The notes under the pieces were generated by a model. It was not told the DNA's origin, searched no databases, and saw nothing but the letters and a program-made list of their open reading frames with translations. Shown here piece after piece: positions 1-64,000 of a stretch of DNA of 64,000 bases. How positions within the stretch are numbered: the first letter of the stretch is position 1; the number at the start of each line of letters is the position of its first letter. The stretch comes from Sulfurimonas gotlandica GD1. GTDB lineage: Bacteria; Campylobacterota; Campylobacteria; Campylobacterales; Sulfurimonadaceae. The position numbers and the translations under genes are program-made. The stretch spans positions 868,001 through 932,000 of the forward strand of contig NZ_AFRZ01000001.1 of the NCBI RefSeq assembly GCF_000242915.1, written 5' to 3'.

Positions 1-821
1 TAGTAATCCTCTGAATCATACTTAATATTATATGGTGATCCAAAATATACATAGGCCTGTTTAGTATCTCTTTTTAAAACAGACTCAGAAGCTTTTTCAG
101 TTACATTATAGCTCTCTAATGGAATCAACTTACCCTTAGGCATAGCATTGATAATTATTTCTATCTCAGCCTTTGCAGAATTAATATCTACATCACCACC
201 AACTACTACAATAAGTCTTGAACTCACAAGATGCTCTTTTACAAATTCTTCTACATCTTCAAGCTCTATGCTTTGAACACTCTCTAGTGTTCCAGATCCT
301 GGATTCGCAAGTGGTGTCCCTTTAAATAGAACCGCTTTTAACTCATTAGATGCTACATAATCAAAATCATTTGCCTTTGAACTTAGTGAACCCAGAGTTG
401 TAGTTTTTACTTTGCTTATAGCTTCCTCTGAAAAGTTAGGATCTTTTAGTAGAGCATTAAATTTCTTTAAACCCTCAGAAAACTCCTCTTTTAAACAACC
501 GACTTCCATAACAAAAGTCTCTTGACCAGTAGAAGATGCAATATGAATAGCTTTGCTCTCAAGTGACTCTGCAAAAGCAGATGAACCCAGCTTTTTAGTT
601 CCCTCGCCCATAACTCTTGCACTGAACTTTGCAAGTCCTGCTTTTGTAGTATCTGTTATACTTCCGCTGTTTTGAAAGATAAACTGCATAGTGACAAGAG
701 GAAGTCTCTTGTCTTCTTCAAAAATCACAGGTACTCTCAATCCGTTTGTTTCAATATATTCTATAGTTGCTGCCATAATTATTTGTCCTGTTATTAGTAA
801 AGTAAAAATTAATTTTTTCAT
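1..821 (-). CDS. M16-family zinc protease-like protein, N-terminal part (cut by window edge)
   Basis: The reading frame starts with ATG at 821 and stays open to base 1, so only about 273 N-terminal residues are visible. It opens with a signal peptide (MKKLIFTLLITG..., then MAATIEYIETNGLRVPV) and continues in the fold typical of insulinase/pitrilysin (M16) proteins, including a stretch reading RLPLVTMQFIFQNSGS and later SRLIVVVGGDVD. The position where catalytic M16 proteins have HxxEH reads AKFSARVMGEGT, so this copy lacks the zinc motif and may be the inactive partner of a paired M16 protease. The start overlaps the stop of mqnC by one base (TAATG), implying translational coupling. Family assignment is from sequence pattern only. 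Confidence 0.8.
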   Translation of the reverse strand, partial: MKKLIFTLLITGQIIMAATIEYIETNGLRVPVIFEEDKRLPLVTMQFIFQNSGSITDTTKAGLAKFSARVMGEGTKKLGSSAFAESLESKAIHIASSTGQETFVMEVGCLKEEFSEGLKKFNALLKDPNFSEEAISKVKTTTLGSLSSKANDFDYVASNELKAVLFKGTPLANPGSGTLESVQSIELEDVEEFVKEHLVSSRLIVVVGGDVDINSAKAEIEIIINAMPKGKLIPLESYNVTEKASESVLKRDTKQAYVYFGSPYNIKYDSEDY

Positions 822-1873
822 TATGCAAACTTCTCTAAAGTTTCATAAGCTGTATTGCGTACTGCCGGTATCTCACCTATATCTTTGATAAGAGCTACCA
901 TCTCTTCTTTAGCCATTGAGTAAGCTGCACCTGCACTGCTTACAACATTCTCTTCCATCATAGTCGAGCCTAAGTCATTTGCTCCAAACCTAAGAGCCAT
1001 CTGACCGATGTAAGCACCCTGAGTTACCCATGAGCTTTGGATATTTGGCACATTATCAAGGTAGAGTCTAGCTACTGCTAAAAGTCTTAAGTATCTGTTT
1101 GATGATGGTTTGTCCATATCTGGAATAAGTCTTAGAAGCTCAGTGTTCTGACCTTGAAAACTCCACATAATGAATGCACGGAATCCCCCTGTCTCATCTT
1201 GAAGTTTTCTAACCATTTCAAAGTGGTCAATAATATCTTCATCACTCTCAACAGTTCCATACATCATAGTTGCAGTTGACATGATACCAAGCTTATGAGC
1301 TTTCCTGTGAATATCAATCCAAACTTCAGAGTCAATCTTCTTAGGTGCGATAATATCACGAACCTTATCACTAAGTATCTCAGCTCCAGCGCCAGGAATA
1401 GATGCAAGACCTTTTACTTTTAGTCTCTCTAAAACCTCTTCAACACTGATGCGAGAGACTTTAGCTATAAAGTCTATCTCAATGGATGAGAAACCATGTA
1501 TAGTAATTTCTGGATATTTAGTATGGATATGCTCAACTAAATCCTCATACCACTCTATCTTTAGCTTTGGATGTACTCCACCTTGAAATAATATCTGAGT
1601 TCCGCCAATCTCTAAAAGCTCATCTATCTTTGCATCTATCTCATCGAAAGTAAGTACATAAGCATCTGCATCTTTTTCGTGTCTGTAAAAAGCACAAAAC
1701 TTACAATCAACCCAACAGATATTTGTGTAGTTAATGTTTCTATCTACAACAAAAGTAGTTATACCTTTTGGATGAAGCTCTTTTTTACGAGCCGAAGCCA
1801 TCTTTCCAAGTTCTTTTAAGTCAGCATTTTTTATTAGATCTAATGCTTCTTCTTTAGTTAATCTTTTTTGCAT
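821..1873 (-). CDS. mqnC: Cyclic dehypoxanthinyl futalosine synthase (radical SAM)
   Basis: This 350-residue radical SAM enzyme cyclises dehypoxanthinyl futalosine in the futalosine route to menaquinone, the respiratory quinone of Campylobacterota. The cluster motif CxxxCxxC is visible as CWVDCKFC around residue 54, preceded by the RNINYTNIC segment characteristic of MqnC rather than MqnE, and the C-terminal part has the family's TMMEENVVSSAG segment. Length matches the family. Its start overlaps the end of the upstream DUF302 gene by 16 bases and its stop is joined to the M16 protease start. An MqnC/MqnE mix-up is the only realistic alternative. Confidence 0.92.
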   Translation of the reverse strand: MQKRLTKEEALDLIKNADLKELGKMASARKKELHPKGITTFVVDRNINYTNICWVDCKFCAFYRHEKDADAYVLTFDEIDAKIDELLEIGGTQILFQGGVHPKLKIEWYEDLVEHIHTKYPEITIHGFSSIEIDFIAKVSRISVEEVLERLKVKGLASIPGAGAEILSDKVRDIIAPKKIDSEVWIDIHRKAHKLGIMSTATMMYGTVESDEDIIDHFEMVRKLQDETGGFRAFIMWSFQGQNTELLRLIPDMDKPSSNRYLRLLAVARLYLDNVPNIQSSWVTQGAYIGQMALRFGANDLGSTMMEENVVSSAGAAYSMAKEEMVALIKDIGEIPAVRNTAYETLEKFA

Positions 1874-2301
1874 TTTCCCGCTCTAGTAGTTATTTTATCC
1901 ATACTGTTATTTATCTTTTCAACTTTTTTTGGTGCATTTACTATATGCTTATCTGCTAGCCAAGAGCCATCTCTATAAGCCATTTTAACTTTAGAATCGC
2001 TGTCTCTGTAAACTAAAATTCTCAGTGGCAAATCAAGACCAACTGTCATGTCCTGCTGCATAAGTGCAGTACCAAGTTTAGCATTTCCAAAAATTACCAT
2101 CTTAGACTCATTTAATTTCATATCAACCATCTTTGCATTCCCATGATGATTGATAAGAGCAAATACACTCAATCCTTTTTCTTGAACAATTCTTTTAATA
2201 TTTTCAGCCGTTTCATCAACACTGCAACTACTCTCTTTGACAATGATATCATTTGCTAAAAGAGATGTTGCAAGTGCTATTAAAGTTATGATTTTTCTCA
2301 C
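1858..2301 (-). CDS. DUF302 domain periplasmic protein
   Basis: A 147-residue protein with an N-terminal signal peptide (MRKIITLIALATSLLA, then NDII) followed by a DUF302 domain: the region from about residue 30 to 115 contains the expected 'FALINHHGNA', 'IFGNAKLGTALMQ' and 'LPLRILVYRD' segments. DUF302 proteins are small, often haem- or cytochrome-associated, and of unknown biochemical role. The start codon is GTG sharing its G with the TAG stop of the upstream 12-haem cytochrome gene, so the two are almost certainly co-translated, suggesting a joint periplasmic function. The 3' end overlaps mqnC. Confidence 0.85.
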   Translation of the reverse strand: MRKIITLIALATSLLANDIIVKESSCSVDETAENIKRIVQEKGLSVFALINHHGNAKMVDMKLNESKMVIFGNAKLGTALMQQDMTVGLDLPLRILVYRDSDSKVKMAYRDGSWLADKHIVNAPKKVEKINNSMDKITTRAGKCKKD

Positions 2302-4706
2302 TATTTCCAGCCTTCATTTCTTGGATTTCTTGGCTCTTTTTTTAAAAAGAATATATATATTGCAAACATTATAAGTAGTGTTACTAAAAATCCGCCTATT
2401 ACTTGAAACCACGCTCCAATATTTAAGAGTTTGTTTAGCATTCCTGAGTGTGTTTTTGTATCTATATTTATCTCAGCCATTTCTGATATATGTGCTATTG
2501 CAGAAACTGCAAGATTACCTTTTGGTATATCTTGGTGACAAGAGATACAAACGCCACGGCGGTCAAGCTTTTCTCTCTGCTCTTTACTAAGCGGCCCAGA
2601 GAGTTTGAAGTGATGACCGACTGTCATAAGCTGAGTTCCATTTTCATCTATAAACTGAGAGTAGTCATGTTTTAGATTTGGGATTGCCGGAATCTGCTCA
2701 TCTGTAGTCTTTGGGAGTATTTTTCTATCAGGGCTCATCAAGTCAATGATAGTAGTCTTACTTGGATCAGCATTTAGTTTTCCGCCACCAATACCAAGTC
2801 CGAGAGCTTTGTCAGAGGTATGACAAGACTCACAGCTTCTTGACTCTTTTTGAATTGTGTGAGGCTGAATTGGTGCCATATCTATAGCGTTTTGTCCCTC
2901 TTCACCAGCACCCTCAACATTTGGAATCTTAAAGATATGATTTTGAAGAAGTGCTTTTCCATCTTTACCTATAACTGTAATAGTAGTCTGACAACCTGGA
3001 ACAACAGGAGATACTCTACCCTCACCGTTTTGAGCTAAGGCTGGGTCTTCCCATCTCAGGTAACTTCTAGTCTCTGTCACTTGCCCTGGAACCAGATACT
3101 TTTTCAAGTCTCTCATCCCACCAGTAGTCCCGTGAATATCTTTATCATGTGAAGCTTTTAAAAAATCAGGATTTTGCCTACCTTCTGAATAATCAATCTT
3201 TACATGACAACCGTAACACTGAGGAGCCCAAGTCGCATGACAAGTATAACACTCCATCTTTGTTGTATGTGGTTCAACTACATCCATAGCAATAAGTGCT
3301 TTTTTAGAGAGTGCTTCTGTTTCTTTTAATAGTTTAAGTGGTTTTAGCTCTATATCTTTTCCAGATGCCAGATGCATAATGATCTTGTTACCTTTTTTTA
3401 CCGCTTTTGGAAGTGGATTTCCACGAGCAGTTAAAATATAACCATCTTCTGGTTCTGGGACATAACCCTGTTTTAGATACTCAGCTACGCTCGATGCTAC
3501 ACCTCTACCTTTGCCAGTTGCGGCAGTTGTATTAAACTCATCAGAGTAACCGATAGGCAACTCCCAAGGATATTTCTTTGTAGTACCGTGACAATCCTGA
3601 CACTCTATCTCAACAGCTGCCAGATTTGCACCACTCAAGAAACCATCACCGTGAAGGTCATTTGAAGTGTGACAATCCTGACATAGCATCCCTTTTTGGT
3701 AGTGTATATCTTCTTTCATATGCAAGTAACGTTTTGTATGAAGTTTAGGTTGTCCATTTCCCTCTGAGTCAAATGTTGACTGATACTCAGTCTCCATAAG
3801 TCCTTGGTAAGAAACACCGATGCGTTTTCCACGGTTATGACAAGTCGAACATGTCTCAACTGGAACACCAGAGTAGTTTACGTCGTGAACTTGTACTTTT
3901 ACTTTTCTTGAACTCTGGATTTGGTGAGTTAAAAGGTGACCGCTTTTCTTAGAAATCTTCTTATCTCCACCCTCATAAAAGCCCTCATTTGAGTAAGGTA
4001 TGTGACAAGATGCACACCCTATTCCTCTGTAATCACCTCTTTTTTGTCTGCCTTTAGAACCAGTATGGCATCTAAGACACTCTTGGCGAAGGTAGGTAAA
4101 AACAGCTAAAGATGGGTCTTTATGAACTTCTTCTACAGTAGGTGCATCTGGGAGTTCATGCATCTCCTCTGGAAAAGCTTGCGGTTCCATAGTTGCAAGC
4201 TTTTGCATATATTTTTTATATACATCAGTTCCAAGACGCTTATCTGGATTATCTGGATTTTTGGTGTCGTAAGTTCCAGCACTGTGCTGATAACCCTCTT
4301 TTGCACCAAAACTCCACATAGCCCCTTGAATTTTGCCCTGCTCTGTCATCATAAGTGAGTTCATTTGAGCGCCCACTTGATTTGGATGACATGTTCCACA
4401 AGTGTTTTTATTTATCCATGTACTTCCCGGTGCAGGATAATAATCTTTTGGTCCCTTATTTGTTTTAAAATACTTAACTGTACCTTTATGTGCATACTCT
4501 ACACTTTTGTTGTACGGGTTTCCACCGTGACAAACGATACAATCGTTGCCTTTATGACCAGCCTTCTCGGCGACTTCTAAAATTGCCTTCATCATACCAG
4601 AGTCTCTATCTCTGATATCTTCGATACCTTTATGACAAACTATACATTCGTTAGCGCCAAAAAGCAAAGAAGATAGAAGTATGATAAAAAAAGCAATTTT
4701 ATTCAT
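2301..4706 (-). CDS. Membrane-anchored dodecahaem cytochrome c
   Basis: An 801-residue exported protein with a signal peptide (MNKIAFFIILLSSLLFGA) and twelve CxxCH haem-binding motifs that I can count: CIVCH twice near the N-terminus, then CGTCH, CLRCH, CASCH, CSTCH, CQDCH twice, CYTCH, CYGCH, CESCH and CISCH. The C-terminus ends in one hydrophobic helix (FLVTLLIMFAIYIFF) followed by basic residues, so the haem domain should sit in the periplasm tethered to the inner membrane. It is followed by a DUF302 gene with overlapping stop/start. Large periplasmic cytochromes of this kind usually act as terminal reductases or electron conduits, but the substrate cannot be read from the sequence. No match to a named reductase was recognised. 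Confidence 0.9.
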   Translation of the reverse strand: MNKIAFFIILLSSLLFGANECIVCHKGIEDIRDRDSGMMKAILEVAEKAGHKGNDCIVCHGGNPYNKSVEYAHKGTVKYFKTNKGPKDYYPAPGSTWINKNTCGTCHPNQVGAQMNSLMMTEQGKIQGAMWSFGAKEGYQHSAGTYDTKNPDNPDKRLGTDVYKKYMQKLATMEPQAFPEEMHELPDAPTVEEVHKDPSLAVFTYLRQECLRCHTGSKGRQKRGDYRGIGCASCHIPYSNEGFYEGGDKKISKKSGHLLTHQIQSSRKVKVQVHDVNYSGVPVETCSTCHNRGKRIGVSYQGLMETEYQSTFDSEGNGQPKLHTKRYLHMKEDIHYQKGMLCQDCHTSNDLHGDGFLSGANLAAVEIECQDCHGTTKKYPWELPIGYSDEFNTTAATGKGRGVASSVAEYLKQGYVPEPEDGYILTARGNPLPKAVKKGNKIIMHLASGKDIELKPLKLLKETEALSKKALIAMDVVEPHTTKMECYTCHATWAPQCYGCHVKIDYSEGRQNPDFLKASHDKDIHGTTGGMRDLKKYLVPGQVTETRSYLRWEDPALAQNGEGRVSPVVPGCQTTITVIGKDGKALLQNHIFKIPNVEGAGEEGQNAIDMAPIQPHTIQKESRSCESCHTSDKALGLGIGGGKLNADPSKTTIIDLMSPDRKILPKTTDEQIPAIPNLKHDYSQFIDENGTQLMTVGHHFKLSGPLSKEQREKLDRRGVCISCHQDIPKGNLAVSAIAHISEMAEINIDTKTHSGMLNKLLNIGAWFQVIGGFLVTLLIMFAIYIFFLKKEPRNPRNEGWK

Positions 4707-4709
4707 AAA

Positions 4710-5114
4710 TTATTCGGGCTTATCTTTTGAGATAGCATCAAGAACACCATTGATAAACTTAGGAGACTGCTCAGTTCCAAAAGCTTTTGTAATCTCTACG
4801 GCTTCATTTATAACTACAGCTGAATCAAGCTCACCAAAAAGAATCTCATAAGTAGCTAGTCTCAGAGTTGCTCTTTCTATAGCTCCAAGTCTCTCAAAAT
4901 CCCACTCTTTTAAATGTTCGATGATAGCTTTGTCACAAGCTTCAAGATTCTCCATAACACCTTCAAAAAGTGCCAATGCAAAATCTTTTTGTTTGTTACG
5001 AATCTTTTTCTCTTCTAAAATCTCATCTGTATGATCTGCAATACTTCCATTTCCCAAGTCATAAGCGTAAAGCAGACTAACAACTGCCATTCTTGCGTGA
5101 TGTCTAGTTGCCAT
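4710..5114 (-). CDS. nusB: Transcription antitermination factor NusB
   Basis: A 134-residue all-alpha protein that joins the rRNA antitermination complex with NusE (S10) at boxA. Diagnostic segments are the N-terminal RHHARMAVVSLLYAYD and the C-terminal AVVINEAVEITKAFGTEQSPKFINGVLDAI, which is the family signature. Its ATG overlaps the stop of ribH by one base, giving the ribH-nusB pair seen in many bacteria. Confidence 0.96.
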   Translation of the reverse strand: MATRHHARMAVVSLLYAYDLGNGSIADHTDEILEEKKIRNKQKDFALALFEGVMENLEACDKAIIEHLKEWDFERLGAIERATLRLATYEILFGELDSAVVINEAVEITKAFGTEQSPKFINGVLDAISKDKPE

Positions 5115-5578
5115 TAGATGTTCTCATATAGGTCTAGCATCTCAATAACTGTTGTCATTGCTTCAAAACCTTTGTTACCAGCTTTTGTACCGGCTCTCTC
5201 AATAGCTTGCTCGATAGTGTCAGTTGTTAAAAGACCAAATGAAACTGGTTTTTGGTACTTAAGACTCATAGTAGCGATACCTTTAGTTGCTTCAGCAGAA
5301 ACATAATCAAAGTGAGGAGTTGCTCCACGGATAACTGCGCCTAAAGCACAAATTGCATCGTACTTGCCAGATGCTAAAAGTTGGTCAACTACCATTGGAA
5401 GCTCAAATGCACCAGGAAGCAGAACGTGTGTTAAATCCTCTTCATTGCCACCATGACGAAGAAATGCATCTTTTGAACCCTCAACTAATCTATCAACAAT
5501 AAAGTGATTCCATCTTGTACTAACTATTGCAATTTTTTTGCCGTTTATAACTTTTAACTTACCTTCAACTAACTTCAT
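5114..5578 (-). CDS. ribH: 6,7-dimethyl-8-ribityllumazine synthase
   Basis: A 154-residue enzyme catalysing the penultimate riboflavin step: condensation of 5-amino-6-ribitylaminouracil with dihydroxybutanone phosphate. The substrate-binding segments [16 protein letters not shown] near residue 21, [10 protein letters not shown] near 50 and [14 protein letters not shown] near 81 are all present, with the catalytic histidine in the last. It sits between kdsA and nusB in one leftward operon, 16 bases after kdsA. The ribA gene of the same pathway lies in this window at 19647 and is interrupted downstream by the mobile element. Confidence 0.96.
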
Positions 5579-5594
5579 CTATTTTCCTTATATT

Positions 5595-6392
5595 TTATTT
5601 TATTTCTTGAATCTTTTTAATTTTTTCTATTAAATTCTCAAGCTCATCTAGTTTTATCATGTTTGGACCATCGCTTAGTGCTACACTTGGGTCAAAATGT
5701 GTCTCCATAAAAAAACCATCCACACCAACTGCAGCAGCACCAGATGCAAGATATGGAACCATAGAAGAATCTCCGCCTGTTTTTCCACCTACAGCCGTTG
5801 GCATCTGAACAGAGTGGGTTGCATCGAAAATAACCGGTGCAAAATTTCTCATAATTACTAAGTTTCTCATATCAACTACCATGTTGCCATAGCCAAAAGA
5901 GTTTCCTCTCTCGCAAAGATATACTCCGTGCTTTTTAGAGTTTTCATACGTAGCCTCATTACAACCTCTAGTTTGAAGAACTTTGAGAACTGGATAAAGC
6001 ATAGCATCTCCGCTTAAAAACTGCCCTTTTTTGATGTTTACAATTTTATCAGTCTGCCCACAAGCAACTAACAAATCTGTTTGACGACATAAAAAAGCTG
6101 GGATTTGAAGCATATCTACAACCTCAGCAACAGTCGGTACTTGAACTGATTCATGTACATCTGTAACGATTTTATAACCAAAATCATCTTTTACTTTTTG
6201 TAGGATTCTTAGACCCTCTTGCATGCCAAGCCCGCGAAAGCTCTCCAAAGATGTTCTATTTGCTTTGTCAAAACTGGCTTTAAAATAAAAATCTATAGAC
6301 TCATCTGCATGATACTTCTCTAAAGATTTAGCAATTTTAAAGATATTTTCTTCACTCTCAATGACACAAGGCCCCGTAAGTAATACCATCAA
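5595..6392 (-). CDS. kdsA: 3-deoxy-8-phosphooctulonate synthase
   Basis: A 265-residue enzyme condensing phosphoenolpyruvate with arabinose 5-phosphate to make KDO-8-phosphate for the lipopolysaccharide inner core. The N-terminal [10 protein letters not shown], the central [11 protein letters not shown], and the [10 protein letters not shown] and [20 protein letters not shown] segments are family signatures with the metal- and PEP-binding residues. The cysteine in TGPCVIES raises the possibility of the metal-dependent class, but class cannot be settled by eye. First gene of a probable kdsA-ribH-nusB operon. Confidence 0.96.
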
Positions 6393-6454
6393 TTTACCTC
6401 TATATATCGTTTAAAAATAAAGGGAGATTATATCATAATGGTATTAATCTAAAT

Positions 6455-7342
6455 TTATTTTGCTCTTGCCACCATAATCCCAGCAATTACAATGAGAATT
6501 ATTCCAGATGCTGTTGTCATACTCGGCAGTGAATCACCTAAAAACAAGCCTACTAAAATGGCAAAAACTATATTTGTGTAGCTCACAGCTCCGACTATTC
6601 CAGCCTTTGTTTCTCCATATGCTTTTGTCATATAGTATTGAGAAAGAGTTCCTAAAAGTCCGAGTCCAATGACATATAGCCAGACTACGCCACTTGGCAT
6701 CACAAACTCGCCTAACATAAAATCCAACTCTGGCATCTGGATGTATTCTGAGAGTATAAAAAGAAATATAGGACCTATTGTTCCAACAAGAGTAAAAGAG
6801 AGAACAATCGCTCTAGTATCATAATAGTTTCTAAGTTCTCTAACAGAAGTGTATGCCAAAGCTGCCCCTATACCGCTAAATATTCCCAGTATATCGTACT
6901 TTGTAAATCCTATGGCACTCGGCTGCGCTATAAGTAAAATACCACCAAAACCTACAAAAACAGCTAACCATGCAGATGCTGAGAGTTTCTCTTTTAAGAA
7001 AAGCCATGCGAAAATGGCTGTAAAGATAGGAGCAGTTTTACTAAATGTAACTGCATCTCCTAGTGGAATATTTGCGATGTTGTAAAAGTATGCAAGAAGT
7101 GCAGTAAAACCCATCACACCGCGAAAAAGAAGCAGGAAAGGTTTTCCGCCTTTATGAGTCATAGGGTTTTTATAAACAGCGTAGCCAATCAAAACTACGC
7201 CAAAAACATTTCTAAAAAACACTACTTCGAGTGAAGACATATGCTCAGATGCAAGCTTAGCAAATGCACCCATAATTGCGAACATAAATGATGCCATAAG
7301 CATATACTTAACACCACTGTTTAAATTTTTAATTCTATTCAT
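6455..7342 (-). CDS. DMT-superfamily (EamA) permease
   Basis: A polytopic inner-membrane protein of 295 residues with ten predicted hydrophobic segments arranged as two EamA repeats, as in the drug/metabolite transporter superfamily. The open frame extends to 7360, but I prefer the ATG at 7342 (MNRIKNLNSGVKYML), because the extra six codons overlap a perfect TATAAT box on the minus strand (7355-7350). With a -10 box only seven bases from the ATG the transcript would be leaderless or nearly so. Substrate unknown; S-adenosylmethionine, amino acid or nucleoside export are all possible within this family. Confidence 0.82.
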   Translation of the reverse strand: MNRIKNLNSGVKYMLMASFMFAIMGAFAKLASEHMSSLEVVFFRNVFGVVLIGYAVYKNPMTHKGGKPFLLLFRGVMGFTALLAYFYNIANIPLGDAVTFSKTAPIFTAIFAWLFLKEKLSASAWLAVFVGFGGILLIAQPSAIGFTKYDILGIFSGIGAALAYTSVRELRNYYDTRAIVLSFTLVGTIGPIFLFILSEYIQMPELDFMLGEFVMPSGVVWLYVIGLGLLGTLSQYYMTKAYGETKAGIVGAVSYTNIVFAILVGLFLGDSLPSMTTASGIILIVIAGIMVARAK

Positions 7343-7349
7343 AGATGCA

Positions 7350-7355
7350 ATTATA
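7350..7355 (-). promoter_or_regulatory. -10 box immediately before the DMT permease start
   Basis: TATAAT on the minus strand, preceded by GG and followed by TGCATCT and then the ATG at 7342. The same layout recurs before alr at 35741-35746 and a closely related one before the agmatine deiminase gene at 36883-36888. Confidence 0.5.
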
Positions 7356-7407
7356 CCCATCTATTAACTTCCATTTTATATAATTATGCGAATTATTAAG
7401 GATTATT

Positions 7408-8160
7408 ATGGGAAATTTATTACTACTGCTCATCGTGGGTGGTTTTTTTTACTGGATATTTCAGAGCTACTCTAGATACACTTCATACTCCAAAGAAGCT
7501 TTTAAAAACTTCTCTGTTTCAAAAGAGTCTTTAGAAAAAAGTGACTTAGGTCTTTTTGTAGCACTTGTTGCAAAAGTGGCTAAAGCTGATGGCAGAGTTG
7601 ATGTACTTGAAGCCGAGCTTATCGGCATCATGTTTGATGATATTTCAAATGTTTTTCCAGAGCCTGCAAAGACTAAAGATATCTTAAAAGATATATTTAA
7701 TCAAGAAAAAGACAGAACTGACAACATTCAAGATATCGCTTTCAAACTTGGTTCTGCTATAAAAAGAGACAGAGCTAAACAACAGCAGTTTATGGGCTTC
7801 TTAATTCAGTTGGCATTTATTGATGGTGAAGTGTCAAAAAGTGAAGATATGGTTCTTCAAACTATCGCTTTGGCATTTGAGTTTGATCCAAATGCTTACC
7901 ACGCTATATTTGAGCAGTTTGAAAAAATGATGAAAAACATTCATCCAAAAGCAAATATCGCAGATGCATATAAGCTTCTGGGTGTGAATTCTAGTGATGA
8001 TATAAACACGATAAAAAAAGCTTATAGAAAACTCATACGAGAGTACCATCCTGACATTATTAAGTCTCAAGGAAAAGGTGAAGCATATATGCAAGAAGCT
8101 ACAGCAAAAACACAAGAGATAAACCAAGCCTATGAAATGATAAAAAAGGCTAAACAATAA
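7408..8160 (+). CDS. TerB-like/DnaJ domain co-chaperone (DjlA-like)
   Basis: A 250-residue protein with one N-terminal membrane helix (LLLLLIVGGFFYWIF), a middle helical domain of the TerB/tellurite-resistance type (KVAKADGRVDVLEAELIGIMF, then AFIDGEVSKSEDMVL) and a C-terminal J domain at about 185-245 with the essential HPD tripeptide (EYHPDII). The domain order is that of DjlA, a membrane-anchored regulator of DnaK. The ribosome-binding site AAGGA lies 7 bases before the ATG. The last two bases of its TAA stop overlap the apparent ATA start of the next gene. Confidence 0.87.
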   Translation: MGNLLLLLIVGGFFYWIFQSYSRYTSYSKEAFKNFSVSKESLEKSDLGLFVALVAKVAKADGRVDVLEAELIGIMFDDISNVFPEPAKTKDILKDIFNQEKDRTDNIQDIAFKLGSAIKRDRAKQQQFMGFLIQLAFIDGEVSKSEDMVLQTIALAFEFDPNAYHAIFEQFEKMMKNIHPKANIADAYKLLGVNSSDDINTIKKAYRKLIREYHPDIIKSQGKGEAYMQEATAKTQEINQAYEMIKKAKQ

Positions 8161-8516
8161 AAAAACTAATCATTTTCCTAGCTACTATTATTAATGTTTT
8201 TGCAAGTGATTATGGTTCTCTTTTGTTTCATGGAAACTGTGTAACATGTCATTTTGAGACAAAAGCTGTCTCAGCACCTTCAATGATTGAGATAAGAGAA
8301 CACTATATGAGAGCATTTTCAAAAAAAGAAGATTTTGTAGCATATATGTCAACATGGGTAAAAGACCCTAAAGAAGAGACTTCTATAATGTTAGATGCAA
8401 TAAAGAAGTATGAGCTTATGCCCTATCTACATTTTGATTTGGAATCTTTGCAAGAAATATCTGCTTATATTTATGAGACTGACTTTTCAAAAGAGCATAA
8501 TGGACATAAGGAATAA
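8157..8516 (+). CDS. Small monohaem cytochrome c with apparent ATA start
   Basis: Reading in frame from ATA at 8157 gives a good signal peptide (KKLIIFLATIINVFA, then SDYGS) followed by a mature part of about 105 residues with one haem motif (CVTCH) and a downstream MPY methionine that could be the second ligand. There is a stop (TAA, 8151-8153) just upstream in frame, so no ATG, GTG or TTG precedes the signal peptide; the first ordinary start is TTG at 8223, which would delete the signal peptide and leave a cytochrome unable to reach the periplasm. The arrangement looks like a common ATGA overlap with the upstream gene that became ATAA. Either ATA is used, or the gene is crippled. Confidence 0.75.
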   Translation: MKKLIIFLATIINVFASDYGSLLFHGNCVTCHFETKAVSAPSMIEIREHYMRAFSKKEDFVAYMSTWVKDPKEETSIMLDAIKKYELMPYLHFDLESLQEISAYIYETDFSKEHNGHKE

Positions 8517-8517
8517 A

Positions 8518-8575
8518 ACTCAATTCACCTTGCAGCCCAGGCTGTTCTCTCTTGAGCTAACACTCAATTCACCTT
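8518..8575. repeat. 14-bp direct repeat flanking a short spacer
   Basis: ACTCAATTCACCTT occurs at 8518-8531 and again at 8562-8575, the second copy covering the stop codon of the leftward phosphoribosyltransferase gene. Between the copies is a short palindrome (CAGCC-CA-GGCTG). It looks like a small local duplication of the gene end. Confidence 0.6.
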
Positions 8576-9010
8576 AAAGTCCCTCTCCCAAAAAAAATCA
8601 ATCCAGTCATCTGCTTCATTTACCCAAAAATTCGGTTCAAATACAGAGCTCTTTTTATAAAAAAGAGTAGCTGATTTAAACTCAATATCTTTATGTAGAG
8701 ATTTTAGATGTGGAATCACTGCTTTTAGTGTATCTCCACTGTCGGCTATATCATCAACTATCAAAACTCTAGATGTATCCCTAAAATTACAATCACCAAA
8801 GATGCTAATAGTTTCTCTCTTTTGAGTCTTGTCATAAAGTTCTGTTCTAATAGTCTGAACTTCGCGTATGTCTAGTCCTTCTGCAATAGCATGAGCCAAG
8901 GTAAGTCCACCTCTAGCTATTGCGACTATAACCTCAGGTTTGAACTCTTTAACATCTAAGAGTAACTTTTTTGTATCGATTCTAAAATCTTCATAAGAGT
9001 AATATTTCAT
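8564..9010 (-). CDS. Purine phosphoribosyltransferase (xanthine/hypoxanthine type)
   Basis: A 148-residue type I phosphoribosyltransferase. The PRPP-binding loop is clear as RVLIVDDIADSGDTL around residue 81, and IARGGL near residue 32 is the conserved PPi-binding loop. The length and the tryptophan-rich end (DDWIDFFWERDF) resemble bacterial xanthine-guanine phosphoribosyltransferases, as do the short homologues annotated gpt in Helicobacter. It salvages a 6-oxopurine base to the nucleotide; which base is preferred cannot be told. It stands alone, transcribed leftward. Confidence 0.87.
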   Translation of the reverse strand: MKYYSYEDFRIDTKKLLLDVKEFKPEVIVAIARGGLTLAHAIAEGLDIREVQTIRTELYDKTQKRETISIFGDCNFRDTSRVLIVDDIADSGDTLKAVIPHLKSLHKDIEFKSATLFYKKSSVFEPNFWVNEADDWIDFFWERDFKVN

Positions 9011-9071
9011 AATTGAATTATACTTAATTTAAAACTCTTAAGGTAAAATTTTAAAAAAACTGGAAAATGAA

Positions 9072-10049
9072 ATGTATAAAAATATCTTATTTGCTGTAAT
9101 AATTGCTATCTTTGCTGGGTGTTCTGCTCCAAAACCACAACAAGCACCTAGCTGGTTCACAAATCTACCAAAAGATTACAAAAACTTTTATGCAGTTGCA
9201 GCTGCAAGCGATGAAACAAAGGCAAAAAGTATTGCTATAAATGAACTTAGAAAAAATATTATCAAAGATTTAGATGCTTCGTTTAGCACTCCAAATCACA
9301 GCCTCTCTCCAAGTTCTCAAATGCTAAACGAGATTATTAGTGCTAATTTGCATCTAGCTAACACGCTATCTATGAGAGCTATTAAGGTAGAAAAAACTGA
9401 GCTATTCAACGGGCAAATTTTAATGCTAATTTCAATACAAAGAGAAGAACTTTTTAAAAAAATTAACTCTGATTTAAACACTAAGATAAAAAGATTAGGA
9501 CAATTCTACAGTTTAAATAAAGATACAATCCCTATAAAAAGATATGTATATCTAAAACCATTAATGTCTCAATATGCTTACCTTGCTTCTAGAACAGCAT
9601 TTGCACAAATCAGCATCTCTACATATAACTCAAATAACAACTTTAGGCTCTTAAAAGAACTTGAAAATGAATACAACAATTTGCAAACATCAATCAACTT
9701 CTACATACTAAGTGATGGAAATTCAAGAGTATATACAAAGACTATTAAAGATGCGATTGAAAAAGATGGACTTAGTGTTTCAAATAAATCTAAAGATAGC
9801 CATACACTAAAACTTCTTATTAGTTCTTCAACAGATAACACTAATGAATACACTTTTAATGTAAGTAAAAATCTAGTAAAGTTTACAACTTTTGATGCTA
9901 ATAAAAACCAAATTCTTTTTAGACAGCATACATTTATCGGTAAGTCTAGAAAAAATCACCAAGATGCAAAAGAGCAAACAATAGAGCATATTAATGCAAA
10001 AGTAAAACAATTAGGTATATTTGACTTTATAGGCATACAAAGCAAATAA
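9072..10049 (+). CDS. LPP20-family lipoprotein (HP1454/HP1457-like)
   Basis: A 325-residue lipoprotein: the lipobox IFAGC puts the lipidated cysteine at residue 16. After a short linker comes an LPP20-like segment (PSWFTNLPKDYKNFYAVAAAS) and helices rich in polar residues. It is the first of three adjacent genes that all encode lipoproteins sharing the 'P-W' plus alanine/valine-rich opening, an arrangement like the Helicobacter pylori cluster around lpp20 (HP1454-HP1457). Function unknown; family members are outer-membrane lipoproteins. Forms its own transcription unit, 72 bases ahead of lpp20. Confidence 0.78.
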   Translation: MYKNILFAVIIAIFAGCSAPKPQQAPSWFTNLPKDYKNFYAVAAASDETKAKSIAINELRKNIIKDLDASFSTPNHSLSPSSQMLNEIISANLHLANTLSMRAIKVEKTELFNGQILMLISIQREELFKKINSDLNTKIKRLGQFYSLNKDTIPIKRYVYLKPLMSQYAYLASRTAFAQISISTYNSNNNFRLLKELENEYNNLQTSINFYILSDGNSRVYTKTIKDAIEKDGLSVSNKSKDSHTLKLLISSSTDNTNEYTFNVSKNLVKFTTFDANKNQILFRQHTFIGKSRKNHQDAKEQTIEHINAKVKQLGIFDFIGIQSK

Positions 10050-10088
10050 ATTTTCTAGTTAATAAATATTGTTTAAGATTAGTCATAG

Positions 10089-10094
10089 TATAAT
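10089..10094 (+). promoter_or_regulatory. -10 box for the lpp20 gene
   Basis: TATAAT lies 28 bases before the ATG at 10122, followed by a strong ribosome-binding site (AAGGAG, 7 bases before the ATG). The strength of both suggests an abundant product. Confidence 0.6.
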
Positions 10095-10121
10095 CAATCA
10101 TAATTTAAAAAAGGAGATCAT

Positions 10122-10706
10122 ATGATCAAAACTTTATCGTCAATAGCATTAGCAGGTATTATAGCTGCAACAATTACAGGATGTGGTGGCGCTACGCCTG
10201 CACCTCAAGCAGAAGAAGAATTTGATAACCGTTGTAAACAAGAAAATGTATTAGCTCCAAAGTGGACTTGTGTTCCTATGGTTGAAGGTGCTTATGCGGG
10301 TGTTGGTGTTGCTGCAAAAAGTGCTGCAGGTATGGGTCATATGAGAAGAGTTGCTTTAGCTAACGGTCGTTCAGATTTAGCTCAACAAATCAAGTCTCAA
10401 GTAAAAGACAAAGTTGAAACATTCACTCGTACAACTGGCGTTGCTGAGGGTGAAACTGTAGATCAAGTAAATACTGCTGTTTCTAAACAAATTGCAAAAG
10501 TTGATTTACAAGGTTCAAAAGGTGTTGATGCTTGGACTGCTCCATCAGGTTCTCTATACATGTTAGTTACTGTTCCAGAAGCTACTGTAAATGGTGAAGT
10601 AAAAGAAGCTGTTAAAAATAGCTTTAAAAATGACCAAGCACTATGGCAACAATTTCAATCTAAAAATGCTTTAGAAGGTTTAGATAAAGAGTTTCCAACT
10701 AACTAA
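10122..10706 (+). CDS. lpp20: LPP20 lipoprotein
   Basis: A 194-residue lipoprotein with lipobox TITGC (cysteine at residue 21) and an LPP20 domain: PKWTCVPMVEGAYAGVGVA, then MRRVALANGRSDLAQQIKSQVKDKVETF. In H. pylori Lpp20 (HP1456) is an abundant membrane-associated antigen; here the role is presumably structural or envelope-related. Codon use in this gene is richer in GGT and GCT than its neighbours, which fits high expression. Its stop overlaps the start of the following lipoprotein gene (TAATG at 10704-10708). Confidence 0.88.
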   Translation: MIKTLSSIALAGIIAATITGCGGATPAPQAEEEFDNRCKQENVLAPKWTCVPMVEGAYAGVGVAAKSAAGMGHMRRVALANGRSDLAQQIKSQVKDKVETFTRTTGVAEGETVDQVNTAVSKQIAKVDLQGSKGVDAWTAPSGSLYMLVTVPEATVNGEVKEAVKNSFKNDQALWQQFQSKNALEGLDKEFPTN

Positions 10707-11107
10707 TGAACACGTTTTTAAGCTCTTTATTACTCGTGCTGTTTGTTTTTGCAGGTTGTAACTCTCAACCTGCTCCAAAAATCAGTGCCACACCGACTTG
10801 GATTTTAAATCCCAATCAAGATGGAAAAAATGGTGCGGTTGGAAGTTCTATGAGAACTTATGACCAAAAGACATCTACTCAAAGAAAACTTGCAATTACT
10901 CGAGCACTCGATGAGCTTTCACTCCAAAGAGGTGTAAAAGTTGAAATGAGCTTGACTAAGCAAGAAAGTTACAAAAATGGTAATGGAAGCACTCAGATGG
11001 ATGTAGGAGCCAATTACCAAACTAACAGTACAATTACTGCACATATAGAAAATGTTTACGAAGATAAAATCTCTGGAGAACTTTTTATATGGATGGTAAT
11101 GGACTAA
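10706..11107 (+). CDS. Short LPP20-family lipoprotein (HP1455-like)
   Basis: A 133-residue lipoprotein with lipobox VFAGC at residues 14-18. It carries the family opening TPTWILNPN near residue 30 and the pattern QRKLAITRALDELSLQRGVKVEM seen in its two neighbours. Length equals that of the H. pylori homologue beside lpp20. It is translationally coupled to lpp20 by a one-base overlap, so the two proteins may act together in the outer membrane. Confidence 0.8.
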   Translation: MNTFLSSLLLVLFVFAGCNSQPAPKISATPTWILNPNQDGKNGAVGSSMRTYDQKTSTQRKLAITRALDELSLQRGVKVEMSLTKQESYKNGNGSTQMDVGANYQTNSTITAHIENVYEDKISGELFIWMVMD

Positions 11108-11111
11108 AAGC

Positions 11112-11129
11112 TTCTCTCTTTTGAGAGAA
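11112..11129 (+). terminator. Hairpin after the LPP20 cluster
   Basis: Perfect 7-bp stem (TTCTCTC/GAGAGAA, loop TTTT) five bases after the last lipoprotein stop. No long T-run follows, so termination strength is uncertain. Confidence 0.4.
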
Positions 11130-11215
11130 CTTCTCCAAACAATTCCTTAATCCCCGATAAATTAGATATAATTCCAAAAATATTTCTACTTTTATATATT
11201 CACAAGGCAATTATC

Positions 11216-12706
11216 ATGAAAAAAATCGCAATTATCGGTCGTCCAAATGTTGGAAAAAGCTCACTTTTTAATCGTTTAGTTAAAAAAAGAGATGCCATTA
11301 CATCTGACATTGCTGGAACCACAAGAGATGTGAAAAGAAGAAATACCGTGATTATAAACAAAGAAGTAGAACTTCTTGATACAGGCGGACTGGATAAAGG
11401 CTGTGAACTATTTGACAAGATAAAAGAGATGTCACTAAAAGCTGCTTATAAAGCTGACATAATTTTATATATGGTAGATGGCAAAAGTATACCTGAAGAT
11501 GAAGATAAAAAACTTTTTTACGAACTTCAAAATCTTGGAAAAGAGGTAGCCTTAGTTGTTAACAAAATAGATAACGACAAGATGAAAGAAAACCTTTGGG
11601 ACTATTATGAGTTTGGGACAGATGCTATCTTTGGTATTTCAGTAGCTCACAACAGAAACACTGTTGAACTTCTTGATTGGATTGCTTCTAAAATTCCAGA
11701 TAGTGATATTATTAAAGAAGATGAAGAGGGTGAAGATGAGATCCAAATCATTGAGCCAGAACTTGATGATGAAGATTTCTTTGCTAATGCAAGAAAGCAT
11801 GATGAAGATGATGATGGATTTACTTATTGGGATGATGATGAGATGGATGGAGTCATTCAGGATGATACTATCTATGGAAATAATGACCGTATAAAAGAAT
11901 TTAATGAAGAAGATGTAAACCATATTAAAATTGCGATTATTGGTCGTACAAATGTTGGTAAAAGTTCCCTTTTAAATGCTCTTTTAGGTGAAGAACGTTC
12001 AGTAGTAAGTAGTGTAGCTGGAACGACAATAGACCCTATTGATGAGACAATAGACTATAAAGGCAAGCAACTTACTTTTGTTGATACGGCAGGTCTAAGA
12101 AGAAGAGGTAAGATTTTAGGTATTGAAAAATACGCTCTAATGAGAACTACAGAGATGCTAGATAATTCTAACATGGCACTAATAGTTTTAGATGCAAGTG
12201 AACCTTTTTTAGATTTAGATGAAAAAATTGCTGGTCTTGTAGATAGCAATAGACTAGCTTCTATAATTGTTTTAAACAAGTGGGATATATCTAAAAGAGA
12301 AGAGCATGACAAAATTATTAAAGAAGTAAGAGAGAGATTTAAATTTTTAGCATATGCACCAATCATTACTATCTCTGCAAAATCACATCAAAGAGTTGAT
12401 AAACTTCACGATATGATTTTAGAGATAAATGAAAACTACTCTCAGAGAATTCCAACTTCAAAAATAAATGAAGTACTTGAACGTGCACTTCGTCGTCACA
12501 CACTTCCAAGTGTTAGTGGACAAGTTATCCGTATCTACTATGCAACGCAGTATGAGACACGACCACCGAAGATAGCAATTGTTATGAATAAACCAAGCGG
12601 TCTGCACTTCACATATAGACGATATTTAACTAATCAGATGAGAGAAGCATTTAACTTTACGGGGACTCCGCTTCTGTTTAAAGCTAAAAAACGCGGAGAG
12701 AAGTAA
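11216..12706 (+). CDS. der: Ribosome-assembly GTPase Der (EngA)
   Basis: A 496-residue protein with the tandem GTPase domains unique to Der: the first P-loop is GRPNVGKSSL at about 8-17, the second GRTNVGKSSL at about 242-251, followed by the KH-like C-terminal domain (RPPKIAIVMNKPSGLHFTYRRYL). It acts in 50S ribosome maturation. The linker between the GTPase domains, about residues 165-235, is unusually long and acidic (runs such as DDEDFF and HDEDDDG); a long acidic linker is also known in other Campylobacterota. Single gene unit. Confidence 0.95.
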   Translation: MKKIAIIGRPNVGKSSLFNRLVKKRDAITSDIAGTTRDVKRRNTVIINKEVELLDTGGLDKGCELFDKIKEMSLKAAYKADIILYMVDGKSIPEDEDKKLFYELQNLGKEVALVVNKIDNDKMKENLWDYYEFGTDAIFGISVAHNRNTVELLDWIASKIPDSDIIKEDEEGEDEIQIIEPELDDEDFFANARKHDEDDDGFTYWDDDEMDGVIQDDTIYGNNDRIKEFNEEDVNHIKIAIIGRTNVGKSSLLNALLGEERSVVSSVAGTTIDPIDETIDYKGKQLTFVDTAGLRRRGKILGIEKYALMRTTEMLDNSNMALIVLDASEPFLDLDEKIAGLVDSNRLASIIVLNKWDISKREEHDKIIKEVRERFKFLAYAPIITISAKSHQRVDKLHDMILEINENYSQRIPTSKINEVLERALRRHTLPSVSGQVIRIYYATQYETRPPKIAIVMNKPSGLHFTYRRYLTNQMREAFNFTGTPLLFKAKKRGEK

Positions 12707-12737
12707 ACCACTTTTGGCTTGAAGAGCTAGTTAGTTC

Positions 12738-13262
12738 CTAAGCCTCTTTGGGTATTTGTTTTATCACTCTGTAAATAACAAAAGCACCAATTGCCAAGGT
12801 TATGAAAGTGAAAACAAAAGAAAATGTTTTAGTAATTACATAACCTACAATTAACAAAGATAATACAGTCGGGACTTCATTATAAGCTCTAAAAAAGTTT
12901 CCACTTTTAGAATAGTTATCACGTTCTAGTTGAACTCTATAGTATTCTAAAGAAAATGAATATACCATTAGTACAATAACCACTAAAATTTTAGCATACA
13001 TCCATATATCGTCTTGTAATAACTCTGGTCTTAGAAATAGCATCCAAAGTCCGCTAATTACAGTTGCCCACATTGCAGGAAGTCCTATATATTTGTACAT
13101 TTTATATTCTTGAATTTTTACAACTTCTACAAAATCAGGTTTATTTTTATGTTCTGTGTGATACACATATAATCTTGGCTGATAAAAAAGCATTGCCATC
13201 CATGACAAAACTGCCATAATATGAAATACTACAATCCATAAATAATAATCCATAATATTCAT
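12738..13262 (-). CDS. hemJ: Protoporphyrinogen oxidase HemJ
   Basis: A 174-residue inner-membrane protein with four or five helices. The N-terminal FHIMAVLSWMAMLFYQPRLYVYH segment, with its conserved histidine near residue 14 and the LSW motif, is characteristic of HemJ (the UPF0093 family), which oxidises protoporphyrinogen IX to protoporphyrin IX in haem synthesis. Haem demand in this organism is high given the multihaem cytochromes nearby, and hemB lies in the same window. Thirteen bases separate it from the upstream barrel gene, which is co-directional. Confidence 0.85.
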   Translation of the reverse strand: MNIMDYYLWIVVFHIMAVLSWMAMLFYQPRLYVYHTEHKNKPDFVEVVKIQEYKMYKYIGLPAMWATVISGLWMLFLRPELLQDDIWMYAKILVVIVLMVYSFSLEYYRVQLERDNYSKSGNFFRAYNEVPTVLSLLIVGYVITKTFSFVFTFITLAIGAFVIYRVIKQIPKEA

Positions 13263-13275
13263 CTCTATAACCCTA

Positions 13276-13875
13276 TTAAAAGTTTTTTTCTAAAGAGAAA
13301 GCATAGTAGTTAGACCCACCCTTATTAACATTATTAATCAAACCAAAAACACCTGAACGATGCTTTACGGCAAAACCAAGATAAGTCTCTTTTAAAGGTT
13401 CATATCTAACCAACCTGCCAATATCAAAATCAAAACTAAAATCTATATAATTTAGAAATTTAGAGTTGTTATCATTGTTTTGAATTGCTTCTTGTTTTTC
13501 AAAATATAAAATGTCACTTGTATAAGAAACACCCTCACCAAATCCAAGTCTAACTCTATTACTTAAAAAATCTATATTCCAATAAACTTTTACATACAAT
13601 GTAGCTTCATAGATATCATCTTGTAATCCAGCTTCATCAAAGTAAGATAAACCACTTTTTACATAAAAATCTAACGGAAGTTCAAAAGCATCTTTCTTAA
13701 GAAGGTAGCCACCATCAAGGGCAGTTACTTTTAAATCTTGAGGATATGATTTAACATCCAAAAAAAGTACTTCACCAAAATCACTATTAGTAACTGGCCC
13801 ATGGGCAATTCTAAGTGAATAATTATTATCTGCACTCAAGTTTAAAAACAAAAATAATAAAACTATGTATTTCAA
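13276..13875 (-). CDS. Outer-membrane beta-barrel protein, possibly PagL/acyloxyacyl-hydrolase-like
   Basis: A 199-residue exported protein with a short signal peptide (MKYIVLLFLFLNLSA). It has alternating hydrophobic strands with aromatic girdle residues and ends in an aromatic-terminated strand (YYAFSLEKNF), as in small outer-membrane barrels. Near the end the segment VKHRSGVFGLINNV contains an H-x-S pair that resembles the catalytic His and Ser of the lipid A deacylase PagL. The glutamate that completes the PagL triad is not obvious at the usual spacing, so the enzymatic assignment is tentative. Confidence 0.55.
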   Translation of the reverse strand: MKYIVLLFLFLNLSADNNYSLRIAHGPVTNSDFGEVLFLDVKSYPQDLKVTALDGGYLLKKDAFELPLDFYVKSGLSYFDEAGLQDDIYEATLYVKVYWNIDFLSNRVRLGFGEGVSYTSDILYFEKQEAIQNNDNNSKFLNYIDFSFDFDIGRLVRYEPLKETYLGFAVKHRSGVFGLINNVNKGGSNYYAFSLEKNF

Positions 13876-13908
13876 AAGTATTTCCTATTGAGGGTATGTT
13901 GGAGAGTT

Positions 13909-13934
13909 TTGTACACCCAAAAGCGGGCGTACAA
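13909..13934 (-). terminator. Hairpin after hpf
   Basis: Ten-base stem with one G-T pair (TTGTACGCCC on the minus strand pairing with GGGTGTACAA, loop of six). It lies in the gap between the hpf stop and the barrel gene. There is no T-run, so it may be an mRNA 3'-end stabiliser. Confidence 0.45.
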
Positions 13935-13951
13935 TTATTGAATAAACTTGA

Positions 13952-14281
13952 TTAAGCGTCAAGAGTTTCTAAATCTTTTACGGAAGAATTGTTGTGATCA
14001 ATAACTTTTGTATGTAGGCGACGAAGTGCTTTAGAAGCTCTATCAATTGCTAAATCAATTGCAGCGTCTAGATTATCATCGCTTTGATTAATAACAACTG
14101 GTTCAGCGTGTGCAATATGAATATCGAATTCAACTGAAACACCTTTTTTTTCAGCTTTAAGGCTAACATTTACTGTAGTAATATCTAATGTATATTTTGA
14201 AAATCCTTCAATCGCAGACTCAATGTGAGCTCTAGTATTGTCGTGAAGTGTAATATCTTTTGCGCGAACTTGTACATTCAT
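13952..14281 (-). CDS. hpf: Ribosome hibernation promoting factor, short form
   Basis: A 109-residue protein of the HPF/RaiA family: the N-terminal MNVQVRAKDITLHDNTRAHIE and the LDAAIDLAIDRASKALRRLHTKV helix are diagnostic. It binds the 30S decoding centre in stationary phase and inactivates ribosomes. It lacks the C-terminal dimerisation domain of long HPF, though a short tail follows. The ribosome-binding site is AAAGGA, and a strong hairpin (14298-14318) lies just upstream in the 5' region. Confidence 0.92.
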   Translation of the reverse strand: MNVQVRAKDITLHDNTRAHIESAIEGFSKYTLDITTVNVSLKAEKKGVSVEFDIHIAHAEPVVINQSDDNLDAAIDLAIDRASKALRRLHTKVIDHNNSSVKDLETLDA

Positions 14282-14297
14282 AATAAATCCTTTAAGT

Positions 14298-14318
14298 GGG
14301 GTGGCTTCTAGCTACCCC
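14298..14318. other. Hairpin in the hpf-trpS divergent region
   Basis: Nine-base stem (GGGGTGGCT/AGCTACCCC, loop TCT, one G-T pair) located 17 bases upstream of the hpf start. It could be part of the hpf 5' leader or an operator between the divergent genes. Confidence 0.4.
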
Positions 14319-14391
14319 TATATATAAGCAATAATAACAGAATAAAGCTGAGATTGGTATAATACGACTTAAAAATTTAGGATTTTTACAA

Positions 14392-15357
14392 ATGAGAGTA
14401 TTTACAGGTATTCAACCCTCTGGAGATTTACATATAGGAAACTATTTTGGCTCTATAAAGCAAATGGTTGACGCTCAAAAAGATAGTGAAACTTTTGCTT
14501 TTATTGCAAATTACCATGCACAAACAAGTGTTAATGACGGAAAACGACTTGCTGAGCTTACTATGCAATGTGCAACTGACTTTCTTGCACTTGGAATTGA
14601 TCCAAATAAATCAACATTCTGGGTTCAATCAGATGTAAAAGAAGTTTTAGAACTTTACTGGGTATTGTCATCATTTACTCCAATGGGCCTACTTGAAAGA
14701 GCTCATAGTTACAAAGACAAAACTGCTCGTGGTCAAGCTACTAACCATTCACTTTTTTCTTACCCTGTACTTATGGCAGCGGACATCTTACTTTTTAGCT
14801 CAGATGTTGTTCCAGTTGGAAAAGATCAAATACAACATGTTGAAATCGCTAGAGATATTGCTACAAAATTCAACAATCAATATGGTGATATTTTAGTAAT
14901 GCCTGAATTTCGCGTTCAAGAAGATGTCCAAACAGTTCCTGGAATTGATGGACAAAAAATGTCTAAGAGTTATGGGAACATTGTTAACATCTTTGGTGAA
15001 GAAAAAGCACAAATGAAAACAATTAAAAAAATTGTTACAGAGAATGTTGCTATGGAAGAACCAAAAGAGTTTGAAAACTGTAATGTATACAATATGGCTA
15101 AACTATTTTTAGAAGGTGATAATCTTATAGCTCTTCAAAACAGATATAAAAATGGTGGGGAGGGTCACGGTCACTTTAAAATCTATCTTGGTGAAGTAAT
15201 GTGGGAATATTTTAGAGAGTATAGAGAAAAACGTGCCTACTATGAAAAGAACCAAGATGAAGTTAGAGAGATTTTAAACATGGGAGCAGTTAAAGCAAGA
15301 GAAGTATCTATGCCTATGATTGAGAAAATTAGAAGTGCTACAGGAATTAAATACTAA
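14392..15357 (+). CDS. trpS: Tryptophanyl-tRNA synthetase
   Basis: A 321-residue class I aminoacyl-tRNA synthetase. The ATP-binding signatures are seen as PSGDLHIGNY (HIGH) near residue 10 and KMSKSYGN (KMSKS) near residue 190; GKDQIQHVEIARDIA and the C-terminal GEVMWEYFREYREKR helix are family segments. Length is normal. A TATAAT box at about 14359-14364 and an AGGA ribosome-binding site precede it. No T-box or trp leader is visible. Confidence 0.96.
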   Translation: MRVFTGIQPSGDLHIGNYFGSIKQMVDAQKDSETFAFIANYHAQTSVNDGKRLAELTMQCATDFLALGIDPNKSTFWVQSDVKEVLELYWVLSSFTPMGLLERAHSYKDKTARGQATNHSLFSYPVLMAADILLFSSDVVPVGKDQIQHVEIARDIATKFNNQYGDILVMPEFRVQEDVQTVPGIDGQKMSKSYGNIVNIFGEEKAQMKTIKKIVTENVAMEEPKEFENCNVYNMAKLFLEGDNLIALQNRYKNGGEGHGHFKIYLGEVMWEYFREYREKRAYYEKNQDEVREILNMGAVKAREVSMPMIEKIRSATGIKY

Positions 15358-15391
15358 TAATTTTTATTACTTGCCCTAAGACAAGAAAATT

Positions 15392-15434
15392 TCCCTGAAA
15401 TGTCGTTATAATAATTAGACAAAAATTTCAGGGA
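15392..15434 (+). promoter_or_regulatory. TATAAT box flanked by a 10-bp inverted repeat
   Basis: TCCCTGAAAT (15392-15401) and its exact inverse ATTTCAGGGA (15425-15434) flank a perfect TATAAT at 15407-15412. The right arm also contains the AGGGAG ribosome-binding site of the gene at 15442. The spacing of the half-sites around the -10 box suggests an operator for a repressor. Confidence 0.5.
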
Positions 15435-15441
15435 GACAGTT

Positions 15442-16296
15442 ATGCGTATCTTTCTTTTAATAGCCGCGTTAATTTTTAGCCTAAATGCTAAGTCACTATT
15501 TAGTAATTCTAACCAAGCAGACAATTCAAAGTATATCGGTGCCTTAAAAGACCTTATAATTTCAACACAAAAAACACGTGGTCTTACAAACAACTATTTA
15601 AATGGAAATACTACTTCCATGCTGTTAGTTTATGGCAACAGAAAAGAGATGAAAAAAGCTATTGGTATAATGGAATCACTGCCTCTAGCATCTGATCCTA
15701 TTATTAACAATAGAGCAACAAACATTAGTGAATCACTTATCAAGCTAAACCGAAAAGCTTTTAAAAAAGAGCCTGCTGTAGTGTTTGAACAGTATACAGA
15801 ATTAATAGAGCAGACACTAATGCTTGCACAGACAGTAAGTAAGCATGGTTCAAAAAATCTCAATCCACTTGGTAAAAAACTATCAACTGTAATGATGGAA
15901 GTTATCTTACCACTATCTGAGTATGTAGGGCAAATGAGAGGTATGGGTTCTGGTATCGTTGCAAAAGGTGCGATTACAAAGATTCAAAAAGCTCAAATGC
16001 AAGCTATAATGCACGAAGTAAATACTCTAACGACTCAACTAATTCTGGATATAAAAGTGATTGCTTCTAGTAATAAAAAAAGTTTTACTTCAAACATAGA
16101 TGCTAAACTGAGCTCGATTGAAGAGTCTAGCAAAGATTATGTCTCATTGACAAATGCTGAACTTATGGGGAATAAACAAATTGCTTTTGATACAGACACA
16201 TATTTTAATAAGGGAACAGATTTGATTTCATTGCTTATTGATGTTTATAATATTAACAATAAGATTATACTTGATGATTCTAAGGGATGGTTGTAA
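15442..16296 (+). CDS. Exported protein with NIT-like helical sensor domain
   Basis: A 284-residue protein with a signal peptide (MRIFLLIAALIFSLNAKS) and no further membrane segment, so probably periplasmic. Two segments recall the nitrate/nitrite-sensing (NIT) helical bundle: STQKTRGLTNNYLNG near residue 36 and EYVGQMRGMGSGIVAKG near residue 160, corresponding to the paired arginine motifs of NIT domains. Free-standing periplasmic NIT-like proteins have no output domain of their own, so this may be a binding protein that presents a ligand to a membrane sensor. It is divergent in orientation to the pentahaem cytochrome that follows. Confidence 0.55.
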   Translation: MRIFLLIAALIFSLNAKSLFSNSNQADNSKYIGALKDLIISTQKTRGLTNNYLNGNTTSMLLVYGNRKEMKKAIGIMESLPLASDPIINNRATNISESLIKLNRKAFKKEPAVVFEQYTELIEQTLMLAQTVSKHGSKNLNPLGKKLSTVMMEVILPLSEYVGQMRGMGSGIVAKGAITKIQKAQMQAIMHEVNTLTTQLILDIKVIASSNKKSFTSNIDAKLSSIEESSKDYVSLTNAELMGNKQIAFDTDTYFNKGTDLISLLIDVYNINNKIILDDSKGWL

Positions 16297-16306
16297 ACCA
16301 TCCTAA

Positions 16307-17497
16307 CTATTTAAGTCTTAAATTTTCAGATGTTATTAAACTCTTTGTAGACCAAATAGCTTCTTTTAGATTCAAGATAGAACGAACTTCATCGTTAACA
16401 AGACGATAATAAACTTTCACATTTATACTTGTAGCATCAGCAATATTTTTTACTTTTAAAACTTTTTTACCAAGAGCTGGAATGCTCATGTCTTCGGAAG
16501 CTTCTACTGCCAAGTGAGGGATAGTTGCTTTTGCTCTTTTTCTTTTGTAATATCTAGTTAAAGATATGGACTTACTATCTATATCTTTATCACCTTTTTT
16601 ATAAGTTACATCTACAATCAACTCTCTTGAACCAAAACCGCTTGGAATATTATGAGGCTGTGGATTATTAAGAACTATAATTATTTCACCATCTTTTTGC
16701 CACATATTAAGATTTAATGCTTCACTCCACATTTTTTGAACATGAGCACCGGAAAATGTGTGTGATCTTACATCTCTCTTTTTAGTTTCACCATCAACTG
16801 ATCTTAGCGTAGCAGCTACCCCAGAGACTTTAGGCCCCATATGGCAATCTATACACTCTTTGTCACTTTTTTGGTATTCACTTTGCATATCTGTAAATAC
16901 TAGTCCCTCTACAGACTTGTCGTTAGCATGACATACAAAACACAATTGATCAGATTTTTCATCCATAAAGTCGCGATGCTCTATCTTATGATATGGTGAT
17001 TTAGCGTCACTAAATGGACCTACCATTGTTCCAGACTTAGTCCAAGAAACACGGTTCATGCCTCTGTGAGAGCTATCTCTATCATCATGTATCTTATCTA
17101 TGTTATGACATACCACACAGTTTATACCTTCACTGATAGCACTGTTTTGAGTTGCTTTGTTTACTGCTGAGTCTTTATCTAACTTCATCAAGACTTTAAC
17201 TTCATAATCAAGGTCTGTGCTCGTTACAGAGATTCTTGGATTATGACATGTGGCACACTCTATTTTTACACTGTTTAAACTTTTTCTTGTTTTTCTTGCA
17301 ACATATTCTAATGTAGCTCTAAAGTATTCATCTTTTAAGTAATGACTTTTGGAGTGCCAAGATTGTTCCCAATCTTTTACAATTTGCAAATGACAAGATT
17401 TACACTTTTGTGAGGTTTGATATTCTTTGGAGACTTCTACTACTTTGGCGGCATATAATGCTGTTACTATAGCAACAATAATCAAAACAACTCTCAT
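16307..17497 (-). CDS. Periplasmic pentahaem cytochrome c (cytochrome c-554-like)
   Basis: I take the ATG at 17497 (MRVVLIIVAIVTALYAAK), which gives a proper signal peptide and has AGGA at the expected distance; the open frame reaches 17551 but the extra residues would precede the signal peptide. The 396-residue protein contains five CxxCH motifs (CKSCH, CATCH, CVVCH, CFVCH, CIDCH), all in the N-terminal 240 residues, in the layout of cytochrome c-554-type domains, then a C-terminal beta-rich domain with the PHNIPSGFGSRELIVDV segment. Such proteins shuttle electrons or reduce nitrogen or sulfur compounds in the periplasm; the partner is unknown. Confidence 0.85.
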   Translation of the reverse strand: MRVVLIIVAIVTALYAAKVVEVSKEYQTSQKCKSCHLQIVKDWEQSWHSKSHYLKDEYFRATLEYVARKTRKSLNSVKIECATCHNPRISVTSTDLDYEVKVLMKLDKDSAVNKATQNSAISEGINCVVCHNIDKIHDDRDSSHRGMNRVSWTKSGTMVGPFSDAKSPYHKIEHRDFMDEKSDQLCFVCHANDKSVEGLVFTDMQSEYQKSDKECIDCHMGPKVSGVAATLRSVDGETKKRDVRSHTFSGAHVQKMWSEALNLNMWQKDGEIIIVLNNPQPHNIPSGFGSRELIVDVTYKKGDKDIDSKSISLTRYYKRKRAKATIPHLAVEASEDMSIPALGKKVLKVKNIADATSINVKVYYRLVNDEVRSILNLKEAIWSTKSLITSENLRLK

Positions 17498-17607
17498 TTT
17501 GTTTCTTCCTATTGAGCATACTTTAATTAAAGTATTTCTACTCTCTAGCATGTCTCATAAATATGACAAAATTCTAACAGAAAGAAGCTGAGAGTGACAT
17601 TATTATG

Positions 17608-17625
17608 ACAAAATCTTAATTTTGT
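17608..17625 (-). terminator. Possible argF terminator hairpin
   Basis: Perfect 7-bp inverted repeat (ACAAAAT-CTTA-ATTTTGT) 14 bases beyond the argF stop. It is A/T-rich with a weak T-tail on the minus strand. Confidence 0.4.
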
Positions 17626-17638
17626 TAGAGAAAGTTTT

Positions 17639-18571
17639 TTACCTTTGTTTGTCTAACCAGACCATTAATCCCTTTTGTGCGTGCAGTCTATTTTCTGCTT
17701 CATCAAAAATAATCTCTGAATATTTTTCAAATACTGATTCACTTACTTCTAATCCTCTGTACGCTGGCAAACAATGTAAAAATCTAGCATCTTTTGTAGC
17801 AAGCATCATCATCTTTTCATCAACCATAAAGCCTTTGAAAATTTTTATTCTTTCTTCTTTTTCTTCTTCTTGTCCCATTGAAGTCCATGTATCCGTTGTG
17901 ATTACAGTAGCACCTCTAACCGCTTCATTTGGGTCATTCATTGTCTTAATAACAGCTCCGCTCTCTTTTGCTAAAACAAGAACTTCTTTTAAGATCTTCT
18001 CATTAACTTCATAGCCCTTAGGCGTTGCTATTCTAAGTTCAAATCCAAGTTTAGCAGCAAGCATCATCCATGAGTGTGTCATGTTATTTCCATCACCGAT
18101 ATATGCACATACAATATTTTCATTTGCACTGTGTTCTACTAAAGTCATATAGTCAGCTAATAGTTGTACGGGATGATATGAATCTGTTAAACCATTTATT
18201 ACCGGAACTTTAGAGTAAGAAGCGAACTCTTCTATCATAGAGTGTTCGAACGTTCTTATCATTACCATATCACACATGCTAGATATTACTCTTGCTGTAT
18301 CTTTTACAGGTTCACCACGGCCTAGATGAATATCGCGGTTTGATAAAAACAGGGCGTGACCGCCAAGTTGAAACATTCCTGTCTCAAAACTCACTCTTGT
18401 TCTTGTTGAACTTTTCTCAAATATCATTCCAAGAGTCTGGTTTTCTAGCTCTTTTTTGTAAATTTTAGATTTTAGATTTTTCTTGATTTCAAGACCAATA
18501 TCTATTATTTCTAATATCTCTTCTTTTGTAAAATCTTTAAGTGTTAAAAAATGTCTCAAAACTTTCCCCAA
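17639..18571 (-). CDS. argF: Ornithine carbamoyltransferase
   Basis: A 310-residue enzyme forming citrulline from ornithine and carbamoyl phosphate in arginine biosynthesis. The carbamoyl-phosphate site [12 protein letters not shown] starts at residue 55, the ornithine loop appears as [14 protein letters not shown] near 130, and the catalytic HCLPAYRG lies near residue 265. Length matches the family. It follows hemB by 31 bases on the same strand and may be co-transcribed. Confidence 0.95.
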
Positions 18572-18602
18572 ATTTTCAAATAAGCTATCATTTTATAGTA
18601 AT

Positions 18603-19574
18603 TTACTTTAATAACATCTTGGCAACTTCTTTGGCATGATACGAGATAATAATATCCGCTCCTGCTCTTTTAAAACTAATCATAGTCTCCATAACAACTC
18701 TGTCATAATCAATCAAATCATGCTTACCGGCAAGCTTTAACATTGCATATTCGCCGCTCACGTTGTAAACTGCCATTGGAAGCGATGTATTATCTTTAAT
18801 CTCACGAACAATGTCTAAGTAAGCAAGAGCAGGTTTTACCATTAAGATATCAGCACCCTGCATCTCATCAGATATAGACTCACTTATAGCTTCTCTTCTG
18901 TTTGCCGGATCCATCTGATATGAGGCACGATCACCAAAACTTGGTGTTGACTCTGCAACATCACGGAAAGGTCCATAATATCCAGATGCAAATTTCGTAG
19001 AATAACTCATAATAGGGATATTCTCATATCCACCTGCATCTAGAGCATCTCTTAGAGTCTCAATGATTCCATCCATCATACCAGAAGGTGCGATCATATC
19101 TGCACCAGCTTTTGCATGAACTATAGCTTGCTGTGCTGAAATCTCTAAAGTAGCATCGTTGTTTACCGTTTCATTTGCTTCATCAATAATTCCACAATGT
19201 CCATGATCAGTATACTCACAAAAACATAAGTCAGTCACAACAAACATGTCAGGATGCTCTTTTTTTACAGCACGAACTGCAGATGCAATGATTCCATGTT
19301 CACATAGAGAATCTGAACCGATAGAGTCTTTGACATCTGGAATTCCAAAAAGGATAATTGAGTAAAGTCCAAGCTTTTTCAGCTCTACACACTCTTTTAA
19401 AATTTCATCTAAACTCATTTGAAACACACCAGGCATCGAAGCGACTTCTGTTTTTATACCCTCACCAGAGCGAACAAAAAGTGGGTAGATAAAATCATCT
19501 GTAGTAACACTTGTCTCTCTTACTAATGAACGAAGATGCTTATTTAAACGAGTTCTGCGAAATCTTTGAAACAT
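18603..19574 (-). CDS. hemB: Porphobilinogen synthase (delta-aminolevulinate dehydratase)
   Basis: A 323-residue enzyme joining two aminolevulinate molecules to porphobilinogen in haem synthesis. The zinc-binding cysteine cluster is intact ([14 protein letters not shown], near residue 117), placing it in the zinc-dependent class. The two active-site lysines are in MSYSTKFAS and [11 protein letters not shown]. It reads divergently from ribA. With hemJ this is the second haem-pathway gene in the window. Confidence 0.96.
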
Positions 19575-19646
19575 AATAAACCTTTTTTAGCTATAATTTT
19601 GAAAAATTTATTTTATCGTTTTAAAGTTTAAATTAGGGTACATTAA

Positions 19647-20210
19647 TTGAATATAGAGATTTCAGAAGTAGCAAATTTGCCATCAAAGTTTGGCGACTTC
19701 AAAGTAAAAGCCTTTAAAGAAGGCCAAAAAGAGCACCTTGTTATATACTCAGACAACTTAGCCGAAGTTCCAACTGTACGAGTTCACTCAGAGTGTTTAA
19801 CTGGAGATGCAATAGGCAGTTTAAAGTGTGACTGTAGAGACCAACTTGAATATGCGTTAAAGCTAGCATCTTCTAGTGATGGGATGGTTATATATCTAAG
19901 ACAGGAGGGGCGTAACATTGGTCTTTTAAACAAGATAAATGCTTATGCTCTGCAAGATAAAGGTCTAAATACTATTGAGGCAAACCATCAACTTGGCTTT
20001 CGTACAGATGAGAGAACTTACGAAATCGTTACATATATCCTGCATCACTTTGGCGTTAAAAAAATAAAACTACTAACTAATAACCCTGATAAAATCAATT
20101 CTATCAGTGACATAGAAATTGTAGAGAGAGTTCCTATTATTATGGACTCAAATAAATACAATATAGATTACTTAAATGTAAAAAAAGATGAGATGGGTCA
20201 TCTACTATAA
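19647..20210 (+). CDS. ribA: GTP cyclohydrolase II
   Basis: A 187-residue enzyme for the first riboflavin step, opening the GTP ring. The zinc cysteines are in SECLTGDAIGSLKCDCRDQ (about residues 50-67) and the catalytic region in LRQEGRNIGLLNKINAYALQD. Start is TTG. The gene is the integration target of the mobile element: the 17-bp attL lies inside its last codons (20188-20204), and the element supplies the end of the gene, so the protein now ends GHLL. At attR the matching bases read GHLI and a stop, probably the original end. Confidence 0.95.
   Translation: MNIEISEVANLPSKFGDFKVKAFKEGQKEHLVIYSDNLAEVPTVRVHSECLTGDAIGSLKCDCRDQLEYALKLASSSDGMVIYLRQEGRNIGLLNKINAYALQDKGLNTIEANHQLGFRTDERTYEIVTYILHHFGVKKIKLLTNNPDKINSISDIEIVERVPIIMDSNKYNIDYLNVKKDEMGHLL
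20188..20204 (+). repeat. attL, 17-bp direct repeat in the ribA 3' end
   Basis: ATGAGATGGGTCATCTA, identical to 31397-31413. It covers codons for EMGHL at the end of ribA, so integration keeps the reading frame closed by element-borne sequence. Confidence 0.85.
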
Positions 20211-20346
20211 GCAATATTCCGCACTCCCCACAAGCAGGGAGCATATCCCTTAATATAGGGAACTATAAGACATTTTAAAACTATTCTATTCCTTTTTAAT
20301 CCCTTTAAATCCTTTCTAAGTCTATATACCTTACAATATAAAACTC

Positions 20347-20368
20347 CATATACCAATATTAGTATATG
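20347..20368 (+). promoter_or_regulatory. Inverted repeat upstream of the integrase gene
   Basis: CATATAC (20347-20353) and GTATATG (20362-20368) separated by eight bases, 21 bases before the integrase ATG. It may be an operator or an integrase-binding arm site. The 178-base stretch from ribA to the integrase also holds a CCCTTAATATAGGG hairpin (about 20255-20268). Confidence 0.45.
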
Positions 20369-20388
20369 AATTAAACAGAGGATTATAT

Positions 20389-21522
20389 ATGGCTATGAAA
20401 TATAACTTAGAAATCACTAAGTATAAAAATATTTACTCTCTAAAAAAAGACAATGGGAAAGATGAGTATTACACTACTTTTATGTTGAAAGGTATTACTT
20501 ATCAAAAGAAAAACCTCACTGCTGAGTTTAATGCTACTACTGCAAAACAAGCAAGTGAAACATTAGAATTTATCAAATCTGAAATACGAGAAGGAAGAGA
20601 GCCTTTTCAATCAAACGGTGGAGATAAAGTAAGAAATATTATTCTTAATGATATAGCAACTAAAAAGCCTAAAAATAAAGGTGGCGACAATTCACATTAT
20701 AAGAGAAGCTTAGAGCTATTTTTCAACAAATACATTAATCCGACAATAGGTCATTTGACAATGGAGAATGTAAAAGACAGCCATATAAAAAAAATATTAA
20801 ATAGCTTGGAGGGTAATACAAAAAGCTATAAGCTTACAGTAAATGTGTTAATGCTGAAAATATTTGAAAATGCTTTTAGAAAGGGAGCAATTAAAACTAA
20901 CCCTTTTTATGATTTAGATTATGGAACACACGAGCCAAAAGCTGAGTTTGATATAAGACTCAACGAGGATATGGAAGATACCGCTAAAAAAATATATAAT
21001 GCAACTATAAACTTTGATATGTCTCATAGATTATTATTTTTATTGTCAATTATGTCAGTAAGAAGAATTGGAGAAATCTGGAAGCTAAGATTTTCTCATT
21101 TTAAAAAATACAGTGATGGAAGTTGGTATGTATTAGCAACAAAGGACATCACTAAAACTGGAATTGAGGAAAAATATCCTATTCCATTAGAAGTTGTCGA
21201 ACTACTTCCTGAAGAAGTATTAGATGATGAATATAAAGATGAAAAACTATTCCATTTTTGCTATTCAGGAATGTTTTTAAAAGAAGCCAAGCTCATAAAA
21301 AATGCGAAGGTTGAAATAAATAAGGGATACAAAATCACATCTCACGACAACAGAAACTTATTTATTTCGATTCTTTCTTCATTAGGAATAGATAGTGACT
21401 TAGCCGATAGATGTCTATCTCATAATAACAAAAAAAATATAAAGCAAGTCTATTTAGATGTTCCTTATAAAAAAAGAAAAGAGATATTTGAAAAGTGGTG
21501 GAACTTTTTAAGAGCAAAATAA
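20389..21522 (+). CDS. Tyrosine-type site-specific integrase
   Basis: A 377-residue phage-type integrase. The catalytic arginine is in MSVRRIGEIW near residue 224, HDNRNLF near 319 supplies HxxR, and LSHNNKKNIKQVYLD near 344-357 supplies the last histidine and the nucleophilic tyrosine. The N-terminal part holds an arm-type and SAM-like core-binding domain. It lies just inside attL, the usual position for the integrase that created the element. A strong rho-independent terminator follows. Confidence 0.93.
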   Translation: MAMKYNLEITKYKNIYSLKKDNGKDEYYTTFMLKGITYQKKNLTAEFNATTAKQASETLEFIKSEIREGREPFQSNGGDKVRNIILNDIATKKPKNKGGDNSHYKRSLELFFNKYINPTIGHLTMENVKDSHIKKILNSLEGNTKSYKLTVNVLMLKIFENAFRKGAIKTNPFYDLDYGTHEPKAEFDIRLNEDMEDTAKKIYNATINFDMSHRLLFLLSIMSVRRIGEIWKLRFSHFKKYSDGSWYVLATKDITKTGIEEKYPIPLEVVELLPEEVLDDEYKDEKLFHFCYSGMFLKEAKLIKNAKVEINKGYKITSHDNRNLFISILSSLGIDSDLADRCLSHNNKKNIKQVYLDVPYKKRKEIFEKWWNFLRAK

Positions 21523-21608
21523 ATTCACACTTTTTATCACTTTTTACCACATAATTACTTATAATGAGGTTCTTATAGAACGCTATTTTCATAAAAACCA
21601 AATTTATA

Positions 21609-21640
21609 GCTAAAAAAGCCCCTATTTTTAGCATTTTTTT
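21609..21640 (+). terminator. Rho-independent terminator after the integrase gene
   Basis: Perfect 8-bp stem GCTAAAAA (21609-21616) and TTTTTAGC (21625-21632), then seven consecutive T (21634-21640). Confidence 0.75.
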
Positions 21641-21707
21641 CACTCTAAATATACCCCTTTTAATTATATTCTTATATCCTATTGTTTTATACATATAGGT
21701 ATCTATA

Positions 21708-22481
21708 CTATTCATATAACATACTCTCTATATCTATCATAATAGACTTATTATTAACAACTATATAATCATCAGATAATGTAGAATCTTTCTCTTCTAT
21801 AATAATATTTTTCTTATCAATCTGCTTTAAAATATATAGATAGTTTTCTTCATTCTTAAAGGTTTTCCATATGTATTTTAAATGTATGTTTAGATAACGA
21901 TATATATATTTAATTACATAATTAGGTAGTTCTTTTCTACTTGCCGTATACATAGGCTTGCCCATAAGCCTTTCTTTCTTTCTAATTTCATATTCTTCAT
22001 CATACGGACGATAATACTCTTTAATAACATACTCATACTTAGTAAGTTTATTACACTTAGGATGAGTAACATCACTATTTTTATATATGCAGTTTTCTTT
22101 TAAAAATAATAATGTCTTTTCAATAGGTGCGAAGTCATCATAAAAAAATTGGATATGAATATGTGGATTAAACGAGTAGCCTTTTGATGGTTTAAATTCT
22201 CCATCACTCTCACCGAACTCTATTTGAGTAAAGTATGCTATTGATGTTTTATTTTTATCTTTGGCTCGTGAATATGATTTCAGCTTTTTCATCATCACTT
22301 TCCTTAATTCAAATAGAGAATCGAGACATTCATCTCCTATGCTACTATTTCTTTCATTACCAAGTGTTATTGATACCAAAGCTTTTTTTCTATGCTTATT
22401 CTCATAAAATAAAGATTTATAAATAGCTCTTGTGAGTCTATTCTTATAATCATAGTCTTGCTCTTGTAAACTTATTTTCAT
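21708..22481 (-). CDS. HUH-motif replication initiator-like protein
   Basis: A 257-residue protein. The segment SFNPHIHIQFFYDD puts an H-x-H (HUH) metal-binding motif at residues 107-109, and further on ELPNYVIKYIYRYL has a Y-x-x-x-Y pair at about 188 and 192 on a helix, the layout of two-tyrosine HUH nucleases such as rolling-circle replication initiators. I infer a Rep protein for the element, but an inovirus-like or transposase-like HUH enzyme cannot be excluded. It is the last gene of a leftward operon with a methyltransferase and two small genes. Confidence 0.65.
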   Translation of the reverse strand: MKISLQEQDYDYKNRLTRAIYKSLFYENKHRKKALVSITLGNERNSSIGDECLDSLFELRKVMMKKLKSYSRAKDKNKTSIAYFTQIEFGESDGEFKPSKGYSFNPHIHIQFFYDDFAPIEKTLLFLKENCIYKNSDVTHPKCNKLTKYEYVIKEYYRPYDEEYEIRKKERLMGKPMYTASRKELPNYVIKYIYRYLNIHLKYIWKTFKNEENYLYILKQIDKKNIIIEEKDSTLSDDYIVVNNKSIMIDIESMLYE

Positions 22482-22496
22482 AGCTATTATAGATAA

Positions 22497-22715
22497 TCAA
22501 TATTCACTTGGACAAGTTAGTTTTGCTAAGTGTGTAATAAGTTCTCTCTTATCTCCAGTGATTTGATCGCAACCGATACCTTTAATATAATCATTGAACT
22601 CTGCTTTTGTAGTTCTTTTAAGAACTTTTTCCCAACCTATTAATAATGGATTTCCAACAGCATATGCCTCTATTAAATTTTCAATATCATCTATTCTTTT
22701 TTTTCTACTTCGCAT
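22497..22715 (-). CDS. Small hypothetical protein in the element's Rep operon
   Basis: A 72-residue basic protein (MRSRKKRIDDIENLIEAYAVGN...). No family recognised. It sits between the upstream 170-residue gene, abutting with no gap, and the Rep-like gene 15 bases downstream, so it is translated as part of that operon. The C-terminal half (QITGDKRELITHLAKLTCP) looks helical. Confidence 0.6.
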   Translation of the reverse strand: MRSRKKRIDDIENLIEAYAVGNPLLIGWEKVLKRTTKAEFNDYIKGIGCDQITGDKRELITHLAKLTCPSEY

Positions 22716-23228
22716 TTATGCTACCTTCCCAATAGTAATTATTTCAGGCAAAAGTCCATTATTCGTCATTTTAAGATTATATATTTTTTTGATATCAACT
22801 CCTTTTACACCTAAAAAATCAACTATTTCGCATATCCCATTTTTAATACTCAAGTCTGCTTCTTTCTTCTTTTTTTTAGGAATATGTTTCCATATACTCG
22901 CCGCATTTCTATGCCATTTTTTAACATATTTACGATAATTAACATCATTAATATCAACTTCTCCATAGTCTAATCCAAATCTTGATTTAAATTTATGTAA
23001 AACATAAATATTTGAATTAAGAGAAAGACTCAAATCAGTATGAAGCACATCATCTAAATCTATTTCTCTTTCTTTATATTTAAAGTTAGTAGAATAGTTT
23101 AAAACTAATCCATCTGGACTAAGCTCTGGCACTATTATTAAGTCGATATTAATATTTTCTCGTTCAGTAAAGTTTTTTATTTGCTCTAAAATATCATTCA
23201 TAACTTGATTTCTGTCATAAGGTTTCAT
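22716..23228 (-). CDS. Hypothetical protein in the element's Rep operon
   Basis: A 170-residue protein without a signal peptide or membrane helix. The middle has a lysine run (IPKKKKKEADLS). I do not recognise it. Its start overlaps the methyltransferase stop by one base and its stop abuts the 72-residue gene, so it belongs to a four-gene leftward operon (23884 to 21708) and probably serves replication or maintenance of the element. Confidence 0.65.
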   Translation of the reverse strand: MKPYDRNQVMNDILEQIKNFTERENINIDLIIVPELSPDGLVLNYSTNFKYKEREIDLDDVLHTDLSLSLNSNIYVLHKFKSRFGLDYGEVDINDVNYRKYVKKWHRNAASIWKHIPKKKKKEADLSIKNGICEIVDFLGVKGVDIKKIYNLKMTNNGLLPEIITIGKVA

Positions 23229-23884
23229 TATGCTACCCTCTCAATATCTATAAAACTTTGATTATTCACTGGTAATAAGTTAAGTTTTGCCTTTGATTCA
23301 TCATAAATGTAAAAAGGTTTTAGTTTTGGCATATTGAAAAATAAAACTTGTGCATTAAATTTAATACCATTAAATACATCTAAGGGAAGAGTCATAAGAC
23401 TTGTAATATCAAAATTACCATCAGAGACATATTTCAGTCTTGCAGACTTTAATCTATTATTATTTAAAAAATTATCGCCCGTAATCATCACTACTGGAAT
23501 ATCTTCGCCAAATCTATCAAACATAGTTTTTAGGAATAGATGAGGAAATAATAAATTCTTACCTCTGCCATTACCGTTAAACGGTGGGTTCATAATAATC
23601 AAATCAGGTTTCACATTCTCAGGTATATCTGAGTTCTTAATATCTTGATGGAAAAAAACATTACATTGATTTTTTGCATTTTTATCAATATCTGCTCCAA
23701 TAACTTCAACGCCATTTTCAAGGTAATATTTAGTCATACCACCACTTATACCGATACAAGGGTCAAAGACAGTTTTAAAGTCATATTCAGAAGTAATTAT
23801 CTTATATAGTTCATAACTTAACTCTTTTGGAGTAAACACAGTTGATTTTTTTTGTTTTTTATCTTTTTTATTAATGTTAGACAT
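23228..23884 (-). CDS. DNA adenine methyltransferase-like protein of the element
   Basis: A 218-residue SAM-dependent methyltransferase. Motif I is FDPCIGISGG near residue 40 and motif IV is NPPF at 99-102 (IIMNPPFNGNG), the type found in N6-adenine DNA methyltransferases. The N-terminal segment STVFTPKELSYELYKI also resembles the start of N-6 methylase domains. No restriction partner is adjacent in this operon, so it may be an orphan that protects or marks the element DNA. First gene of the four-gene leftward operon. Confidence 0.78.
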   Translation of the reverse strand: MSNINKKDKKQKKSTVFTPKELSYELYKIITSEYDFKTVFDPCIGISGGMTKYYLENGVEVIGADIDKNAKNQCNVFFHQDIKNSDIPENVKPDLIIMNPPFNGNGRGKNLLFPHLFLKTMFDRFGEDIPVVMITGDNFLNNNRLKSARLKYVSDGNFDITSLMTLPLDVFNGIKFNAQVLFFNMPKLKPFYIYDESKAKLNLLPVNNQSFIDIERVA

Positions 23885-23923
23885 AATAATAGATCCTTTT
23901 TATTTTTTTATTTTGTATATTTT

Positions 23924-24014
23924 TTGGCATAGATATCCCTTTGGAAATATATGCTTTTTTAAATATTTAGCAAAAAATTGGCATAGATATCCCTTTATGA
24001 GATATGCTTTTTTT
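23924..24014. repeat. Two directly repeated units upstream of the methyltransferase-Rep operon
   Basis: TTGGCATAGATATCCCTTT at 23924-23942 and 23978-23996, exactly 54 bases apart. Each is followed on the plus strand by a near-complementary sequence ending ATATGC and a T-run, so each can also form a hairpin. The 499-base gap 23885-24383 holds these, the cruciform and the oriT-like region. They may be iterons, operators for the leftward operon, or paired terminators. Confidence 0.65.
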
Positions 24015-24045
24015 TCACTTTCGTGTTAAGTCCTTAATGGGTGAA

Positions 24046-24103
24046 TAATTATGTAGGGGAACAAATACTAAAGTTAATCATAGTATTTGTGGTTCAATAA
24101 TTA
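24046..24103. other. Cruciform-forming inverted repeat, candidate replication origin
   Basis: Inner arms ACAAATACTA (24061-24070) and TAGTATTTGT (24081-24090) are perfect with a ten-base loop; outer arms TAATTAT (24046-24052) and ATAATTA (24097-24103) extend it. Cruciforms like this are typical of the nick sites of HUH Rep proteins, and one is encoded in this element. A further 10-bp hairpin with T-tail follows at 24122-24146. Confidence 0.5.
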
Positions 24104-24121
24104 CAACAAATAAAGCAATTC

Positions 24122-24146
24122 AAAAAGCTAAACTAATTAGCTTTTT
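24122..24146 (+). terminator. Hairpin with T-run in the origin region
   Basis: Perfect 10-bp stem AAAAAGCTAA (24122-24131) and TTAGCTTTTT (24137-24146). There is no rightward gene just upstream, so it may serve a small RNA or be part of the origin structure. On the minus strand it would also end in T. Confidence 0.45.
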
Positions 24147-24268
24147 GCTTTGCCTTGGATATTATTGCGTAACAATGCTTAAAAACAACTTTATTCAAGG
24201 AAAATATATAATTTTCTTTTTATGTCTCTTAAGAAAAGAGGGTTTCAAAAGGGTGTTAATCCCTTTGC

Positions 24269-24312
24269 AGTGTCGTAATGGTTGGGGTTTCCCCACACTT
24301 TTACTATCCTGC
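24269..24312 (+). promoter_or_regulatory. Putative oriT with IncP-type nick motif
   Basis: A hairpin (TGGGG 24283-24287, loop TTT, CCCCA 24291-24295, with outer arms AGTGT/ACACT) is followed by CTATCCTGC at 24304-24312. YATCCTG|Y is the consensus nick site of IncP-type (MOBP) transfer origins, where it also follows an inverted repeat. The relaxase gene starts 72 bases downstream. The 78-codon open frame across this stretch is therefore not annotated as a gene. Confidence 0.6.
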
Positions 24313-24383
24313 TATATGCATAGTGCTATAAAACATGAAATTAAAAATAGTTTTTATAATCTCAGAAAAGAGAGGTTATAGAA

Positions 24384-25355
24384 ATGGAATTAAAAGATTT
24401 AAAGTTTGATGATTGTTTTTTTAAAGTGAATCGAATAAGAGGAATGGCACATTTTGGAACATACAATGAGTATCTTGATAAAGATAACGCAACAATGTAT
24501 TCAAAAATGAGTTATAAACAATTAGCAGAGATAGCAACAAGGCATATAAAAAGGGATGTTAAAAAATTAAAAGGTGGTCGCCCTGGGGATATGGCAAAGA
24601 ACTTTATCTTTTCTCTTCCTCCTAAGATGGAAAGTGTGATTAATAGAAAAGATAAAAAACAGATGGCTGACTTTGTGAAAACAATCACAGAAGCTTTTTT
24701 AAACTCAGTCCAAGCTAATCATCCAGAGATAAGTATAAAGTGGCTTAGAGAACATTTAACAGTATCTTTACATACAGATACTAAACATACTCATTTCCAT
24801 GTCTTAGCACCTACATTAGCTTCTAATAATGGTCTATTAAACAATGATTACACTTTAATTGATTACGGAAAAAGAAATATAAGTAAGCTATCTCGCAAAG
24901 CAATATACAACTGGTGCAGAAAGATAATAGGAGAACAGCCTATAACTCCTGAACTATTTATGCAATATGCCAAAATTGAAAGTAAATCTAAGAACAAAGC
25001 AAAATGGAAAACTTATAAAGAGAGGATGAAAGACGCCACTATTGAACTTGAAGAAGCAACGATTGAATATAAACGAGGCTCTGCCGAGTATGAGGCACAA
25101 TCTCAAAGACTTAGAGAGCAATACGAAGAGATAGAAGAGAAAAATGAGAAATGGATTAGGAAGATTTTCAATATCTTAGCAAAAGTGGAGCGAATTGCAG
25201 AAGATCCGAAAACTACCTATCAACAAATCGAAACTAAGTTTGAGCGTTTAGAAACGCATATAGAGAAAACAGAGGATGAAAAATTAAAAGAAACGATAGC
25301 AACAGAAGTTAAAAAAGTGAAAGCTAAGATTTTACATCATAGCCCAAAATTATAA
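24384..25355 (+). CDS. Relaxase (mobilization protein)
   Basis: A 323-residue DNA-nicking transfer protein. The histidine motif SLHTDTKHTHFHV (residues 129-140, with H130, H135, H137 and H139) is the HUH motif III of MOBP-type relaxases, which often read HxDTxxxHxH. Candidate catalytic tyrosines are in HFGTYNEYLDKDN near residues 23-35. The C-terminal third is coiled coil (about 210-310, rich in E and K). The IncP-like nick site upstream agrees with a MOBP assignment. It would nick the element's oriT and lead the strand into a helper's secretion channel. Confidence 0.8.
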   Translation: MELKDLKFDDCFFKVNRIRGMAHFGTYNEYLDKDNATMYSKMSYKQLAEIATRHIKRDVKKLKGGRPGDMAKNFIFSLPPKMESVINRKDKKQMADFVKTITEAFLNSVQANHPEISIKWLREHLTVSLHTDTKHTHFHVLAPTLASNNGLLNNDYTLIDYGKRNISKLSRKAIYNWCRKIIGEQPITPELFMQYAKIESKSKNKAKWKTYKERMKDATIELEEATIEYKRGSAEYEAQSQRLREQYEEIEEKNEKWIRKIFNILAKVERIAEDPKTTYQQIETKFERLETHIEKTEDEKLKETIATEVKKVKAKILHHSPKL

Positions 25356-25401
25356 TTTTTCATTTTTTTCATTATAACAATCTAAATATAAGGAGTTAAA
25401 C

Positions 25402-25737
25402 ATGTATGAATTTATAGAATATTGGATAGTGGGTATTGTTTCTTTCTTGGTAGGATTTATCATTGCCCTACTTACCAAAAAGTGTGAAGATAAAGAAGAA
25501 TTAAAAGAGCTTTTAAATGATGTTAAAAGTAATTTGAATAGTGTCACTATACATTTATCAGAGAGTGAGACAGAGCGAATGGCTATGTTAAGAAATCAAG
25601 ATAATATTCAGCAGATGATAGAAAAATTAAAAACGACTATCTTTAACCGTTCTAGGGATGAAGAAAAAAACAGAATAAAAAATAAAAAACTCAAATCTAT
25701 CAAAAATAAAAACAATCAAGGAAATGACCTTGAATAA
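25402..25737 (+). CDS. Small membrane-anchored coiled-coil protein of the element
   Basis: A 111-residue protein with one N-terminal membrane helix (YWIVGIVSFLVGFIIALL), then a charged coiled coil and a lysine/asparagine-rich tail. It lies 46 bases after the relaxase gene with a ribosome-binding site (AAGGAG). Position and shape suggest a mobilization accessory protein that links the relaxosome to the membrane, but no family was recognised. Its end overlaps the next start by 14 bases. Confidence 0.6.
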   Translation: MYEFIEYWIVGIVSFLVGFIIALLTKKCEDKEELKELLNDVKSNLNSVTIHLSESETERMAMLRNQDNIQQMIEKLKTTIFNRSRDEEKNRIKNKKLKSIKNKNNQGNDLE

Positions 25738-26032
25738 CTATTATGATGACTTTGATTATTACAAATTAAAAACTGGATTATACGATGGCGAAGCATTAAG
25801 CCAAAATTGTAAAAGAGAACAAAAAGAAATTATTGCTCTATGGAATAAACTCGATGAACTAAGTGGTAACGCTTCTGCATATAATTTGAGAGATTTTTGG
25901 AGAAATCTACTCCTTGATGAATGGCTTGATAATTCAAATCATAAAGATAAGACTCGCATTGAACATACAATTTACTATATCTTCAAGATTAAGCCTATAA
26001 TTTTGAAGCACATAGAGGATTTATCCTCTTAG
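25724..26032 (+). CDS. Hypothetical protein of the element
   Basis: A 102-residue soluble, helical protein (MTLNNYYDDFDYYKLKTG...). No family recognised. It overlaps the preceding gene by 14 bases, consistent with one relaxase-accessory operon, and its stop overlaps by four bases the stop of the convergent J-domain gene. Confidence 0.55.
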   Translation: MTLNNYYDDFDYYKLKTGLYDGEALSQNCKREQKEIIALWNKLDELSGNASAYNLRDFWRNLLLDEWLDNSNHKDKTRIEHTIYYIFKIKPIILKHIEDLSS

Positions 26033-26493
26033 CAAGAGATTTTCTCTCTTGTTTTACTATGGACTGTTTGACAGCCATATTTAGCCTTTATATCACTCAT
26101 AGACTTCTGTTTAGGATTTCTCCCTTTCATCTCTCCGTAATACCACATCTTTTTCTTATTAGCCCACTTAAAACCAAGCTCTTTCAACTCATCTTTAATA
26201 CTCTTAGAATTACCACTAACCCAAATCCAAGAACCGACAACTTCAATGATAATATCTTGATAATGCAGTATCTTTGATATTATTTTCTCTATCTCTAAAT
26301 CAAACTCTGTATCACTCGCAAAGCTAATGCCATTTTCTAAAATACTATTGTATATCTCATTTAACATCTTAAATAGCTCAGTAGAGCCTCCCACGTCAGG
26401 ATGAAGCCTCTTAGCTAACTCTTTGTATATCTTCTTTGCTTCGTTTATGCCCTCAATGCCTAAAAACTCGTTTTTAATCTCTATATTTGTCAT
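26029..26493 (-). CDS. J-domain protein of mobile-element type
   Basis: A 154-residue protein with a short J domain near the N-terminus (YKELAKRLHPDVGGSTELFKMLNEIY, HPD intact) and a C-terminal segment GFKWANKKKMWYYGEMKGR that is typical of small DnaJ-like proteins carried by plasmids and prophages. It may recruit the host DnaK for replication-complex remodelling of the element. It faces the preceding genes and ends overlapping them by four bases. Confidence 0.75.
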   Translation of the reverse strand: MTNIEIKNEFLGIEGINEAKKIYKELAKRLHPDVGGSTELFKMLNEIYNSILENGISFASDTEFDLEIEKIISKILHYQDIIIEVVGSWIWVSGNSKSIKDELKELGFKWANKKKMWYYGEMKGRNPKQKSMSDIKAKYGCQTVHSKTREKISC

Positions 26494-26863
26494 CTCTTGT
26501 CCTTTAAATCAAATATCTATTTGAAGATTTTGAGGGTTTGCTCTTTTCTTCTTAACTTTTTAATTTTAAGAACTTCAAACATAATCTCTTAATCTTTCAA
26601 ATATCTCTTCGTTAGTTTCTCGGGTTTGTAGGATTGTGGGGAATGAATTTTTACTTAGAATAAAATATAAATATGCAGTATTTTAATTTAGTATCAGGGA
26701 ATAATTTTTTACACTTAAATGACGAAAACTGGAACTAATGATTGAGTTTTGCAAGATTGTTGATTTTGGTTGATGTTTTGTTGCTTAGTAAAAATTAAAC
26801 ATAAGATTGTTATTAAAATATTGTATAATCCTTTAACTTTAAACACTTAAGAGAATCAAATTA
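26494..26863. other. Gene-free A/T-rich gap before the restriction-modification operon
   Basis: A 370-base stretch with stops in all frames. It contains the promoter of the J-domain gene (leftward) and of mod (rightward), with a TATAAT box at 26824-26829, 35 bases before the mod ATG. No repeat, RNA gene or clear -35 box was seen. Confidence 0.5.
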
Positions 26864-28516
26864 ATGAATAAATATGAAAACTTATCAAAAGAACAGTTAT
26901 TACAAAAAATAAAAACTTTAGAGTCCAAGAAATATGGCTTATTTTGGGATGATGAAAAAGAACCAGAGAACGTAGTAATTGAATGTCAAAACAATATACC
27001 GATTTTAAATAATATAAAGACTAATACGATTAGCACTAATATATTAAGACCAAGTAATATACTAATTGAGGGGGATAATTATCACTCACTTCAAGTTTTA
27101 AATTATACTCATAATGGTAAAATTGATGTTATATACATAGACCCACCCTACAATACAAAGAATAAAGATTTTATTTATAATGACACTTATGTAGATGCAG
27201 AAGATGGGTACAAACATAGTAAATGGCTTAATTTTATGGAAAAAAGATTAAGGTTAGCACATAACTTATTAACTGAGAAAGGGGTAATGTTTATAAGTAT
27301 AGATGACAATGAAATGCCAAGACTAAATTTATTATGTAAAAAAATCTTTGGCGAAAATAATGTTGAAACTTATATATGGGATTTAAGAGATTTTGAAGAA
27401 AGCTCTTTTACAAAAACAGCTTCTCATACAGTTAGATTTGAGCACGAATATATTATTGCTTGCTATAAGAATAATAAAAAATTGTCAAGGTTTACGGAAT
27501 ATAGATTTAAGGATAGAGAAGACTTTTCTAATATTGACAATGACCCAAGGGGGGAGTGGATGTCAGGAAATATATCAAGAAATGGAATAAAATCTACAAG
27601 TGGTTCAAAATATTTTACAATCACGACTCCAACAGGTATTAAATATAGTAGAAATTGGACTTTATCTAAGAAAGAATATAAAGAACTTATAGATGATAAT
27701 AGAATATATTTTTCAAAAAATGGTGATGGAGTACCACGATTAAAAATATTTAAAAGTGAAAGCTCACAATCAATACAAAGTTCTATTTTTACTGGATTAA
27801 AAACTTCTATTACTGGTAAAAATGAAATTAAAGAATTATTTGATGGTAATGAATTGTTTAATTTTCCAAAGCCAACAACACTTATTAAGAGACTTGTTGA
27901 ACTTAGTTCAAATCAAACTTCTATTATATTGGACTTTTTCGCTGGTTCTGGAACAACTGGACAAGCCATATTAAACTTAAATCAAGAAGACGGTGGGAAT
28001 AGACAATTCATACTTTGTACAAATAATGAAAATAATATTTGCTCCGAAATAACATACCCAAGAATTAAAAAAATAATAAATGGCTATACTAATCCAAAGA
28101 ATGAAAAAGTAGAAGGATTAACTGGTAACTTACATTACTATATGACAGATTTAATTCCAATAGACGGGTATGTAAACATTAGTGACGCTAATAGAGAAGA
28201 TTTAACTCTAAAGGCAAGCAATATGATAGCTATAAAAGAAAACACACATATTGAAGTAGAATCAAACCAAAGCTATCAAATATTTAAAGATGAAGCAACT
28301 AATAAATATACAGCTATTTACTCAACAGAGGATTTAGAGTTCTTTGATGAACTAATAAAAAAAGTTGAAAAATTTAATACTACATTATATATTTATAGTT
28401 ATGGAAAAATTGATAAATCATCATACAACTATTTAGGTACTAATTTTCAAATAGAAGATATACCTGAACCAATAATAAATATTTATAAAGAAATAAACAA
28501 AGAGGGACTGATATGA
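26864..28516 (+). CDS. mod: Type III restriction-modification methyltransferase (Mod)
   Basis: A 550-residue N6-adenine methyltransferase. The catalytic motif IV DPPY is at 93-96 (VIYIDPPYNTKN) and the SAM-binding motif I FAGSGTTG is near 359, the order of beta-class enzymes such as type III Mod. The preceding ILIEGDNYHSLQVLN and the region between the motifs (target recognition) fit the family. Mod methylates one strand and gives the complex its specificity. No simple-sequence repeats that would make it phase-variable are visible. Its stop overlaps the res start by four bases (ATGA). Confidence 0.92.
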   Translation: MNKYENLSKEQLLQKIKTLESKKYGLFWDDEKEPENVVIECQNNIPILNNIKTNTISTNILRPSNILIEGDNYHSLQVLNYTHNGKIDVIYIDPPYNTKNKDFIYNDTYVDAEDGYKHSKWLNFMEKRLRLAHNLLTEKGVMFISIDDNEMPRLNLLCKKIFGENNVETYIWDLRDFEESSFTKTASHTVRFEHEYIIACYKNNKKLSRFTEYRFKDREDFSNIDNDPRGEWMSGNISRNGIKSTSGSKYFTITTPTGIKYSRNWTLSKKEYKELIDDNRIYFSKNGDGVPRLKIFKSESSQSIQSSIFTGLKTSITGKNEIKELFDGNELFNFPKPTTLIKRLVELSSNQTSIILDFFAGSGTTGQAILNLNQEDGGNRQFILCTNNENNICSEITYPRIKKIINGYTNPKNEKVEGLTGNLHYYMTDLIPIDGYVNISDANREDLTLKASNMIAIKENTHIEVESNQSYQIFKDEATNKYTAIYSTEDLEFFDELIKKVEKFNTTLYIYSYGKIDKSSYNYLGTNFQIEDIPEPIINIYKEINKEGLI

Positions 28517-30810
28517 AATTAATGGAGTTTCAAAAAAAAGCAGTAGATGACTTAAGTGAAAGTTTTTTTAATCTTTGGAAAACTAATGAAAATAAATTAC
28601 CATTAGTATTTAAAGCACCTACTGGTGCGGGGAAAACAATTATGATGGCAGAGTTTTTAAGAACTCTTGATACAAACTATCATTTTGATGAAGATAAAGC
28701 TTATATCTGGATTTCATTTGGTGGAGACGAGTCATATATGCAGTCAAAAAAGAAACTATATAAATATTTCAATGATGGCACAGATATGGCATTAAAAGAT
28801 AAAGATGATTTATCTCAAAAAGAACTTGGAAAGAATAATATTTTTTTTATTAACTGGTCAAAAATAAAATCCAGCACGAAAGATGGTAAGGTTTTAAGAA
28901 AGGATAATGAGCTCACAGATGGCGACTATGGGATATTTGACGAATATATCAAAAATACAAAAGCAAAAAGAGATTTAGTTTTAATTGTTGATGAAGCACA
29001 TACTGAAACAAGCACTGGATTAGCCACGGAGGTTATTGATTTAATTGACCCAAGAATTATAATAAAAGTAACAGCTACCCCAAAAACAACTCCAAGTGCA
29101 GATGATATTGATGATAATAAAGCTGGGTATATTAGGGTCAAAGAAGATGAAGTAATACAAAGCGGTCTGATAAAAGATAGCATTATTATTCAAACAAAGG
29201 AAGAGATAGAATCTATTGAGTCTGGCTCTTTGAGCGAAGATGAACTAATGATAGAACTTGCCATAAAAAGAAGAGACGAACTCTTAGGATATTACCAAGA
29301 CTTAAAGCTTGATATAAATCCATTAGTATTGATTCAACTTCCAAACGATATGGATGAAAAAGAACAGGTTACAACTAATAAAAAAGCAGTAGTGTTAAAT
29401 TATCTGAAATCAAAAGGGATAAGTAACGATAAGATAGCAATTTGGTTAAGTAATGAAAAAATAAACTTAGATTTAATAGAATTAAATAATAGTGATGTAG
29501 ATTTTATGCTTTTTAAAGCAGCTGCAGCTACTGGATGGGATTGCCCAAGAGCATCAATTTTAGTGATGTTTAGAGAAATTAAAACACCTACATTTCATAC
29601 ACAAATAATTGGTAGAATTAAAAGAATGCCTGAAGCAAAGCATTACGAAAATGGAATACTAAATAAAGCTTATATTTACACTAACTATAATAAGTCACAT
29701 ATACAAGATATAAAAGATAAAACTGAAAATAAAGTTCCTTGTTTTAATTCAGTAATTAAACCTGAAATAGAACAAATTGAATTACAAAGTATGTATCATA
29801 ATAGAGTAGATTTTAATACTTTAACTCCAGAAAATAAATGGCAAAAATATATGCTGAGTATTCTTGATGAAAATAAAGAATTGATACTTGAAAGAATAGA
29901 TACAACAGTAACGGCAATAGATAATAAAATAGTCGTAGATACTACGATAGATAGTTTTGATAACTTTATTGTGCAACTTAAAGCAAAAGCAAATGAAACT
30001 AATTTCCATTTTAGTAGGAATGACATTGAAAAACTTTATAACTTATTGTGTTTTGAAGAACTACAAAAACAAGACCTTGAATTAGCTAAATATAATCCAT
30101 CAAGGTCGTGGAGTGCTTTAAAAAAATCATTGAATGTTTGGTTTAATAAGAGGCTTAATCTTCATAAAGAAAAGTTCTATACTATCATCGTAAATGATAT
30201 GTTGAAAAGTGATAATAAAAGTGTCTTAAAACAGATGATACATAAAGCATTAGTTGGTTTTAGAGAGATTTTTGAAGCAGAAACAGAAAGCAAAGATGGT
30301 AAGGAAGAAATAATTGTAATTGCACCTCCACAAGAACTTAGTTTTACAGATGATTATGAACTTATAGAATGTAATAAAAATGTATATAACCTTTTTTACA
30401 ATGCTAAAAAATACTTAGGAAAAGAGAATGAAGAAAAATTTATTACTTTTCTTGAAGAACAAGATAATGTTCAATGGTGGCATAAACAAAGCAATAGTGG
30501 AAAAGATGCTTTTGCAGTAGAATACTATGACGCACAAGAGAGTAAAGATAGACTCTTTTTTCCTGATTTTATCATAAAGACAAAAGATAAACTTTACATT
30601 TTAGATACTAAAAAAGATGGCACCGCTAAATCTACTGAAACAAAATCTAAAAGTGAAGCACTTCAAAAATGGATTAAAGAAAATCAAGATAAGTATGATT
30701 TAGAGTTAATTGGTGGTATAGCCATCATTAAACACCCACATTGGAAACTTAACAGTCAAGATGAGTATATTTATGAGAATGATAGTGAGTGGATTAATAT
30801 AGAGTTTTAA
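28513..30810 (+). CDS. res: Type III restriction endonuclease (Res)
   Basis: A 765-residue ATP-dependent restriction subunit. Walker A is APTGAGKTIMM at about 35-45, DEAH (IVDEAHTE) near 160, ATGWDCPRASIL with QIIGRIKRMPE near 350 for the helicase C-lobe, and a C-terminal PD-D/ExK nuclease is seen as FFPDFIIK...LYILDTKK near 684-701. Shorter than the 900-1000 residues of EcoP1I-type Res, but all motifs are intact. Translated coupled to mod. Confidence 0.92.
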   Translation: MKLMEFQKKAVDDLSESFFNLWKTNENKLPLVFKAPTGAGKTIMMAEFLRTLDTNYHFDEDKAYIWISFGGDESYMQSKKKLYKYFNDGTDMALKDKDDLSQKELGKNNIFFINWSKIKSSTKDGKVLRKDNELTDGDYGIFDEYIKNTKAKRDLVLIVDEAHTETSTGLATEVIDLIDPRIIIKVTATPKTTPSADDIDDNKAGYIRVKEDEVIQSGLIKDSIIIQTKEEIESIESGSLSEDELMIELAIKRRDELLGYYQDLKLDINPLVLIQLPNDMDEKEQVTTNKKAVVLNYLKSKGISNDKIAIWLSNEKINLDLIELNNSDVDFMLFKAAAATGWDCPRASILVMFREIKTPTFHTQIIGRIKRMPEAKHYENGILNKAYIYTNYNKSHIQDIKDKTENKVPCFNSVIKPEIEQIELQSMYHNRVDFNTLTPENKWQKYMLSILDENKELILERIDTTVTAIDNKIVVDTTIDSFDNFIVQLKAKANETNFHFSRNDIEKLYNLLCFEELQKQDLELAKYNPSRSWSALKKSLNVWFNKRLNLHKEKFYTIIVNDMLKSDNKSVLKQMIHKALVGFREIFEAETESKDGKEEIIVIAPPQELSFTDDYELIECNKNVYNLFYNAKKYLGKENEEKFITFLEEQDNVQWWHKQSNSGKDAFAVEYYDAQESKDRLFFPDFIIKTKDKLYILDTKKDGTAKSTETKSKSEALQKWIKENQDKYDLELIGGIAIIKHPHWKLNSQDEYIYENDSEWINIEF

Positions 30811-30816
30811 CCAAAA

Positions 30817-31308
30817 TTGGATAAACTAACACTTATGAAAAATAATGAATTAAATCAGCTATATAAAATGTTTGAAGAACTAAGTGAAGAAAGTAAAAAA
30901 AACATAATACTTCTTCCAAGGTTTAAGTTTAACCATAGAGATTTAAGACTGGATTACATTTCAAAAAGTGATTATATTTTTCTAAGTAATATATTAGATA
31001 ATTACACTTCTACAATAAAAGAAAAAGAAAAATCAGATAAAGAACAGATTGACCTTCTAAGTTTAAAAGATGAGATAAGCAGTCAAATAAAAGAACTTGC
31101 AACTTCAATTAATGTTAGTAATAAAAAATTAATTACTGGTAAAGATTTTGAAGATATATATTCTATCCCAGAAAAAAAACAGGGAATATTAAGAGGAAAA
31201 ATGAAAGACCCATTACCACATATTCAAACAGCAAGCCGTGGAAATGTATTATATGATACAAAAATTGTTGATAAATGGTTAGAAAATTATAAAAAGAATA
31301 CTTTGTAA
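30817..31308 (+). CDS. Excisionase-like HTH protein at the end of the restriction operon
   Basis: A 163-residue protein starting at TTG 30817 or ATG 30835; neither has a clear ribosome-binding site. The N-terminal two-thirds is helical and charged. The C-terminal part, LITGKDFEDIYSIPEKKQGI...LPHIQTASRGNVLYDTKIVDKWLENY, follows the pattern of winged-helix DNA-binding domains of the MerR/excisionase (HTH_17) type. It follows res by six bases but lies 89 bases from attR, so it may be a recombination directionality factor or a regulator of the restriction genes. Confidence 0.6.
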   Translation: MDKLTLMKNNELNQLYKMFEELSEESKKNIILLPRFKFNHRDLRLDYISKSDYIFLSNILDNYTSTIKEKEKSDKEQIDLLSLKDEISSQIKELATSINVSNKKLITGKDFEDIYSIPEKKQGILRGKMKDPLPHIQTASRGNVLYDTKIVDKWLENYKKNTL

Positions 31309-31396
31309 AATGTTTTAAATATCTATATACTTATCTATACACCAATTTTTAAAATCGCCACAGGGACCTATTTTATGTTGCTAATCAATTTTATAA

Positions 31397-31413
31397 ATGA
31401 GATGGGTCATCTA
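31397..31413 (+). repeat. attR, 17-bp direct repeat
   Basis: Identical to attL at 20188-20204. Read in the ribA frame the sequence continues ATC TAG, so this junction probably keeps the original last codons of ribA. Confidence 0.82.
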
Positions 31414-31426
31414 ATCTAGATAGAAT

Positions 31427-31870
31427 CTAATAAAATTTAGATTCTGGTAGTGCCCCTATTCTTCTCTCAGAAGAGCCTAAAGCTTTTAAGAGTTCTTGTG
31501 TAGTAGCTTGAAGTTCACTATAGTAAAGTTTCGCTCTATCCAATTCCATCTCACTTATTTTAGAAGATCCAAGAATTTTTGATAAAAAACCTTTTTTCTG
31601 ATCTTTAAAAAATATCTCAAATACTCTTAAATACTCACTATGCCACCTTGCATGAAGTACTTCCATATTATCATAAAACAGTGAGCCAAGAATATCGCGC
31701 AGGTGGTTTTCATCATCATAGAGCCATTGACCAAATGCGCACTTTGTCTTTGCTACTGCTGTTGGATTATCTACTTTTTCGCCATCTATAGCTGCTTTAA
31801 TTTTAGTCATTTGAGCTTCATGTGCTCTTCTAGCATTTTGAATTGATTCTAGTGTTTTTACTTTATCCAT
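31427..31870 (-). CDS. CZB (chemoreceptor zinc-binding) domain protein
   Basis: A 147-residue free-standing CZB domain (the open frame could start ten codons earlier, at 31900). The zinc ligands appear in order: the histidine of ARRAHEAQ, the cysteine of TKCAFGQWLYDD, and the histidines of EVLHARWHSEYL. CZB domains bind zinc through this 3His/Cys set and tune chemoreceptors or diguanylate cyclases in response to zinc or hypochlorous acid. It reads divergently from a PAS-domain protein, and together they resemble the split signalling units of Campylobacterota energy taxis. Confidence 0.82.
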   Translation of the reverse strand: MDKVKTLESIQNARRAHEAQMTKIKAAIDGEKVDNPTAVAKTKCAFGQWLYDDENHLRDILGSLFYDNMEVLHARWHSEYLRVFEIFFKDQKKGFLSKILGSSKISEMELDRAKLYYSELQATTQELLKALGSSERRIGALPESKFY

Positions 31871-31965
31871 TATCTTAAATACTCTGATTAAATTTAGCAT
31901 AATTATTACATAAAATTAATAAAAAAAGTATATAATTGTTTTAATAACTTTTTAAGGACATTCAA

Positions 31966-32529
31966 GTGACACATCCTGAACCCATAAATAATGAAATAAA
32001 ACTAAGTCAAAAAAGATATATTGTTTCTAAAACAGACGCAAAGGGTATTATCGAGTATGGAAATGATTACTTTGTTGAGATATCTGGGTACAGTGAAGCT
32101 GAACTAATTGGTAAACCGCACTCTATTGTAAGACATCCTGATATGCCTCGTATTGCGTTTAAACTTATGTGGGACAGAATTAAACAGGGTAAAAACTTCA
32201 TGGCTATTGTTAAAAATTTAGCAAAAGATGGAAGTTACTACTGGGTTGTAACTGATTTTGAACCAAAAATAGATCCTATAACAAATGAAATAATTTCACA
32301 CACTGCTTTTAGAAAAGCTGCACCTCAAAAAGCAATAGATACTATGATTCCAATCTATGCAAAACTTTTAGATATAGAAAAAGAAGGTGGAATGGAAGCC
32401 AGCGAAAAATATCTTCGTGGATTTTTAGAAGAAAACAATACTACATATGATGATTTTGTAAACGATTTAGTTGGAAACAGCGGTCTATTTAAAGTGTTTT
32501 TTGCAGCTATGAAAAAGATGTTCTCATAA
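31966..32529 (+). CDS. PAS-domain protein of the Aer/CetB type
   Basis: A 187-residue protein starting at GTG with a good AAGGA site. One PAS domain covers about residues 15-125; its NDYFVEISGYSEAELIGKPHSIVRHPDMPRIAF segment is the consensus of the FAD-binding PAS of Aer and of CetB in Campylobacter. It has no output or membrane domain, so, like CetB, it would pair with a separate chemoreceptor to report redox state. It is divergent from the CZB gene and 33 bases before rsmG. Confidence 0.82.
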   Translation: MTHPEPINNEIKLSQKRYIVSKTDAKGIIEYGNDYFVEISGYSEAELIGKPHSIVRHPDMPRIAFKLMWDRIKQGKNFMAIVKNLAKDGSYYWVVTDFEPKIDPITNEIISHTAFRKAAPQKAIDTMIPIYAKLLDIEKEGGMEASEKYLRGFLEENNTTYDDFVNDLVGNSGLFKVFFAAMKKMFS

Positions 32530-32562
32530 TATGATAAAATATCCTTTTAAAAGGATATTTTA

Positions 32563-33141
32563 GTGGATTTAAAAGCTATACTCGCTCAAGACAATATTAT
32601 ATTACCCGACGACTTTTTTTATAATATACAAAAATACAAAGAGCACCTATTTAAATGGAACAAAATCCATAATCTAACTGGTGCAAAAGATTCAAACTCT
32701 ATCGATGAATTTATATACGATGCAGTTTTCCCTGTAAGTTTTCTTCCAAAAGCAAAGAATCTTTTAGACATAGGTACTGGAGCCGGTTTCCCAGGTATGA
32801 TTTTAGCACTTGCTCTTCCAGATACACAAGTAACCCTAGTTGAACCATTAACAAAAAGAGCCAGTTTTTTACAGTTTATAAAAGCTGACTTGGAGCTTGA
32901 TAATGTAAGAGTTGTAAAAAAACGTGTTGAAGATATGGAAGCTGAAATATTTGATATTGTAACCTCTAGGGCTGTTACAGATACACAGATGCTCCTAAAC
33001 TTAAGCAAAAACTTTCGTGATGAAAAATCAAAACTTCTTTTTTACAAAGGTGAGAGAGTTTATGACGAAGTCGATGAAAGTATTAAACATAAAATAATAA
33101 AAACTAAAAATAGACACTACTTATTAATAGGAGAAGATTAA
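32563..33141 (+). CDS. rsmG: 16S rRNA (guanine-527-N7)-methyltransferase
   Basis: A 192-residue SAM enzyme. [14 protein letters not shown] near residue 28 and [17 protein letters not shown] near 66 are the family signatures. It methylates G527 of 16S rRNA, whose loss gives low-level streptomycin resistance. Its start is GTG and its stop overlaps the next start (TAATG), as in the rsmG-PP0621 neighbourhood of other Campylobacterota. Confidence 0.94.
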
Positions 33142-33380
33142 TGTCACCACAATGGATTGTAGTTATTGTACTTATCGCTGTTGTATACTTTATATTCATA
33201 AAAAAGAGACCTGCCCTAAGACAAAACAAAAAAAGTTCCAGTGAGAAAAAAAGCAAAGAAGAAGTTCAAAGTAACGATATGATTGAGTGTGCTGAATGTG
33301 GCATTTACTGTGAAGTTGATGATACAATCCTCAGCAATAACAAATACTACTGCTCGCAAGAGTGTTTAAAGAAATCATAA
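33141..33380 (+). CDS. PP0621-family small membrane protein
   Basis: A 79-residue protein with one N-terminal membrane helix (WIVVIVLIAVVYFIFI), a lysine/serine-rich linker and a C-terminal metal-binding module with two cysteine pairs (CAECGIYC and YYCSQEC), which looks like a zinc ribbon. This is the PP0621 family, of unknown function. Coupled to rsmG and to the next gene by one-base overlaps. Confidence 0.8.
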   Translation: MSPQWIVVIVLIAVVYFIFIKKRPALRQNKKSSSEKKSKEEVQSNDMIECAECGIYCEVDDTILSNNKYYCSQECLKKS

Positions 33381-33772
33381 TGTATATATATGGACATAGA
33401 TTTATAGAGAGTGATAGTTTCTACCATATACCAAATATTGATGCTATTGCTAATACTCCGTCAAACTCTACAGTTTACTTAGATTTTAGCGAGGATAATC
33501 TAGAAACGATTAATTATGCAATTTCAAATGAAGTAATCTTAGCTCTTGGAGCTGTTAATGTAACTGAGATTGTATACGCTTCATCACTGGGAGCTTCTTT
33601 TATAGTGGTGCCAAGGGAGCTAGCAAAAACAGCTCAAAACATTGCGAACAACTATCTTTTTGATGCAAAGGTTCTTGTACATATTAGTGAAGAATCAGAA
33701 ATAGAAGAGTTAGCTATCTTAGGTGTAGACGGTGTTGTTTTCTCAAACGCCATCATAAAAATAAACTCTTAG
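33380..33772 (+). CDS. Conserved hypothetical protein after PP0621
   Basis: I use the ATG at 33380, which overlaps the upstream stop by one base (TAATG); the open frame begins at 33362 but its first codons overlap the preceding gene. The 130-residue soluble protein (MYIYGHRFIESDSFYHIPNID...) ends in an alpha/beta pattern (FDAKVLVHI...IEELAILGVDGVVFSN) reminiscent of a half TIM barrel. No family name recognised. It belongs to the rsmG operon. Confidence 0.75.
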   Translation: MYIYGHRFIESDSFYHIPNIDAIANTPSNSTVYLDFSEDNLETINYAISNEVILALGAVNVTEIVYASSLGASFIVVPRELAKTAQNIANNYLFDAKVLVHISEESEIEELAILGVDGVVFSNAIIKINS

Positions 33773-33786
33773 TTTAGGCAAAAGAG

Positions 33787-34308
33787 ATGATACGATTAAC
33801 TCTTATTATCTCTCTCATACTTATCTTTAACGGATGTTCTACAAAGCATCTAAGACAACACTCAAAACCTCAAGAAGAAATTCAAAATATAACTTCTAAA
33901 CCAAAAGCTATTCCATCATACAAACCAAAAAATAAGAACTGGATAACAACAGCTCTATATAATGAATATAAAAAATGGTATAAAACTCCGCATAAACTTG
34001 GTGGGATAAATACAAATGGATTGGATTGTTCATCATTAATACAAATTGTTTACAGAGACGCTTTTAGTATCTCTCTCCCAAGAACTACTAAAGATCAGGT
34101 CAAACAAGGTTATCTAATTAGTAGAAATTCTACCAAAGAAGGTGATTTGGTTTTTTTCAAAACTGGCTTTAATAAAAGACATGCGGGCATAATTATTGAA
34201 GAAGATAAGTTTATGCATACTTCAAAAAAATATGGAGTCAGCATCTCTAGTATGAGTAATCCATATTGGAAAAGCAGATACTGGCAGAGTCGAAGAGTTT
34301 TACCTTAA
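33787..34308 (+). CDS. NlpC/P60 peptidoglycan endopeptidase lipoprotein
   Basis: A 173-residue lipoprotein (lipobox IFNGC, cysteine at 17) with an NlpC/P60 cysteine peptidase domain: catalytic C81 in GLDCSSLI, H132 in KRHAGIII, and H144 as the likely third residue. It cleaves peptide stems of peptidoglycan from the outer-membrane side. The LPRTTKDQVKQG segment is a family signature. It follows the rsmG operon by 14 bases. Confidence 0.9.
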   Translation: MIRLTLIISLILIFNGCSTKHLRQHSKPQEEIQNITSKPKAIPSYKPKNKNWITTALYNEYKKWYKTPHKLGGINTNGLDCSSLIQIVYRDAFSISLPRTTKDQVKQGYLISRNSTKEGDLVFFKTGFNKRHAGIIIEEDKFMHTSKKYGVSISSMSNPYWKSRYWQSRRVLP

Positions 34309-34381
34309 TTATATTATATTAACTTATATTTATAAACAATATGATACCTTTTCTCATAAACTTAGTTGATGGAGAAAAGTT

Positions 34382-34735
34382 ATGCGTTTAGTTCTAATAT
34401 TACTCTCTATATTTATCTTGAGCGGATGTGAAAAAAATGAAAAAATAGTCTTTGATACTCCAAATACACAAGTAGAAAATGAAAGAGCAAAGGTTATATT
34501 TCAAAGATGCCAGAGATGCCATGGTATGAAAGCCGAGATACAAGCATTAACAAGATCTGACATCATAGCTCACTATAGTAAAAATGATTTAATCCAAGCA
34601 CTTACGCTATATCAAAAAGGAAAAAGAGACAGACATAGATTTGGCTTTTTGATGAAAGGTATAATTGTTGACTTGTCTAGTGATGATATAAGAGTTCTCT
34701 CAGACTACATATCAAAAATAGAAGACAAAAACTAA
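34382..34735 (+). CDS. Cytochrome c-like lipoprotein
   Basis: A 117-residue lipoprotein (lipobox ILSGC, cysteine at 16) with one haem motif CQRCH near residue 43. A methionine in FGFLMKG downstream could be the axial ligand, and the C-terminal helix (SDDIRVLSDYISKI) fits the class I cytochrome c fold. It is probably a lipid-anchored electron carrier on the periplasmic face. Its end overlaps that of the convergent alr gene by four bases. Confidence 0.8.
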   Translation: MRLVLILLSIFILSGCEKNEKIVFDTPNTQVENERAKVIFQRCQRCHGMKAEIQALTRSDIIAHYSKNDLIQALTLYQKGKRDRHRFGFLMKGIIVDLSSDDIRVLSDYISKIEDKN

Positions 34736-35733
34736 ACTATCTCTCTTTTTAGAGATGCTTTTAAAGATGTCAGGATTTCATAACTTATAGTCCCTGCAGA
34801 TTTTGCTGCATCTATAGCGTTGTTAAAAATTAAAAGATTCTCTTCGTTTGTAATGAAAGAGCTGTTATCCATAGAGATTCTGCCAACCTGCTCCACTCCA
34901 TTTGAAGTTACAAATTCATTAGAAGAGTTTCTTAAAAAACCATCTCCATAACCAAAGTCATAGTTAGATACTACACAGTTGTCTTTTGCGACAAATGTAC
35001 CGCCGTAACCAACTCTCTGACCCCTCTTGACTTCTCTTGATGATATCTTATCAGCATACAGTGAGAGAACAGGAGCGAATCCTTCATAGCCTTCTAAACA
35101 TCCATAAGAAGCGATACCTACCCTAGCCATATCTTCATCAAAAGAATCCGTTCTAAATAGTGAAGCCGAATTTGCAGAGTGAAATCTAAGAGAGCCAAAT
35201 CCAAACTCCTCTGCCAAATACGCAGCTTCTTGTTTTACTTTTTTAAAGTTGTCATTTTGCCAAAACCATTCACTTGTAAGCTCATCAGAAGATCTGTGAT
35301 GGGTAAAAACTGCTTCTAAAATAAGTCCAGCTTCTTTAATTTGCATAAATGCATCATGAAGCTCACTCATAGAGATGCCATTGCGATGCATTCCAGTGTC
35401 TACTTTAAGTTCTACAAGTGTCTCTTTGGGAAATTTACTAATACTCTTAATATCGTTGATTGTATATCTCATTTTAGAGCTTGGCTCTTTAGGTATATCA
35501 CCCAAAACCAATATATACTCAAAAAATTCTTCTATACTTTTAGCTTCATCATTACTTCGAACAACAGCTTTTTTTACTCCATACTCTTTTGCTAGAGATG
35601 CCATTTCCGATATTCCATGACCATAAGCATTATCTTTTAAAACTATTGCTATTTTATCTTTGCTTTTAGTATGTTTTGAAATCAAATCGAGGTTGTTGAA
35701 AAAATTATTTTTATTTAGAATTATATTAGCCAT
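34732..35733 (-). CDS. alr: Alanine racemase
   Basis: A 333-residue fold III PLP enzyme giving D-alanine for peptidoglycan. The PLP lysine is K33 in VLKDNAYGHG, the catalytic tyrosine is in QRVGYGGTF, and ARVGIASYGC and GRISMDNSSF are family signatures. It is somewhat shorter than the usual 360 residues, as in other Campylobacterota. A TATAAT box seven bases before the ATG suggests a leaderless message. Confidence 0.93.
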   Translation of the reverse strand: MANIILNKNNFFNNLDLISKHTKSKDKIAIVLKDNAYGHGISEMASLAKEYGVKKAVVRSNDEAKSIEEFFEYILVLGDIPKEPSSKMRYTINDIKSISKFPKETLVELKVDTGMHRNGISMSELHDAFMQIKEAGLILEAVFTHHRSSDELTSEWFWQNDNFKKVKQEAAYLAEEFGFGSLRFHSANSASLFRTDSFDEDMARVGIASYGCLEGYEGFAPVLSLYADKISSREVKRGQRVGYGGTFVAKDNCVVSNYDFGYGDGFLRNSSNEFVTSNGVEQVGRISMDNSSFITNEENLLIFNNAIDAAKSAGTISYEILTSLKASLKREIV

Positions 35734-35740
35734 AAATGCA

Positions 35741-35746
35741 ATTATA
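35741..35746 (-). promoter_or_regulatory. -10 box immediately before alr
   Basis: TATAAT on the minus strand, preceded by GG and followed by TGCATTT and the ATG at 35733. This matches base for base the DMT permease layout (7350-7355) except one position. Confidence 0.5.
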
Positions 35747-35751
35747 CCTTA

Positions 35752-36816
35752 CTAAAGTGTAACTTTTTGAGCAACTACAATATAAAATTTTGAAGCCTCT
35801 TGTTTGCCACTCAACATTTTTACATTCACCTTTATTTTAAGGTTCTCACCACGAATAATATGATTGATTTTATAACTCATTTCTTTTATAAGTTTTATGT
35901 GCTCCTGCATCTTATCAAATCCTATCTTCTCTTTAAATACCGGTATTTGATCAAACTTTATTTTGCTATTCTCATCTTTTATGCGGAACATCTTTACAAA
36001 GCTAGAGTTCATTTTAATAAACTCACCATTTGAGTTCATATATCCTATAGCAAACGGAAAATAATCAAAGCCTACTTTAATGCTTTGTATTTGTTTCTTT
36101 AAACTTGTGTTTTGCTCCACAAATTTACTAATATCACTCCCAACAGCGATAATAAAGTTTTGATTTTGTTTTACAACCTTAGATACTTGCCAATTTATCT
36201 TAAAAACCTCATCATTTAAACCTTTCATAGGTGTAACAAACTGTTGATGTGCAGATTCCTCCGACATCAACTCTTCTAAATAAGCATTTAATATTTTCAT
36301 ATCACTTGGAATAAAAGTCTCAAAGAAAGGTTTTGCATAAGCATCTTCTTTGCTCATGCCTACAAAATTTAAAAAACAATCATTCATATCTATAAGTTTG
36401 CCTTCTGCATCCAATACAACGACGATGGCATTACAAGCTCCGCTAAGATCATGGAAAGTGATATTATCAAATAGTTTTTCTATGCTGATTTCTATAAAAG
36501 TTATAAATATATTATTGGAGTTTCTACTAAAATTGATGTTATATAGTTTGTTAAAAATCTCTACATCATAAAGAGTAAAATTATTAGATTTAGATTGACT
36601 ATTGTACGAGTTCATCACTTCAAGAAAATCTTCTGTGAATTTTAATTCTTCAGACTCTTGTGATTCTTCAGAGTTTTCTTCTTTTTCACTTTTCAAGAGT
36701 TTTTGCATCTCTTCATTGGCGTAAAGTAGCGTATACTCAGCTTCTTTTGACTCTAGCAGAATTACAGGAGACGAAAGTGTGTTAATTACATCAAATAATA
36801 AATCCCTGTATTCCAT
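35752..36816 (-). CDS. Multi-PAS sensory protein without an output domain
   Basis: A 354-residue soluble protein with three PAS-like domains: about 10-110 (PVILLESKEAEYTLLYANEEMQ), 130-240 (AIVVVLDAEGKLIDMNDCFLNFVGMSKEDA) and 250-350 (PFAIGYMNSNGEFIKMNSSFVKMF). No kinase, GGDEF, EAL or HAMP domain follows, so it must act through a partner. It reads leftward into alr, 19 bases away. Confidence 0.75.
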   Translation of the reverse strand: MEYRDLLFDVINTLSSPVILLESKEAEYTLLYANEEMQKLLKSEKEENSEESQESEELKFTEDFLEVMNSYNSQSKSNNFTLYDVEIFNKLYNINFSRNSNNIFITFIEISIEKLFDNITFHDLSGACNAIVVVLDAEGKLIDMNDCFLNFVGMSKEDAYAKPFFETFIPSDMKILNAYLEELMSEESAHQQFVTPMKGLNDEVFKINWQVSKVVKQNQNFIIAVGSDISKFVEQNTSLKKQIQSIKVGFDYFPFAIGYMNSNGEFIKMNSSFVKMFRIKDENSKIKFDQIPVFKEKIGFDKMQEHIKLIKEMSYKINHIIRGENLKIKVNVKMLSGKQEASKFYIVVAQKVTL

Positions 36817-36882
36817 GTTAGCAACTCCATAAAAAGATAAAATAAACAGATAAATTTATACGATTATAACAAAGTTTATAGA

Positions 36883-36888
36883 TATAAT
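36883..36888 (+). promoter_or_regulatory. -10 box immediately before the agmatine deiminase gene
   Basis: TATAAT ends six bases before the ATG at 36895, and no ribosome-binding site lies between. Third case in this window of a -10 box at leaderless distance. Confidence 0.5.
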
Positions 36889-36894
36889 ACGCCT

Positions 36895-37893
36895 ATGAAA
36901 AAAAGATTTATAGCAGAATTTGAAAAACAAAGTTTTACACAAATAATATTTCCGCACGCAAATACTGACTGGGCGCCATATCTGGATGAAGCTCAAAAGA
37001 ATTTTGTCAATATAGTTAACGAGATTGTAAAATATCAAAAATGTTTGGTCGTTAGCTACGATATACAATCAGTTAAAAAACATTTTCAAGATAACGATAA
37101 TTTATACTTCGCAGAGTATATAAGTGATGACACATGGGCAAGAGACTGCTCAGCTTTGTCTATATCAGAATCTAATAAGACTAAACTTCTTGATTTTACG
37201 TTTAATGCTTGGGGAAATAAGTTTGAAGCCTCTAAAGATGACTTGATGAGTAGAAGTATCTCAAATCATTATTCATCTGAATTAGAGACAATTAACTTTT
37301 CTCTTGAGGGCGGAGCAGTTGAGAGTAACGGGAATGGCATCTTACTAACCACTTCTGCGTGTATGTTAAATGAAAATAGAAACCCTGAGCTAGAAGACGC
37401 ACAAATCACACAAAGACTAAAAGATTATTTTGGCTCATCTGAGATTTTATACCTAGATCACGGCTACTTATCAGGTGATGATACAGACTCTCATGTGGAT
37501 ACATTAGCCAGATTTGTTGATGAAAAAACAATTATGTACGTTAAATGTGAAGATACAAATGATGAGCATTATCAAGAGCTAAAACTTATGGAAGAAGAAC
37601 TTCAAGAGTTAGCATCTACTCATAATTTTAAACTTATCTCTCTACCTATGACAGATGCTGTATATTACGAAGATGAGAGATTGCCCGCAACTTATGCAAA
37701 CTTTCTTTTTGTAAATGGAGCTGTGTTAGTTCCGACTTATGGTGTAAGACAAGACGAAGTTGCTCTAGATATATTTAGAGCAACATTTGAAGATAGAGAT
37801 GTTATTGGAATTGATTGCTCAACTCTTATCAGACAACACGGCTCACTTCACTGTGTTACTATGAACTTCGCTAGTGACATTGCTCTCAACTAA
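36895..37893 (+). CDS. aguA: Agmatine deiminase
   Basis: A 332-residue enzyme of the guanidino-group-modifying family that hydrolyses agmatine to N-carbamoylputrescine in polyamine synthesis. Catalytic segments are DDTWARDC near residue 81, SLEGGAVES near 141, DDTDSHVDTLARF near 203 (histidine) and GSLHCVTM near 323 (nucleophilic cysteine). Length fits Campylobacterota homologues such as HP0049. It stands alone, with a hairpin right at its end. Confidence 0.9.
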   Translation: MKKRFIAEFEKQSFTQIIFPHANTDWAPYLDEAQKNFVNIVNEIVKYQKCLVVSYDIQSVKKHFQDNDNLYFAEYISDDTWARDCSALSISESNKTKLLDFTFNAWGNKFEASKDDLMSRSISNHYSSELETINFSLEGGAVESNGNGILLTTSACMLNENRNPELEDAQITQRLKDYFGSSEILYLDHGYLSGDDTDSHVDTLARFVDEKTIMYVKCEDTNDEHYQELKLMEEELQELASTHNFKLISLPMTDAVYYEDERLPATYANFLFVNGAVLVPTYGVRQDEVALDIFRATFEDRDVIGIDCSTLIRQHGSLHCVTMNFASDIALN

Positions 37894-38007
37894 AGAGGAC
37901 TTCTCCTCTTTGTCTAACACCGCCATCCCGCTCATTATTAAATAGGTTGCTAACCCAAAACCTAAAGATATTAAGACTACTCTTTTTATTTTTTCTATTT
38001 TACTCAT
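37843..38007 (-). CDS. Possible small single-helix membrane protein
   Basis: A 54-codon frame starting with ATG at 38007: MSKIEKIKRVVLISLGFG, then LATYLIMSGMAVLDKEEKSS. The basic start, one hydrophobic helix and polar tail look like a real small membrane protein, and it fills an otherwise empty 207-base gap. Against it: no ribosome-binding site and a 51-base overlap with the end of the agmatine deiminase gene. Confidence 0.35.
   Translation of the reverse strand: MSKIEKIKRVVLISLGFGLATYLIMSGMAVLDKEEKSSLVESNVTSEVHSNTVK
37892..37911 (+). terminator. Hairpin at the end of the agmatine deiminase gene
   Basis: Perfect 8-bp stem (AAAGAGGA-CTTC-TCCTCTTT) beginning at the stop codon. No T-run follows. 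Confidence 0.45.
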
Positions 38008-38100
38008 GGCAGAATTTTATCACTAATTTATAAACAATTTAACACTTGTGTAACACTATTATTATATTATAAAGTAATTTTAAAATTTAAGGGAAGTTAT

Positions 38101-40116
38101 ATGAAGAAAATTATTCCTCTATCTCTAATAGCTATCGCTTCACTATATGCAAGTGAAGTTCAATTAGCACCAATTAGCGTAGAATCAACTGTGATTACAG
38201 AAGTTAGCCAAAATGCTCAAGTCTCAGCAGATTTGGCACAAGCACTAAGCACTAGTGTACCAAGTATAGATATGAACCGTCGTAGCGGTATTGCTAATGA
38301 TGTTTATATTCGTGGTCAAAAAAGAGATAATATCTCTGTTGATGTTGATGGAACAAAAGTTCAGGGTGCATGTGTAAACAGAATGGATCCTCCTATCTCT
38401 CATATTATCACTAGTCAAATTGATGAAATCGAAGTAATCGAAGGTCCATATGATGTTGAAAACATGGGAACACTAAGCGGTGGTATAAGAATCAAGACCA
38501 AAAAACCTACAAAAGACCTTCATGGGTCAGTTGATTTTGGTTTTGGTAGTTTCAACTACACTAAAATCGGTGCTACAATTAGTGGTGGTAATGATACGGT
38601 TCGTGTTTTAGTAAGTGGTTCAAGTGAATCTAGTGATCAATATAAAGATGGTAATGGTGACACTATTGCTGAACAAATAGACAAATATGCAGTAGCTAAC
38701 CCTGCAGCAGCAGGAATGAAGTTTAAACCAGCACATAAAGAGATGCCGGCATATAAGAAAAAAAGTATTATGGCTAAGGCATTTGTAAATGTAACAGACA
38801 ATCAAGAGCTTCGTTTGAGCGTTACAAAAAACAAAAGTGATGATGTTCTTTACGGTAACTCGAAAATGGACGCCCTGTATGATGACTCAAATATCTATGC
38901 AGTAGAATATAACATCAAAAATGTTAGTGATATATACAAAAACATTAACTTAAAATACTATTACTCTGATGTTGACCATCCAATGGCTACAACATATAGA
39001 ATGTCATCAAATGTAGCAGCACAAGATAATACAAATCATCTTAAAACAACTATGCAGGGACTTAAACTAAAAAATGACTTTGATATCAATAGTTTTAAAC
39101 TTTTAGTTGGTTTTGATGGAAGTAAAAGAACTTGGGATGGTAACTATTACAACACAACAACTGGTGCAGCTTTAGCAGCAGGAAATTCTAAAAGTTTAGA
39201 TGATGCTCTGACAAAAAATGGAGCAATATTTGCAAAACTTGACAAAAAGTATGGTTCTTTTGGTTTTAGTCTTGGTGCTAGATATGACTCTACAAAAATC
39301 ACACATGCGACACTACAGTCAAATGACTATACATCTTTTGGTGCAAACCTAATGACTTCTTATAACTTAGATAAAGAAAATAAAGTATTTTTAGGTTTTG
39401 GTCAAGCTTCTCGTGTTCCGGATGCAAGAGAATTATACTTTAGAAGCTCAAACGGTGCATGGAGCGGTACAGCAAATTTAAATCAAACAACAAACAGAGA
39501 AATTGACTTAGGATACGAAACTGACAACAGTGCATTTAAGCTAAAAATCAAAGGTTTTTATTCTATGCTAAGTGATTATATCTACTACCAAAAACAAGCT
39601 AATGGAGTAGCAATTACTACTAACAACTTTAAAAACCTTGATGCAACTGTTTATGGTACAGAATTAACTACTTCATACTATGCTACTGACGATGTAACGG
39701 TTGATTTAGGTGCTTCATACAAAGTTGGTAAAAAAGACAAAGCTTTAACTGGTCAGACTGATACAGATTTAGCAGATATGGCACCATTAAGAGGTAATGT
39801 AGCTCTAAATTATGAGTATATGAAAGGTTCTATTGCAACTGCTGAAGTACAAGCTTCTGACAAATGGAGTAAAATAGATTCAGATAATGGCGAGCAAGAG
39901 TTAAAGGCTTGGACGATACTTAACCTAAAGGTTAAACATGCTGTTAATAAAAACTTTAACTTCACTCTAGGTGTTAATAACCTTCTTGATGAGACATATG
40001 CTATGAACAACACTTATGCTGATTTAATTCTAGTTACAGCCGGTGGTACTTCAGATATAATGCTTATGAATGAGCCTGGAAGATACGTTTACACAAACCT
40101 TAACTTCAAATTCTAA
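38101..40116 (+). CDS. TonB-dependent receptor, copper-receptor (OprC/NosA) type
   Basis: A 671-residue outer-membrane receptor with signal peptide (MKKIIPLSLIAIASLYA), a plug domain (about 35-135, with VYIRGQKRDNISVDVDG and EIEVIEGPYDVENMGTLSG) and a 22-strand-type barrel ending in YVYTNLNFKF. In the plug CVNRMDPP (C91, M95) gives a CxxxM pattern, and VDHPM (H293, M295) gives HxM. These are the methionine, cysteine and histidine copper ligands known in Pseudomonas OprC, and NRMDPP is also a family signature. I infer uptake of copper, needed for nitrous oxide reductase or oxidases. A clear terminator hairpin follows. Confidence 0.82.
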   Translation: MKKIIPLSLIAIASLYASEVQLAPISVESTVITEVSQNAQVSADLAQALSTSVPSIDMNRRSGIANDVYIRGQKRDNISVDVDGTKVQGACVNRMDPPISHIITSQIDEIEVIEGPYDVENMGTLSGGIRIKTKKPTKDLHGSVDFGFGSFNYTKIGATISGGNDTVRVLVSGSSESSDQYKDGNGDTIAEQIDKYAVANPAAAGMKFKPAHKEMPAYKKKSIMAKAFVNVTDNQELRLSVTKNKSDDVLYGNSKMDALYDDSNIYAVEYNIKNVSDIYKNINLKYYYSDVDHPMATTYRMSSNVAAQDNTNHLKTTMQGLKLKNDFDINSFKLLVGFDGSKRTWDGNYYNTTTGAALAAGNSKSLDDALTKNGAIFAKLDKKYGSFGFSLGARYDSTKITHATLQSNDYTSFGANLMTSYNLDKENKVFLGFGQASRVPDARELYFRSSNGAWSGTANLNQTTNREIDLGYETDNSAFKLKIKGFYSMLSDYIYYQKQANGVAITTNNFKNLDATVYGTELTTSYYATDDVTVDLGASYKVGKKDKALTGQTDTDLADMAPLRGNVALNYEYMKGSIATAEVQASDKWSKIDSDNGEQELKAWTILNLKVKHAVNKNFNFTLGVNNLLDETYAMNNTYADLILVTAGGTSDIMLMNEPGRYVYTNLNFKF

Positions 40117-40127
40117 TCTCTATATAT

Positions 40128-40158
40128 AACAAGTCTCTACATCTTGTAGATTCTTGTT
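40128..40158 (+). terminator. Terminator hairpin after the TonB receptor
   Basis: Outer arms AACAAG/CTTGTT and inner arms TCTACA/TGTAGA around a TCT loop. It begins 11 bases after the receptor stop. Confidence 0.6.
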
Positions 40159-40212
40159 AATAATTCCCTCTCATAAAGTAAGAATAAAAGACAATTCATA
40201 TAAAATGACTTA

Positions 40213-40959
40213 ATGAAAGCAATAACAAATATTTACAACAGCTTTATTCATACAAACATATTGGCTACAATTTTCATCTTTACATTTTTTAGTATCATAG
40301 CCTCTTTTATATTTGTTATGTTTGTCATGATATTAATTGACCTTACTGTAGGTTCAGAGTCTATTAGTTACTACAATACTGGTATTATACTCTCTTTGAT
40401 TATTCCGACCATTGCTACACCTATACTCTCATATAAAATCATTTCTCTGACAAATAAACTAAAACAAGCGGACAAAAAACTCTCCTATCATATTCAATAT
40501 GACAAGCTGACTAAAATATACAATCAACGTCATACACTAGAGTTGGCAAACTATGAATTTGCTATCTCCAAAAGAACTAAATCACCAATATCTGCTCTAT
40601 TTGTAGAATATGATTATTTCAAAGAAGTAAATAAAAATTATGGACAGGAGATAGGAGACATAGTCCTTATAGAACTAACAAGATCAATAAATAATACAAT
40701 CAGAACTACAGATATATTTGGAAGATACAAGGGAGCTAAGTTTCTTTTGATTTGCCCTATGCTTGATTTAAAGACAGCACAAAATTTAGCTAAAAAAATA
40801 AAATCAGAATCTGAACAAATTCTACATATAAATGATGATGATATTAAAATGTCAGTGAGTATTGGATGCGCCCAAATACAGGATTTTGGAGAAAGCACTT
40901 TACAAACACTTTTAGACAAAGCAGATGCTGATCTTTTAAAAGAAAAAACAGCTCTGTAA
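40213..40959 (+). CDS. Membrane GGDEF-fold protein with degenerate active site
   Basis: A 248-residue protein with two N-terminal membrane helices (about 18-45 and 58-78) and a C-terminal GGDEF domain starting at DKLTKIYNQRHTLEL. The catalytic signature, normally GGDEF, reads KGAKF (FGRYKGAKFLLICP), and the loss of both acidic residues should abolish diguanylate cyclase activity. The SVSIGCAQIQD segment of the fold is present. It may be a c-di-GMP-independent signalling or scaffold protein. Confidence 0.85.
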   Translation: MKAITNIYNSFIHTNILATIFIFTFFSIIASFIFVMFVMILIDLTVGSESISYYNTGIILSLIIPTIATPILSYKIISLTNKLKQADKKLSYHIQYDKLTKIYNQRHTLELANYEFAISKRTKSPISALFVEYDYFKEVNKNYGQEIGDIVLIELTRSINNTIRTTDIFGRYKGAKFLLICPMLDLKTAQNLAKKIKSESEQILHINDDDIKMSVSIGCAQIQDFGESTLQTLLDKADADLLKEKTAL

Positions 40960-41026
40960 AGAGAGTAGATAGATAAACAAAAATTTATAAAGCACCCTTT
41001 TATAACAAACAAGATAAAATCTCTTC

Positions 41027-42088
41027 ATGATAAAAAGAGTACAAACTAAACAGATTTTTGTAGGTAATGTAGCAGTTGGAGGAGATGCTCCAATCTCTAC
41101 ACAATCTATGACATTCTCAAAAACTTCAGATGTAGCGACTACGGTTGAACAGATAAAAAGACTTCACTTCGCAGGTTGCGATATTGTTCGTTGTGCTGTT
41201 CCGGATATGGAAGATGCATTAGCACTTAAATCTATTAAAGAACAGATTGATTTACCTCTAGTTGCAGACATCCACTTCAACCATAAACTGGCACTAATTG
41301 CTGCTGAAGTAGTTGATTGTATACGAATCAACCCTGGAAATATTGGGTCTAAAGAGAAAGTTGCCCAAGTTGTAAAAGCTTGTCAAGCTCGTAATATTCC
41401 TATTCGTATCGGTGTAAATGCAGGCTCACTTGAAAAAGAATTTCTAAATAAATACGGACAAACTGCCAAAGGTATGGTTGCATCTGCTGAATACAACATC
41501 AAATTTCTCGAAGACCTGGGTTTTAGCGATATAAAAGTATCTCTAAAGGCAAGCGACGTTCAAAGAACTGTAGATGCATACAGAATGTTGCGTCCAAAAA
41601 ACTCTTACCCATTTCATTTGGGCGTGACAGAAGCCGGAACTCTTTTTCACGCCACTGTAAAGAGTTCTATCGGACTTGGAGCACTTTTACTTGATGGTAT
41701 TGGCGATACAATGCGTGTATCTATTACAGGCGAACTAGAAGAAGAGATAAATGTTGCCCGTGCAATTCTTAAAGACAGTGGTGCGATGCCAGATGGGCTT
41801 AACATCATCTCTTGCCCTACATGTGGGCGCATCGAAGCAGATCTGGTTTCGGCAGTTGCTGAAATAGAAAAAAGAACAGCTCACATAAAAACACCCCTAA
41901 ATGTTTCTGTTATGGGATGTGTTGTAAATGCTATAGGCGAGGCAGCTCATGCTGATGTTGCTATTGCTTATGGAAAAGGTAAAGGTCTTGTGATGGTAAA
42001 AGGTGAAGTAGTCGCTAACCTAAATGAAGATGAACTTGTTGATAGATTTGTTTATGAGGTAGAAAAGATGTCAGAGGAATCAAATTAA
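41027..42088 (+). CDS. ispG: (E)-4-hydroxy-3-methylbut-2-enyl-diphosphate synthase
   Basis: A 353-residue iron-sulfur enzyme of the MEP isoprenoid pathway, converting MEcPP to [20 protein letters not shown] near residue 20 and the C-terminal cluster motif (SCPTCGR near 263, and [12 protein letters not shown] near 295) are diagnostic. Its stop overlaps the dnaB start by one base. Confidence 0.95.
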
Positions 42089-43536
42089 TGCAGGACAATC
42101 TATACAACTTATCTTTTGAGCGCTCAATATTAAGCTCAATTGTTTTTGAACCTCAACAATTTGATGAACTAAGTGTTGCCATAAAAAAAGATGATTTTTA
42201 CCTTCCGGCTCACCAAGATATATTTGGAGCTATGATCACTCTTCTTCAAAAAGATCAGCCAATTGATGAAGAGTTTATAAAAAAAGAGCTTATTAAAATT
42301 AAAAAATTTGATGAACAGGTTATGATTGAGATTTTATCTGCCAATCCTATCTCAAATACTAAAGCTTATGTTGATGAGATAAAAGATAAATCTCTAAAAC
42401 GAAAACTCCTAACACTCACAACAGAGATAAAAAGAGTTACAGTTGAAGAAGAACTTCCGTCTGCTGAAGTTGTAGACATAGTAGAGAAAAAACTCTATGA
42501 AATAACTCAAGACAACCAGACAAGTGACTTTAAAGACTCTCCAAAAATGACATTTGACACTATGGAGTACATCAGAGAGATGAAAGCCCGTGGAAACAGT
42601 GTACTTGTTGGAGTAGATACAGGTTTTCATGAACTAAATAAGATGACTACAGGTTTTGGTAAAGGGGATCTTGTTATTATTGCAGCACGTCCTGCAATGG
42701 GTAAAACTTCTTTTATTTTGAACACTGTAAACTCTCTTATCATGCAAGGAAAAGGTGTTGCTTTTTTCTCTTTAGAAATGCCAGCTGAGCAGTTGATGCT
42801 AAGACTACTTTCTATTCAGACTTCCATTCCGCTTCAAAAACTTCGTGTTGGAGATATGAGTGATGACCAGTGGAGTTCGCTAAATGGTGCTATTGATAAG
42901 ATGAATAGCGCTAAACTTTTTGTGGATGACCAAGGTAGTCTCAACATTAATCAACTTAGATCTAAACTTAGAAAACTAAAAAATCAGCATCCGGAGATTG
43001 AGATAGCGGTAATTGATTACCTGCAGATTATGCAGGGCATCGGTAACCAAGACAGACACATTCAAGTATCTGAAATCTCTAGGGGTCTAAAAATGCTTGC
43101 ACGTGAGCTTGAGATGCCTGTAGTGGCGCTTTCACAGCTAAACCGTGGTCTAGAAGCTAGAAATGACAAACGCCCTATGCTGAGTGATATTCGTGAGTCT
43201 GGTTCAATTGAGCAAGACGCGGATATTATTCTTTTTGTTTATCGTGATGATGTCTACCTTTACAAAGAGGAAAAAGAGCGAGAAAAAGCAGCTAAAAATG
43301 ACGGAAAAGAGTTTATCTCTGAGTATGTTGAAAAAGAAGAAGAAGAAGCTGAGATTATCATTGGAAAACAGAGAAATGGTCCAACCGGTCATGTTAAGCT
43401 TGTTTTCCAGAAAAAGCTTACTCGCTTCGTAGATGCTCAACCAAAGGCCATAGAAACTACTTATGAGCATATAGACACTAGGTCTGCCAACATAGATGTT
43501 GGAAGTAATGACTCAATCTCCATGACAATGATCTAA
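42088..43536 (+). CDS. dnaB: Replicative DNA helicase DnaB
   Basis: A 482-residue hexameric helicase of the replication fork. It has the N-terminal primase-interaction domain (FERSILSSIVFEPQ), Walker A ARPAMGKTS near residue 201, LSQLNRGLEARNDKRPMLSDIRESGSIEQDADIILF (sensor region) and the C-terminal KQRNGPTG. A lysine/glutamate-rich insertion (about 395-425) is present. Overlaps ispG and comEC by one base each. Confidence 0.96.
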   Translation: MQDNLYNLSFERSILSSIVFEPQQFDELSVAIKKDDFYLPAHQDIFGAMITLLQKDQPIDEEFIKKELIKIKKFDEQVMIEILSANPISNTKAYVDEIKDKSLKRKLLTLTTEIKRVTVEEELPSAEVVDIVEKKLYEITQDNQTSDFKDSPKMTFDTMEYIREMKARGNSVLVGVDTGFHELNKMTTGFGKGDLVIIAARPAMGKTSFILNTVNSLIMQGKGVAFFSLEMPAEQLMLRLLSIQTSIPLQKLRVGDMSDDQWSSLNGAIDKMNSAKLFVDDQGSLNINQLRSKLRKLKNQHPEIEIAVIDYLQIMQGIGNQDRHIQVSEISRGLKMLARELEMPVVALSQLNRGLEARNDKRPMLSDIRESGSIEQDADIILFVYRDDVYLYKEEKEREKAAKNDGKEFISEYVEKEEEEAEIIIGKQRNGPTGHVKLVFQKKLTRFVDAQPKAIETTYEHIDTRSANIDVGSNDSISMTMI

Positions 43537-44798
43537 TGGCGCTAGAAAGGGTCGAACTTTTTAATAAAAAAGAGTTCCTCTCCTTCTTGCTTTTCTGCCT
43601 ATTTATACTATCCTACTCTCTACTTATAAACTTTCAAGACTATAAAAATTTAACCAGATTTGACACTGTTGTAGTAGAAGCAACTCTCTTGAAACAATAC
43701 ACAAAGACAAAAGATGAGAAGAGCTATCAATTACTGAAACTAAAAACTGATGAGGGAATCAATTTTTATACCACGGCAAAAGAGTCATTTCCTGATGCCA
43801 AAGGTAAAAGACTTACTCTTGAGATATATTCAGACAAGATAACTTTTTATGGATATCTTACAAGCTTTTATGCATACAGCAAAACTAAACAGATTCATCA
43901 ATCGCAGACTATAAAACAAAGACTTAACTCTGCTATAGCATCTGAGCATAAAAATGAAGATATTACAAATATTTACCAAGCACTCTTTAGTGCAGCACCA
44001 CTAAACAAAGGTTTGCAAACTACATTCTCTACTCTTGGAGTATCACATCTTTTAGCAATTAGCGGGTTTCACTTAGGAGTTCTAAGTGCTCTGCTTTTCT
44101 TTTTATTTAAACCAATTTATAGCTACTTTCAAAACAGGTATTTTCCATATAGAAACTCCAAGTCAGATATCTTTTTGGCAGTTGCTTTATCTCTGCTTGT
44201 CTATCTGAATTTTCTAGACTCCCCTCCATCTTTGCTTCGAGCTTTTGCTATGCTTGTAATTGGCTTTGTACTTTATGACAGAGGTATAAAAATAATCTCT
44301 ATGCAGACTCTACTTCTTACAGTTATACTGCTTTTGGTATTATTTCCAAAACTATTATTCTCTCTTGGCTTTTGGTTATCAATTGCGGGAGTATTTTATA
44401 TATTCTTGTTTCTCATACACTTCAAGCACCTAGGTAAGTTATGGCAATTTATCTTGATACCGTTTTGGGTATATATTTTGATGTTGCCATTCTCTTTAGT
44501 TATCTTTGGAAATTTCAGCATCTACCATCCCCTCTCAATTATCTGGACAACACTTTTTACTCTTTTTTATCCTCTTAGTATTTTCTTGCATCTGATAGGT
44601 CAGGGAGATTTACTTGATGGGGTTTTGGAGTCTCTTATGCTCTTAGCTCAAAGCCAGTCAACCATAGAACTGGATGACGTGTGGCTAGTCTTGCATATTG
44701 TACTATCACTCATCAGCATCTTTAAAAAGAGTTTTGTCCCTCTACTACTCTTCTTTAGTCTCTCTTTTTTGATATACGCGATTAATCATGTAACATAG
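43536..44798 (+). CDS. comEC: DNA-uptake channel ComEC/Rec2, short form
   Basis: A 420-residue polytopic protein that carries transforming DNA across the inner membrane. The competence domain is recognised by ALFSAAPLNKGLQTTFSTLGVSHLLAISGFHLG near residue 150 and by PPSLLRAFAMLVIG near 230. It ends without the metallo-beta-lactamase domain of long ComEC, as in other Campylobacterota. Coupled to dnaB by a one-base overlap; the 3' end overlaps the convergent YihY gene by 54 bases. Confidence 0.87.
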   Translation: MALERVELFNKKEFLSFLLFCLFILSYSLLINFQDYKNLTRFDTVVVEATLLKQYTKTKDEKSYQLLKLKTDEGINFYTTAKESFPDAKGKRLTLEIYSDKITFYGYLTSFYAYSKTKQIHQSQTIKQRLNSAIASEHKNEDITNIYQALFSAAPLNKGLQTTFSTLGVSHLLAISGFHLGVLSALLFFLFKPIYSYFQNRYFPYRNSKSDIFLAVALSLLVYLNFLDSPPSLLRAFAMLVIGFVLYDRGIKIISMQTLLLTVILLLVLFPKLLFSLGFWLSIAGVFYIFLFLIHFKHLGKLWQFILIPFWVYILMLPFSLVIFGNFSIYHPLSIIWTTLFTLFYPLSIFLHLIGQGDLLDGVLESLMLLAQSQSTIELDDVWLVLHIVLSLISIFKKSFVPLLLFFSLSFLIYAINHVT

Positions 44799-45578
44799 CT
44801 TCAGTCCGTAGATAAAAATAATCCAAGAGACATAAATCCATAAAAATAAAAACATCATAATCGCAAAAGAACCATACATAGTTGTATACGCTTTGTTGTA
44901 AAAAACATACTCTATGAAGGCATTCTTAGAGATGCTAAATACTATGGAGATAATAAACGAGCTTATCAGAGATGCTCTTGGATTTATCTTAGTGTTTGCA
45001 CCGATTTGAAAGATAAGAAAAAATAGTGCCCAAATTATCATATATGGAACAATAGGAAGAATATTCAGTCCTGAAGTCATTGTGTTAGATGATATCATAA
45101 TCGCTAATTGTGCTGTTATGTAAAAAGAAGCCCCAAGTGCTATTGGCGTAAGTGTGAGCATCGTCCAGTAAGTTGTAACTGACTCCCACAGTGTCCTTGA
45201 TTTTGCATGAAAAATCTTATTTGCAATATACTCAAAATTTTTAAAAAACAGAAGTGAAGCAACTAAAATCATGACAAGACCAATAACTCCCATTTTTGCT
45301 GAGTTTGCCAAAAATCCATCAATATGACCCATTATAGCTTCAGAATTTACAGGCATCAGATTGGAGAATATAAATGTTTTTATACTCTCATAATGCTCAG
45401 CGAATGAGGGTAAAGAAGTAAGAAGTGTCATCATAATTAACAGTAAGGGGATAATCGTAAAGATTGTATAGAAGCTAAGACTAGCTGCAAACAGTGTTAG
45501 TTCCTTATCAACAAAAGTGCTGATAAAGAACTTCACATGTCTATAAAGATAATTAGCATTGATTTTATCTCTAATCAT
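44745..45578 (-). CDS. YihY/UPF0761 family inner-membrane protein
   Basis: A 277-residue protein with six predicted membrane helices of the YihY (formerly RNase BN) family: the DKELTLFAASLSFYTIFTIIPLLLI segment at 22-46 is the signature. Function unknown; the family is not a ribonuclease. It overlaps the convergent comEC by 54 bases and is preceded by a good AAGGA ribosome-binding site. Confidence 0.88.
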   Translation of the reverse strand: MIRDKINANYLYRHVKFFISTFVDKELTLFAASLSFYTIFTIIPLLLIMMTLLTSLPSFAEHYESIKTFIFSNLMPVNSEAIMGHIDGFLANSAKMGVIGLVMILVASLLFFKNFEYIANKIFHAKSRTLWESVTTYWTMLTLTPIALGASFYITAQLAIMISSNTMTSGLNILPIVPYMIIWALFFLIFQIGANTKINPRASLISSFIISIVFSISKNAFIEYVFYNKAYTTMYGSFAIMMFLFLWIYVSWIIFIYGLKLCYMINRVYQKRETKEE

Positions 45579-45604
45579 AGTAATATCCTTTTTAAATTAT
45601 ATAT

Positions 45605-46990
45605 TTAGTTTAGCCCCATCTTAGCAGGATTCAAAATATTATTAGGGTCAAATGCTTTTTTAATTGACTTAAATAGATTCATCTCTTCATCTGTAAATGC
45701 CATATGCATATATGGTGCTTTTGCAAGCCCTATTCCATGCTCACCTGAGAGAGTTCCACCTAAGTCAATAGTAGCTTGGAAAACCTCTTCAATGGCCTTG
45801 TAAGCGATTTTAACCTGCTCAGGATCGCTTCCATCAACCATAACGTTTGTGTGAACATTGCCATCGCCTGTATGACCAAAACATGGAATCTTTATTTGGT
45901 ACTTATCAGCAATAGCATAAAACTTCTCTAATAGCTCCGGCAGAGCAGAACGAGGAACTGTAACATCCTCATTTAGCTTTTTACTTCCATAAACACTAAG
46001 TGCCGGAGATGCATTACGACGAGCAAACCAGATATCAGCAGCTTCTTTTTTATCTTTTGCTATTTTAAATTCACTGCATCCATTTTCACGAAAAACTTTC
46101 TCTATCTGAGCCAGTTGAAAATTTAGATCATCTTCTAAATTTCCATCAACATCTGTAACCAAAAGTGCTCCAGCATCTACTGGAAGACCTTTGTTAAAAG
46201 TTTGCTCAACTGCTCTAATTGTCAAGTTATCTAAAAATTCCATAGCAACTGGTGTAATACCGCTTGCCATCGTTTTATAAACTGCTTCCATCGCATCATT
46301 TACAGTAGGAAAAATCCCCATTGCTGTTTTGGTAAGTTTTGGTTTTGGAATAAGTCTTAGAGTTATCTCAGTTAAAACAGCTAAAGTTCCCTCAGATGCT
46401 ATGAGTATTCCACTGATGTTATAGCCGGCAACATCTTTGATAGTTCTCTTTCCAGCTTTAATAATATCGCCATTAGGAAGTACTGCACGAGTAGCCATTA
46501 CATAATCTTTTGTGATTCCGTACTTCGCAGCTCTCATACCACCAGCATTTTCACTAACATTTCCACCTAGAGTTGAGTACTCTTGGCTAGCTGGGTCTGG
46601 CGGATAAAAAAGTCCTACCTCTTCTACAGCACGTTGCAAGTCCATATTGATAACGCCAGGCTGAACAATTGCAACCATGTTTTTCATATCTATCTCTAAA
46701 ATCTTATTCATATGTTTTTCCATAGCTAAAACAATACCACCGGAACTAGGAAGTGCTCCACCTGTAAAACCACTTCCGGCACCACGCGGTACTATAATTA
46801 TTCTATGCTCATTACAATACTTTAAAATCTCACTAATCTCTTGCTCATTTCTTGGGAAGATTACAGCATCTGGCTCAAAGTGTTCTCTGGTTGCATCATA
46901 TGAGTAAGCTATTAAGTGTGCTTTATCGCTATAGATATTATCATCACCAACGATGTTTGTAAAATGTTTTATATGTTTTGAATCAATCAT
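45605..46990 (-). CDS. glcD: FAD-linked oxidase (GlcD-type lactate/glycolate dehydrogenase)
   Basis: A 461-residue flavoprotein with an FAD-binding (PCMH) domain (VPRGAGSGFTGGALPS near residue 68, GGNVSENAGGMRAAKYG near 143) and a C-terminal FAD-oxidase domain (GHTGDGNVH near 370, GGTLSGEHGIGLAK near 410). It oxidises a 2-hydroxyacid and passes electrons to the quinone pool. The same gene lies next to pgbA in H. pylori (HP0509-HP0508). The start overlaps the upstream stop by four bases. Confidence 0.9.
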   Translation of the reverse strand: MIDSKHIKHFTNIVGDDNIYSDKAHLIAYSYDATREHFEPDAVIFPRNEQEISEILKYCNEHRIIIVPRGAGSGFTGGALPSSGGIVLAMEKHMNKILEIDMKNMVAIVQPGVINMDLQRAVEEVGLFYPPDPASQEYSTLGGNVSENAGGMRAAKYGITKDYVMATRAVLPNGDIIKAGKRTIKDVAGYNISGILIASEGTLAVLTEITLRLIPKPKLTKTAMGIFPTVNDAMEAVYKTMASGITPVAMEFLDNLTIRAVEQTFNKGLPVDAGALLVTDVDGNLEDDLNFQLAQIEKVFRENGCSEFKIAKDKKEAADIWFARRNASPALSVYGSKKLNEDVTVPRSALPELLEKFYAIADKYQIKIPCFGHTGDGNVHTNVMVDGSDPEQVKIAYKAIEEVFQATIDLGGTLSGEHGIGLAKAPYMHMAFTDEEMNLFKSIKKAFDPNNILNPAKMGLN

Positions 46991-47760
46991 TCTGAAACCT
47001 TTGGTTTGAAATTTTTCACTATATTTTGTAGTTCTTTGTTGTTTGGATTTGCCTCTGTTAACAACTCGTAGTAATAAGGTTCGTATGACTCTAATTCATC
47101 ACTTCCTTCTCCCCACCAGGCAGCTTCTATCTCTTCGATTCTTGTGTAAAAAGGCAGTTTTGTACTATCTTGATTTAACTGAGCCTCCGTAATCGTTAAT
47201 ATTTTAAAACTTTTAGCATCAATTGTAAAAAGCTTTTTCTCTAAATATATAAAGACTAAACCAACAGATGCAGCAATTGAAAGTTTTGTAAAATCTTCTC
47301 TAAGTGGCGTCGGGTGTCCATTAAAAGATAAAATAGTCGCGAAAATATCTGGATGAACCCATTGTAAGTCTTTTACACTTCTTGTAATCCTATGATAAAT
47401 CTCTTCATTTGGAGAGATTAAAATACCTCTTGTGTATCCAAAAGCTAAAATAGCTTCATCCCCAACTTTTACACTCCACTTACCACTAGGAAGTGCATTA
47501 TTTTTTAGAGCATCGTATGGACTCATTTTAAGAGTTGCCACCTTGCTCTGCTCATCATAATTAGTAACTACAATATTTTTTAAAATAACCGTGTGGTCCT
47601 GAGCAATTTTATGAGATATAAAACCACTCATACCAACATCAATCTTATCTATCTCGATTGTTGCAATACTATTTTGTTCATCAACACTGATAAGAGGTGA
47701 CTTTACAATTCCAGCTATAAGCTCTAAGGCAAGAAATAAAACTAAAAATATATACTTCAT
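46987..47760 (-). CDS. Plasminogen-binding-domain (PgbA N-terminal) protein
   Basis: A 257-residue exported protein with signal peptide (MKYIFLVLFLALELIAG). The N-terminal half (IVKSPLISVDEQNSIATIEIDKIDVGMSGFI...) resembles the PGBA_N domain of H. pylori PgbA (HP0508), which also precedes glcD. The lysine-rich C-terminal tail of PgbA that binds plasminogen is absent, so an envelope role unrelated to a host is more likely here. Confidence 0.78.
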   Translation of the reverse strand: MKYIFLVLFLALELIAGIVKSPLISVDEQNSIATIEIDKIDVGMSGFISHKIAQDHTVILKNIVVTNYDEQSKVATLKMSPYDALKNNALPSGKWSVKVGDEAILAFGYTRGILISPNEEIYHRITRSVKDLQWVHPDIFATILSFNGHPTPLREDFTKLSIAASVGLVFIYLEKKLFTIDAKSFKILTITEAQLNQDSTKLPFYTRIEEIEAAWWGEGSDELESYEPYYYELLTEANPNNKELQNIVKNFKPKVSE

Positions 47761-47871
47761 TAACTATCCTACTATTATTTATGCGATTATAGCAAAGCAA
47801 ACCTCATACTAAGCCAACTTTTGTTAGAGTTTCTAAATTATTTCAAAAAATTTAATATTTATGGTTATTTA

Positions 47872-49056
47872 ATGATACGATTTTTTCTACTTTTTCTACT
47901 GACAACCTCTCTTTTTAGCTCTCAAGTTGAGAGATTCAGATGGCTTAACGGCGAAACTTATCTAATATTTTTAGAAAAGCAGAACCTTCCTGTTAAAAAA
48001 CTATATTATGACCTTGACAAAGATGATCAAAGGCTGACAGAAGAGATGAGAACAGGTGTCCACTGTCAGATTTTAAAAGATAACAATGGAGCTATTGAAC
48101 AAATTTTACTTCCACTAAATGATGAGCTTCAAATTCATATATTTAAACATAAAGATGAGTATAATTTTGAAGCAATTCCCATTATTTCTAGCACAAAGAC
48201 AGAAGCATTTACTCTTAAAATAGACAACTCTCCATACTATGACATCATCAAAGCAACAGGCTCTAAAAAATTAGCACAAATTTTTGTATCAAATTTTAGA
48301 AACTCTCTAAATTTTAAAAGAGACCTAAGAAAAGGTGATACACTAGTAATGGTTTATGATCAAAAATATCGTCTTGGCCGTCCTTTCTCAATGCCAACAC
48401 TAAAAGTTGCCATGATAGAAATGAGAAATAAAAAACACTTTATATATTTAAATGATGATGATAGATATTATGATGAAAAAGGTCATGAAGTAGAAGGATT
48501 CTTACTAGCTCGTCCGGTACGTGGGGCTAGAGTTTCATCACACTTCACAAATAGAAGGTTTCATCCTGTGTTGAAAAAATGGAAGGCTCACCTTGGCATT
48601 GACTATGCAGCAAGACGTGGAACACCTGTCATTGCAGCAGGAAGTGGAACAATAATTTACTCAGCATATCTGGGAAGCTATGGCAACTTAGTTAAAATAC
48701 GTCATGCTGATGGATATGAGACTAGATATGCTCACCTAAAATCATTTCGCAGAGGTATAAAAAGAGGCAAGCATGTTAAAAAAGGTGACACTATAGGCTA
48801 TGTTGGAAACACTGGCCGTTCTACTGGTCCACACCTTCATTTTGAACTTAGAACAGACGGTCGTGCTATTAACCCTCTTCGCGTCGTTCAAGTTACAACG
48901 AAGAAGCTAAAAGGCAATGAGAGTAAGGCGTTTTTTAAACTAAAAGAAAACTATGATCAAAGAATAAATCTACATTTGGTTAATAAAACACCTTTTGAGA
49001 AACCTCAAAAAGTAGAACAAGTTTGTTACTTCTATAACGGAGCACACTGTGAGTAA
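47872..49056 (+). CDS. csd3: M23 peptidoglycan endopeptidase (Csd3/HdpA-like)
   Basis: I prefer the ATG at 47872 (MIRFFLLFLLTTSLFSS), which gives a signal peptide and a protein of 394 residues; the open frame starts at TTG 47821. The M23 domain is at about 235-345: HLGIDYAARRGTPVIA gives the HxxxD zinc ligands and GPHLHFELR the HxH. In H. pylori Csd3 (HP0506) lies in the same neighbourhood as pgbA and glcD and shapes the helical cell by trimming peptide cross-links. Its end overlaps the Nudix start by eight bases. Confidence 0.87.
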   Translation: MIRFFLLFLLTTSLFSSQVERFRWLNGETYLIFLEKQNLPVKKLYYDLDKDDQRLTEEMRTGVHCQILKDNNGAIEQILLPLNDELQIHIFKHKDEYNFEAIPIISSTKTEAFTLKIDNSPYYDIIKATGSKKLAQIFVSNFRNSLNFKRDLRKGDTLVMVYDQKYRLGRPFSMPTLKVAMIEMRNKKHFIYLNDDDRYYDEKGHEVEGFLLARPVRGARVSSHFTNRRFHPVLKKWKAHLGIDYAARRGTPVIAAGSGTIIYSAYLGSYGNLVKIRHADGYETRYAHLKSFRRGIKRGKHVKKGDTIGYVGNTGRSTGPHLHFELRTDGRAINPLRVVQVTTKKLKGNESKAFFKLKENYDQRINLHLVNKTPFEKPQKVEQVCYFYNGAHCE

Positions 49057-49612
49057 AATAGACTCTATAGAACAACTCTCAAATCCAAAGTTTATAAAGC
49101 CAATAAAAATAAACTACACTCAAAATAAAAAGAAAAAAGTCTGGGAAGCAGTAATCTCTCATGATAGTGTCGCAGTGCTTCTTTGGCATCGGGACAAAGA
49201 CGCATTTGTTCTAGTAAAACAGTTAAGAGCTACCGTTTTAAACAAGAATAAAATAGATGGCATGATGTATGAACTGTGTGCAGGCATAGTAGATAAAAAA
49301 ACAACAAATGTGCAAATAGCAAAAGAAGAGATTCATGAAGAGTGCGGATATGATGTACCTGTAGAAAATCTAGAAAAAATCAGTTCTTTTTACACGAGTG
49401 TTGGTATCTCAGGTACACATCAGACTCTCTATTATGCTGAAATAGATGAAAGTATGATGGTTCATGAAGGTGGTGGATTAGAGGAAGAAGAGATAGAAGT
49501 CATATATATTCCGACTCAAGAAGCTAAAACTTTTATGTTTGATGAGAGTTATCAAAAGACTACAGGAGTCATGCTCTCTATCTACTGGTTTTTTGAGAAC
49601 AAAACTACTTAG
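49049..49612 (+). CDS. NUDT14-like Nudix hydrolase (nucleoside-diphosphate sugar)
   Basis: A 187-residue Nudix protein. The Nudix box appears as GIVDKKTTNVQIAKEEIHEECGY (too long to give whole elsewhere): the key EExxEECGY part is present but the GX5E glutamate is T and the arginine before EU is E. The same substitutions occur in UDP-glucose pyrophosphatases of NUDT14 type, as does the later GGGLEEEEIEVIYIP. I infer hydrolysis of a UDP- or ADP-sugar. Its stop overlaps the convergent priA stop by four bases. Confidence 0.85.
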   Translation: MSKIDSIEQLSNPKFIKPIKINYTQNKKKKVWEAVISHDSVAVLLWHRDKDAFVLVKQLRATVLNKNKIDGMMYELCAGIVDKKTTNVQIAKEEIHEECGYDVPVENLEKISSFYTSVGISGTHQTLYYAEIDESMMVHEGGGLEEEEIEVIYIPTQEAKTFMFDESYQKTTGVMLSIYWFFENKTT

Positions 49613-51465
49613 CCAAACTCTATAGGGTCCATATCTACTTCAGCTAAATCTACTTTGCATCTAGATATTGCCTTGATTATGTCCGTACTTTTATCTGAGC
49701 GAAGAAGTATTTCAAATCTATATTTATCAGATATTCTCTCAACAGCGCACTTACCAAATCCTACTATTTCTACATTTGATTCATGAGATAAAAGCTCTTG
49801 CATCTTTCGCATCTGCTCTTGAGCTTTTGCTCCATTTTTATGAGAAAAAAGAATTCGACATAATTTTTTATATGGAGGATAGAGATCTTGTCTGTAAATC
49901 TTTTCCTCTTCCAAAAACTCTTCATACTTATCCATGTAAGCACTGAAAAACTCTTCATTAAAACTCTGAACTAAAACCTTGGCATTTTTCGCCCTACCAC
50001 TTCTGCCAGACACTTGGATGAGTGAAGATAGAGCTTTTTCTCTGGCTCTGTAGTCACTCATATTTAACATATTGTCCATTCCCAGAACAACTGCTAAAGT
50101 AACACCATGATAATCATGTCCTTTACTTAGCATCTGTGTTCCTACAAGAATATCCGTTTCATTATCGTTAAAGCGTTTAAGAGCTTTTTTGAGCTTGCTG
50201 GCAGTTGTTATAGCATCACGATCGAACTGCTCAACCCTTGCATCTACGAACTCTTCACTTATAACTTTTACTGCCTCAGCTGTTCCAAGACGCGAACTAA
50301 CTAAAGATGGACTTCTACACTCACTACATACCTGAGGAATAGCTTGAGTATAGTTACAGTAGTGACACTTCAAAGCGCGAGATTTTTGATGTATGCTCAT
50401 CCCAATACTGCAAAACACACACTGAGTTGTATGACCGCAATCTTGGCAGATTAAGTACTTAAAATTTGCCCTAGTTGGAAGAAAAACAATCGATTGATCT
50501 TTTGCTTTTAAAGTACTTTTTAAGCTCTGTAAAATAAGTGGAGATAAAGCTTCGGCTGACTTTTCATAAATAAACTCTCTGTTTGCACTAAAGAAACCAC
50601 CTTTAAGTCTAAAGTATGGAAATTTTGTAAAAGAGTTCAAAGATGGTGTAGCACTTCCTAAAACAACAGGGACATCATAAAGTTTACCCATATAAATAGC
50701 TATATCTCGAGCATTATAACGAGGTCTTGATGATGATTTATAGCTGTCATCATGTTCTTCATCTACAACTATCAGACCTAAATCATTTACAGGTAAAAAG
50801 AGAGTTGAACGTGGCCCTGCTATTATCTTTGCATTTCCATTATAAATCTTCTCAAGAGCTTTTCTTTTTTGAAGGGGAGTTAGTTTAGAATGCCACATAA
50901 CAACTGCTTCACCAAAATGGTGTTCTAGTCTTTGACTCATCTGAGGTGTTAGGGAAATTTCTGGCATCAGAAAAATTGAGCGTTTAGCAGATGCTATCAT
51001 CTCCTCAAAATATTTCATATATATTTCAGTCTTTCCACTACCTGTATCTCCAAAAAGCAGTGAAGTTTTATGGGTTTTTAAAAAAACTAATGCTTCTTCT
51101 TGTTTTTGAGAGAGTTCTATTTGGCTATGTAATGGTTTTGTTATATTATTTTCTAGTTCCACCTCTTCTGAGGTGGAACTAGAAAAAGGAGTCATAACAC
51201 CAAGTGCTTCACCCACAGAACAAACATAATAAGTTGAGATAAATCTGGCTAATTCTATTTGTTTTTTAGAGTAAATGAAATCACTTATTTCTATGACTTT
51301 TAAAGTTTTAAATTCTGGTTCATCTGTTTTTAAGAGAACAACACCATTTAGAATTCTATTTCTAACATTTACACTTACTCTAGTGCCTATGCTTATGGTT
51401 TGCAATGAGTTATATGTAAATGGCTCAAGAGGCGAGCCAAGAAGAGAAATATTATAAAATTTCAA
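49609..51465 (-). CDS. priA: Primosomal helicase PriA
   Basis: A 618-residue replication-restart helicase. Walker A is LLFGDTGSGKTEIYMK near residue 138, Walker B DEEHDDSYKSSS near 232, and the zinc-binding cysteines lie between about 340 and 385 (CQDCGH, CVFC, CHYC, CSEC) in the helicase lobe. The N-terminal DNA-binding domain is shorter than in E. coli, as in other Campylobacterota. It follows the pseudopilin gene by ten bases on the same strand. Confidence 0.94.
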   Translation of the reverse strand: MKFYNISLLGSPLEPFTYNSLQTISIGTRVSVNVRNRILNGVVLLKTDEPEFKTLKVIEISDFIYSKKQIELARFISTYYVCSVGEALGVMTPFSSSTSEEVELENNITKPLHSQIELSQKQEEALVFLKTHKTSLLFGDTGSGKTEIYMKYFEEMIASAKRSIFLMPEISLTPQMSQRLEHHFGEAVVMWHSKLTPLQKRKALEKIYNGNAKIIAGPRSTLFLPVNDLGLIVVDEEHDDSYKSSSRPRYNARDIAIYMGKLYDVPVVLGSATPSLNSFTKFPYFRLKGGFFSANREFIYEKSAEALSPLILQSLKSTLKAKDQSIVFLPTRANFKYLICQDCGHTTQCVFCSIGMSIHQKSRALKCHYCNYTQAIPQVCSECRSPSLVSSRLGTAEAVKVISEEFVDARVEQFDRDAITTASKLKKALKRFNDNETDILVGTQMLSKGHDYHGVTLAVVLGMDNMLNMSDYRAREKALSSLIQVSGRSGRAKNAKVLVQSFNEEFFSAYMDKYEEFLEEEKIYRQDLYPPYKKLCRILFSHKNGAKAQEQMRKMQELLSHESNVEIVGFGKCAVERISDKYRFEILLRSDKSTDIIKAISRCKVDLAEVDMDPIEFG

Positions 51466-51475
51466 TAATTTATAT

Positions 51476-51943
51476 CTAATTAATTAGATTTTCACATAGT
51501 GCATTTTGTGCTGCACTTCCAGCTGTTGTACTACATGTAAACCTACCATTTGCTACAGTATACGTGAAAGTAAGTGTTACTCCGTTAATGGTAATAGTAT
51601 ATGTATCTGTTGTTCCAGCGTTAACTATGCCTTGAGCCCAATCACCAGCAGATACACCATACATTAAAAGTGTTCTGTTTGCATCACTACCAGTAAAAAG
51701 GTTATCTCCTGCTACACCCGTACTAAGTCTAGGCATATATGTACTAACGCCTCTTATTAACTGAGTTTGTCTCTCACTAACAATAGCAGAACGAATAGAA
51801 GCAATATCTGAACGGCCCTTAGCTATTTCTGCATCTGTACGAGTTGCCGCAAATCTAGGAATAGCAATGGCTGCCAAAATACCTAAAATCACAATAACAA
51901 ATACCATTTCTATCATTGTAAAAGCGTTTTTTGATTTTTGCAT
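51476..51943 (-). CDS. Type II-type pseudopilin
   Basis: A 155-residue prepilin-like protein. The N-methylation site follows MQKSKNAFTMIEMVFVIVILG: a short leader, F/A at the cleavage site, and the glutamate at +5 of the mature part. The helix AAIAIPRFAATRTDA is shared with the next pseudopilin. The two cysteines near the C-terminus (CSTT and CENL) may form a disulfide. The leader suggests PilD-type processing. The adjacent second pseudopilin and priA share direction. Confidence 0.85.
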   Translation of the reverse strand: MQKSKNAFTMIEMVFVIVILGILAAIAIPRFAATRTDAEIAKGRSDIASIRSAIVSERQTQLIRGVSTYMPRLSTGVAGDNLFTGSDANRTLLMYGVSAGDWAQGIVNAGTTDTYTITINGVTLTFTYTVANGRFTCSTTAGSAAQNALCENLIN

Positions 51944-52064
51944 GAAGAACTCCTTGTAAAAAAAGGTTTAGATTATTTAGTTTACTATATTAACATTATT
52001 TAGATTATTTTAGTTTAAAGTTTTATGTTTATGATTTTTAAATGAAAGAAGATTCTATTATATG

Positions 52065-52090
52065 CGTTCCATCTCGGGAGAGATGGAACG
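52065..52090. terminator. Strong hairpin between the pseudopilin genes
   Basis: Perfect 11-bp stem (CGTTCCATCTC/GAGATGGAACG, loop GGGA) 21 bases beyond the stop of the upstream pseudopilin gene. It could limit transcription of the downstream pseudopilin and priA. Confidence 0.55.
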
Positions 52091-52111
52091 AGAAGGAAGA
52101 AAAGTAACTAT

Positions 52112-52597
52112 TTAGTAAGCTACACCAACACCACCAAAGGCATGTACTTTTGCTGTACCATCAGCAGCACAAACATTATTTTTTAATGCTGCTGCTTTAG
52201 CACCAACACATACTGGATCTGTTCCGCCAGCAAGAGCTGTTACTGAAACATTTCCATCTGTTGTTGCTGATATACTGAAACAACTTTTTGCAGCTGTAGT
52301 ACCGTCATTAAGGTAAACTGCTGTTCCTGTCGCCCATGCTCCAGATGCAGTACCACCTGCAGCAGTAGTATCAAGACGAACATTAGTCATATCCGACCAA
52401 TTTGCTCCAGTAAAAGTACCCTTTGATGTATAGTAGGCACCAATATCACTCACAGCAGTAGCAATGTTTGAAGCTACTTTAGACACACCAGCATCTGTAC
52501 GTGTAGCAGCAAGCTTTGGAATAGCTACAGCAGCTAAAATACCTAAAATAACGATAACAAAGATCAATTCGATCATAGTAAAACCAGCTCTTTTCAT
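52112..52597 (-). CDS. Type II-type pseudopilin
   Basis: A 161-residue prepilin-like protein beginning MKRAGFTMIELIFVIVILG with a six-residue leader and the glutamate at +5. The helix AAVAIPKLAATRTDAGV is close to that of the neighbour, so the pair probably arose by duplication. Four cysteines are visible in the C-terminal part. It has an AGGAGTTC ribosome-binding site and is the first gene of the leftward pseudopilin-priA run. Such pairs belong to type II secretion or competence-like pseudopili; the rest of that machine is outside the window. Confidence 0.86.
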   Translation of the reverse strand: MKRAGFTMIELIFVIVILGILAAVAIPKLAATRTDAGVSKVASNIATAVSDIGAYYTSKGTFTGANWSDMTNVRLDTTAAGGTASGAWATGTAVYLNDGTTAAKSCFSISATTDGNVSVTALAGGTDPVCVGAKAAALKNNVCAADGTAKVHAFGGVGVAY

Positions 52598-52751
52598 AAG
52601 AACTCCTTTGAATTAAAAAAATGGGCTACTCTAGTAACCGTGGAACAATTATCCGCCAGATAGCATTAATTCTTGCTTAAAGTAAACTATTTTGTTGTTA
52701 TTATCTATTTTGTTATAAAAAATTAACAAATATAAAATAACTATAGTATTT

Positions 52752-52767
52752 TGGAACTAAAATTGCT
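52752..52767 (+). promoter_or_regulatory. Sigma-54 promoter for flgB
   Basis: TGGAACTAAAATTGCT matches the RpoN consensus TGGCACN5TTGCW at all but one position, with the invariant GG and GC ten bases apart. It lies 28 bases before the flgB ATG. RpoN control of the flgB operon is known in Campylobacter and Helicobacter. Confidence 0.8.
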
Positions 52768-52794
52768 TACTTCCTTTAAAATAAAGGAGTAGTT

Positions 52795-53226
52795 ATGAGC
52801 GTAGAAATTTCTCGTACACATGGATTGATCTCAGATGCACTTGATTACAGAGCTATGAGACAAGATATGATATCTTCAAACATCGCAAATGCTGATACTC
52901 CTTTTTATAGACCAAGAGATATAAGTTTTGCTGATGCTTTAGCTGCAAAGAAAGCTGACATCTTAAACGAAGGCAGTGATAAACTAGCACTGGCTCAAAC
53001 AAATGGTGCGCATATTCCTCTTCACAATGAAAAAGGCAACTATAAGCCTACGACATTTTACAGAGATGGACATATGGCAAGAAATGATGGCAATAGTGTT
53101 GACTTAGATGTTGAAACAACTGAGATGAGTAAAAACTCGGTAATGTTCAACGCCTTAATTCAAGCAAATAAAAAAGATAGCATGATCTTCAAAAGTGTTA
53201 TCGACGCATCATCAAAAGTAAGTTAA
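52795..53226 (+). CDS. flgB: Flagellar basal-body rod protein FlgB
   Basis: A 143-residue proximal-rod protein. The N-terminal QDMISSNIANADTPFYRPRDISF with the NxANxxTP motif, and the C-terminal SVMFNALIQANKKDSMIFKSVI helix, are typical. It starts the rod operon flgB-flgC-fliE behind a sigma-54 promoter, with an AAGGAG ribosome-binding site. Confidence 0.94.
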   Translation: MSVEISRTHGLISDALDYRAMRQDMISSNIANADTPFYRPRDISFADALAAKKADILNEGSDKLALAQTNGAHIPLHNEKGNYKPTTFYRDGHMARNDGNSVDLDVETTEMSKNSVMFNALIQANKKDSMIFKSVIDASSKVS

Positions 53227-53235
53227 GGATAAACA

Positions 53236-53727
53236 ATGTCATTTTTAAGCAGTTTTGATATTAGCGGTTACGGACTAAGTGCTCAGCGTGTTCGTGTAAA
53301 TACAATCTCTCAAAATATCGCAAATGCACAGACAACAAGAACTGAAGAGGGTGGACCATACAGAAGAAAAGAGGTAGTTTTCAAAGCTATTGATTTTAAT
53401 GAACAGTTCAATAAAGCTATAGGGAAGATGACAGATAGTGCTAAATTTGAAGATCCTTTAAATGAAGGTGATTTTGGTAAAAAAGTGAATCCTGCTATAA
53501 TGAGTGTAATAGTCGATAAAATCTCTAGAGATGACAGTGAACCTAAGATGAAATTTGACCCGTCACATCCGGATGCAGATGCAAATGGGTATGTCGCGTA
53601 TCCAAATATTAATCCTGTTATAGAAATGGCCGATTTAGTAGAAGCGACTCGTTCTTATCAAGCAAATGTAGCTGCATTTGAGAGTTCGAAAAATATGGCA
53701 AACTCTGCAATTTCGTTATTGCAGTAA
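53236..53727 (+). CDS. flgC: Flagellar basal-body rod protein FlgC
   Basis: A 163-residue proximal-rod protein. The N-terminal YGLSAQRVRVNTISQNIANAQTTR and the C-terminal MADLVEATRSYQANVAAFESSKNMANSAISL are the family signatures that build the coiled-coil rod. Nine bases after flgB. Confidence 0.94.
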   Translation: MSFLSSFDISGYGLSAQRVRVNTISQNIANAQTTRTEEGGPYRRKEVVFKAIDFNEQFNKAIGKMTDSAKFEDPLNEGDFGKKVNPAIMSVIVDKISRDDSEPKMKFDPSHPDADANGYVAYPNINPVIEMADLVEATRSYQANVAAFESSKNMANSAISLLQ

Positions 53728-53741
53728 AAGAAGGATAGATT

Positions 53742-54050
53742 GTGAGTGAATTTGGAAAGATTAACGGCTTATCAGGAACATCGACAGCCGAACTTTTAAA
53801 ACAAAAGAATAAGATTGACGGTGCTGGTGGTGAAGCTTTTGCCGATCATCTTAAATCTGCACTAAATGAAGTAAATGATCTTCAAGAAATAAGTGAAAAA
53901 GCTATTGGTGATATGGCTACAGGTCAGGTAAAAGACCTGCACCAAGCAGCTCTTGCAATAGGAAAAGCTGAAACAAGCATGAAACTAATGCTTGAGATTA
54001 GAAACAAAGCTCTAAATGCCTATAAAGAGCTAGGAAGAACACAACTGTAA
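53742..54050 (+). CDS. fliE: Flagellar hook-basal body protein FliE
   Basis: A 102-residue adaptor that joins the MS ring to the rod. The AFADHLKSALNEVNDLQ start and C-terminal TSMKLMLEIRNKALNAYKEL are typical. Start codon is GTG with AAGGA just upstream. Last flagellar gene before ftsI. Confidence 0.92.
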   Translation: MSEFGKINGLSGTSTAELLKQKNKIDGAGGEAFADHLKSALNEVNDLQEISEKAIGDMATGQVKDLHQAALAIGKAETSMKLMLEIRNKALNAYKELGRTQL

Positions 54051-54164
54051 TTAGTCCTTAAAAGGAACTCTTCAATTTGACCACTCTGGTCAATGAGCTT
54101 TAGCTTTTTCAAAGCTAAGAATCTACAACTCTTATGATATAATCTACATAAAAAAGTAACTAAT

Positions 54165-55925
54165 TTGAATAACCAAAATAAAAGTAAAAAAATATTTCTT
54201 CTATATACACTTATCAGCATTGGTTTTTTAATCTTTTTAAGTGTAATGCTGCTAACAGTATTAAAATCTCGCCACCTTCCATCTCTTTACACTGAAGAAT
54301 CTTCTAAAGCACAAAGAGGCTCAATAATAAGTGCTGACGGATTTCATATTGCAACAACAAAAAAGCTATACAAAGCAGTTGTGAACACTCACTATATAGA
54401 CCCGCAAAAGATGGAACTATTTGTTGAACTTTTTAGCATCTACTCTGGAATTAGTTTAAAAGAGATCAAAAAAAGACTCGGGAAAAGAAAAGGTGTTGTT
54501 GTTCTAAGCTACAACATTCCTGAAAAAAGAGCACAGTACTTAAAAAAACTTGCCTTTGAACTCAGGCGTTACAAAGTGTTTGTTGAGAGAAAAAATCCAC
54601 GAACAGGACAATCTACCCTTCATGGATTAAGTATAATTGAAAGTGGAGAGAGCAGAGAATACCCTTATGGAGATCTTTTAACACCTATAATTGGTTATCC
54701 GCATAAACTAGAAGATGATGGCTACACATATATAAAAGGTGTAAAAGGTCTTGAAAAAAGGTTTGAAGAAGCTCTAGCTGCGAGGCAAAATGAAATTAGC
54801 CAAGGCAAAAGAGATGTAAACGGATACATCATATTAAATAAAGAAAGTTTCTCAAAACCGTATATTAACGGCCTTAATATAAAACTTAATATTCCTGTCG
54901 GATTGCAAAAAAGAGTAGAGAAGATGCTTGACTCAATGAAAGGTGAATTAGAAGCCAATCAAATCATCTGTGCAATTATGAACTCTAAAAATGGTAAAGT
55001 AATTACTATGGCTAGCTCAAACAGATTTATGCCAAAGAACATTCAAAAAAGTGACTACCCATCTTTAAACAGTGCAATGACAGAATATAGTTTTGAACCT
55101 GGAAGTGTTATTAAAACAATCACGTTTGCCATACTTTTGGACAAAGGCCTTGTAAACCCTTATGATTTAGTTAATGGACATAATGGTCGCTTTCAAATAG
55201 GAAGAAAAATTATAACTGATGAGCATAAATATGATTGGCTTAGTGCAGAAAATGTAATAGTGCACTCATCAAACGTGGGCATTGCTCAACTAGCTCAAAA
55301 ACTAAGTGGTTTAGAATTCTATGATGGTCTTAAAAGTTTTGGTTTTGGTCAATCTTCTACACCTGATTTGATGTATGAAAAAGAAGGTTCAGTCCCAAGT
55401 AGTACAAGACTAAGCAATGAAATATATAAAGCAACATGTTCATATGGTTACGGGATGCAAGCAAACCTTATGCAGCTTATTCGTGCTTATAGTGCTTTTA
55501 ATAATAACGGCAGAATAATAACTCCAAAAATAGTGAGTAACTTTATAGATGCAAGAGGAAATAACATACCAATAGAAAACGGAGAACAGGTTCAAGTAAT
55601 AAAGAGTTCTACGGCTAATAGAATAAAAAAAATACTTATTAAAACCGTAAATGAAGGAACAGGGACAAAGACAAAAACAGATGGCTTAATCATTGGTGGG
55701 AAAACTGGAACAGCACATAAGGTTGAAAAAGGACAATATGTAAACAAATACAATACAGCCTTTTTAGGTTTTGCGAACGATCAAGAAAGCAAATATACTA
55801 TTGGTGTAATTGTAATTGAGCCTAAGAGTAGTCAGTTCGCTGCTCAAACTGCTGTACCTGTTTACAAAAAAATTATTGACATAATGGTTGAAGAGGGGTA
55901 TCTAAAGCCAAATATTGTCAAGTAA
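54165..55925 (+). CDS. ftsI: Penicillin-binding protein FtsI-like transpeptidase
   Basis: A 586-residue class B transpeptidase starting with TTG: one N-terminal membrane helix (about 10-33), a dimerisation domain with RGSIISADG near 50, then the transpeptidase motifs SVIK near 313 (EPGSVIKTI), SSN near 367 and KTGT near 511. Cross-links septal peptidoglycan. The flgB-flgC-fliE-ftsI order is the same as in H. pylori (HP1559-HP1556). The 3' end overlaps convergent panC. Confidence 0.92.
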
Positions 55926-56747
55926 TCTAGTATTACCAACTTTTGCTTCTACTAAGATCACTGTATTTCCTATCTCGACTTCTTTTATTATCTCAAAATC
56001 ACGGTTAAGTATTTCTACATAAGAAATTTCTAATGGGGAAAGTATCTCTCTCATCTTTTTTATAATCTCCTTAACATCCACTATTCCTGAAGAAAGCATC
56101 TTTGCAGCTATGTGAAGTGATGATGAAATCTTTAGTGCCTCTTTTCTCTCTTCTTTTGATAGATATACGTTCCTGCTGCTAAGTGCCAGACCGTCATTCT
56201 CTCTAACAGTATCTACTGCAACAATTTCAACACTCATAAAGAACTGTTTAACCATTAAGCTTATAAGGTTTAACTGCTGTGCATCTTTTTTTCCAAAGTA
56301 AGCTTTTGTTGGGTTCACAATATTTAAAAGTTTCATCACCACTGTTAAAACGCCGTTAAAATGTGACGGACGGCTAGTTCCTTCTAAAACAAATCCACGA
56401 ACATTAGGTGCTAAAATACTAACTTCATCACTGTCATATATATCTGTTGCATTTGGAAAAAATAGAATATCTACACCACTCAGCTCACAGATTTTTTTAT
56501 CTGCCTCATCTTTTCTCGGATATTTATCTAAATCCTCGCCTTTTAAAAACTGCGTTGGATTGACAAATATTGAAACTATCACAATTTCATTGGCTTTTCT
56601 TGCCTCTTTTATAAGAGTAATATGCCCTTCATGCAGAGCACCCATAGTTGGAACAAAACCGACACTTCGATTTCCTTGAAAACCAACTGTTTTGTCATAA
56701 TTTTTTAAATACTCTTTTAACTCTAATGGAGTAGAAATAATCTTCAT
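55902..56747 (-). CDS. panC: Pantothenate synthetase
   Basis: I use the ATG at 56747, which has GAGG in the right place; the open frame begins at TTG 56759. The 281-residue enzyme joins pantoate and beta-alanine with ATP in coenzyme A synthesis. [20 protein letters not shown] (HxGH) near 30, [18 protein letters not shown] near 60 and [12 protein letters not shown] near 187 are diagnostic. The 3' end overlaps ftsI by 24 bases. Confidence 0.95.
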
Positions 56748-56797
56748 TTTAAGCCTCAATTTAATATAATCGCATTATATAACAAATAGGTTTATTT

Positions 56798-57907
56798 ATG
56801 GACAACTACGAATACACAGAACTCTTAAAAAATTTAAATTTAAAAATGAACAACATTACTGGTGTTGTAGAACCTGATAAACTAACAAGCAGACTAGAAG
56901 AGATAGAAGAACTGGAAAACGATCAGGACTTTTGGAACGATGCTGATAATGCCGCAAAAATTCAAAAAGAAAAAACACAACTTCAAAGAAAACTAGATAA
57001 ATATTCAATTGCAAAAGATGCTATCACAGATGCTCTGGAGCTTTATGAGATGGCTAAAGAAGAAAACGATGAAGACTCAATAGAGTTGTGCTTCAGCGAT
57101 GCTAGTGACTTAGAACAACTTATCCTTAACATGGAAGTAGAAGTCCTCTTAAGCGGTGAAACTGACTCTAACAACGCTATTTTATCCATTCATCCTGGTG
57201 CTGGCGGAACAGAGTCACAAGACTGGGCTGAGATGCTACTTCGTATGTATAAAAGATGGGCTGAGAGACATGGCTTTGGCGTAGAAGTTTTGGACTATCA
57301 AGTTGGTGATGAAGCTGGAATAAAAGATGCCTCCATACTGATTAAAGGTGAAAATGCATACGGATACTTAAAAGTAGAAAATGGGATACATAGACTTGTT
57401 CGTATCTCACCATTTGACTCAAACGCTAAACGACATACTTCTTTTAGTTCTGTAATGGTTTCACCAGAAATTGATGATGATATAAACATAGTCGTAGAGG
57501 ACAAGGATATTCGTATTGACACTTATCGCGCAAGCGGTGCAGGTGGGCAACATGTAAATAAAACAGAATCAGCTATACGAATAACTCATATAGCAACTAA
57601 TGTTATTGTCCAGTGTCAAAATGACAGATCTCAACACAAGAATAAAGCAACCGCAATGAAGATGCTAAGATCTCGCCTTTATGAATTGGAATTAGCAGCT
57701 CAAAAAGCTGAAATTGCAGGTATCGCAAAGAGTGAGATAGGTTGGGGACACCAAATTCGATCGTATGTTATGCAGCCATATCAGCAGGTTAAAGATACAA
57801 GAAGTAATGAAGCCTATTCAAATGTATCTGGCATCTTAGATGGAGATATAGACAAAATGATTGAGGGAGTTTTAATCGCTCAAAACAAGCAGAGCACTAT
57901 TAGATAG
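56798..57907 (+). CDS. prfB: Peptide chain release factor 2
   Basis: A 369-residue RF2 that terminates at UGA and UAA. The GGQ motif is in [14 protein letters not shown] near 248, and the stop-codon-recognising region near 200 resembles SPF of RF2. The gene is one continuous frame without the in-frame UGA and programmed +1 frameshift found in many bacteria. Good AT-rich upstream region with a TATAAT-like box. Confidence 0.94.
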
Positions 57908-57932
57908 TAAATATTTCTTTAAAAAATAAAGC

Positions 57933-58268
57933 CTAATTCGCTGGCTCATTTTTTCTTACAAAACTATATCCTAAAAATCCAACACCTAAAATCATAGCTA
58001 TTATAGTCAAATATCGCATCTGTTTAGCCTGAGTGTCCTTAAACTCTTCAAGGAATTTAGATGTATCTTTCTTTTGAGGTTTTTTTGAGCTACTTCCGCT
58101 TCCACCTGCTACTTTAGCTTCCATTCTAGCTATATTTGCAGCAGCAATTTCATTTTGAGTAAATCCTTCTTTTGGTGTAACCCAAAAATGTACGACAAAA
58201 CCAATTAGAAGCATTAAAACACCTGCGATTCTAAGTATCAATATTTTATTTTTTTCAAAAAATTCCAA
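57933..58268 (-). CDS. Small two-helix membrane protein
   Basis: A 111-residue protein with helices at about 10-27 (LRIAGVLMLLIGFVVHFWV) and 85-103 (YLTIIAMILGVGFLGYSFV), joined by a charged, serine/glycine/lysine-rich loop. No family recognised. It lies between prfB (convergent) and bpt (divergent). Confidence 0.65.
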   Translation of the reverse strand: MEFFEKNKILILRIAGVLMLLIGFVVHFWVTPKEGFTQNEIAAANIARMEAKVAGGSGSSSKKPQKKDTSKFLEEFKDTQAKQMRYLTIIAMILGVGFLGYSFVRKNEPAN

Positions 58269-58320
58269 AGTTCACCTTTTAGTTTACCAATTATAGTGCA
58301 AATTATGTCAAAATCACAAT

Positions 58321-59034
58321 ATGAATCTACTTAAAGAATTTTCACTTGATGATAAATGCTCATATCTTGACAATACACAACAGACAACTCATTATAAAGT
58401 AATTGATGATTGCGATGCTCTACAATGCCAAGAACTGATAGAGAGAGGGTATAGAAGATTTGGCAAAATGTTCTTTAGACCAATTTGTGCAAATTGTAAT
58501 GAATGTAAAAGTATCAAAATAGATGTAAGCAATTTTAAATTTTCCAAATCTCACAGAAGAGTTCTTAAAAAAGCAGAGTTTATAAAGAGCTACATACAAA
58601 TACCAACTATGACGCAGGCTCATTTAGCTTTATTTGAGAAGTACCATCTTTATATGAAAGAAAAGAAAAATTGGGATCATAGCAAAACGAACCCACAGAG
58701 CTACTACAGTTCATTTGTAAACGGACATAACGGTTTTGGATACGAAGTACTATATTATCATGAAGACAAGCTGATAGCTGTAGACCTAATCGATATACTT
58801 GAAGATGGTATTTCATCTATATATTTCTATTATGATCCCGAGTATATGAAGTATGGATTAGGAAAACTGTCATTACTATTTCAAATAAAATTTGCTGAGT
58901 CTCAAAATAAAGAATGGATATATCTTGGTTACTATGTAAAAGATTGCTCATCACTTTCATACAAGGCTGACTACAAGCCATTTCTTACACTACAGGGAAG
59001 ACCAACAGAAGATGAAGAGTTTAATTGGGTTTAG
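58321..59034 (+). CDS. bpt: Aspartate/glutamate leucyltransferase (arginyltransferase family)
   Basis: A 237-residue aminoacyl-tRNA-protein transferase that adds leucine to N-terminal Asp or Glu, marking proteins for ClpS/ClpAP. The CxxC pair of the family is in CANCNECKS near residue 59, GYRRFGKMFFRP precedes it, and YYDPEYMKYGLGKLSLLFQI lies near 175. The start at 58321 has only a weak upstream site. Its end overlaps the convergent gene by 14 bases. Confidence 0.87.
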   Translation: MNLLKEFSLDDKCSYLDNTQQTTHYKVIDDCDALQCQELIERGYRRFGKMFFRPICANCNECKSIKIDVSNFKFSKSHRRVLKKAEFIKSYIQIPTMTQAHLALFEKYHLYMKEKKNWDHSKTNPQSYYSSFVNGHNGFGYEVLYYHEDKLIAVDLIDILEDGISSIYFYYDPEYMKYGLGKLSLLFQIKFAESQNKEWIYLGYYVKDCSSLSYKADYKPFLTLQGRPTEDEEFNWV

Positions 59035-59692
59035 CTAACTCTTCTACCTGTTCTTTACGAATTTCACTCTTTTTTTTAATAAGTTCTTCTTCTAAAGTTT
59101 TTTGAATAGATTCTTGCTTTTCTTTATCTTTTTCACGTATACGTTTTATCTTAGCTTCTTGGATCTCTTTTATAGAAAGTCCATGTTTTTTGGATGAATC
59201 TTGCTTCTCTTTTAGCATCTCGTCTTCATCTAAATATTTTTGGATTACACCTGTTGCATTCATATCTGTACAATGTGCAAAATAATATTCTAATATTTCA
59301 GATTTATGTTTTGATGTATCCATAAGCCCAGAATTCACAGTTTTAAAGAACAGTTCATTATCTTGACTGATGAGTGATGATTTATAAGAATTAACAGTAG
59401 TTCTATGGAAGAAATCATTTGTTTTTGATAATTCTCTAATAGTTTGTAAATACTTTTTTTTATCTATATTTTTATCACCAGCTTCTATTGCATACCCTAA
59501 ATCTTTGGCTTTATAAACTTCTTTAACATATGAATCTATTTTTTTCTCATACTGAGAGAATTCAGGCATATCTTTTAACTTTTCAATATTATCTACATTG
59601 TTATATATTACATCACCTAGCGCAGAGTATACCTTAGGATTTTGTGCCATTAAAAATGTTGCTAAAAGAGCTAAAATAACTAATTTAATCAT
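59021..59692 (-). CDS. Exported coiled-coil protein of unknown function
   Basis: A 223-residue protein with signal peptide (MIKLVILALLATFLMAQ). The C-terminal part (about 160-220) is a charged coiled coil with repeated KE-rich heptads. One cysteine (FAHCTDM) may bind something or form a dimer. No family recognised; probably periplasmic. Confidence 0.7.
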   Translation of the reverse strand: MIKLVILALLATFLMAQNPKVYSALGDVIYNNVDNIEKLKDMPEFSQYEKKIDSYVKEVYKAKDLGYAIEAGDKNIDKKKYLQTIRELSKTNDFFHRTTVNSYKSSLISQDNELFFKTVNSGLMDTSKHKSEILEYYFAHCTDMNATGVIQKYLDEDEMLKEKQDSSKKHGLSIKEIQEAKIKRIREKDKEKQESIQKTLEEELIKKKSEIRKEQVEELAKPN

Positions 59693-59753
59693 AAAATATC
59701 CATAAAATTTATTTTTTCGTATTATATCAGAATAATAATGATAGAATTATCAC

Positions 59754-59981
59754 ATGATTGATATATTAAAAAAAGAATTGACTATATACACCGCTTTGCT
59801 CACGCTGCTGATTTTTCTTATGCATCCAGATATGCTAAGTGATCCAACTGTTAGACTTGGACTTATGCAAGATAAGGCTAACTATGTACATCCGCTACTG
59901 TATACGTTTTTTGTATACTTAATACTCTTTTTTCTAAGAGCTGTTTCTGGTTTTATTGCTAAGTTATTTGAGAAAAAATAA
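59754..59981 (+). CDS. Small two-helix membrane protein
   Basis: A 75-residue protein with two hydrophobic helices (about 11-25 and 48-65) around a polar loop rich in aspartate. No family recognised. It stands alone, convergent with fusA, with which it shares the hairpin at 60001. Confidence 0.6.
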   Translation: MIDILKKELTIYTALLTLLIFLMHPDMLSDPTVRLGLMQDKANYVHPLLYTFFVYLILFFLRAVSGFIAKLFEKK

Positions 59982-60000
59982 AAGGTAAGTTTAAATAAGT

Positions 60001-60026
60001 TCAACACTTCCAAAAGGAAGTGTTGA
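60001..60026. terminator. Bidirectional terminator after fusA
   Basis: Perfect 11-bp stem (TCAACACTTCC/GGAAGTGTTGA, loop AAAA) 16 bases beyond the fusA stop. It serves the leftward str operon and possibly the small gene on the other strand. Confidence 0.7.
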
Positions 60027-60042
60027 GGGAGAAAAAGTAATA

Positions 60043-62130
60043 TTAACCGTTTCTCTTTTTCTGAATCTCTTCAGATACATTTTTAGGAACTTCTTCGTAG
60101 TGATCAAATTCCATTGAATATGTAGCACGTCCTTGAGTTGCAGAACGAAGGTCAGTTGAATAACCAAACATCTCAGCAAGTGGAACAAATGCGTCAACAA
60201 TCTTGTTACCTGAGCGGTCACTCATATTGCTAATTTGACCACGACGACGATTAAGGTCACCGATAACGTCACCCATGTAATCTTCAGGAACTTCAACTTC
60301 AACTTTCATAAGTGGCTCTAAGATTGATGGACGTGCTTTACGACAACCCTCTTTAAATGCCATAGAAGCAGCAAGTTTAAATGCCATTTCATTTGAATCA
60401 ACATCATGGTATGAACCATCATAAAGTGTAATATCCATGTCTTCCATAGGGTAACCAGCAAGTACACCACTGCCCATAGTCTCAGCACAACCTTTTTCAA
60501 CTGCAGGAATAAATTCTTTAGGAATTGCTCCACCTTTAATTTCGTTGTGGAATACAAAACCAGTTCCAGTTGCACCTGGTTTGATTGTAAGGTAAACATG
60601 ACCGAATGCACCACGACCACCAGATTGTTTAGCATACTTGTATTCTTGATTAACTGTATCTTTAATAGACTCACGGTAAGAAACCTGTGGAGCACCAACT
60701 TCAGCTTCAACAGAAAATTCTCTTTTCATTCTATCTACAAGAATTTCAAGGTGTAACTCACCCATTCCTGAAATAATAGTCTGACCAGTCTCTTCATCAG
60801 TATTAACTCTAAAAGATGGATCTTCAGCGGCAAGCTTACTTAGTGCAATACCCATTTTTTCTTGGTCAGCTTTAGTTCTTGGCTCAACAGCAACAGAGAT
60901 AACTGGTTCAGGGAAATCCATTCTCTCAAGAACAACTTTCTCACCAACACATAAAGTATCACCCGTAGTAGTTACTTTCAAACCAACAACAGCACCAATT
61001 TCACCTGCGTAAATTGATTTAACTTCTTCACGCTTGATAGCATGCATTTTAACTATACGACCAACTCTCTCTTTCTTATCTTTAGTAGAGTTATGCACGA
61101 AAGAACCAGCATCTAATGAACCACGATAAACACGGATAAAAGTCAGTACTCCAACAAATGGATCTGTCATAATTTTGAATGCTAATGCTGCAAAATCACC
61201 CTCGTCTGTTGATGGAACTGCAACGTGTACTTCTTCATCATCCATCAAAGTACCCTCAATAGCTGCTGATTCCATTGGAGATGGTAAATAAGCAACAACA
61301 GCGTCAAGTAAAGTTTGAATACCTTTGTTCTTAAATGCTGTACCACAAGTCATTGGAACGATTGCCATACCAATTGTCGCTTTTTTGATTGCTGCAGCAA
61401 TCTCTTCATTAGAAATTTCTTCACCTTCTAAGAATTTTTCAGCAAATTCATCATTACCATCAACTTCAGATATAGATTCAAGCATTTTTTCTCTATATTC
61501 GTCAGCTTTGTCTTGTAAAGAAGCAGGAATTTCTTCAACATGGTAGTTAGAACCCATAGCTGCATCTTTATCCCATACAATTGCTTTCATTAGAACAAGG
61601 TCTATAATACCGTCAAATTCAGCTTCTGCACCAATTGGTAGTTGAATTGGAACCGGATTACCTTTTAGTTTTTCACGAATTTGATTTTCAACTTCGTAAA
61701 AATCTGCACCTGTTCTATCCATTTTATTAACAAAAACAATTGAAGGAACTTTATAACGATTTCTTTGTCTCCAAACTGTTTCTGATTGAGGTTGAACACC
61801 ACCAACAGCACAGAATACTGAAACAGCACCATCAAGTACACGCATAGAACGCTCAACTTCAATAGTGAAGTCAACGTGGCCCGGAGTATCAATAATATTT
61901 ATCTGCTTGCCTTCCCACTCACAAGTTGTAGCAGCAGAAGTAATTGTAATACCACGCTCTTGCTCTTGCTCCATCCAGTCCATAGTAGCAGCACCATCAT
62001 GAACCTCACCGATTTTATGCTCAACACCAGTATAAAATAAAATTCTTTCTGTTGCTGTAGTTTTACCAGCATCGATATGCGCAGCAATACCGATATTTCT
62101 TACATCATTTAATTTGTGACTTCTTGCCAT
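60043..62130 (-). CDS. fusA: Elongation factor G
   Basis: A 695-residue translocation GTPase. P-loop AHIDAGKTT at 17-25, switch [11 protein letters not shown] near 82, and NKMDRTGA near 137; the C-terminal domain IV is complete. Last gene of the str operon rpsL-rpsG-fusA. The 198-base spacer before it is full of secondary structure (62164-62308). Highly expressed codon use. Confidence 0.97.
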
Positions 62131-62163
62131 TGTTAGTACCTTGTATAAATTAGTTGAGAGATT

Positions 62164-62204
62164 ACCTCTTTTATAAATAAATTATATTTACTTATAAAAG
62201 AGGT
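62164..62204 (-). other. Hairpin just upstream of fusA
   Basis: Perfect 13-bp inverted repeat (ACCTCTTTTATAA 62164-62176, TTATAAAAGAGGT 62192-62204). The base nearest fusA is 34 bases from its start, so it lies in the leader before the ribosome-binding site. Confidence 0.6.
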
Positions 62205-62222
62205 TTTAAATCTATAATAAAT

Positions 62223-62283
62223 GTTAACACAAAAGTTTGCAAGCAAACTTGAGCTTTGCTTAGTGAGCAAAACATGTGTTAAC
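62223..62283 (-). other. Three-way-junction RNA structure in the rpsG-fusA spacer
   Basis: Outer arms GTTAACAC (62223-62230) and GTGTTAAC (62276-62283) close two inner hairpins: AAGTTTGC/GCAAACTT (62233-62240, 62243-62250) and TTTGCT/AGCAAA (62255-62260, 62266-62271). All arms are perfect, in a 61-base unit. It could be a regulatory leader, processing site or small RNA. Confidence 0.55.
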
Positions 62284-62288
62284 CTAGT

Positions 62289-62308
62289 AAAGGGAATTAC
62301 TTCCCTTT
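62289..62308 (-). other. Hairpin after rpsG
   Basis: Perfect 8-bp stem (AAAGGGAA-TTAC-TTCCCTTT) 20 bases after the rpsG stop. With the two structures above it makes a chain of three between rpsG and fusA. It lacks the T-run of a full terminator, so partial attenuation is possible. Confidence 0.5.
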
Positions 62309-62328
62309 GTGTGTAAAAAAAGTAGTGC

Positions 62329-62814
<486 letters not shown>

Positions 62815-62888
62815 TCAATTCTTTCAAATTTACTCAAAATAAAGCCACTTAAAGCTTATCCTGTGCTAGCTTGATTTAATAAATTTTA

Positions 62889-62906
62889 AACTTCTAATTA
62901 GAAGTT
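62889..62906 (-). other. Palindrome at the end of rpsL
   Basis: AACTTCTAATTAGAAGTT, perfect, overlapping the rpsL stop. It may slow or stabilise the 3' end before rpsG; no T-run follows. Confidence 0.35.
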
Positions 62907-63282
62907 ATTTTACTTTTGGTCTTTTTGTTCCATATTTAGAACGAGCAACCGTACGGTTAGCAACACCAGCAGTATCTAACGCACCACGAACGATATGGTA
63001 CTTAACACCCGGTAAATCTTTAATACGACCACCACGAACAAGAACGATTGAGTGTTCTTGAAGATTATGACCCTCACCACCGATATAAGAAATAACTTCG
63101 AAACCTGAAGTTAATCTAACTTTTGCAACTTTTCTTAAAGCCGAGTTAGGTTTTTTTGGTGTAGTTGTGTAAACACGAGTACATACACCACGACGCTGTG
63201 GACAAGATACAAGAGCAGGTGATTTAGATTTCTTAACCACACGTTTACGCTCATTACGTATCAATTGATTGATTGTAGGCAT
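62905..63282 (-). CDS. rpsL: 30S ribosomal protein S12
   Basis: A 125-residue protein of the decoding centre. [18 protein letters not shown] near residue 41 and [17 protein letters not shown] near 84 carry the lysines whose change gives streptomycin resistance; both positions look wild-type. First gene of rpsL-rpsG-fusA and downstream of rpoC. Confidence 0.97.
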
Positions 63283-63406
63283 ACAATTCCTTTACTTTAT
63301 TTTTCCAGTAGAATTTAACTCTCCAATTTTTTGGGAGTTATAGACGCGTAATATTATACAAAAAGTGATTAAAGTTAGCTTATTTTAAGTGTGGATTAAT
63401 ATTTGT

Positions 63407-63463
63407 AGTAGGAAATGAGAATAAATGCTCCTACGCAAAAGCGTAGGAGTAGGAAATGAGAAT
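63407..63463. repeat. 16-bp direct repeat flanking a hairpin after rpoC
   Basis: AGTAGGAAATGAGAAT occurs at 63407-63422 and 63448-63463. Between lie the arms of a perfect 9-bp hairpin (CTCCTACGC 63428-63436, GCGTAGGAG 63441-63449, loop AAAA). The unit sits just after the rpoC stop and could be the rpoC terminator or an inserted small repeat element. Confidence 0.6.
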
Positions 63464-63467
63464 TAAA

Positions 63468-64000
<533 letters not shown>

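Follow-up and report, generated by a model that had tools for sequence, protein, structure and literature searches.

The window, a 64,000-nt stretch (868001-932000) of the 2.95-Mb single-contig genome of Sulfurimonas gotlandica GD1, contains an 11.2-kb island bounded by the exact 17-bp repeat ATGAGATGGGTCATCTA at 20188-20204 and 31397-31413. The island ends given in an earlier note on this DNA (20188-31413) are borne out by this repeat, which is exact at both bounds. The G+C content is 28% for the island, compared with 33% for the window. The features discussed here are as follows, in window positions.

20188-20204, no strand: left att repeat, an exact 17-bp match to 31397-31413, within the 3' end of ribA (GTP cyclohydrolase II)
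20389-21522, plus: tyrosine recombinase (integrase), PF00589 E = 2e-9, 30% identical to the integrase of island L004 (E 6e-41)
21708-22481, minus: probable Rep-type HUH endonuclease, 257 aa, assigned from an 11-member alignment, Pfam matches of its relatives and alignment with microvirus Reps
22497-22715, minus: 72-aa protein, putative operon member, an ORF with no Pfam, NCBIfam or PADLOC match
22716-23228, minus: 170-aa protein, putative operon member, an ORF with a sub-threshold DUF1493 match (E = 0.002)
23228-23884, minus: orphan N6-adenine-type DNA methyltransferase (MTase) with an NPPF motif, PF02384 above cutoff, phrog_799 E = 1e-11
23924-23942, no strand: 19-bp direct repeat, copy 1, exact
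23978-23996, no strand: 19-bp direct repeat, copy 2, exact
24046-24103, no strand: 58-nt imperfect hairpin, 10-bp and 7-bp stems with an asymmetric internal loop, z -2.4
24115-24153, no strand: stronger hairpin with an 11-bp perfect stem, CAAAAAGCTAA/TTAGCTTTTTG, z -4.3
24283-24312, plus: probable oriT, the hairpin TGGGGTTTCCCCA followed by a nic-like TATCCTG^C (24305-24312)
24384-25355, plus: canonical-looking relaxase, assigned from the motif HTDTKHTHFH, with a very weak PF03432 stretch at residues 125-157
25402-25737, plus: short protein adjoining the relaxase, with an N-terminal membrane-like segment and a coiled coil
30817-31308, plus: small DNA-binding protein, a relative of HTH_17 (excisionase-like) proteins in islands L004 and L034
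31397-31413, no strand: right att repeat, an exact 17-bp copy of the left repeat

Comparison with other genomes showed that the insertion site exists empty: in G559 the joined island flanks align as one continuous match, an uninterrupted site, and in G579 and G556 ribA adjoins the right-hand gene, so that the flanks are adjacent without the island. The island thus has an integrase and direct att repeats at both ends, and relatives have the site empty. Genes for mating-pair formation (T4SS) were not recognized among the island ORFs, and a search for VirB4-family proteins did not reveal any match in the host genome, consistent with an element that has no T4SS genes of its own. The best explanation of this gene content is an integrative mobilizable element (IME) that has integrated into ribA at its 3' end.

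Apart from the features listed above, the island encodes a type III restriction-modification pair and a DnaJ-like protein. The restriction-modification pair is carried as cargo at 26864-30810 (Mod 550 aa, Res 765 aa). The 154-aa protein encoded at 26029-26493 has a DnaJ-like stretch, a strong match to phrog_15863 (E 4e-36), a PHROG without assigned function, and, at its C-terminus, a short stretch that matches the end of ZorC. No structured RNA of known type was found in the island.

The relaxase at 24384-25355 is preceded, 72 nt upstream of the gene, by the site TATCCTG^C. This site fits YATCCTG^Y, the consensus of IncP-type nic sites. Sequences of the form YATCCTGY occur 6 times in the window, against 5.2 expected by chance, and only at 24305-24312 is the sequence immediately preceded by a G+C-rich hairpin, of a kind found at 0.8% of random positions. 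We assign 24283-24312 as the oriT of the relaxase with moderate confidence. A gene similar in appearance to the short gene adjoining the relaxase, and unalignable with it, also adjoins the relaxase gene of L004.

Between the integrase and the relaxase, four genes run on the minus strand in the order MTase (23884-23228), 170-aa protein (23228-22716), 72-aa protein (22715-22497) and HUH protein (22481-21708), with spacings of -1, 0 and 15 nt. The earlier description of the HUH gene, an orphan methyltransferase and two uncharacterized genes as a single run agrees with this same-strand arrangement, by which the four genes are a putative operon. The further proposal that MTase, the two uncharacterized genes and a Rep form an undescribed system did not hold up. 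The MTase and the two uncharacterized genes were found around none of ten HUH relatives, and the 170-aa gene was absent from the other 199 genomes of the class among the 200 searched. The combination was therefore rejected as a conserved module, and its lack of recurrence suggests a local assembly of mobile genes rather than a conserved system. The closest MTase relative found, 63% identical, is in a phage (viral) contig, L021, which does not carry an HUH gene. A search of plasmids with the MTase, the relaxase and the 170-aa protein gave no match. In L034 an MTase-like gene adjoins the HUH gene; it does not match the MTase of the window. As to function, our guess is that the MTase could protect incoming DNA from restriction.

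The HUH protein is encoded apart from the relaxase. As the earlier note had proposed, the ORF at 21708-22481 encodes a separate 257-aa protein carrying PH107IH109. Ten relatives were gathered by stepwise searches, and the resulting 11-member alignment comprised the window protein, members from Sulfurimonas islands L004, L033 and L034, and members from viral contigs L002, L003 and L015-L019. Weak profile matches in other genomes (E 1e-3 to 1e-2) were excluded as fragments, three of them with internal stops. The alignment contains motif I (about residues 34-40; KALVSITL in the window protein, [LI][TS]FT in most of the 11 members), an E-x-G element, motif II (PHxHxQ; PH107IH109IQ in the window protein) and motif III, Y151-x-x-K154-[DE] (Y151VIK154 in the window protein). 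H107, H109, Q111, Y151 and K154 are invariant in all 11 members. The motifs stand in the order I-II-III, with an invariant tyrosine in motif III. This order is that of Rep proteins, and Mob proteins have the reverse (PMC5714925); the family is therefore of Rep rather than Mob type, and the window protein is probably a Rep-type enzyme with one catalytic tyrosine.

Y188 and Y192 had been put forward as a catalytic Y188-xxx-Y192 pair. Position 188 is a tyrosine in 2 of the 11 members (window, L004) and position 192 in 3 (window, L033 and L019), where the closest homologue has F; the tyrosine present in all members is Y151. A two-tyrosine (Y2, YxxxY) Rep acting through Y188 and Y192 is ruled out by the alignment. 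The distance from the first His of motif II to the Tyr of motif III is 49 residues in two aligned microvirus Reps, compared with 44 for Y151 and 81 for Y188.

Family searches placed the relatives more clearly than the window protein, which had no significant Pfam, PHROG or NCBIfam match. PF23343 (REP_ORF2-G2P) was matched by 5 of the 9 members scanned (best E 5e-8); L002 and L003 were above the curated cutoff, L017 fell just short, and the window protein gave no match. Rep_1 (PF01446) was matched by the closest homologue, that of L004, at E 3e-4 over the N-terminal half only and below cutoff (20.7 vs 33.2 bits), and was not matched by the window protein. A tblastn search of a phage collection gave weak matches, almost all of them to annotated microvirus replication initiators (Rep/VP4), and no relative of the HUH protein was found in the plasmid search. 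AF2 models of the HUH protein, at low confidence (pLDDT 45, then 56), have the order strand-helix-strand-strand(HUH)-helix-strand, which is compatible with an HUH fold. A PDB fold search with these low-confidence models returned generic ferredoxin-like folds alone, and some of the matches in a BFVD search with the model of mean pLDDT 45 were Reps of microviruses and CRESS-DNA viruses. The enzyme group appears to be unnamed, and no Pfam or NCBIfam model appears to catch its island members.

The relatives allow the HUH gene to be compared with the mobilization genes around it. The islands of the window and L004 have in common the integrase (30%), the HUH protein (40%) and the HTH protein (32%), and nothing else detectable, relaxases included. 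The mobilization gene has a PF03432-like (MobP-like) motif in the window island and is MobV-like in L004; L034 has a TrwC/MobF relaxase with a TrwB-type coupling protein, and no mobilization gene was recognized in L033. Relatives of the HTH protein occur in the window island, L004 and L034, and the only window proteins with relatives in the HUH loci are the integrase, HUH, HTH and MTase proteins. The HUH gene, often with the integrase and the small HTH gene, thus persists across four islands around which the mobilization module varies. This argues against a mere relaxase role of the HUH protein, which more likely serves maintenance; the argument rests on four islands, in one of which (L034) the HUH gene is split between two frames. 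Together with the motif order and spacing and the PF23343 matches of relatives, the swapping of relaxase modules upholds the earlier view of the second HUH protein as a Rep-type initiator distinct from the relaxase.

In L034 (9018-10042, genome G536), the two frames lie about 170 bases apart and the gene, which adjoins the HTH gene and the TrwC/MobF-TrwB module, is possibly decayed; it is thus not always intact. L004 carries at 10843-15120 a DUF4145 protein, a PP2C phosphatase and a protein kinase that resemble candidate defence genes (PDC-M21C, PD-T4-6 / mad6), so that cargo differs while the island core is kept. The viral contigs L015-L019 encode the same HUH family, and several carry tail, baseplate, endolysin or DNA clamp genes. 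By this gene content, they would belong to tailed phages that encode a microvirus-like Rep. The island and viral HUH proteins are about 20% identical overall.

The intergenic region between the MTase and relaxase genes (23885-24383) contains the repeats and the cruciform noted earlier. The 19-bp repeat TTGGCATAGATATCCCTTT occurs as two exact copies, 54 nt start to start. No repeat longer than 15 was obtained in 2000 dinucleotide shuffles of the 499-bp region, so the 19-bp repeats are not due to chance, and no further exact copies are present in the genome. The 58-base cruciform corresponds to the hairpin at 24046-24103, which 5 of 200 shuffles equalled; the stronger hairpin at 24115-24153, equalled by 0 of 200 and terminator-like on both strands, had not been listed.

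The repeats and cruciform had been read as the origin of the Rep protein. This reading is not supported: the relatives lack these elements, the elements flank the promoter region of the operon, and part of the same intergenic stretch is the probable oriT. When the region was compared with noncoding DNA near the HUH genes of L004, L033 and L034 for a common origin, k-mers were shared no more than by chance, with the exception of one low-complexity 13-mer (p about 0.04, uncorrected). In sequence comparisons, then, nothing appears to tie the 19-bp repeats or hairpins to the Rep protein, since no relative has them. That the repeats are operators through which the four-gene operon regulates itself, and not a replication origin, has in our estimate an even chance, and is at least as likely as an origin role. 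The repeats precede the start of the MTase, the first gene of the operon, by 40-112 nt and are about 1.4 kb from the HUH gene; their 54-nt spacing is about five helical turns, each contains a GCATA...TATGC dyad, and a weak promoter-like match (23973-23946, minus strand) sits between them. However, promoter-like matches are no commoner in the region than in shuffles, and repeats and hairpins are combined in rolling-circle (RC) origins too. Downstream of the HUH gene of L033 (8815-9326, genome G627), a 21-base direct repeat, TGACATTTATTTTCCTTTTGA, occurs 147 bases apart in AT-rich DNA; it may instead consist of short coding repeats.

Several other roles for the HUH protein were weighed. It could be a second, non-canonical Rep-type relaxase that provides an alternative mobilization route with another helper and does not support vegetative replication. 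Reps of the Rep_1 type are able to serve as relaxases, and in many streptococcal IMEs the relaxase is Rep-like (PMC5714925, PMC5704250). We nevertheless consider this unlikely, as a canonical-looking relaxase with a probable oriT is already present in the island and the HUH gene is retained across islands whose relaxase families differ. The same HUH family also occurs in the seven viral contigs, of which several encode tail proteins and have no obvious need for conjugation. Somewhat less likely still is a phage-type initiator, by which the island would be amplified, or phage replication disturbed, upon infection by a related phage. Outside the islands, the relatives come from viral contigs that encode baseplate, tail, endolysin and DNA clamp proteins, and the closest relative found of the operon MTase (63%) is in another phage contig; but no capsid, packaging or phage-regulation gene was recognized in the island, the island has a relaxase, and its HUH protein shares only about 20% identity overall with the viral ones.

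A far-reaching combination, to which we give little credence, is that an unnamed one-tyrosine Rep family common to Sulfurimonas integrative elements and tailed phages allows phage-type amplification of the island on infection, so that the island would be mobilizable and at the same time a satellite that responds to phage. Least probable, to the point of being rejected, is that the protein works on hairpin repeats as a Y1 enzyme of transposase type (IS200/IS605 or REP-associated): the HUH motif, the single tyrosine and the nearby hairpin-forming repeats would suit such an enzyme, but the HUH gene is single copy in the genome, the repeat has no dispersed copies, and the protein does not match Y1_Tnp, its relatives being Rep families.

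We favor, as a rather probable reading, an IME whose one-tyrosine HUH protein is a rolling-circle initiator that maintains the excised circle. The integrase would excise the island as a circle, and the HUH protein would nick one strand of the circle with Y151 to start rolling-circle copying, keeping the free circle from being lost before mobilization or reintegration. The separate relaxase would nick its own oriT (24283-24312), and the strand would leave through the secretion system of a helper, since the search of the genome found no VirB4-family gene. Excision and integration are supported by the anatomy of the island; nicking by the HUH protein, replication of the circle and transfer are steps that we infer. 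On this basis, a brief phase of self-copying in the excised, circular form is probable for the island.

A second enzyme of this kind has been described in other islands, and a new type of system is not established here. IMEs that encode both a relaxase and a replication initiator, rolling-circle types included, have been reported, and SGI1, with rep (S003), is listed among those with a separate initiator (PMC5704250); replication of SGI1 has been demonstrated (PMC7433901). Such IMEs resemble the window island in site-specific integration, in a relaxase of their own, canonical-looking in the window island, in a separate predicted initiator, and in that a T4SS of their own is not recognized. SGI1 has an iteron origin and a RepA_C-type initiator (PMC7433901), whereas the initiator of the window island is of the HUH/rolling-circle type, with replication predicted from sequence. 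ICEBs1 and Tn916 are likewise integrative elements maintained by rolling circle once excised; in these one Rep_trans/MobT protein does both jobs, whereas in the window island the relaxase and the Rep-type protein are separate genes.

Among initiators, microvirus VP4 (PF23343, REP_ORF2-G2P) resembles the window family in motif I, the E-G spacing before motif II (GEYG vs IEFG), PHxH and the spacing of the motif III tyrosine. Microvirus initiators have two tyrosines (YxxxY, e.g. YVAKYMQK), in contrast to YxxK(D/E) with one invariant tyrosine in the window family. Rep_1 (PF01446; pC194/pUB110 type) is likewise an HUH Rep with the order I-II-III, matched by the L004 homologue at the E value given above, but that match is below the curated cutoff and confined to the N-terminal half, and no plasmid relative was found.

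The maintenance of excised IMEs against loss has been described as an unexplored area (PMC5704250). The window island offers a compact case in which the transfer initiator is separate from the probable replication initiator, and the four-island comparison one in which the transfer modules are swapped but the initiator is retained. A link is also made between an apparently unnamed Rep group of bacterial islands on the one side and tailed phages and microvirus initiators on the other.
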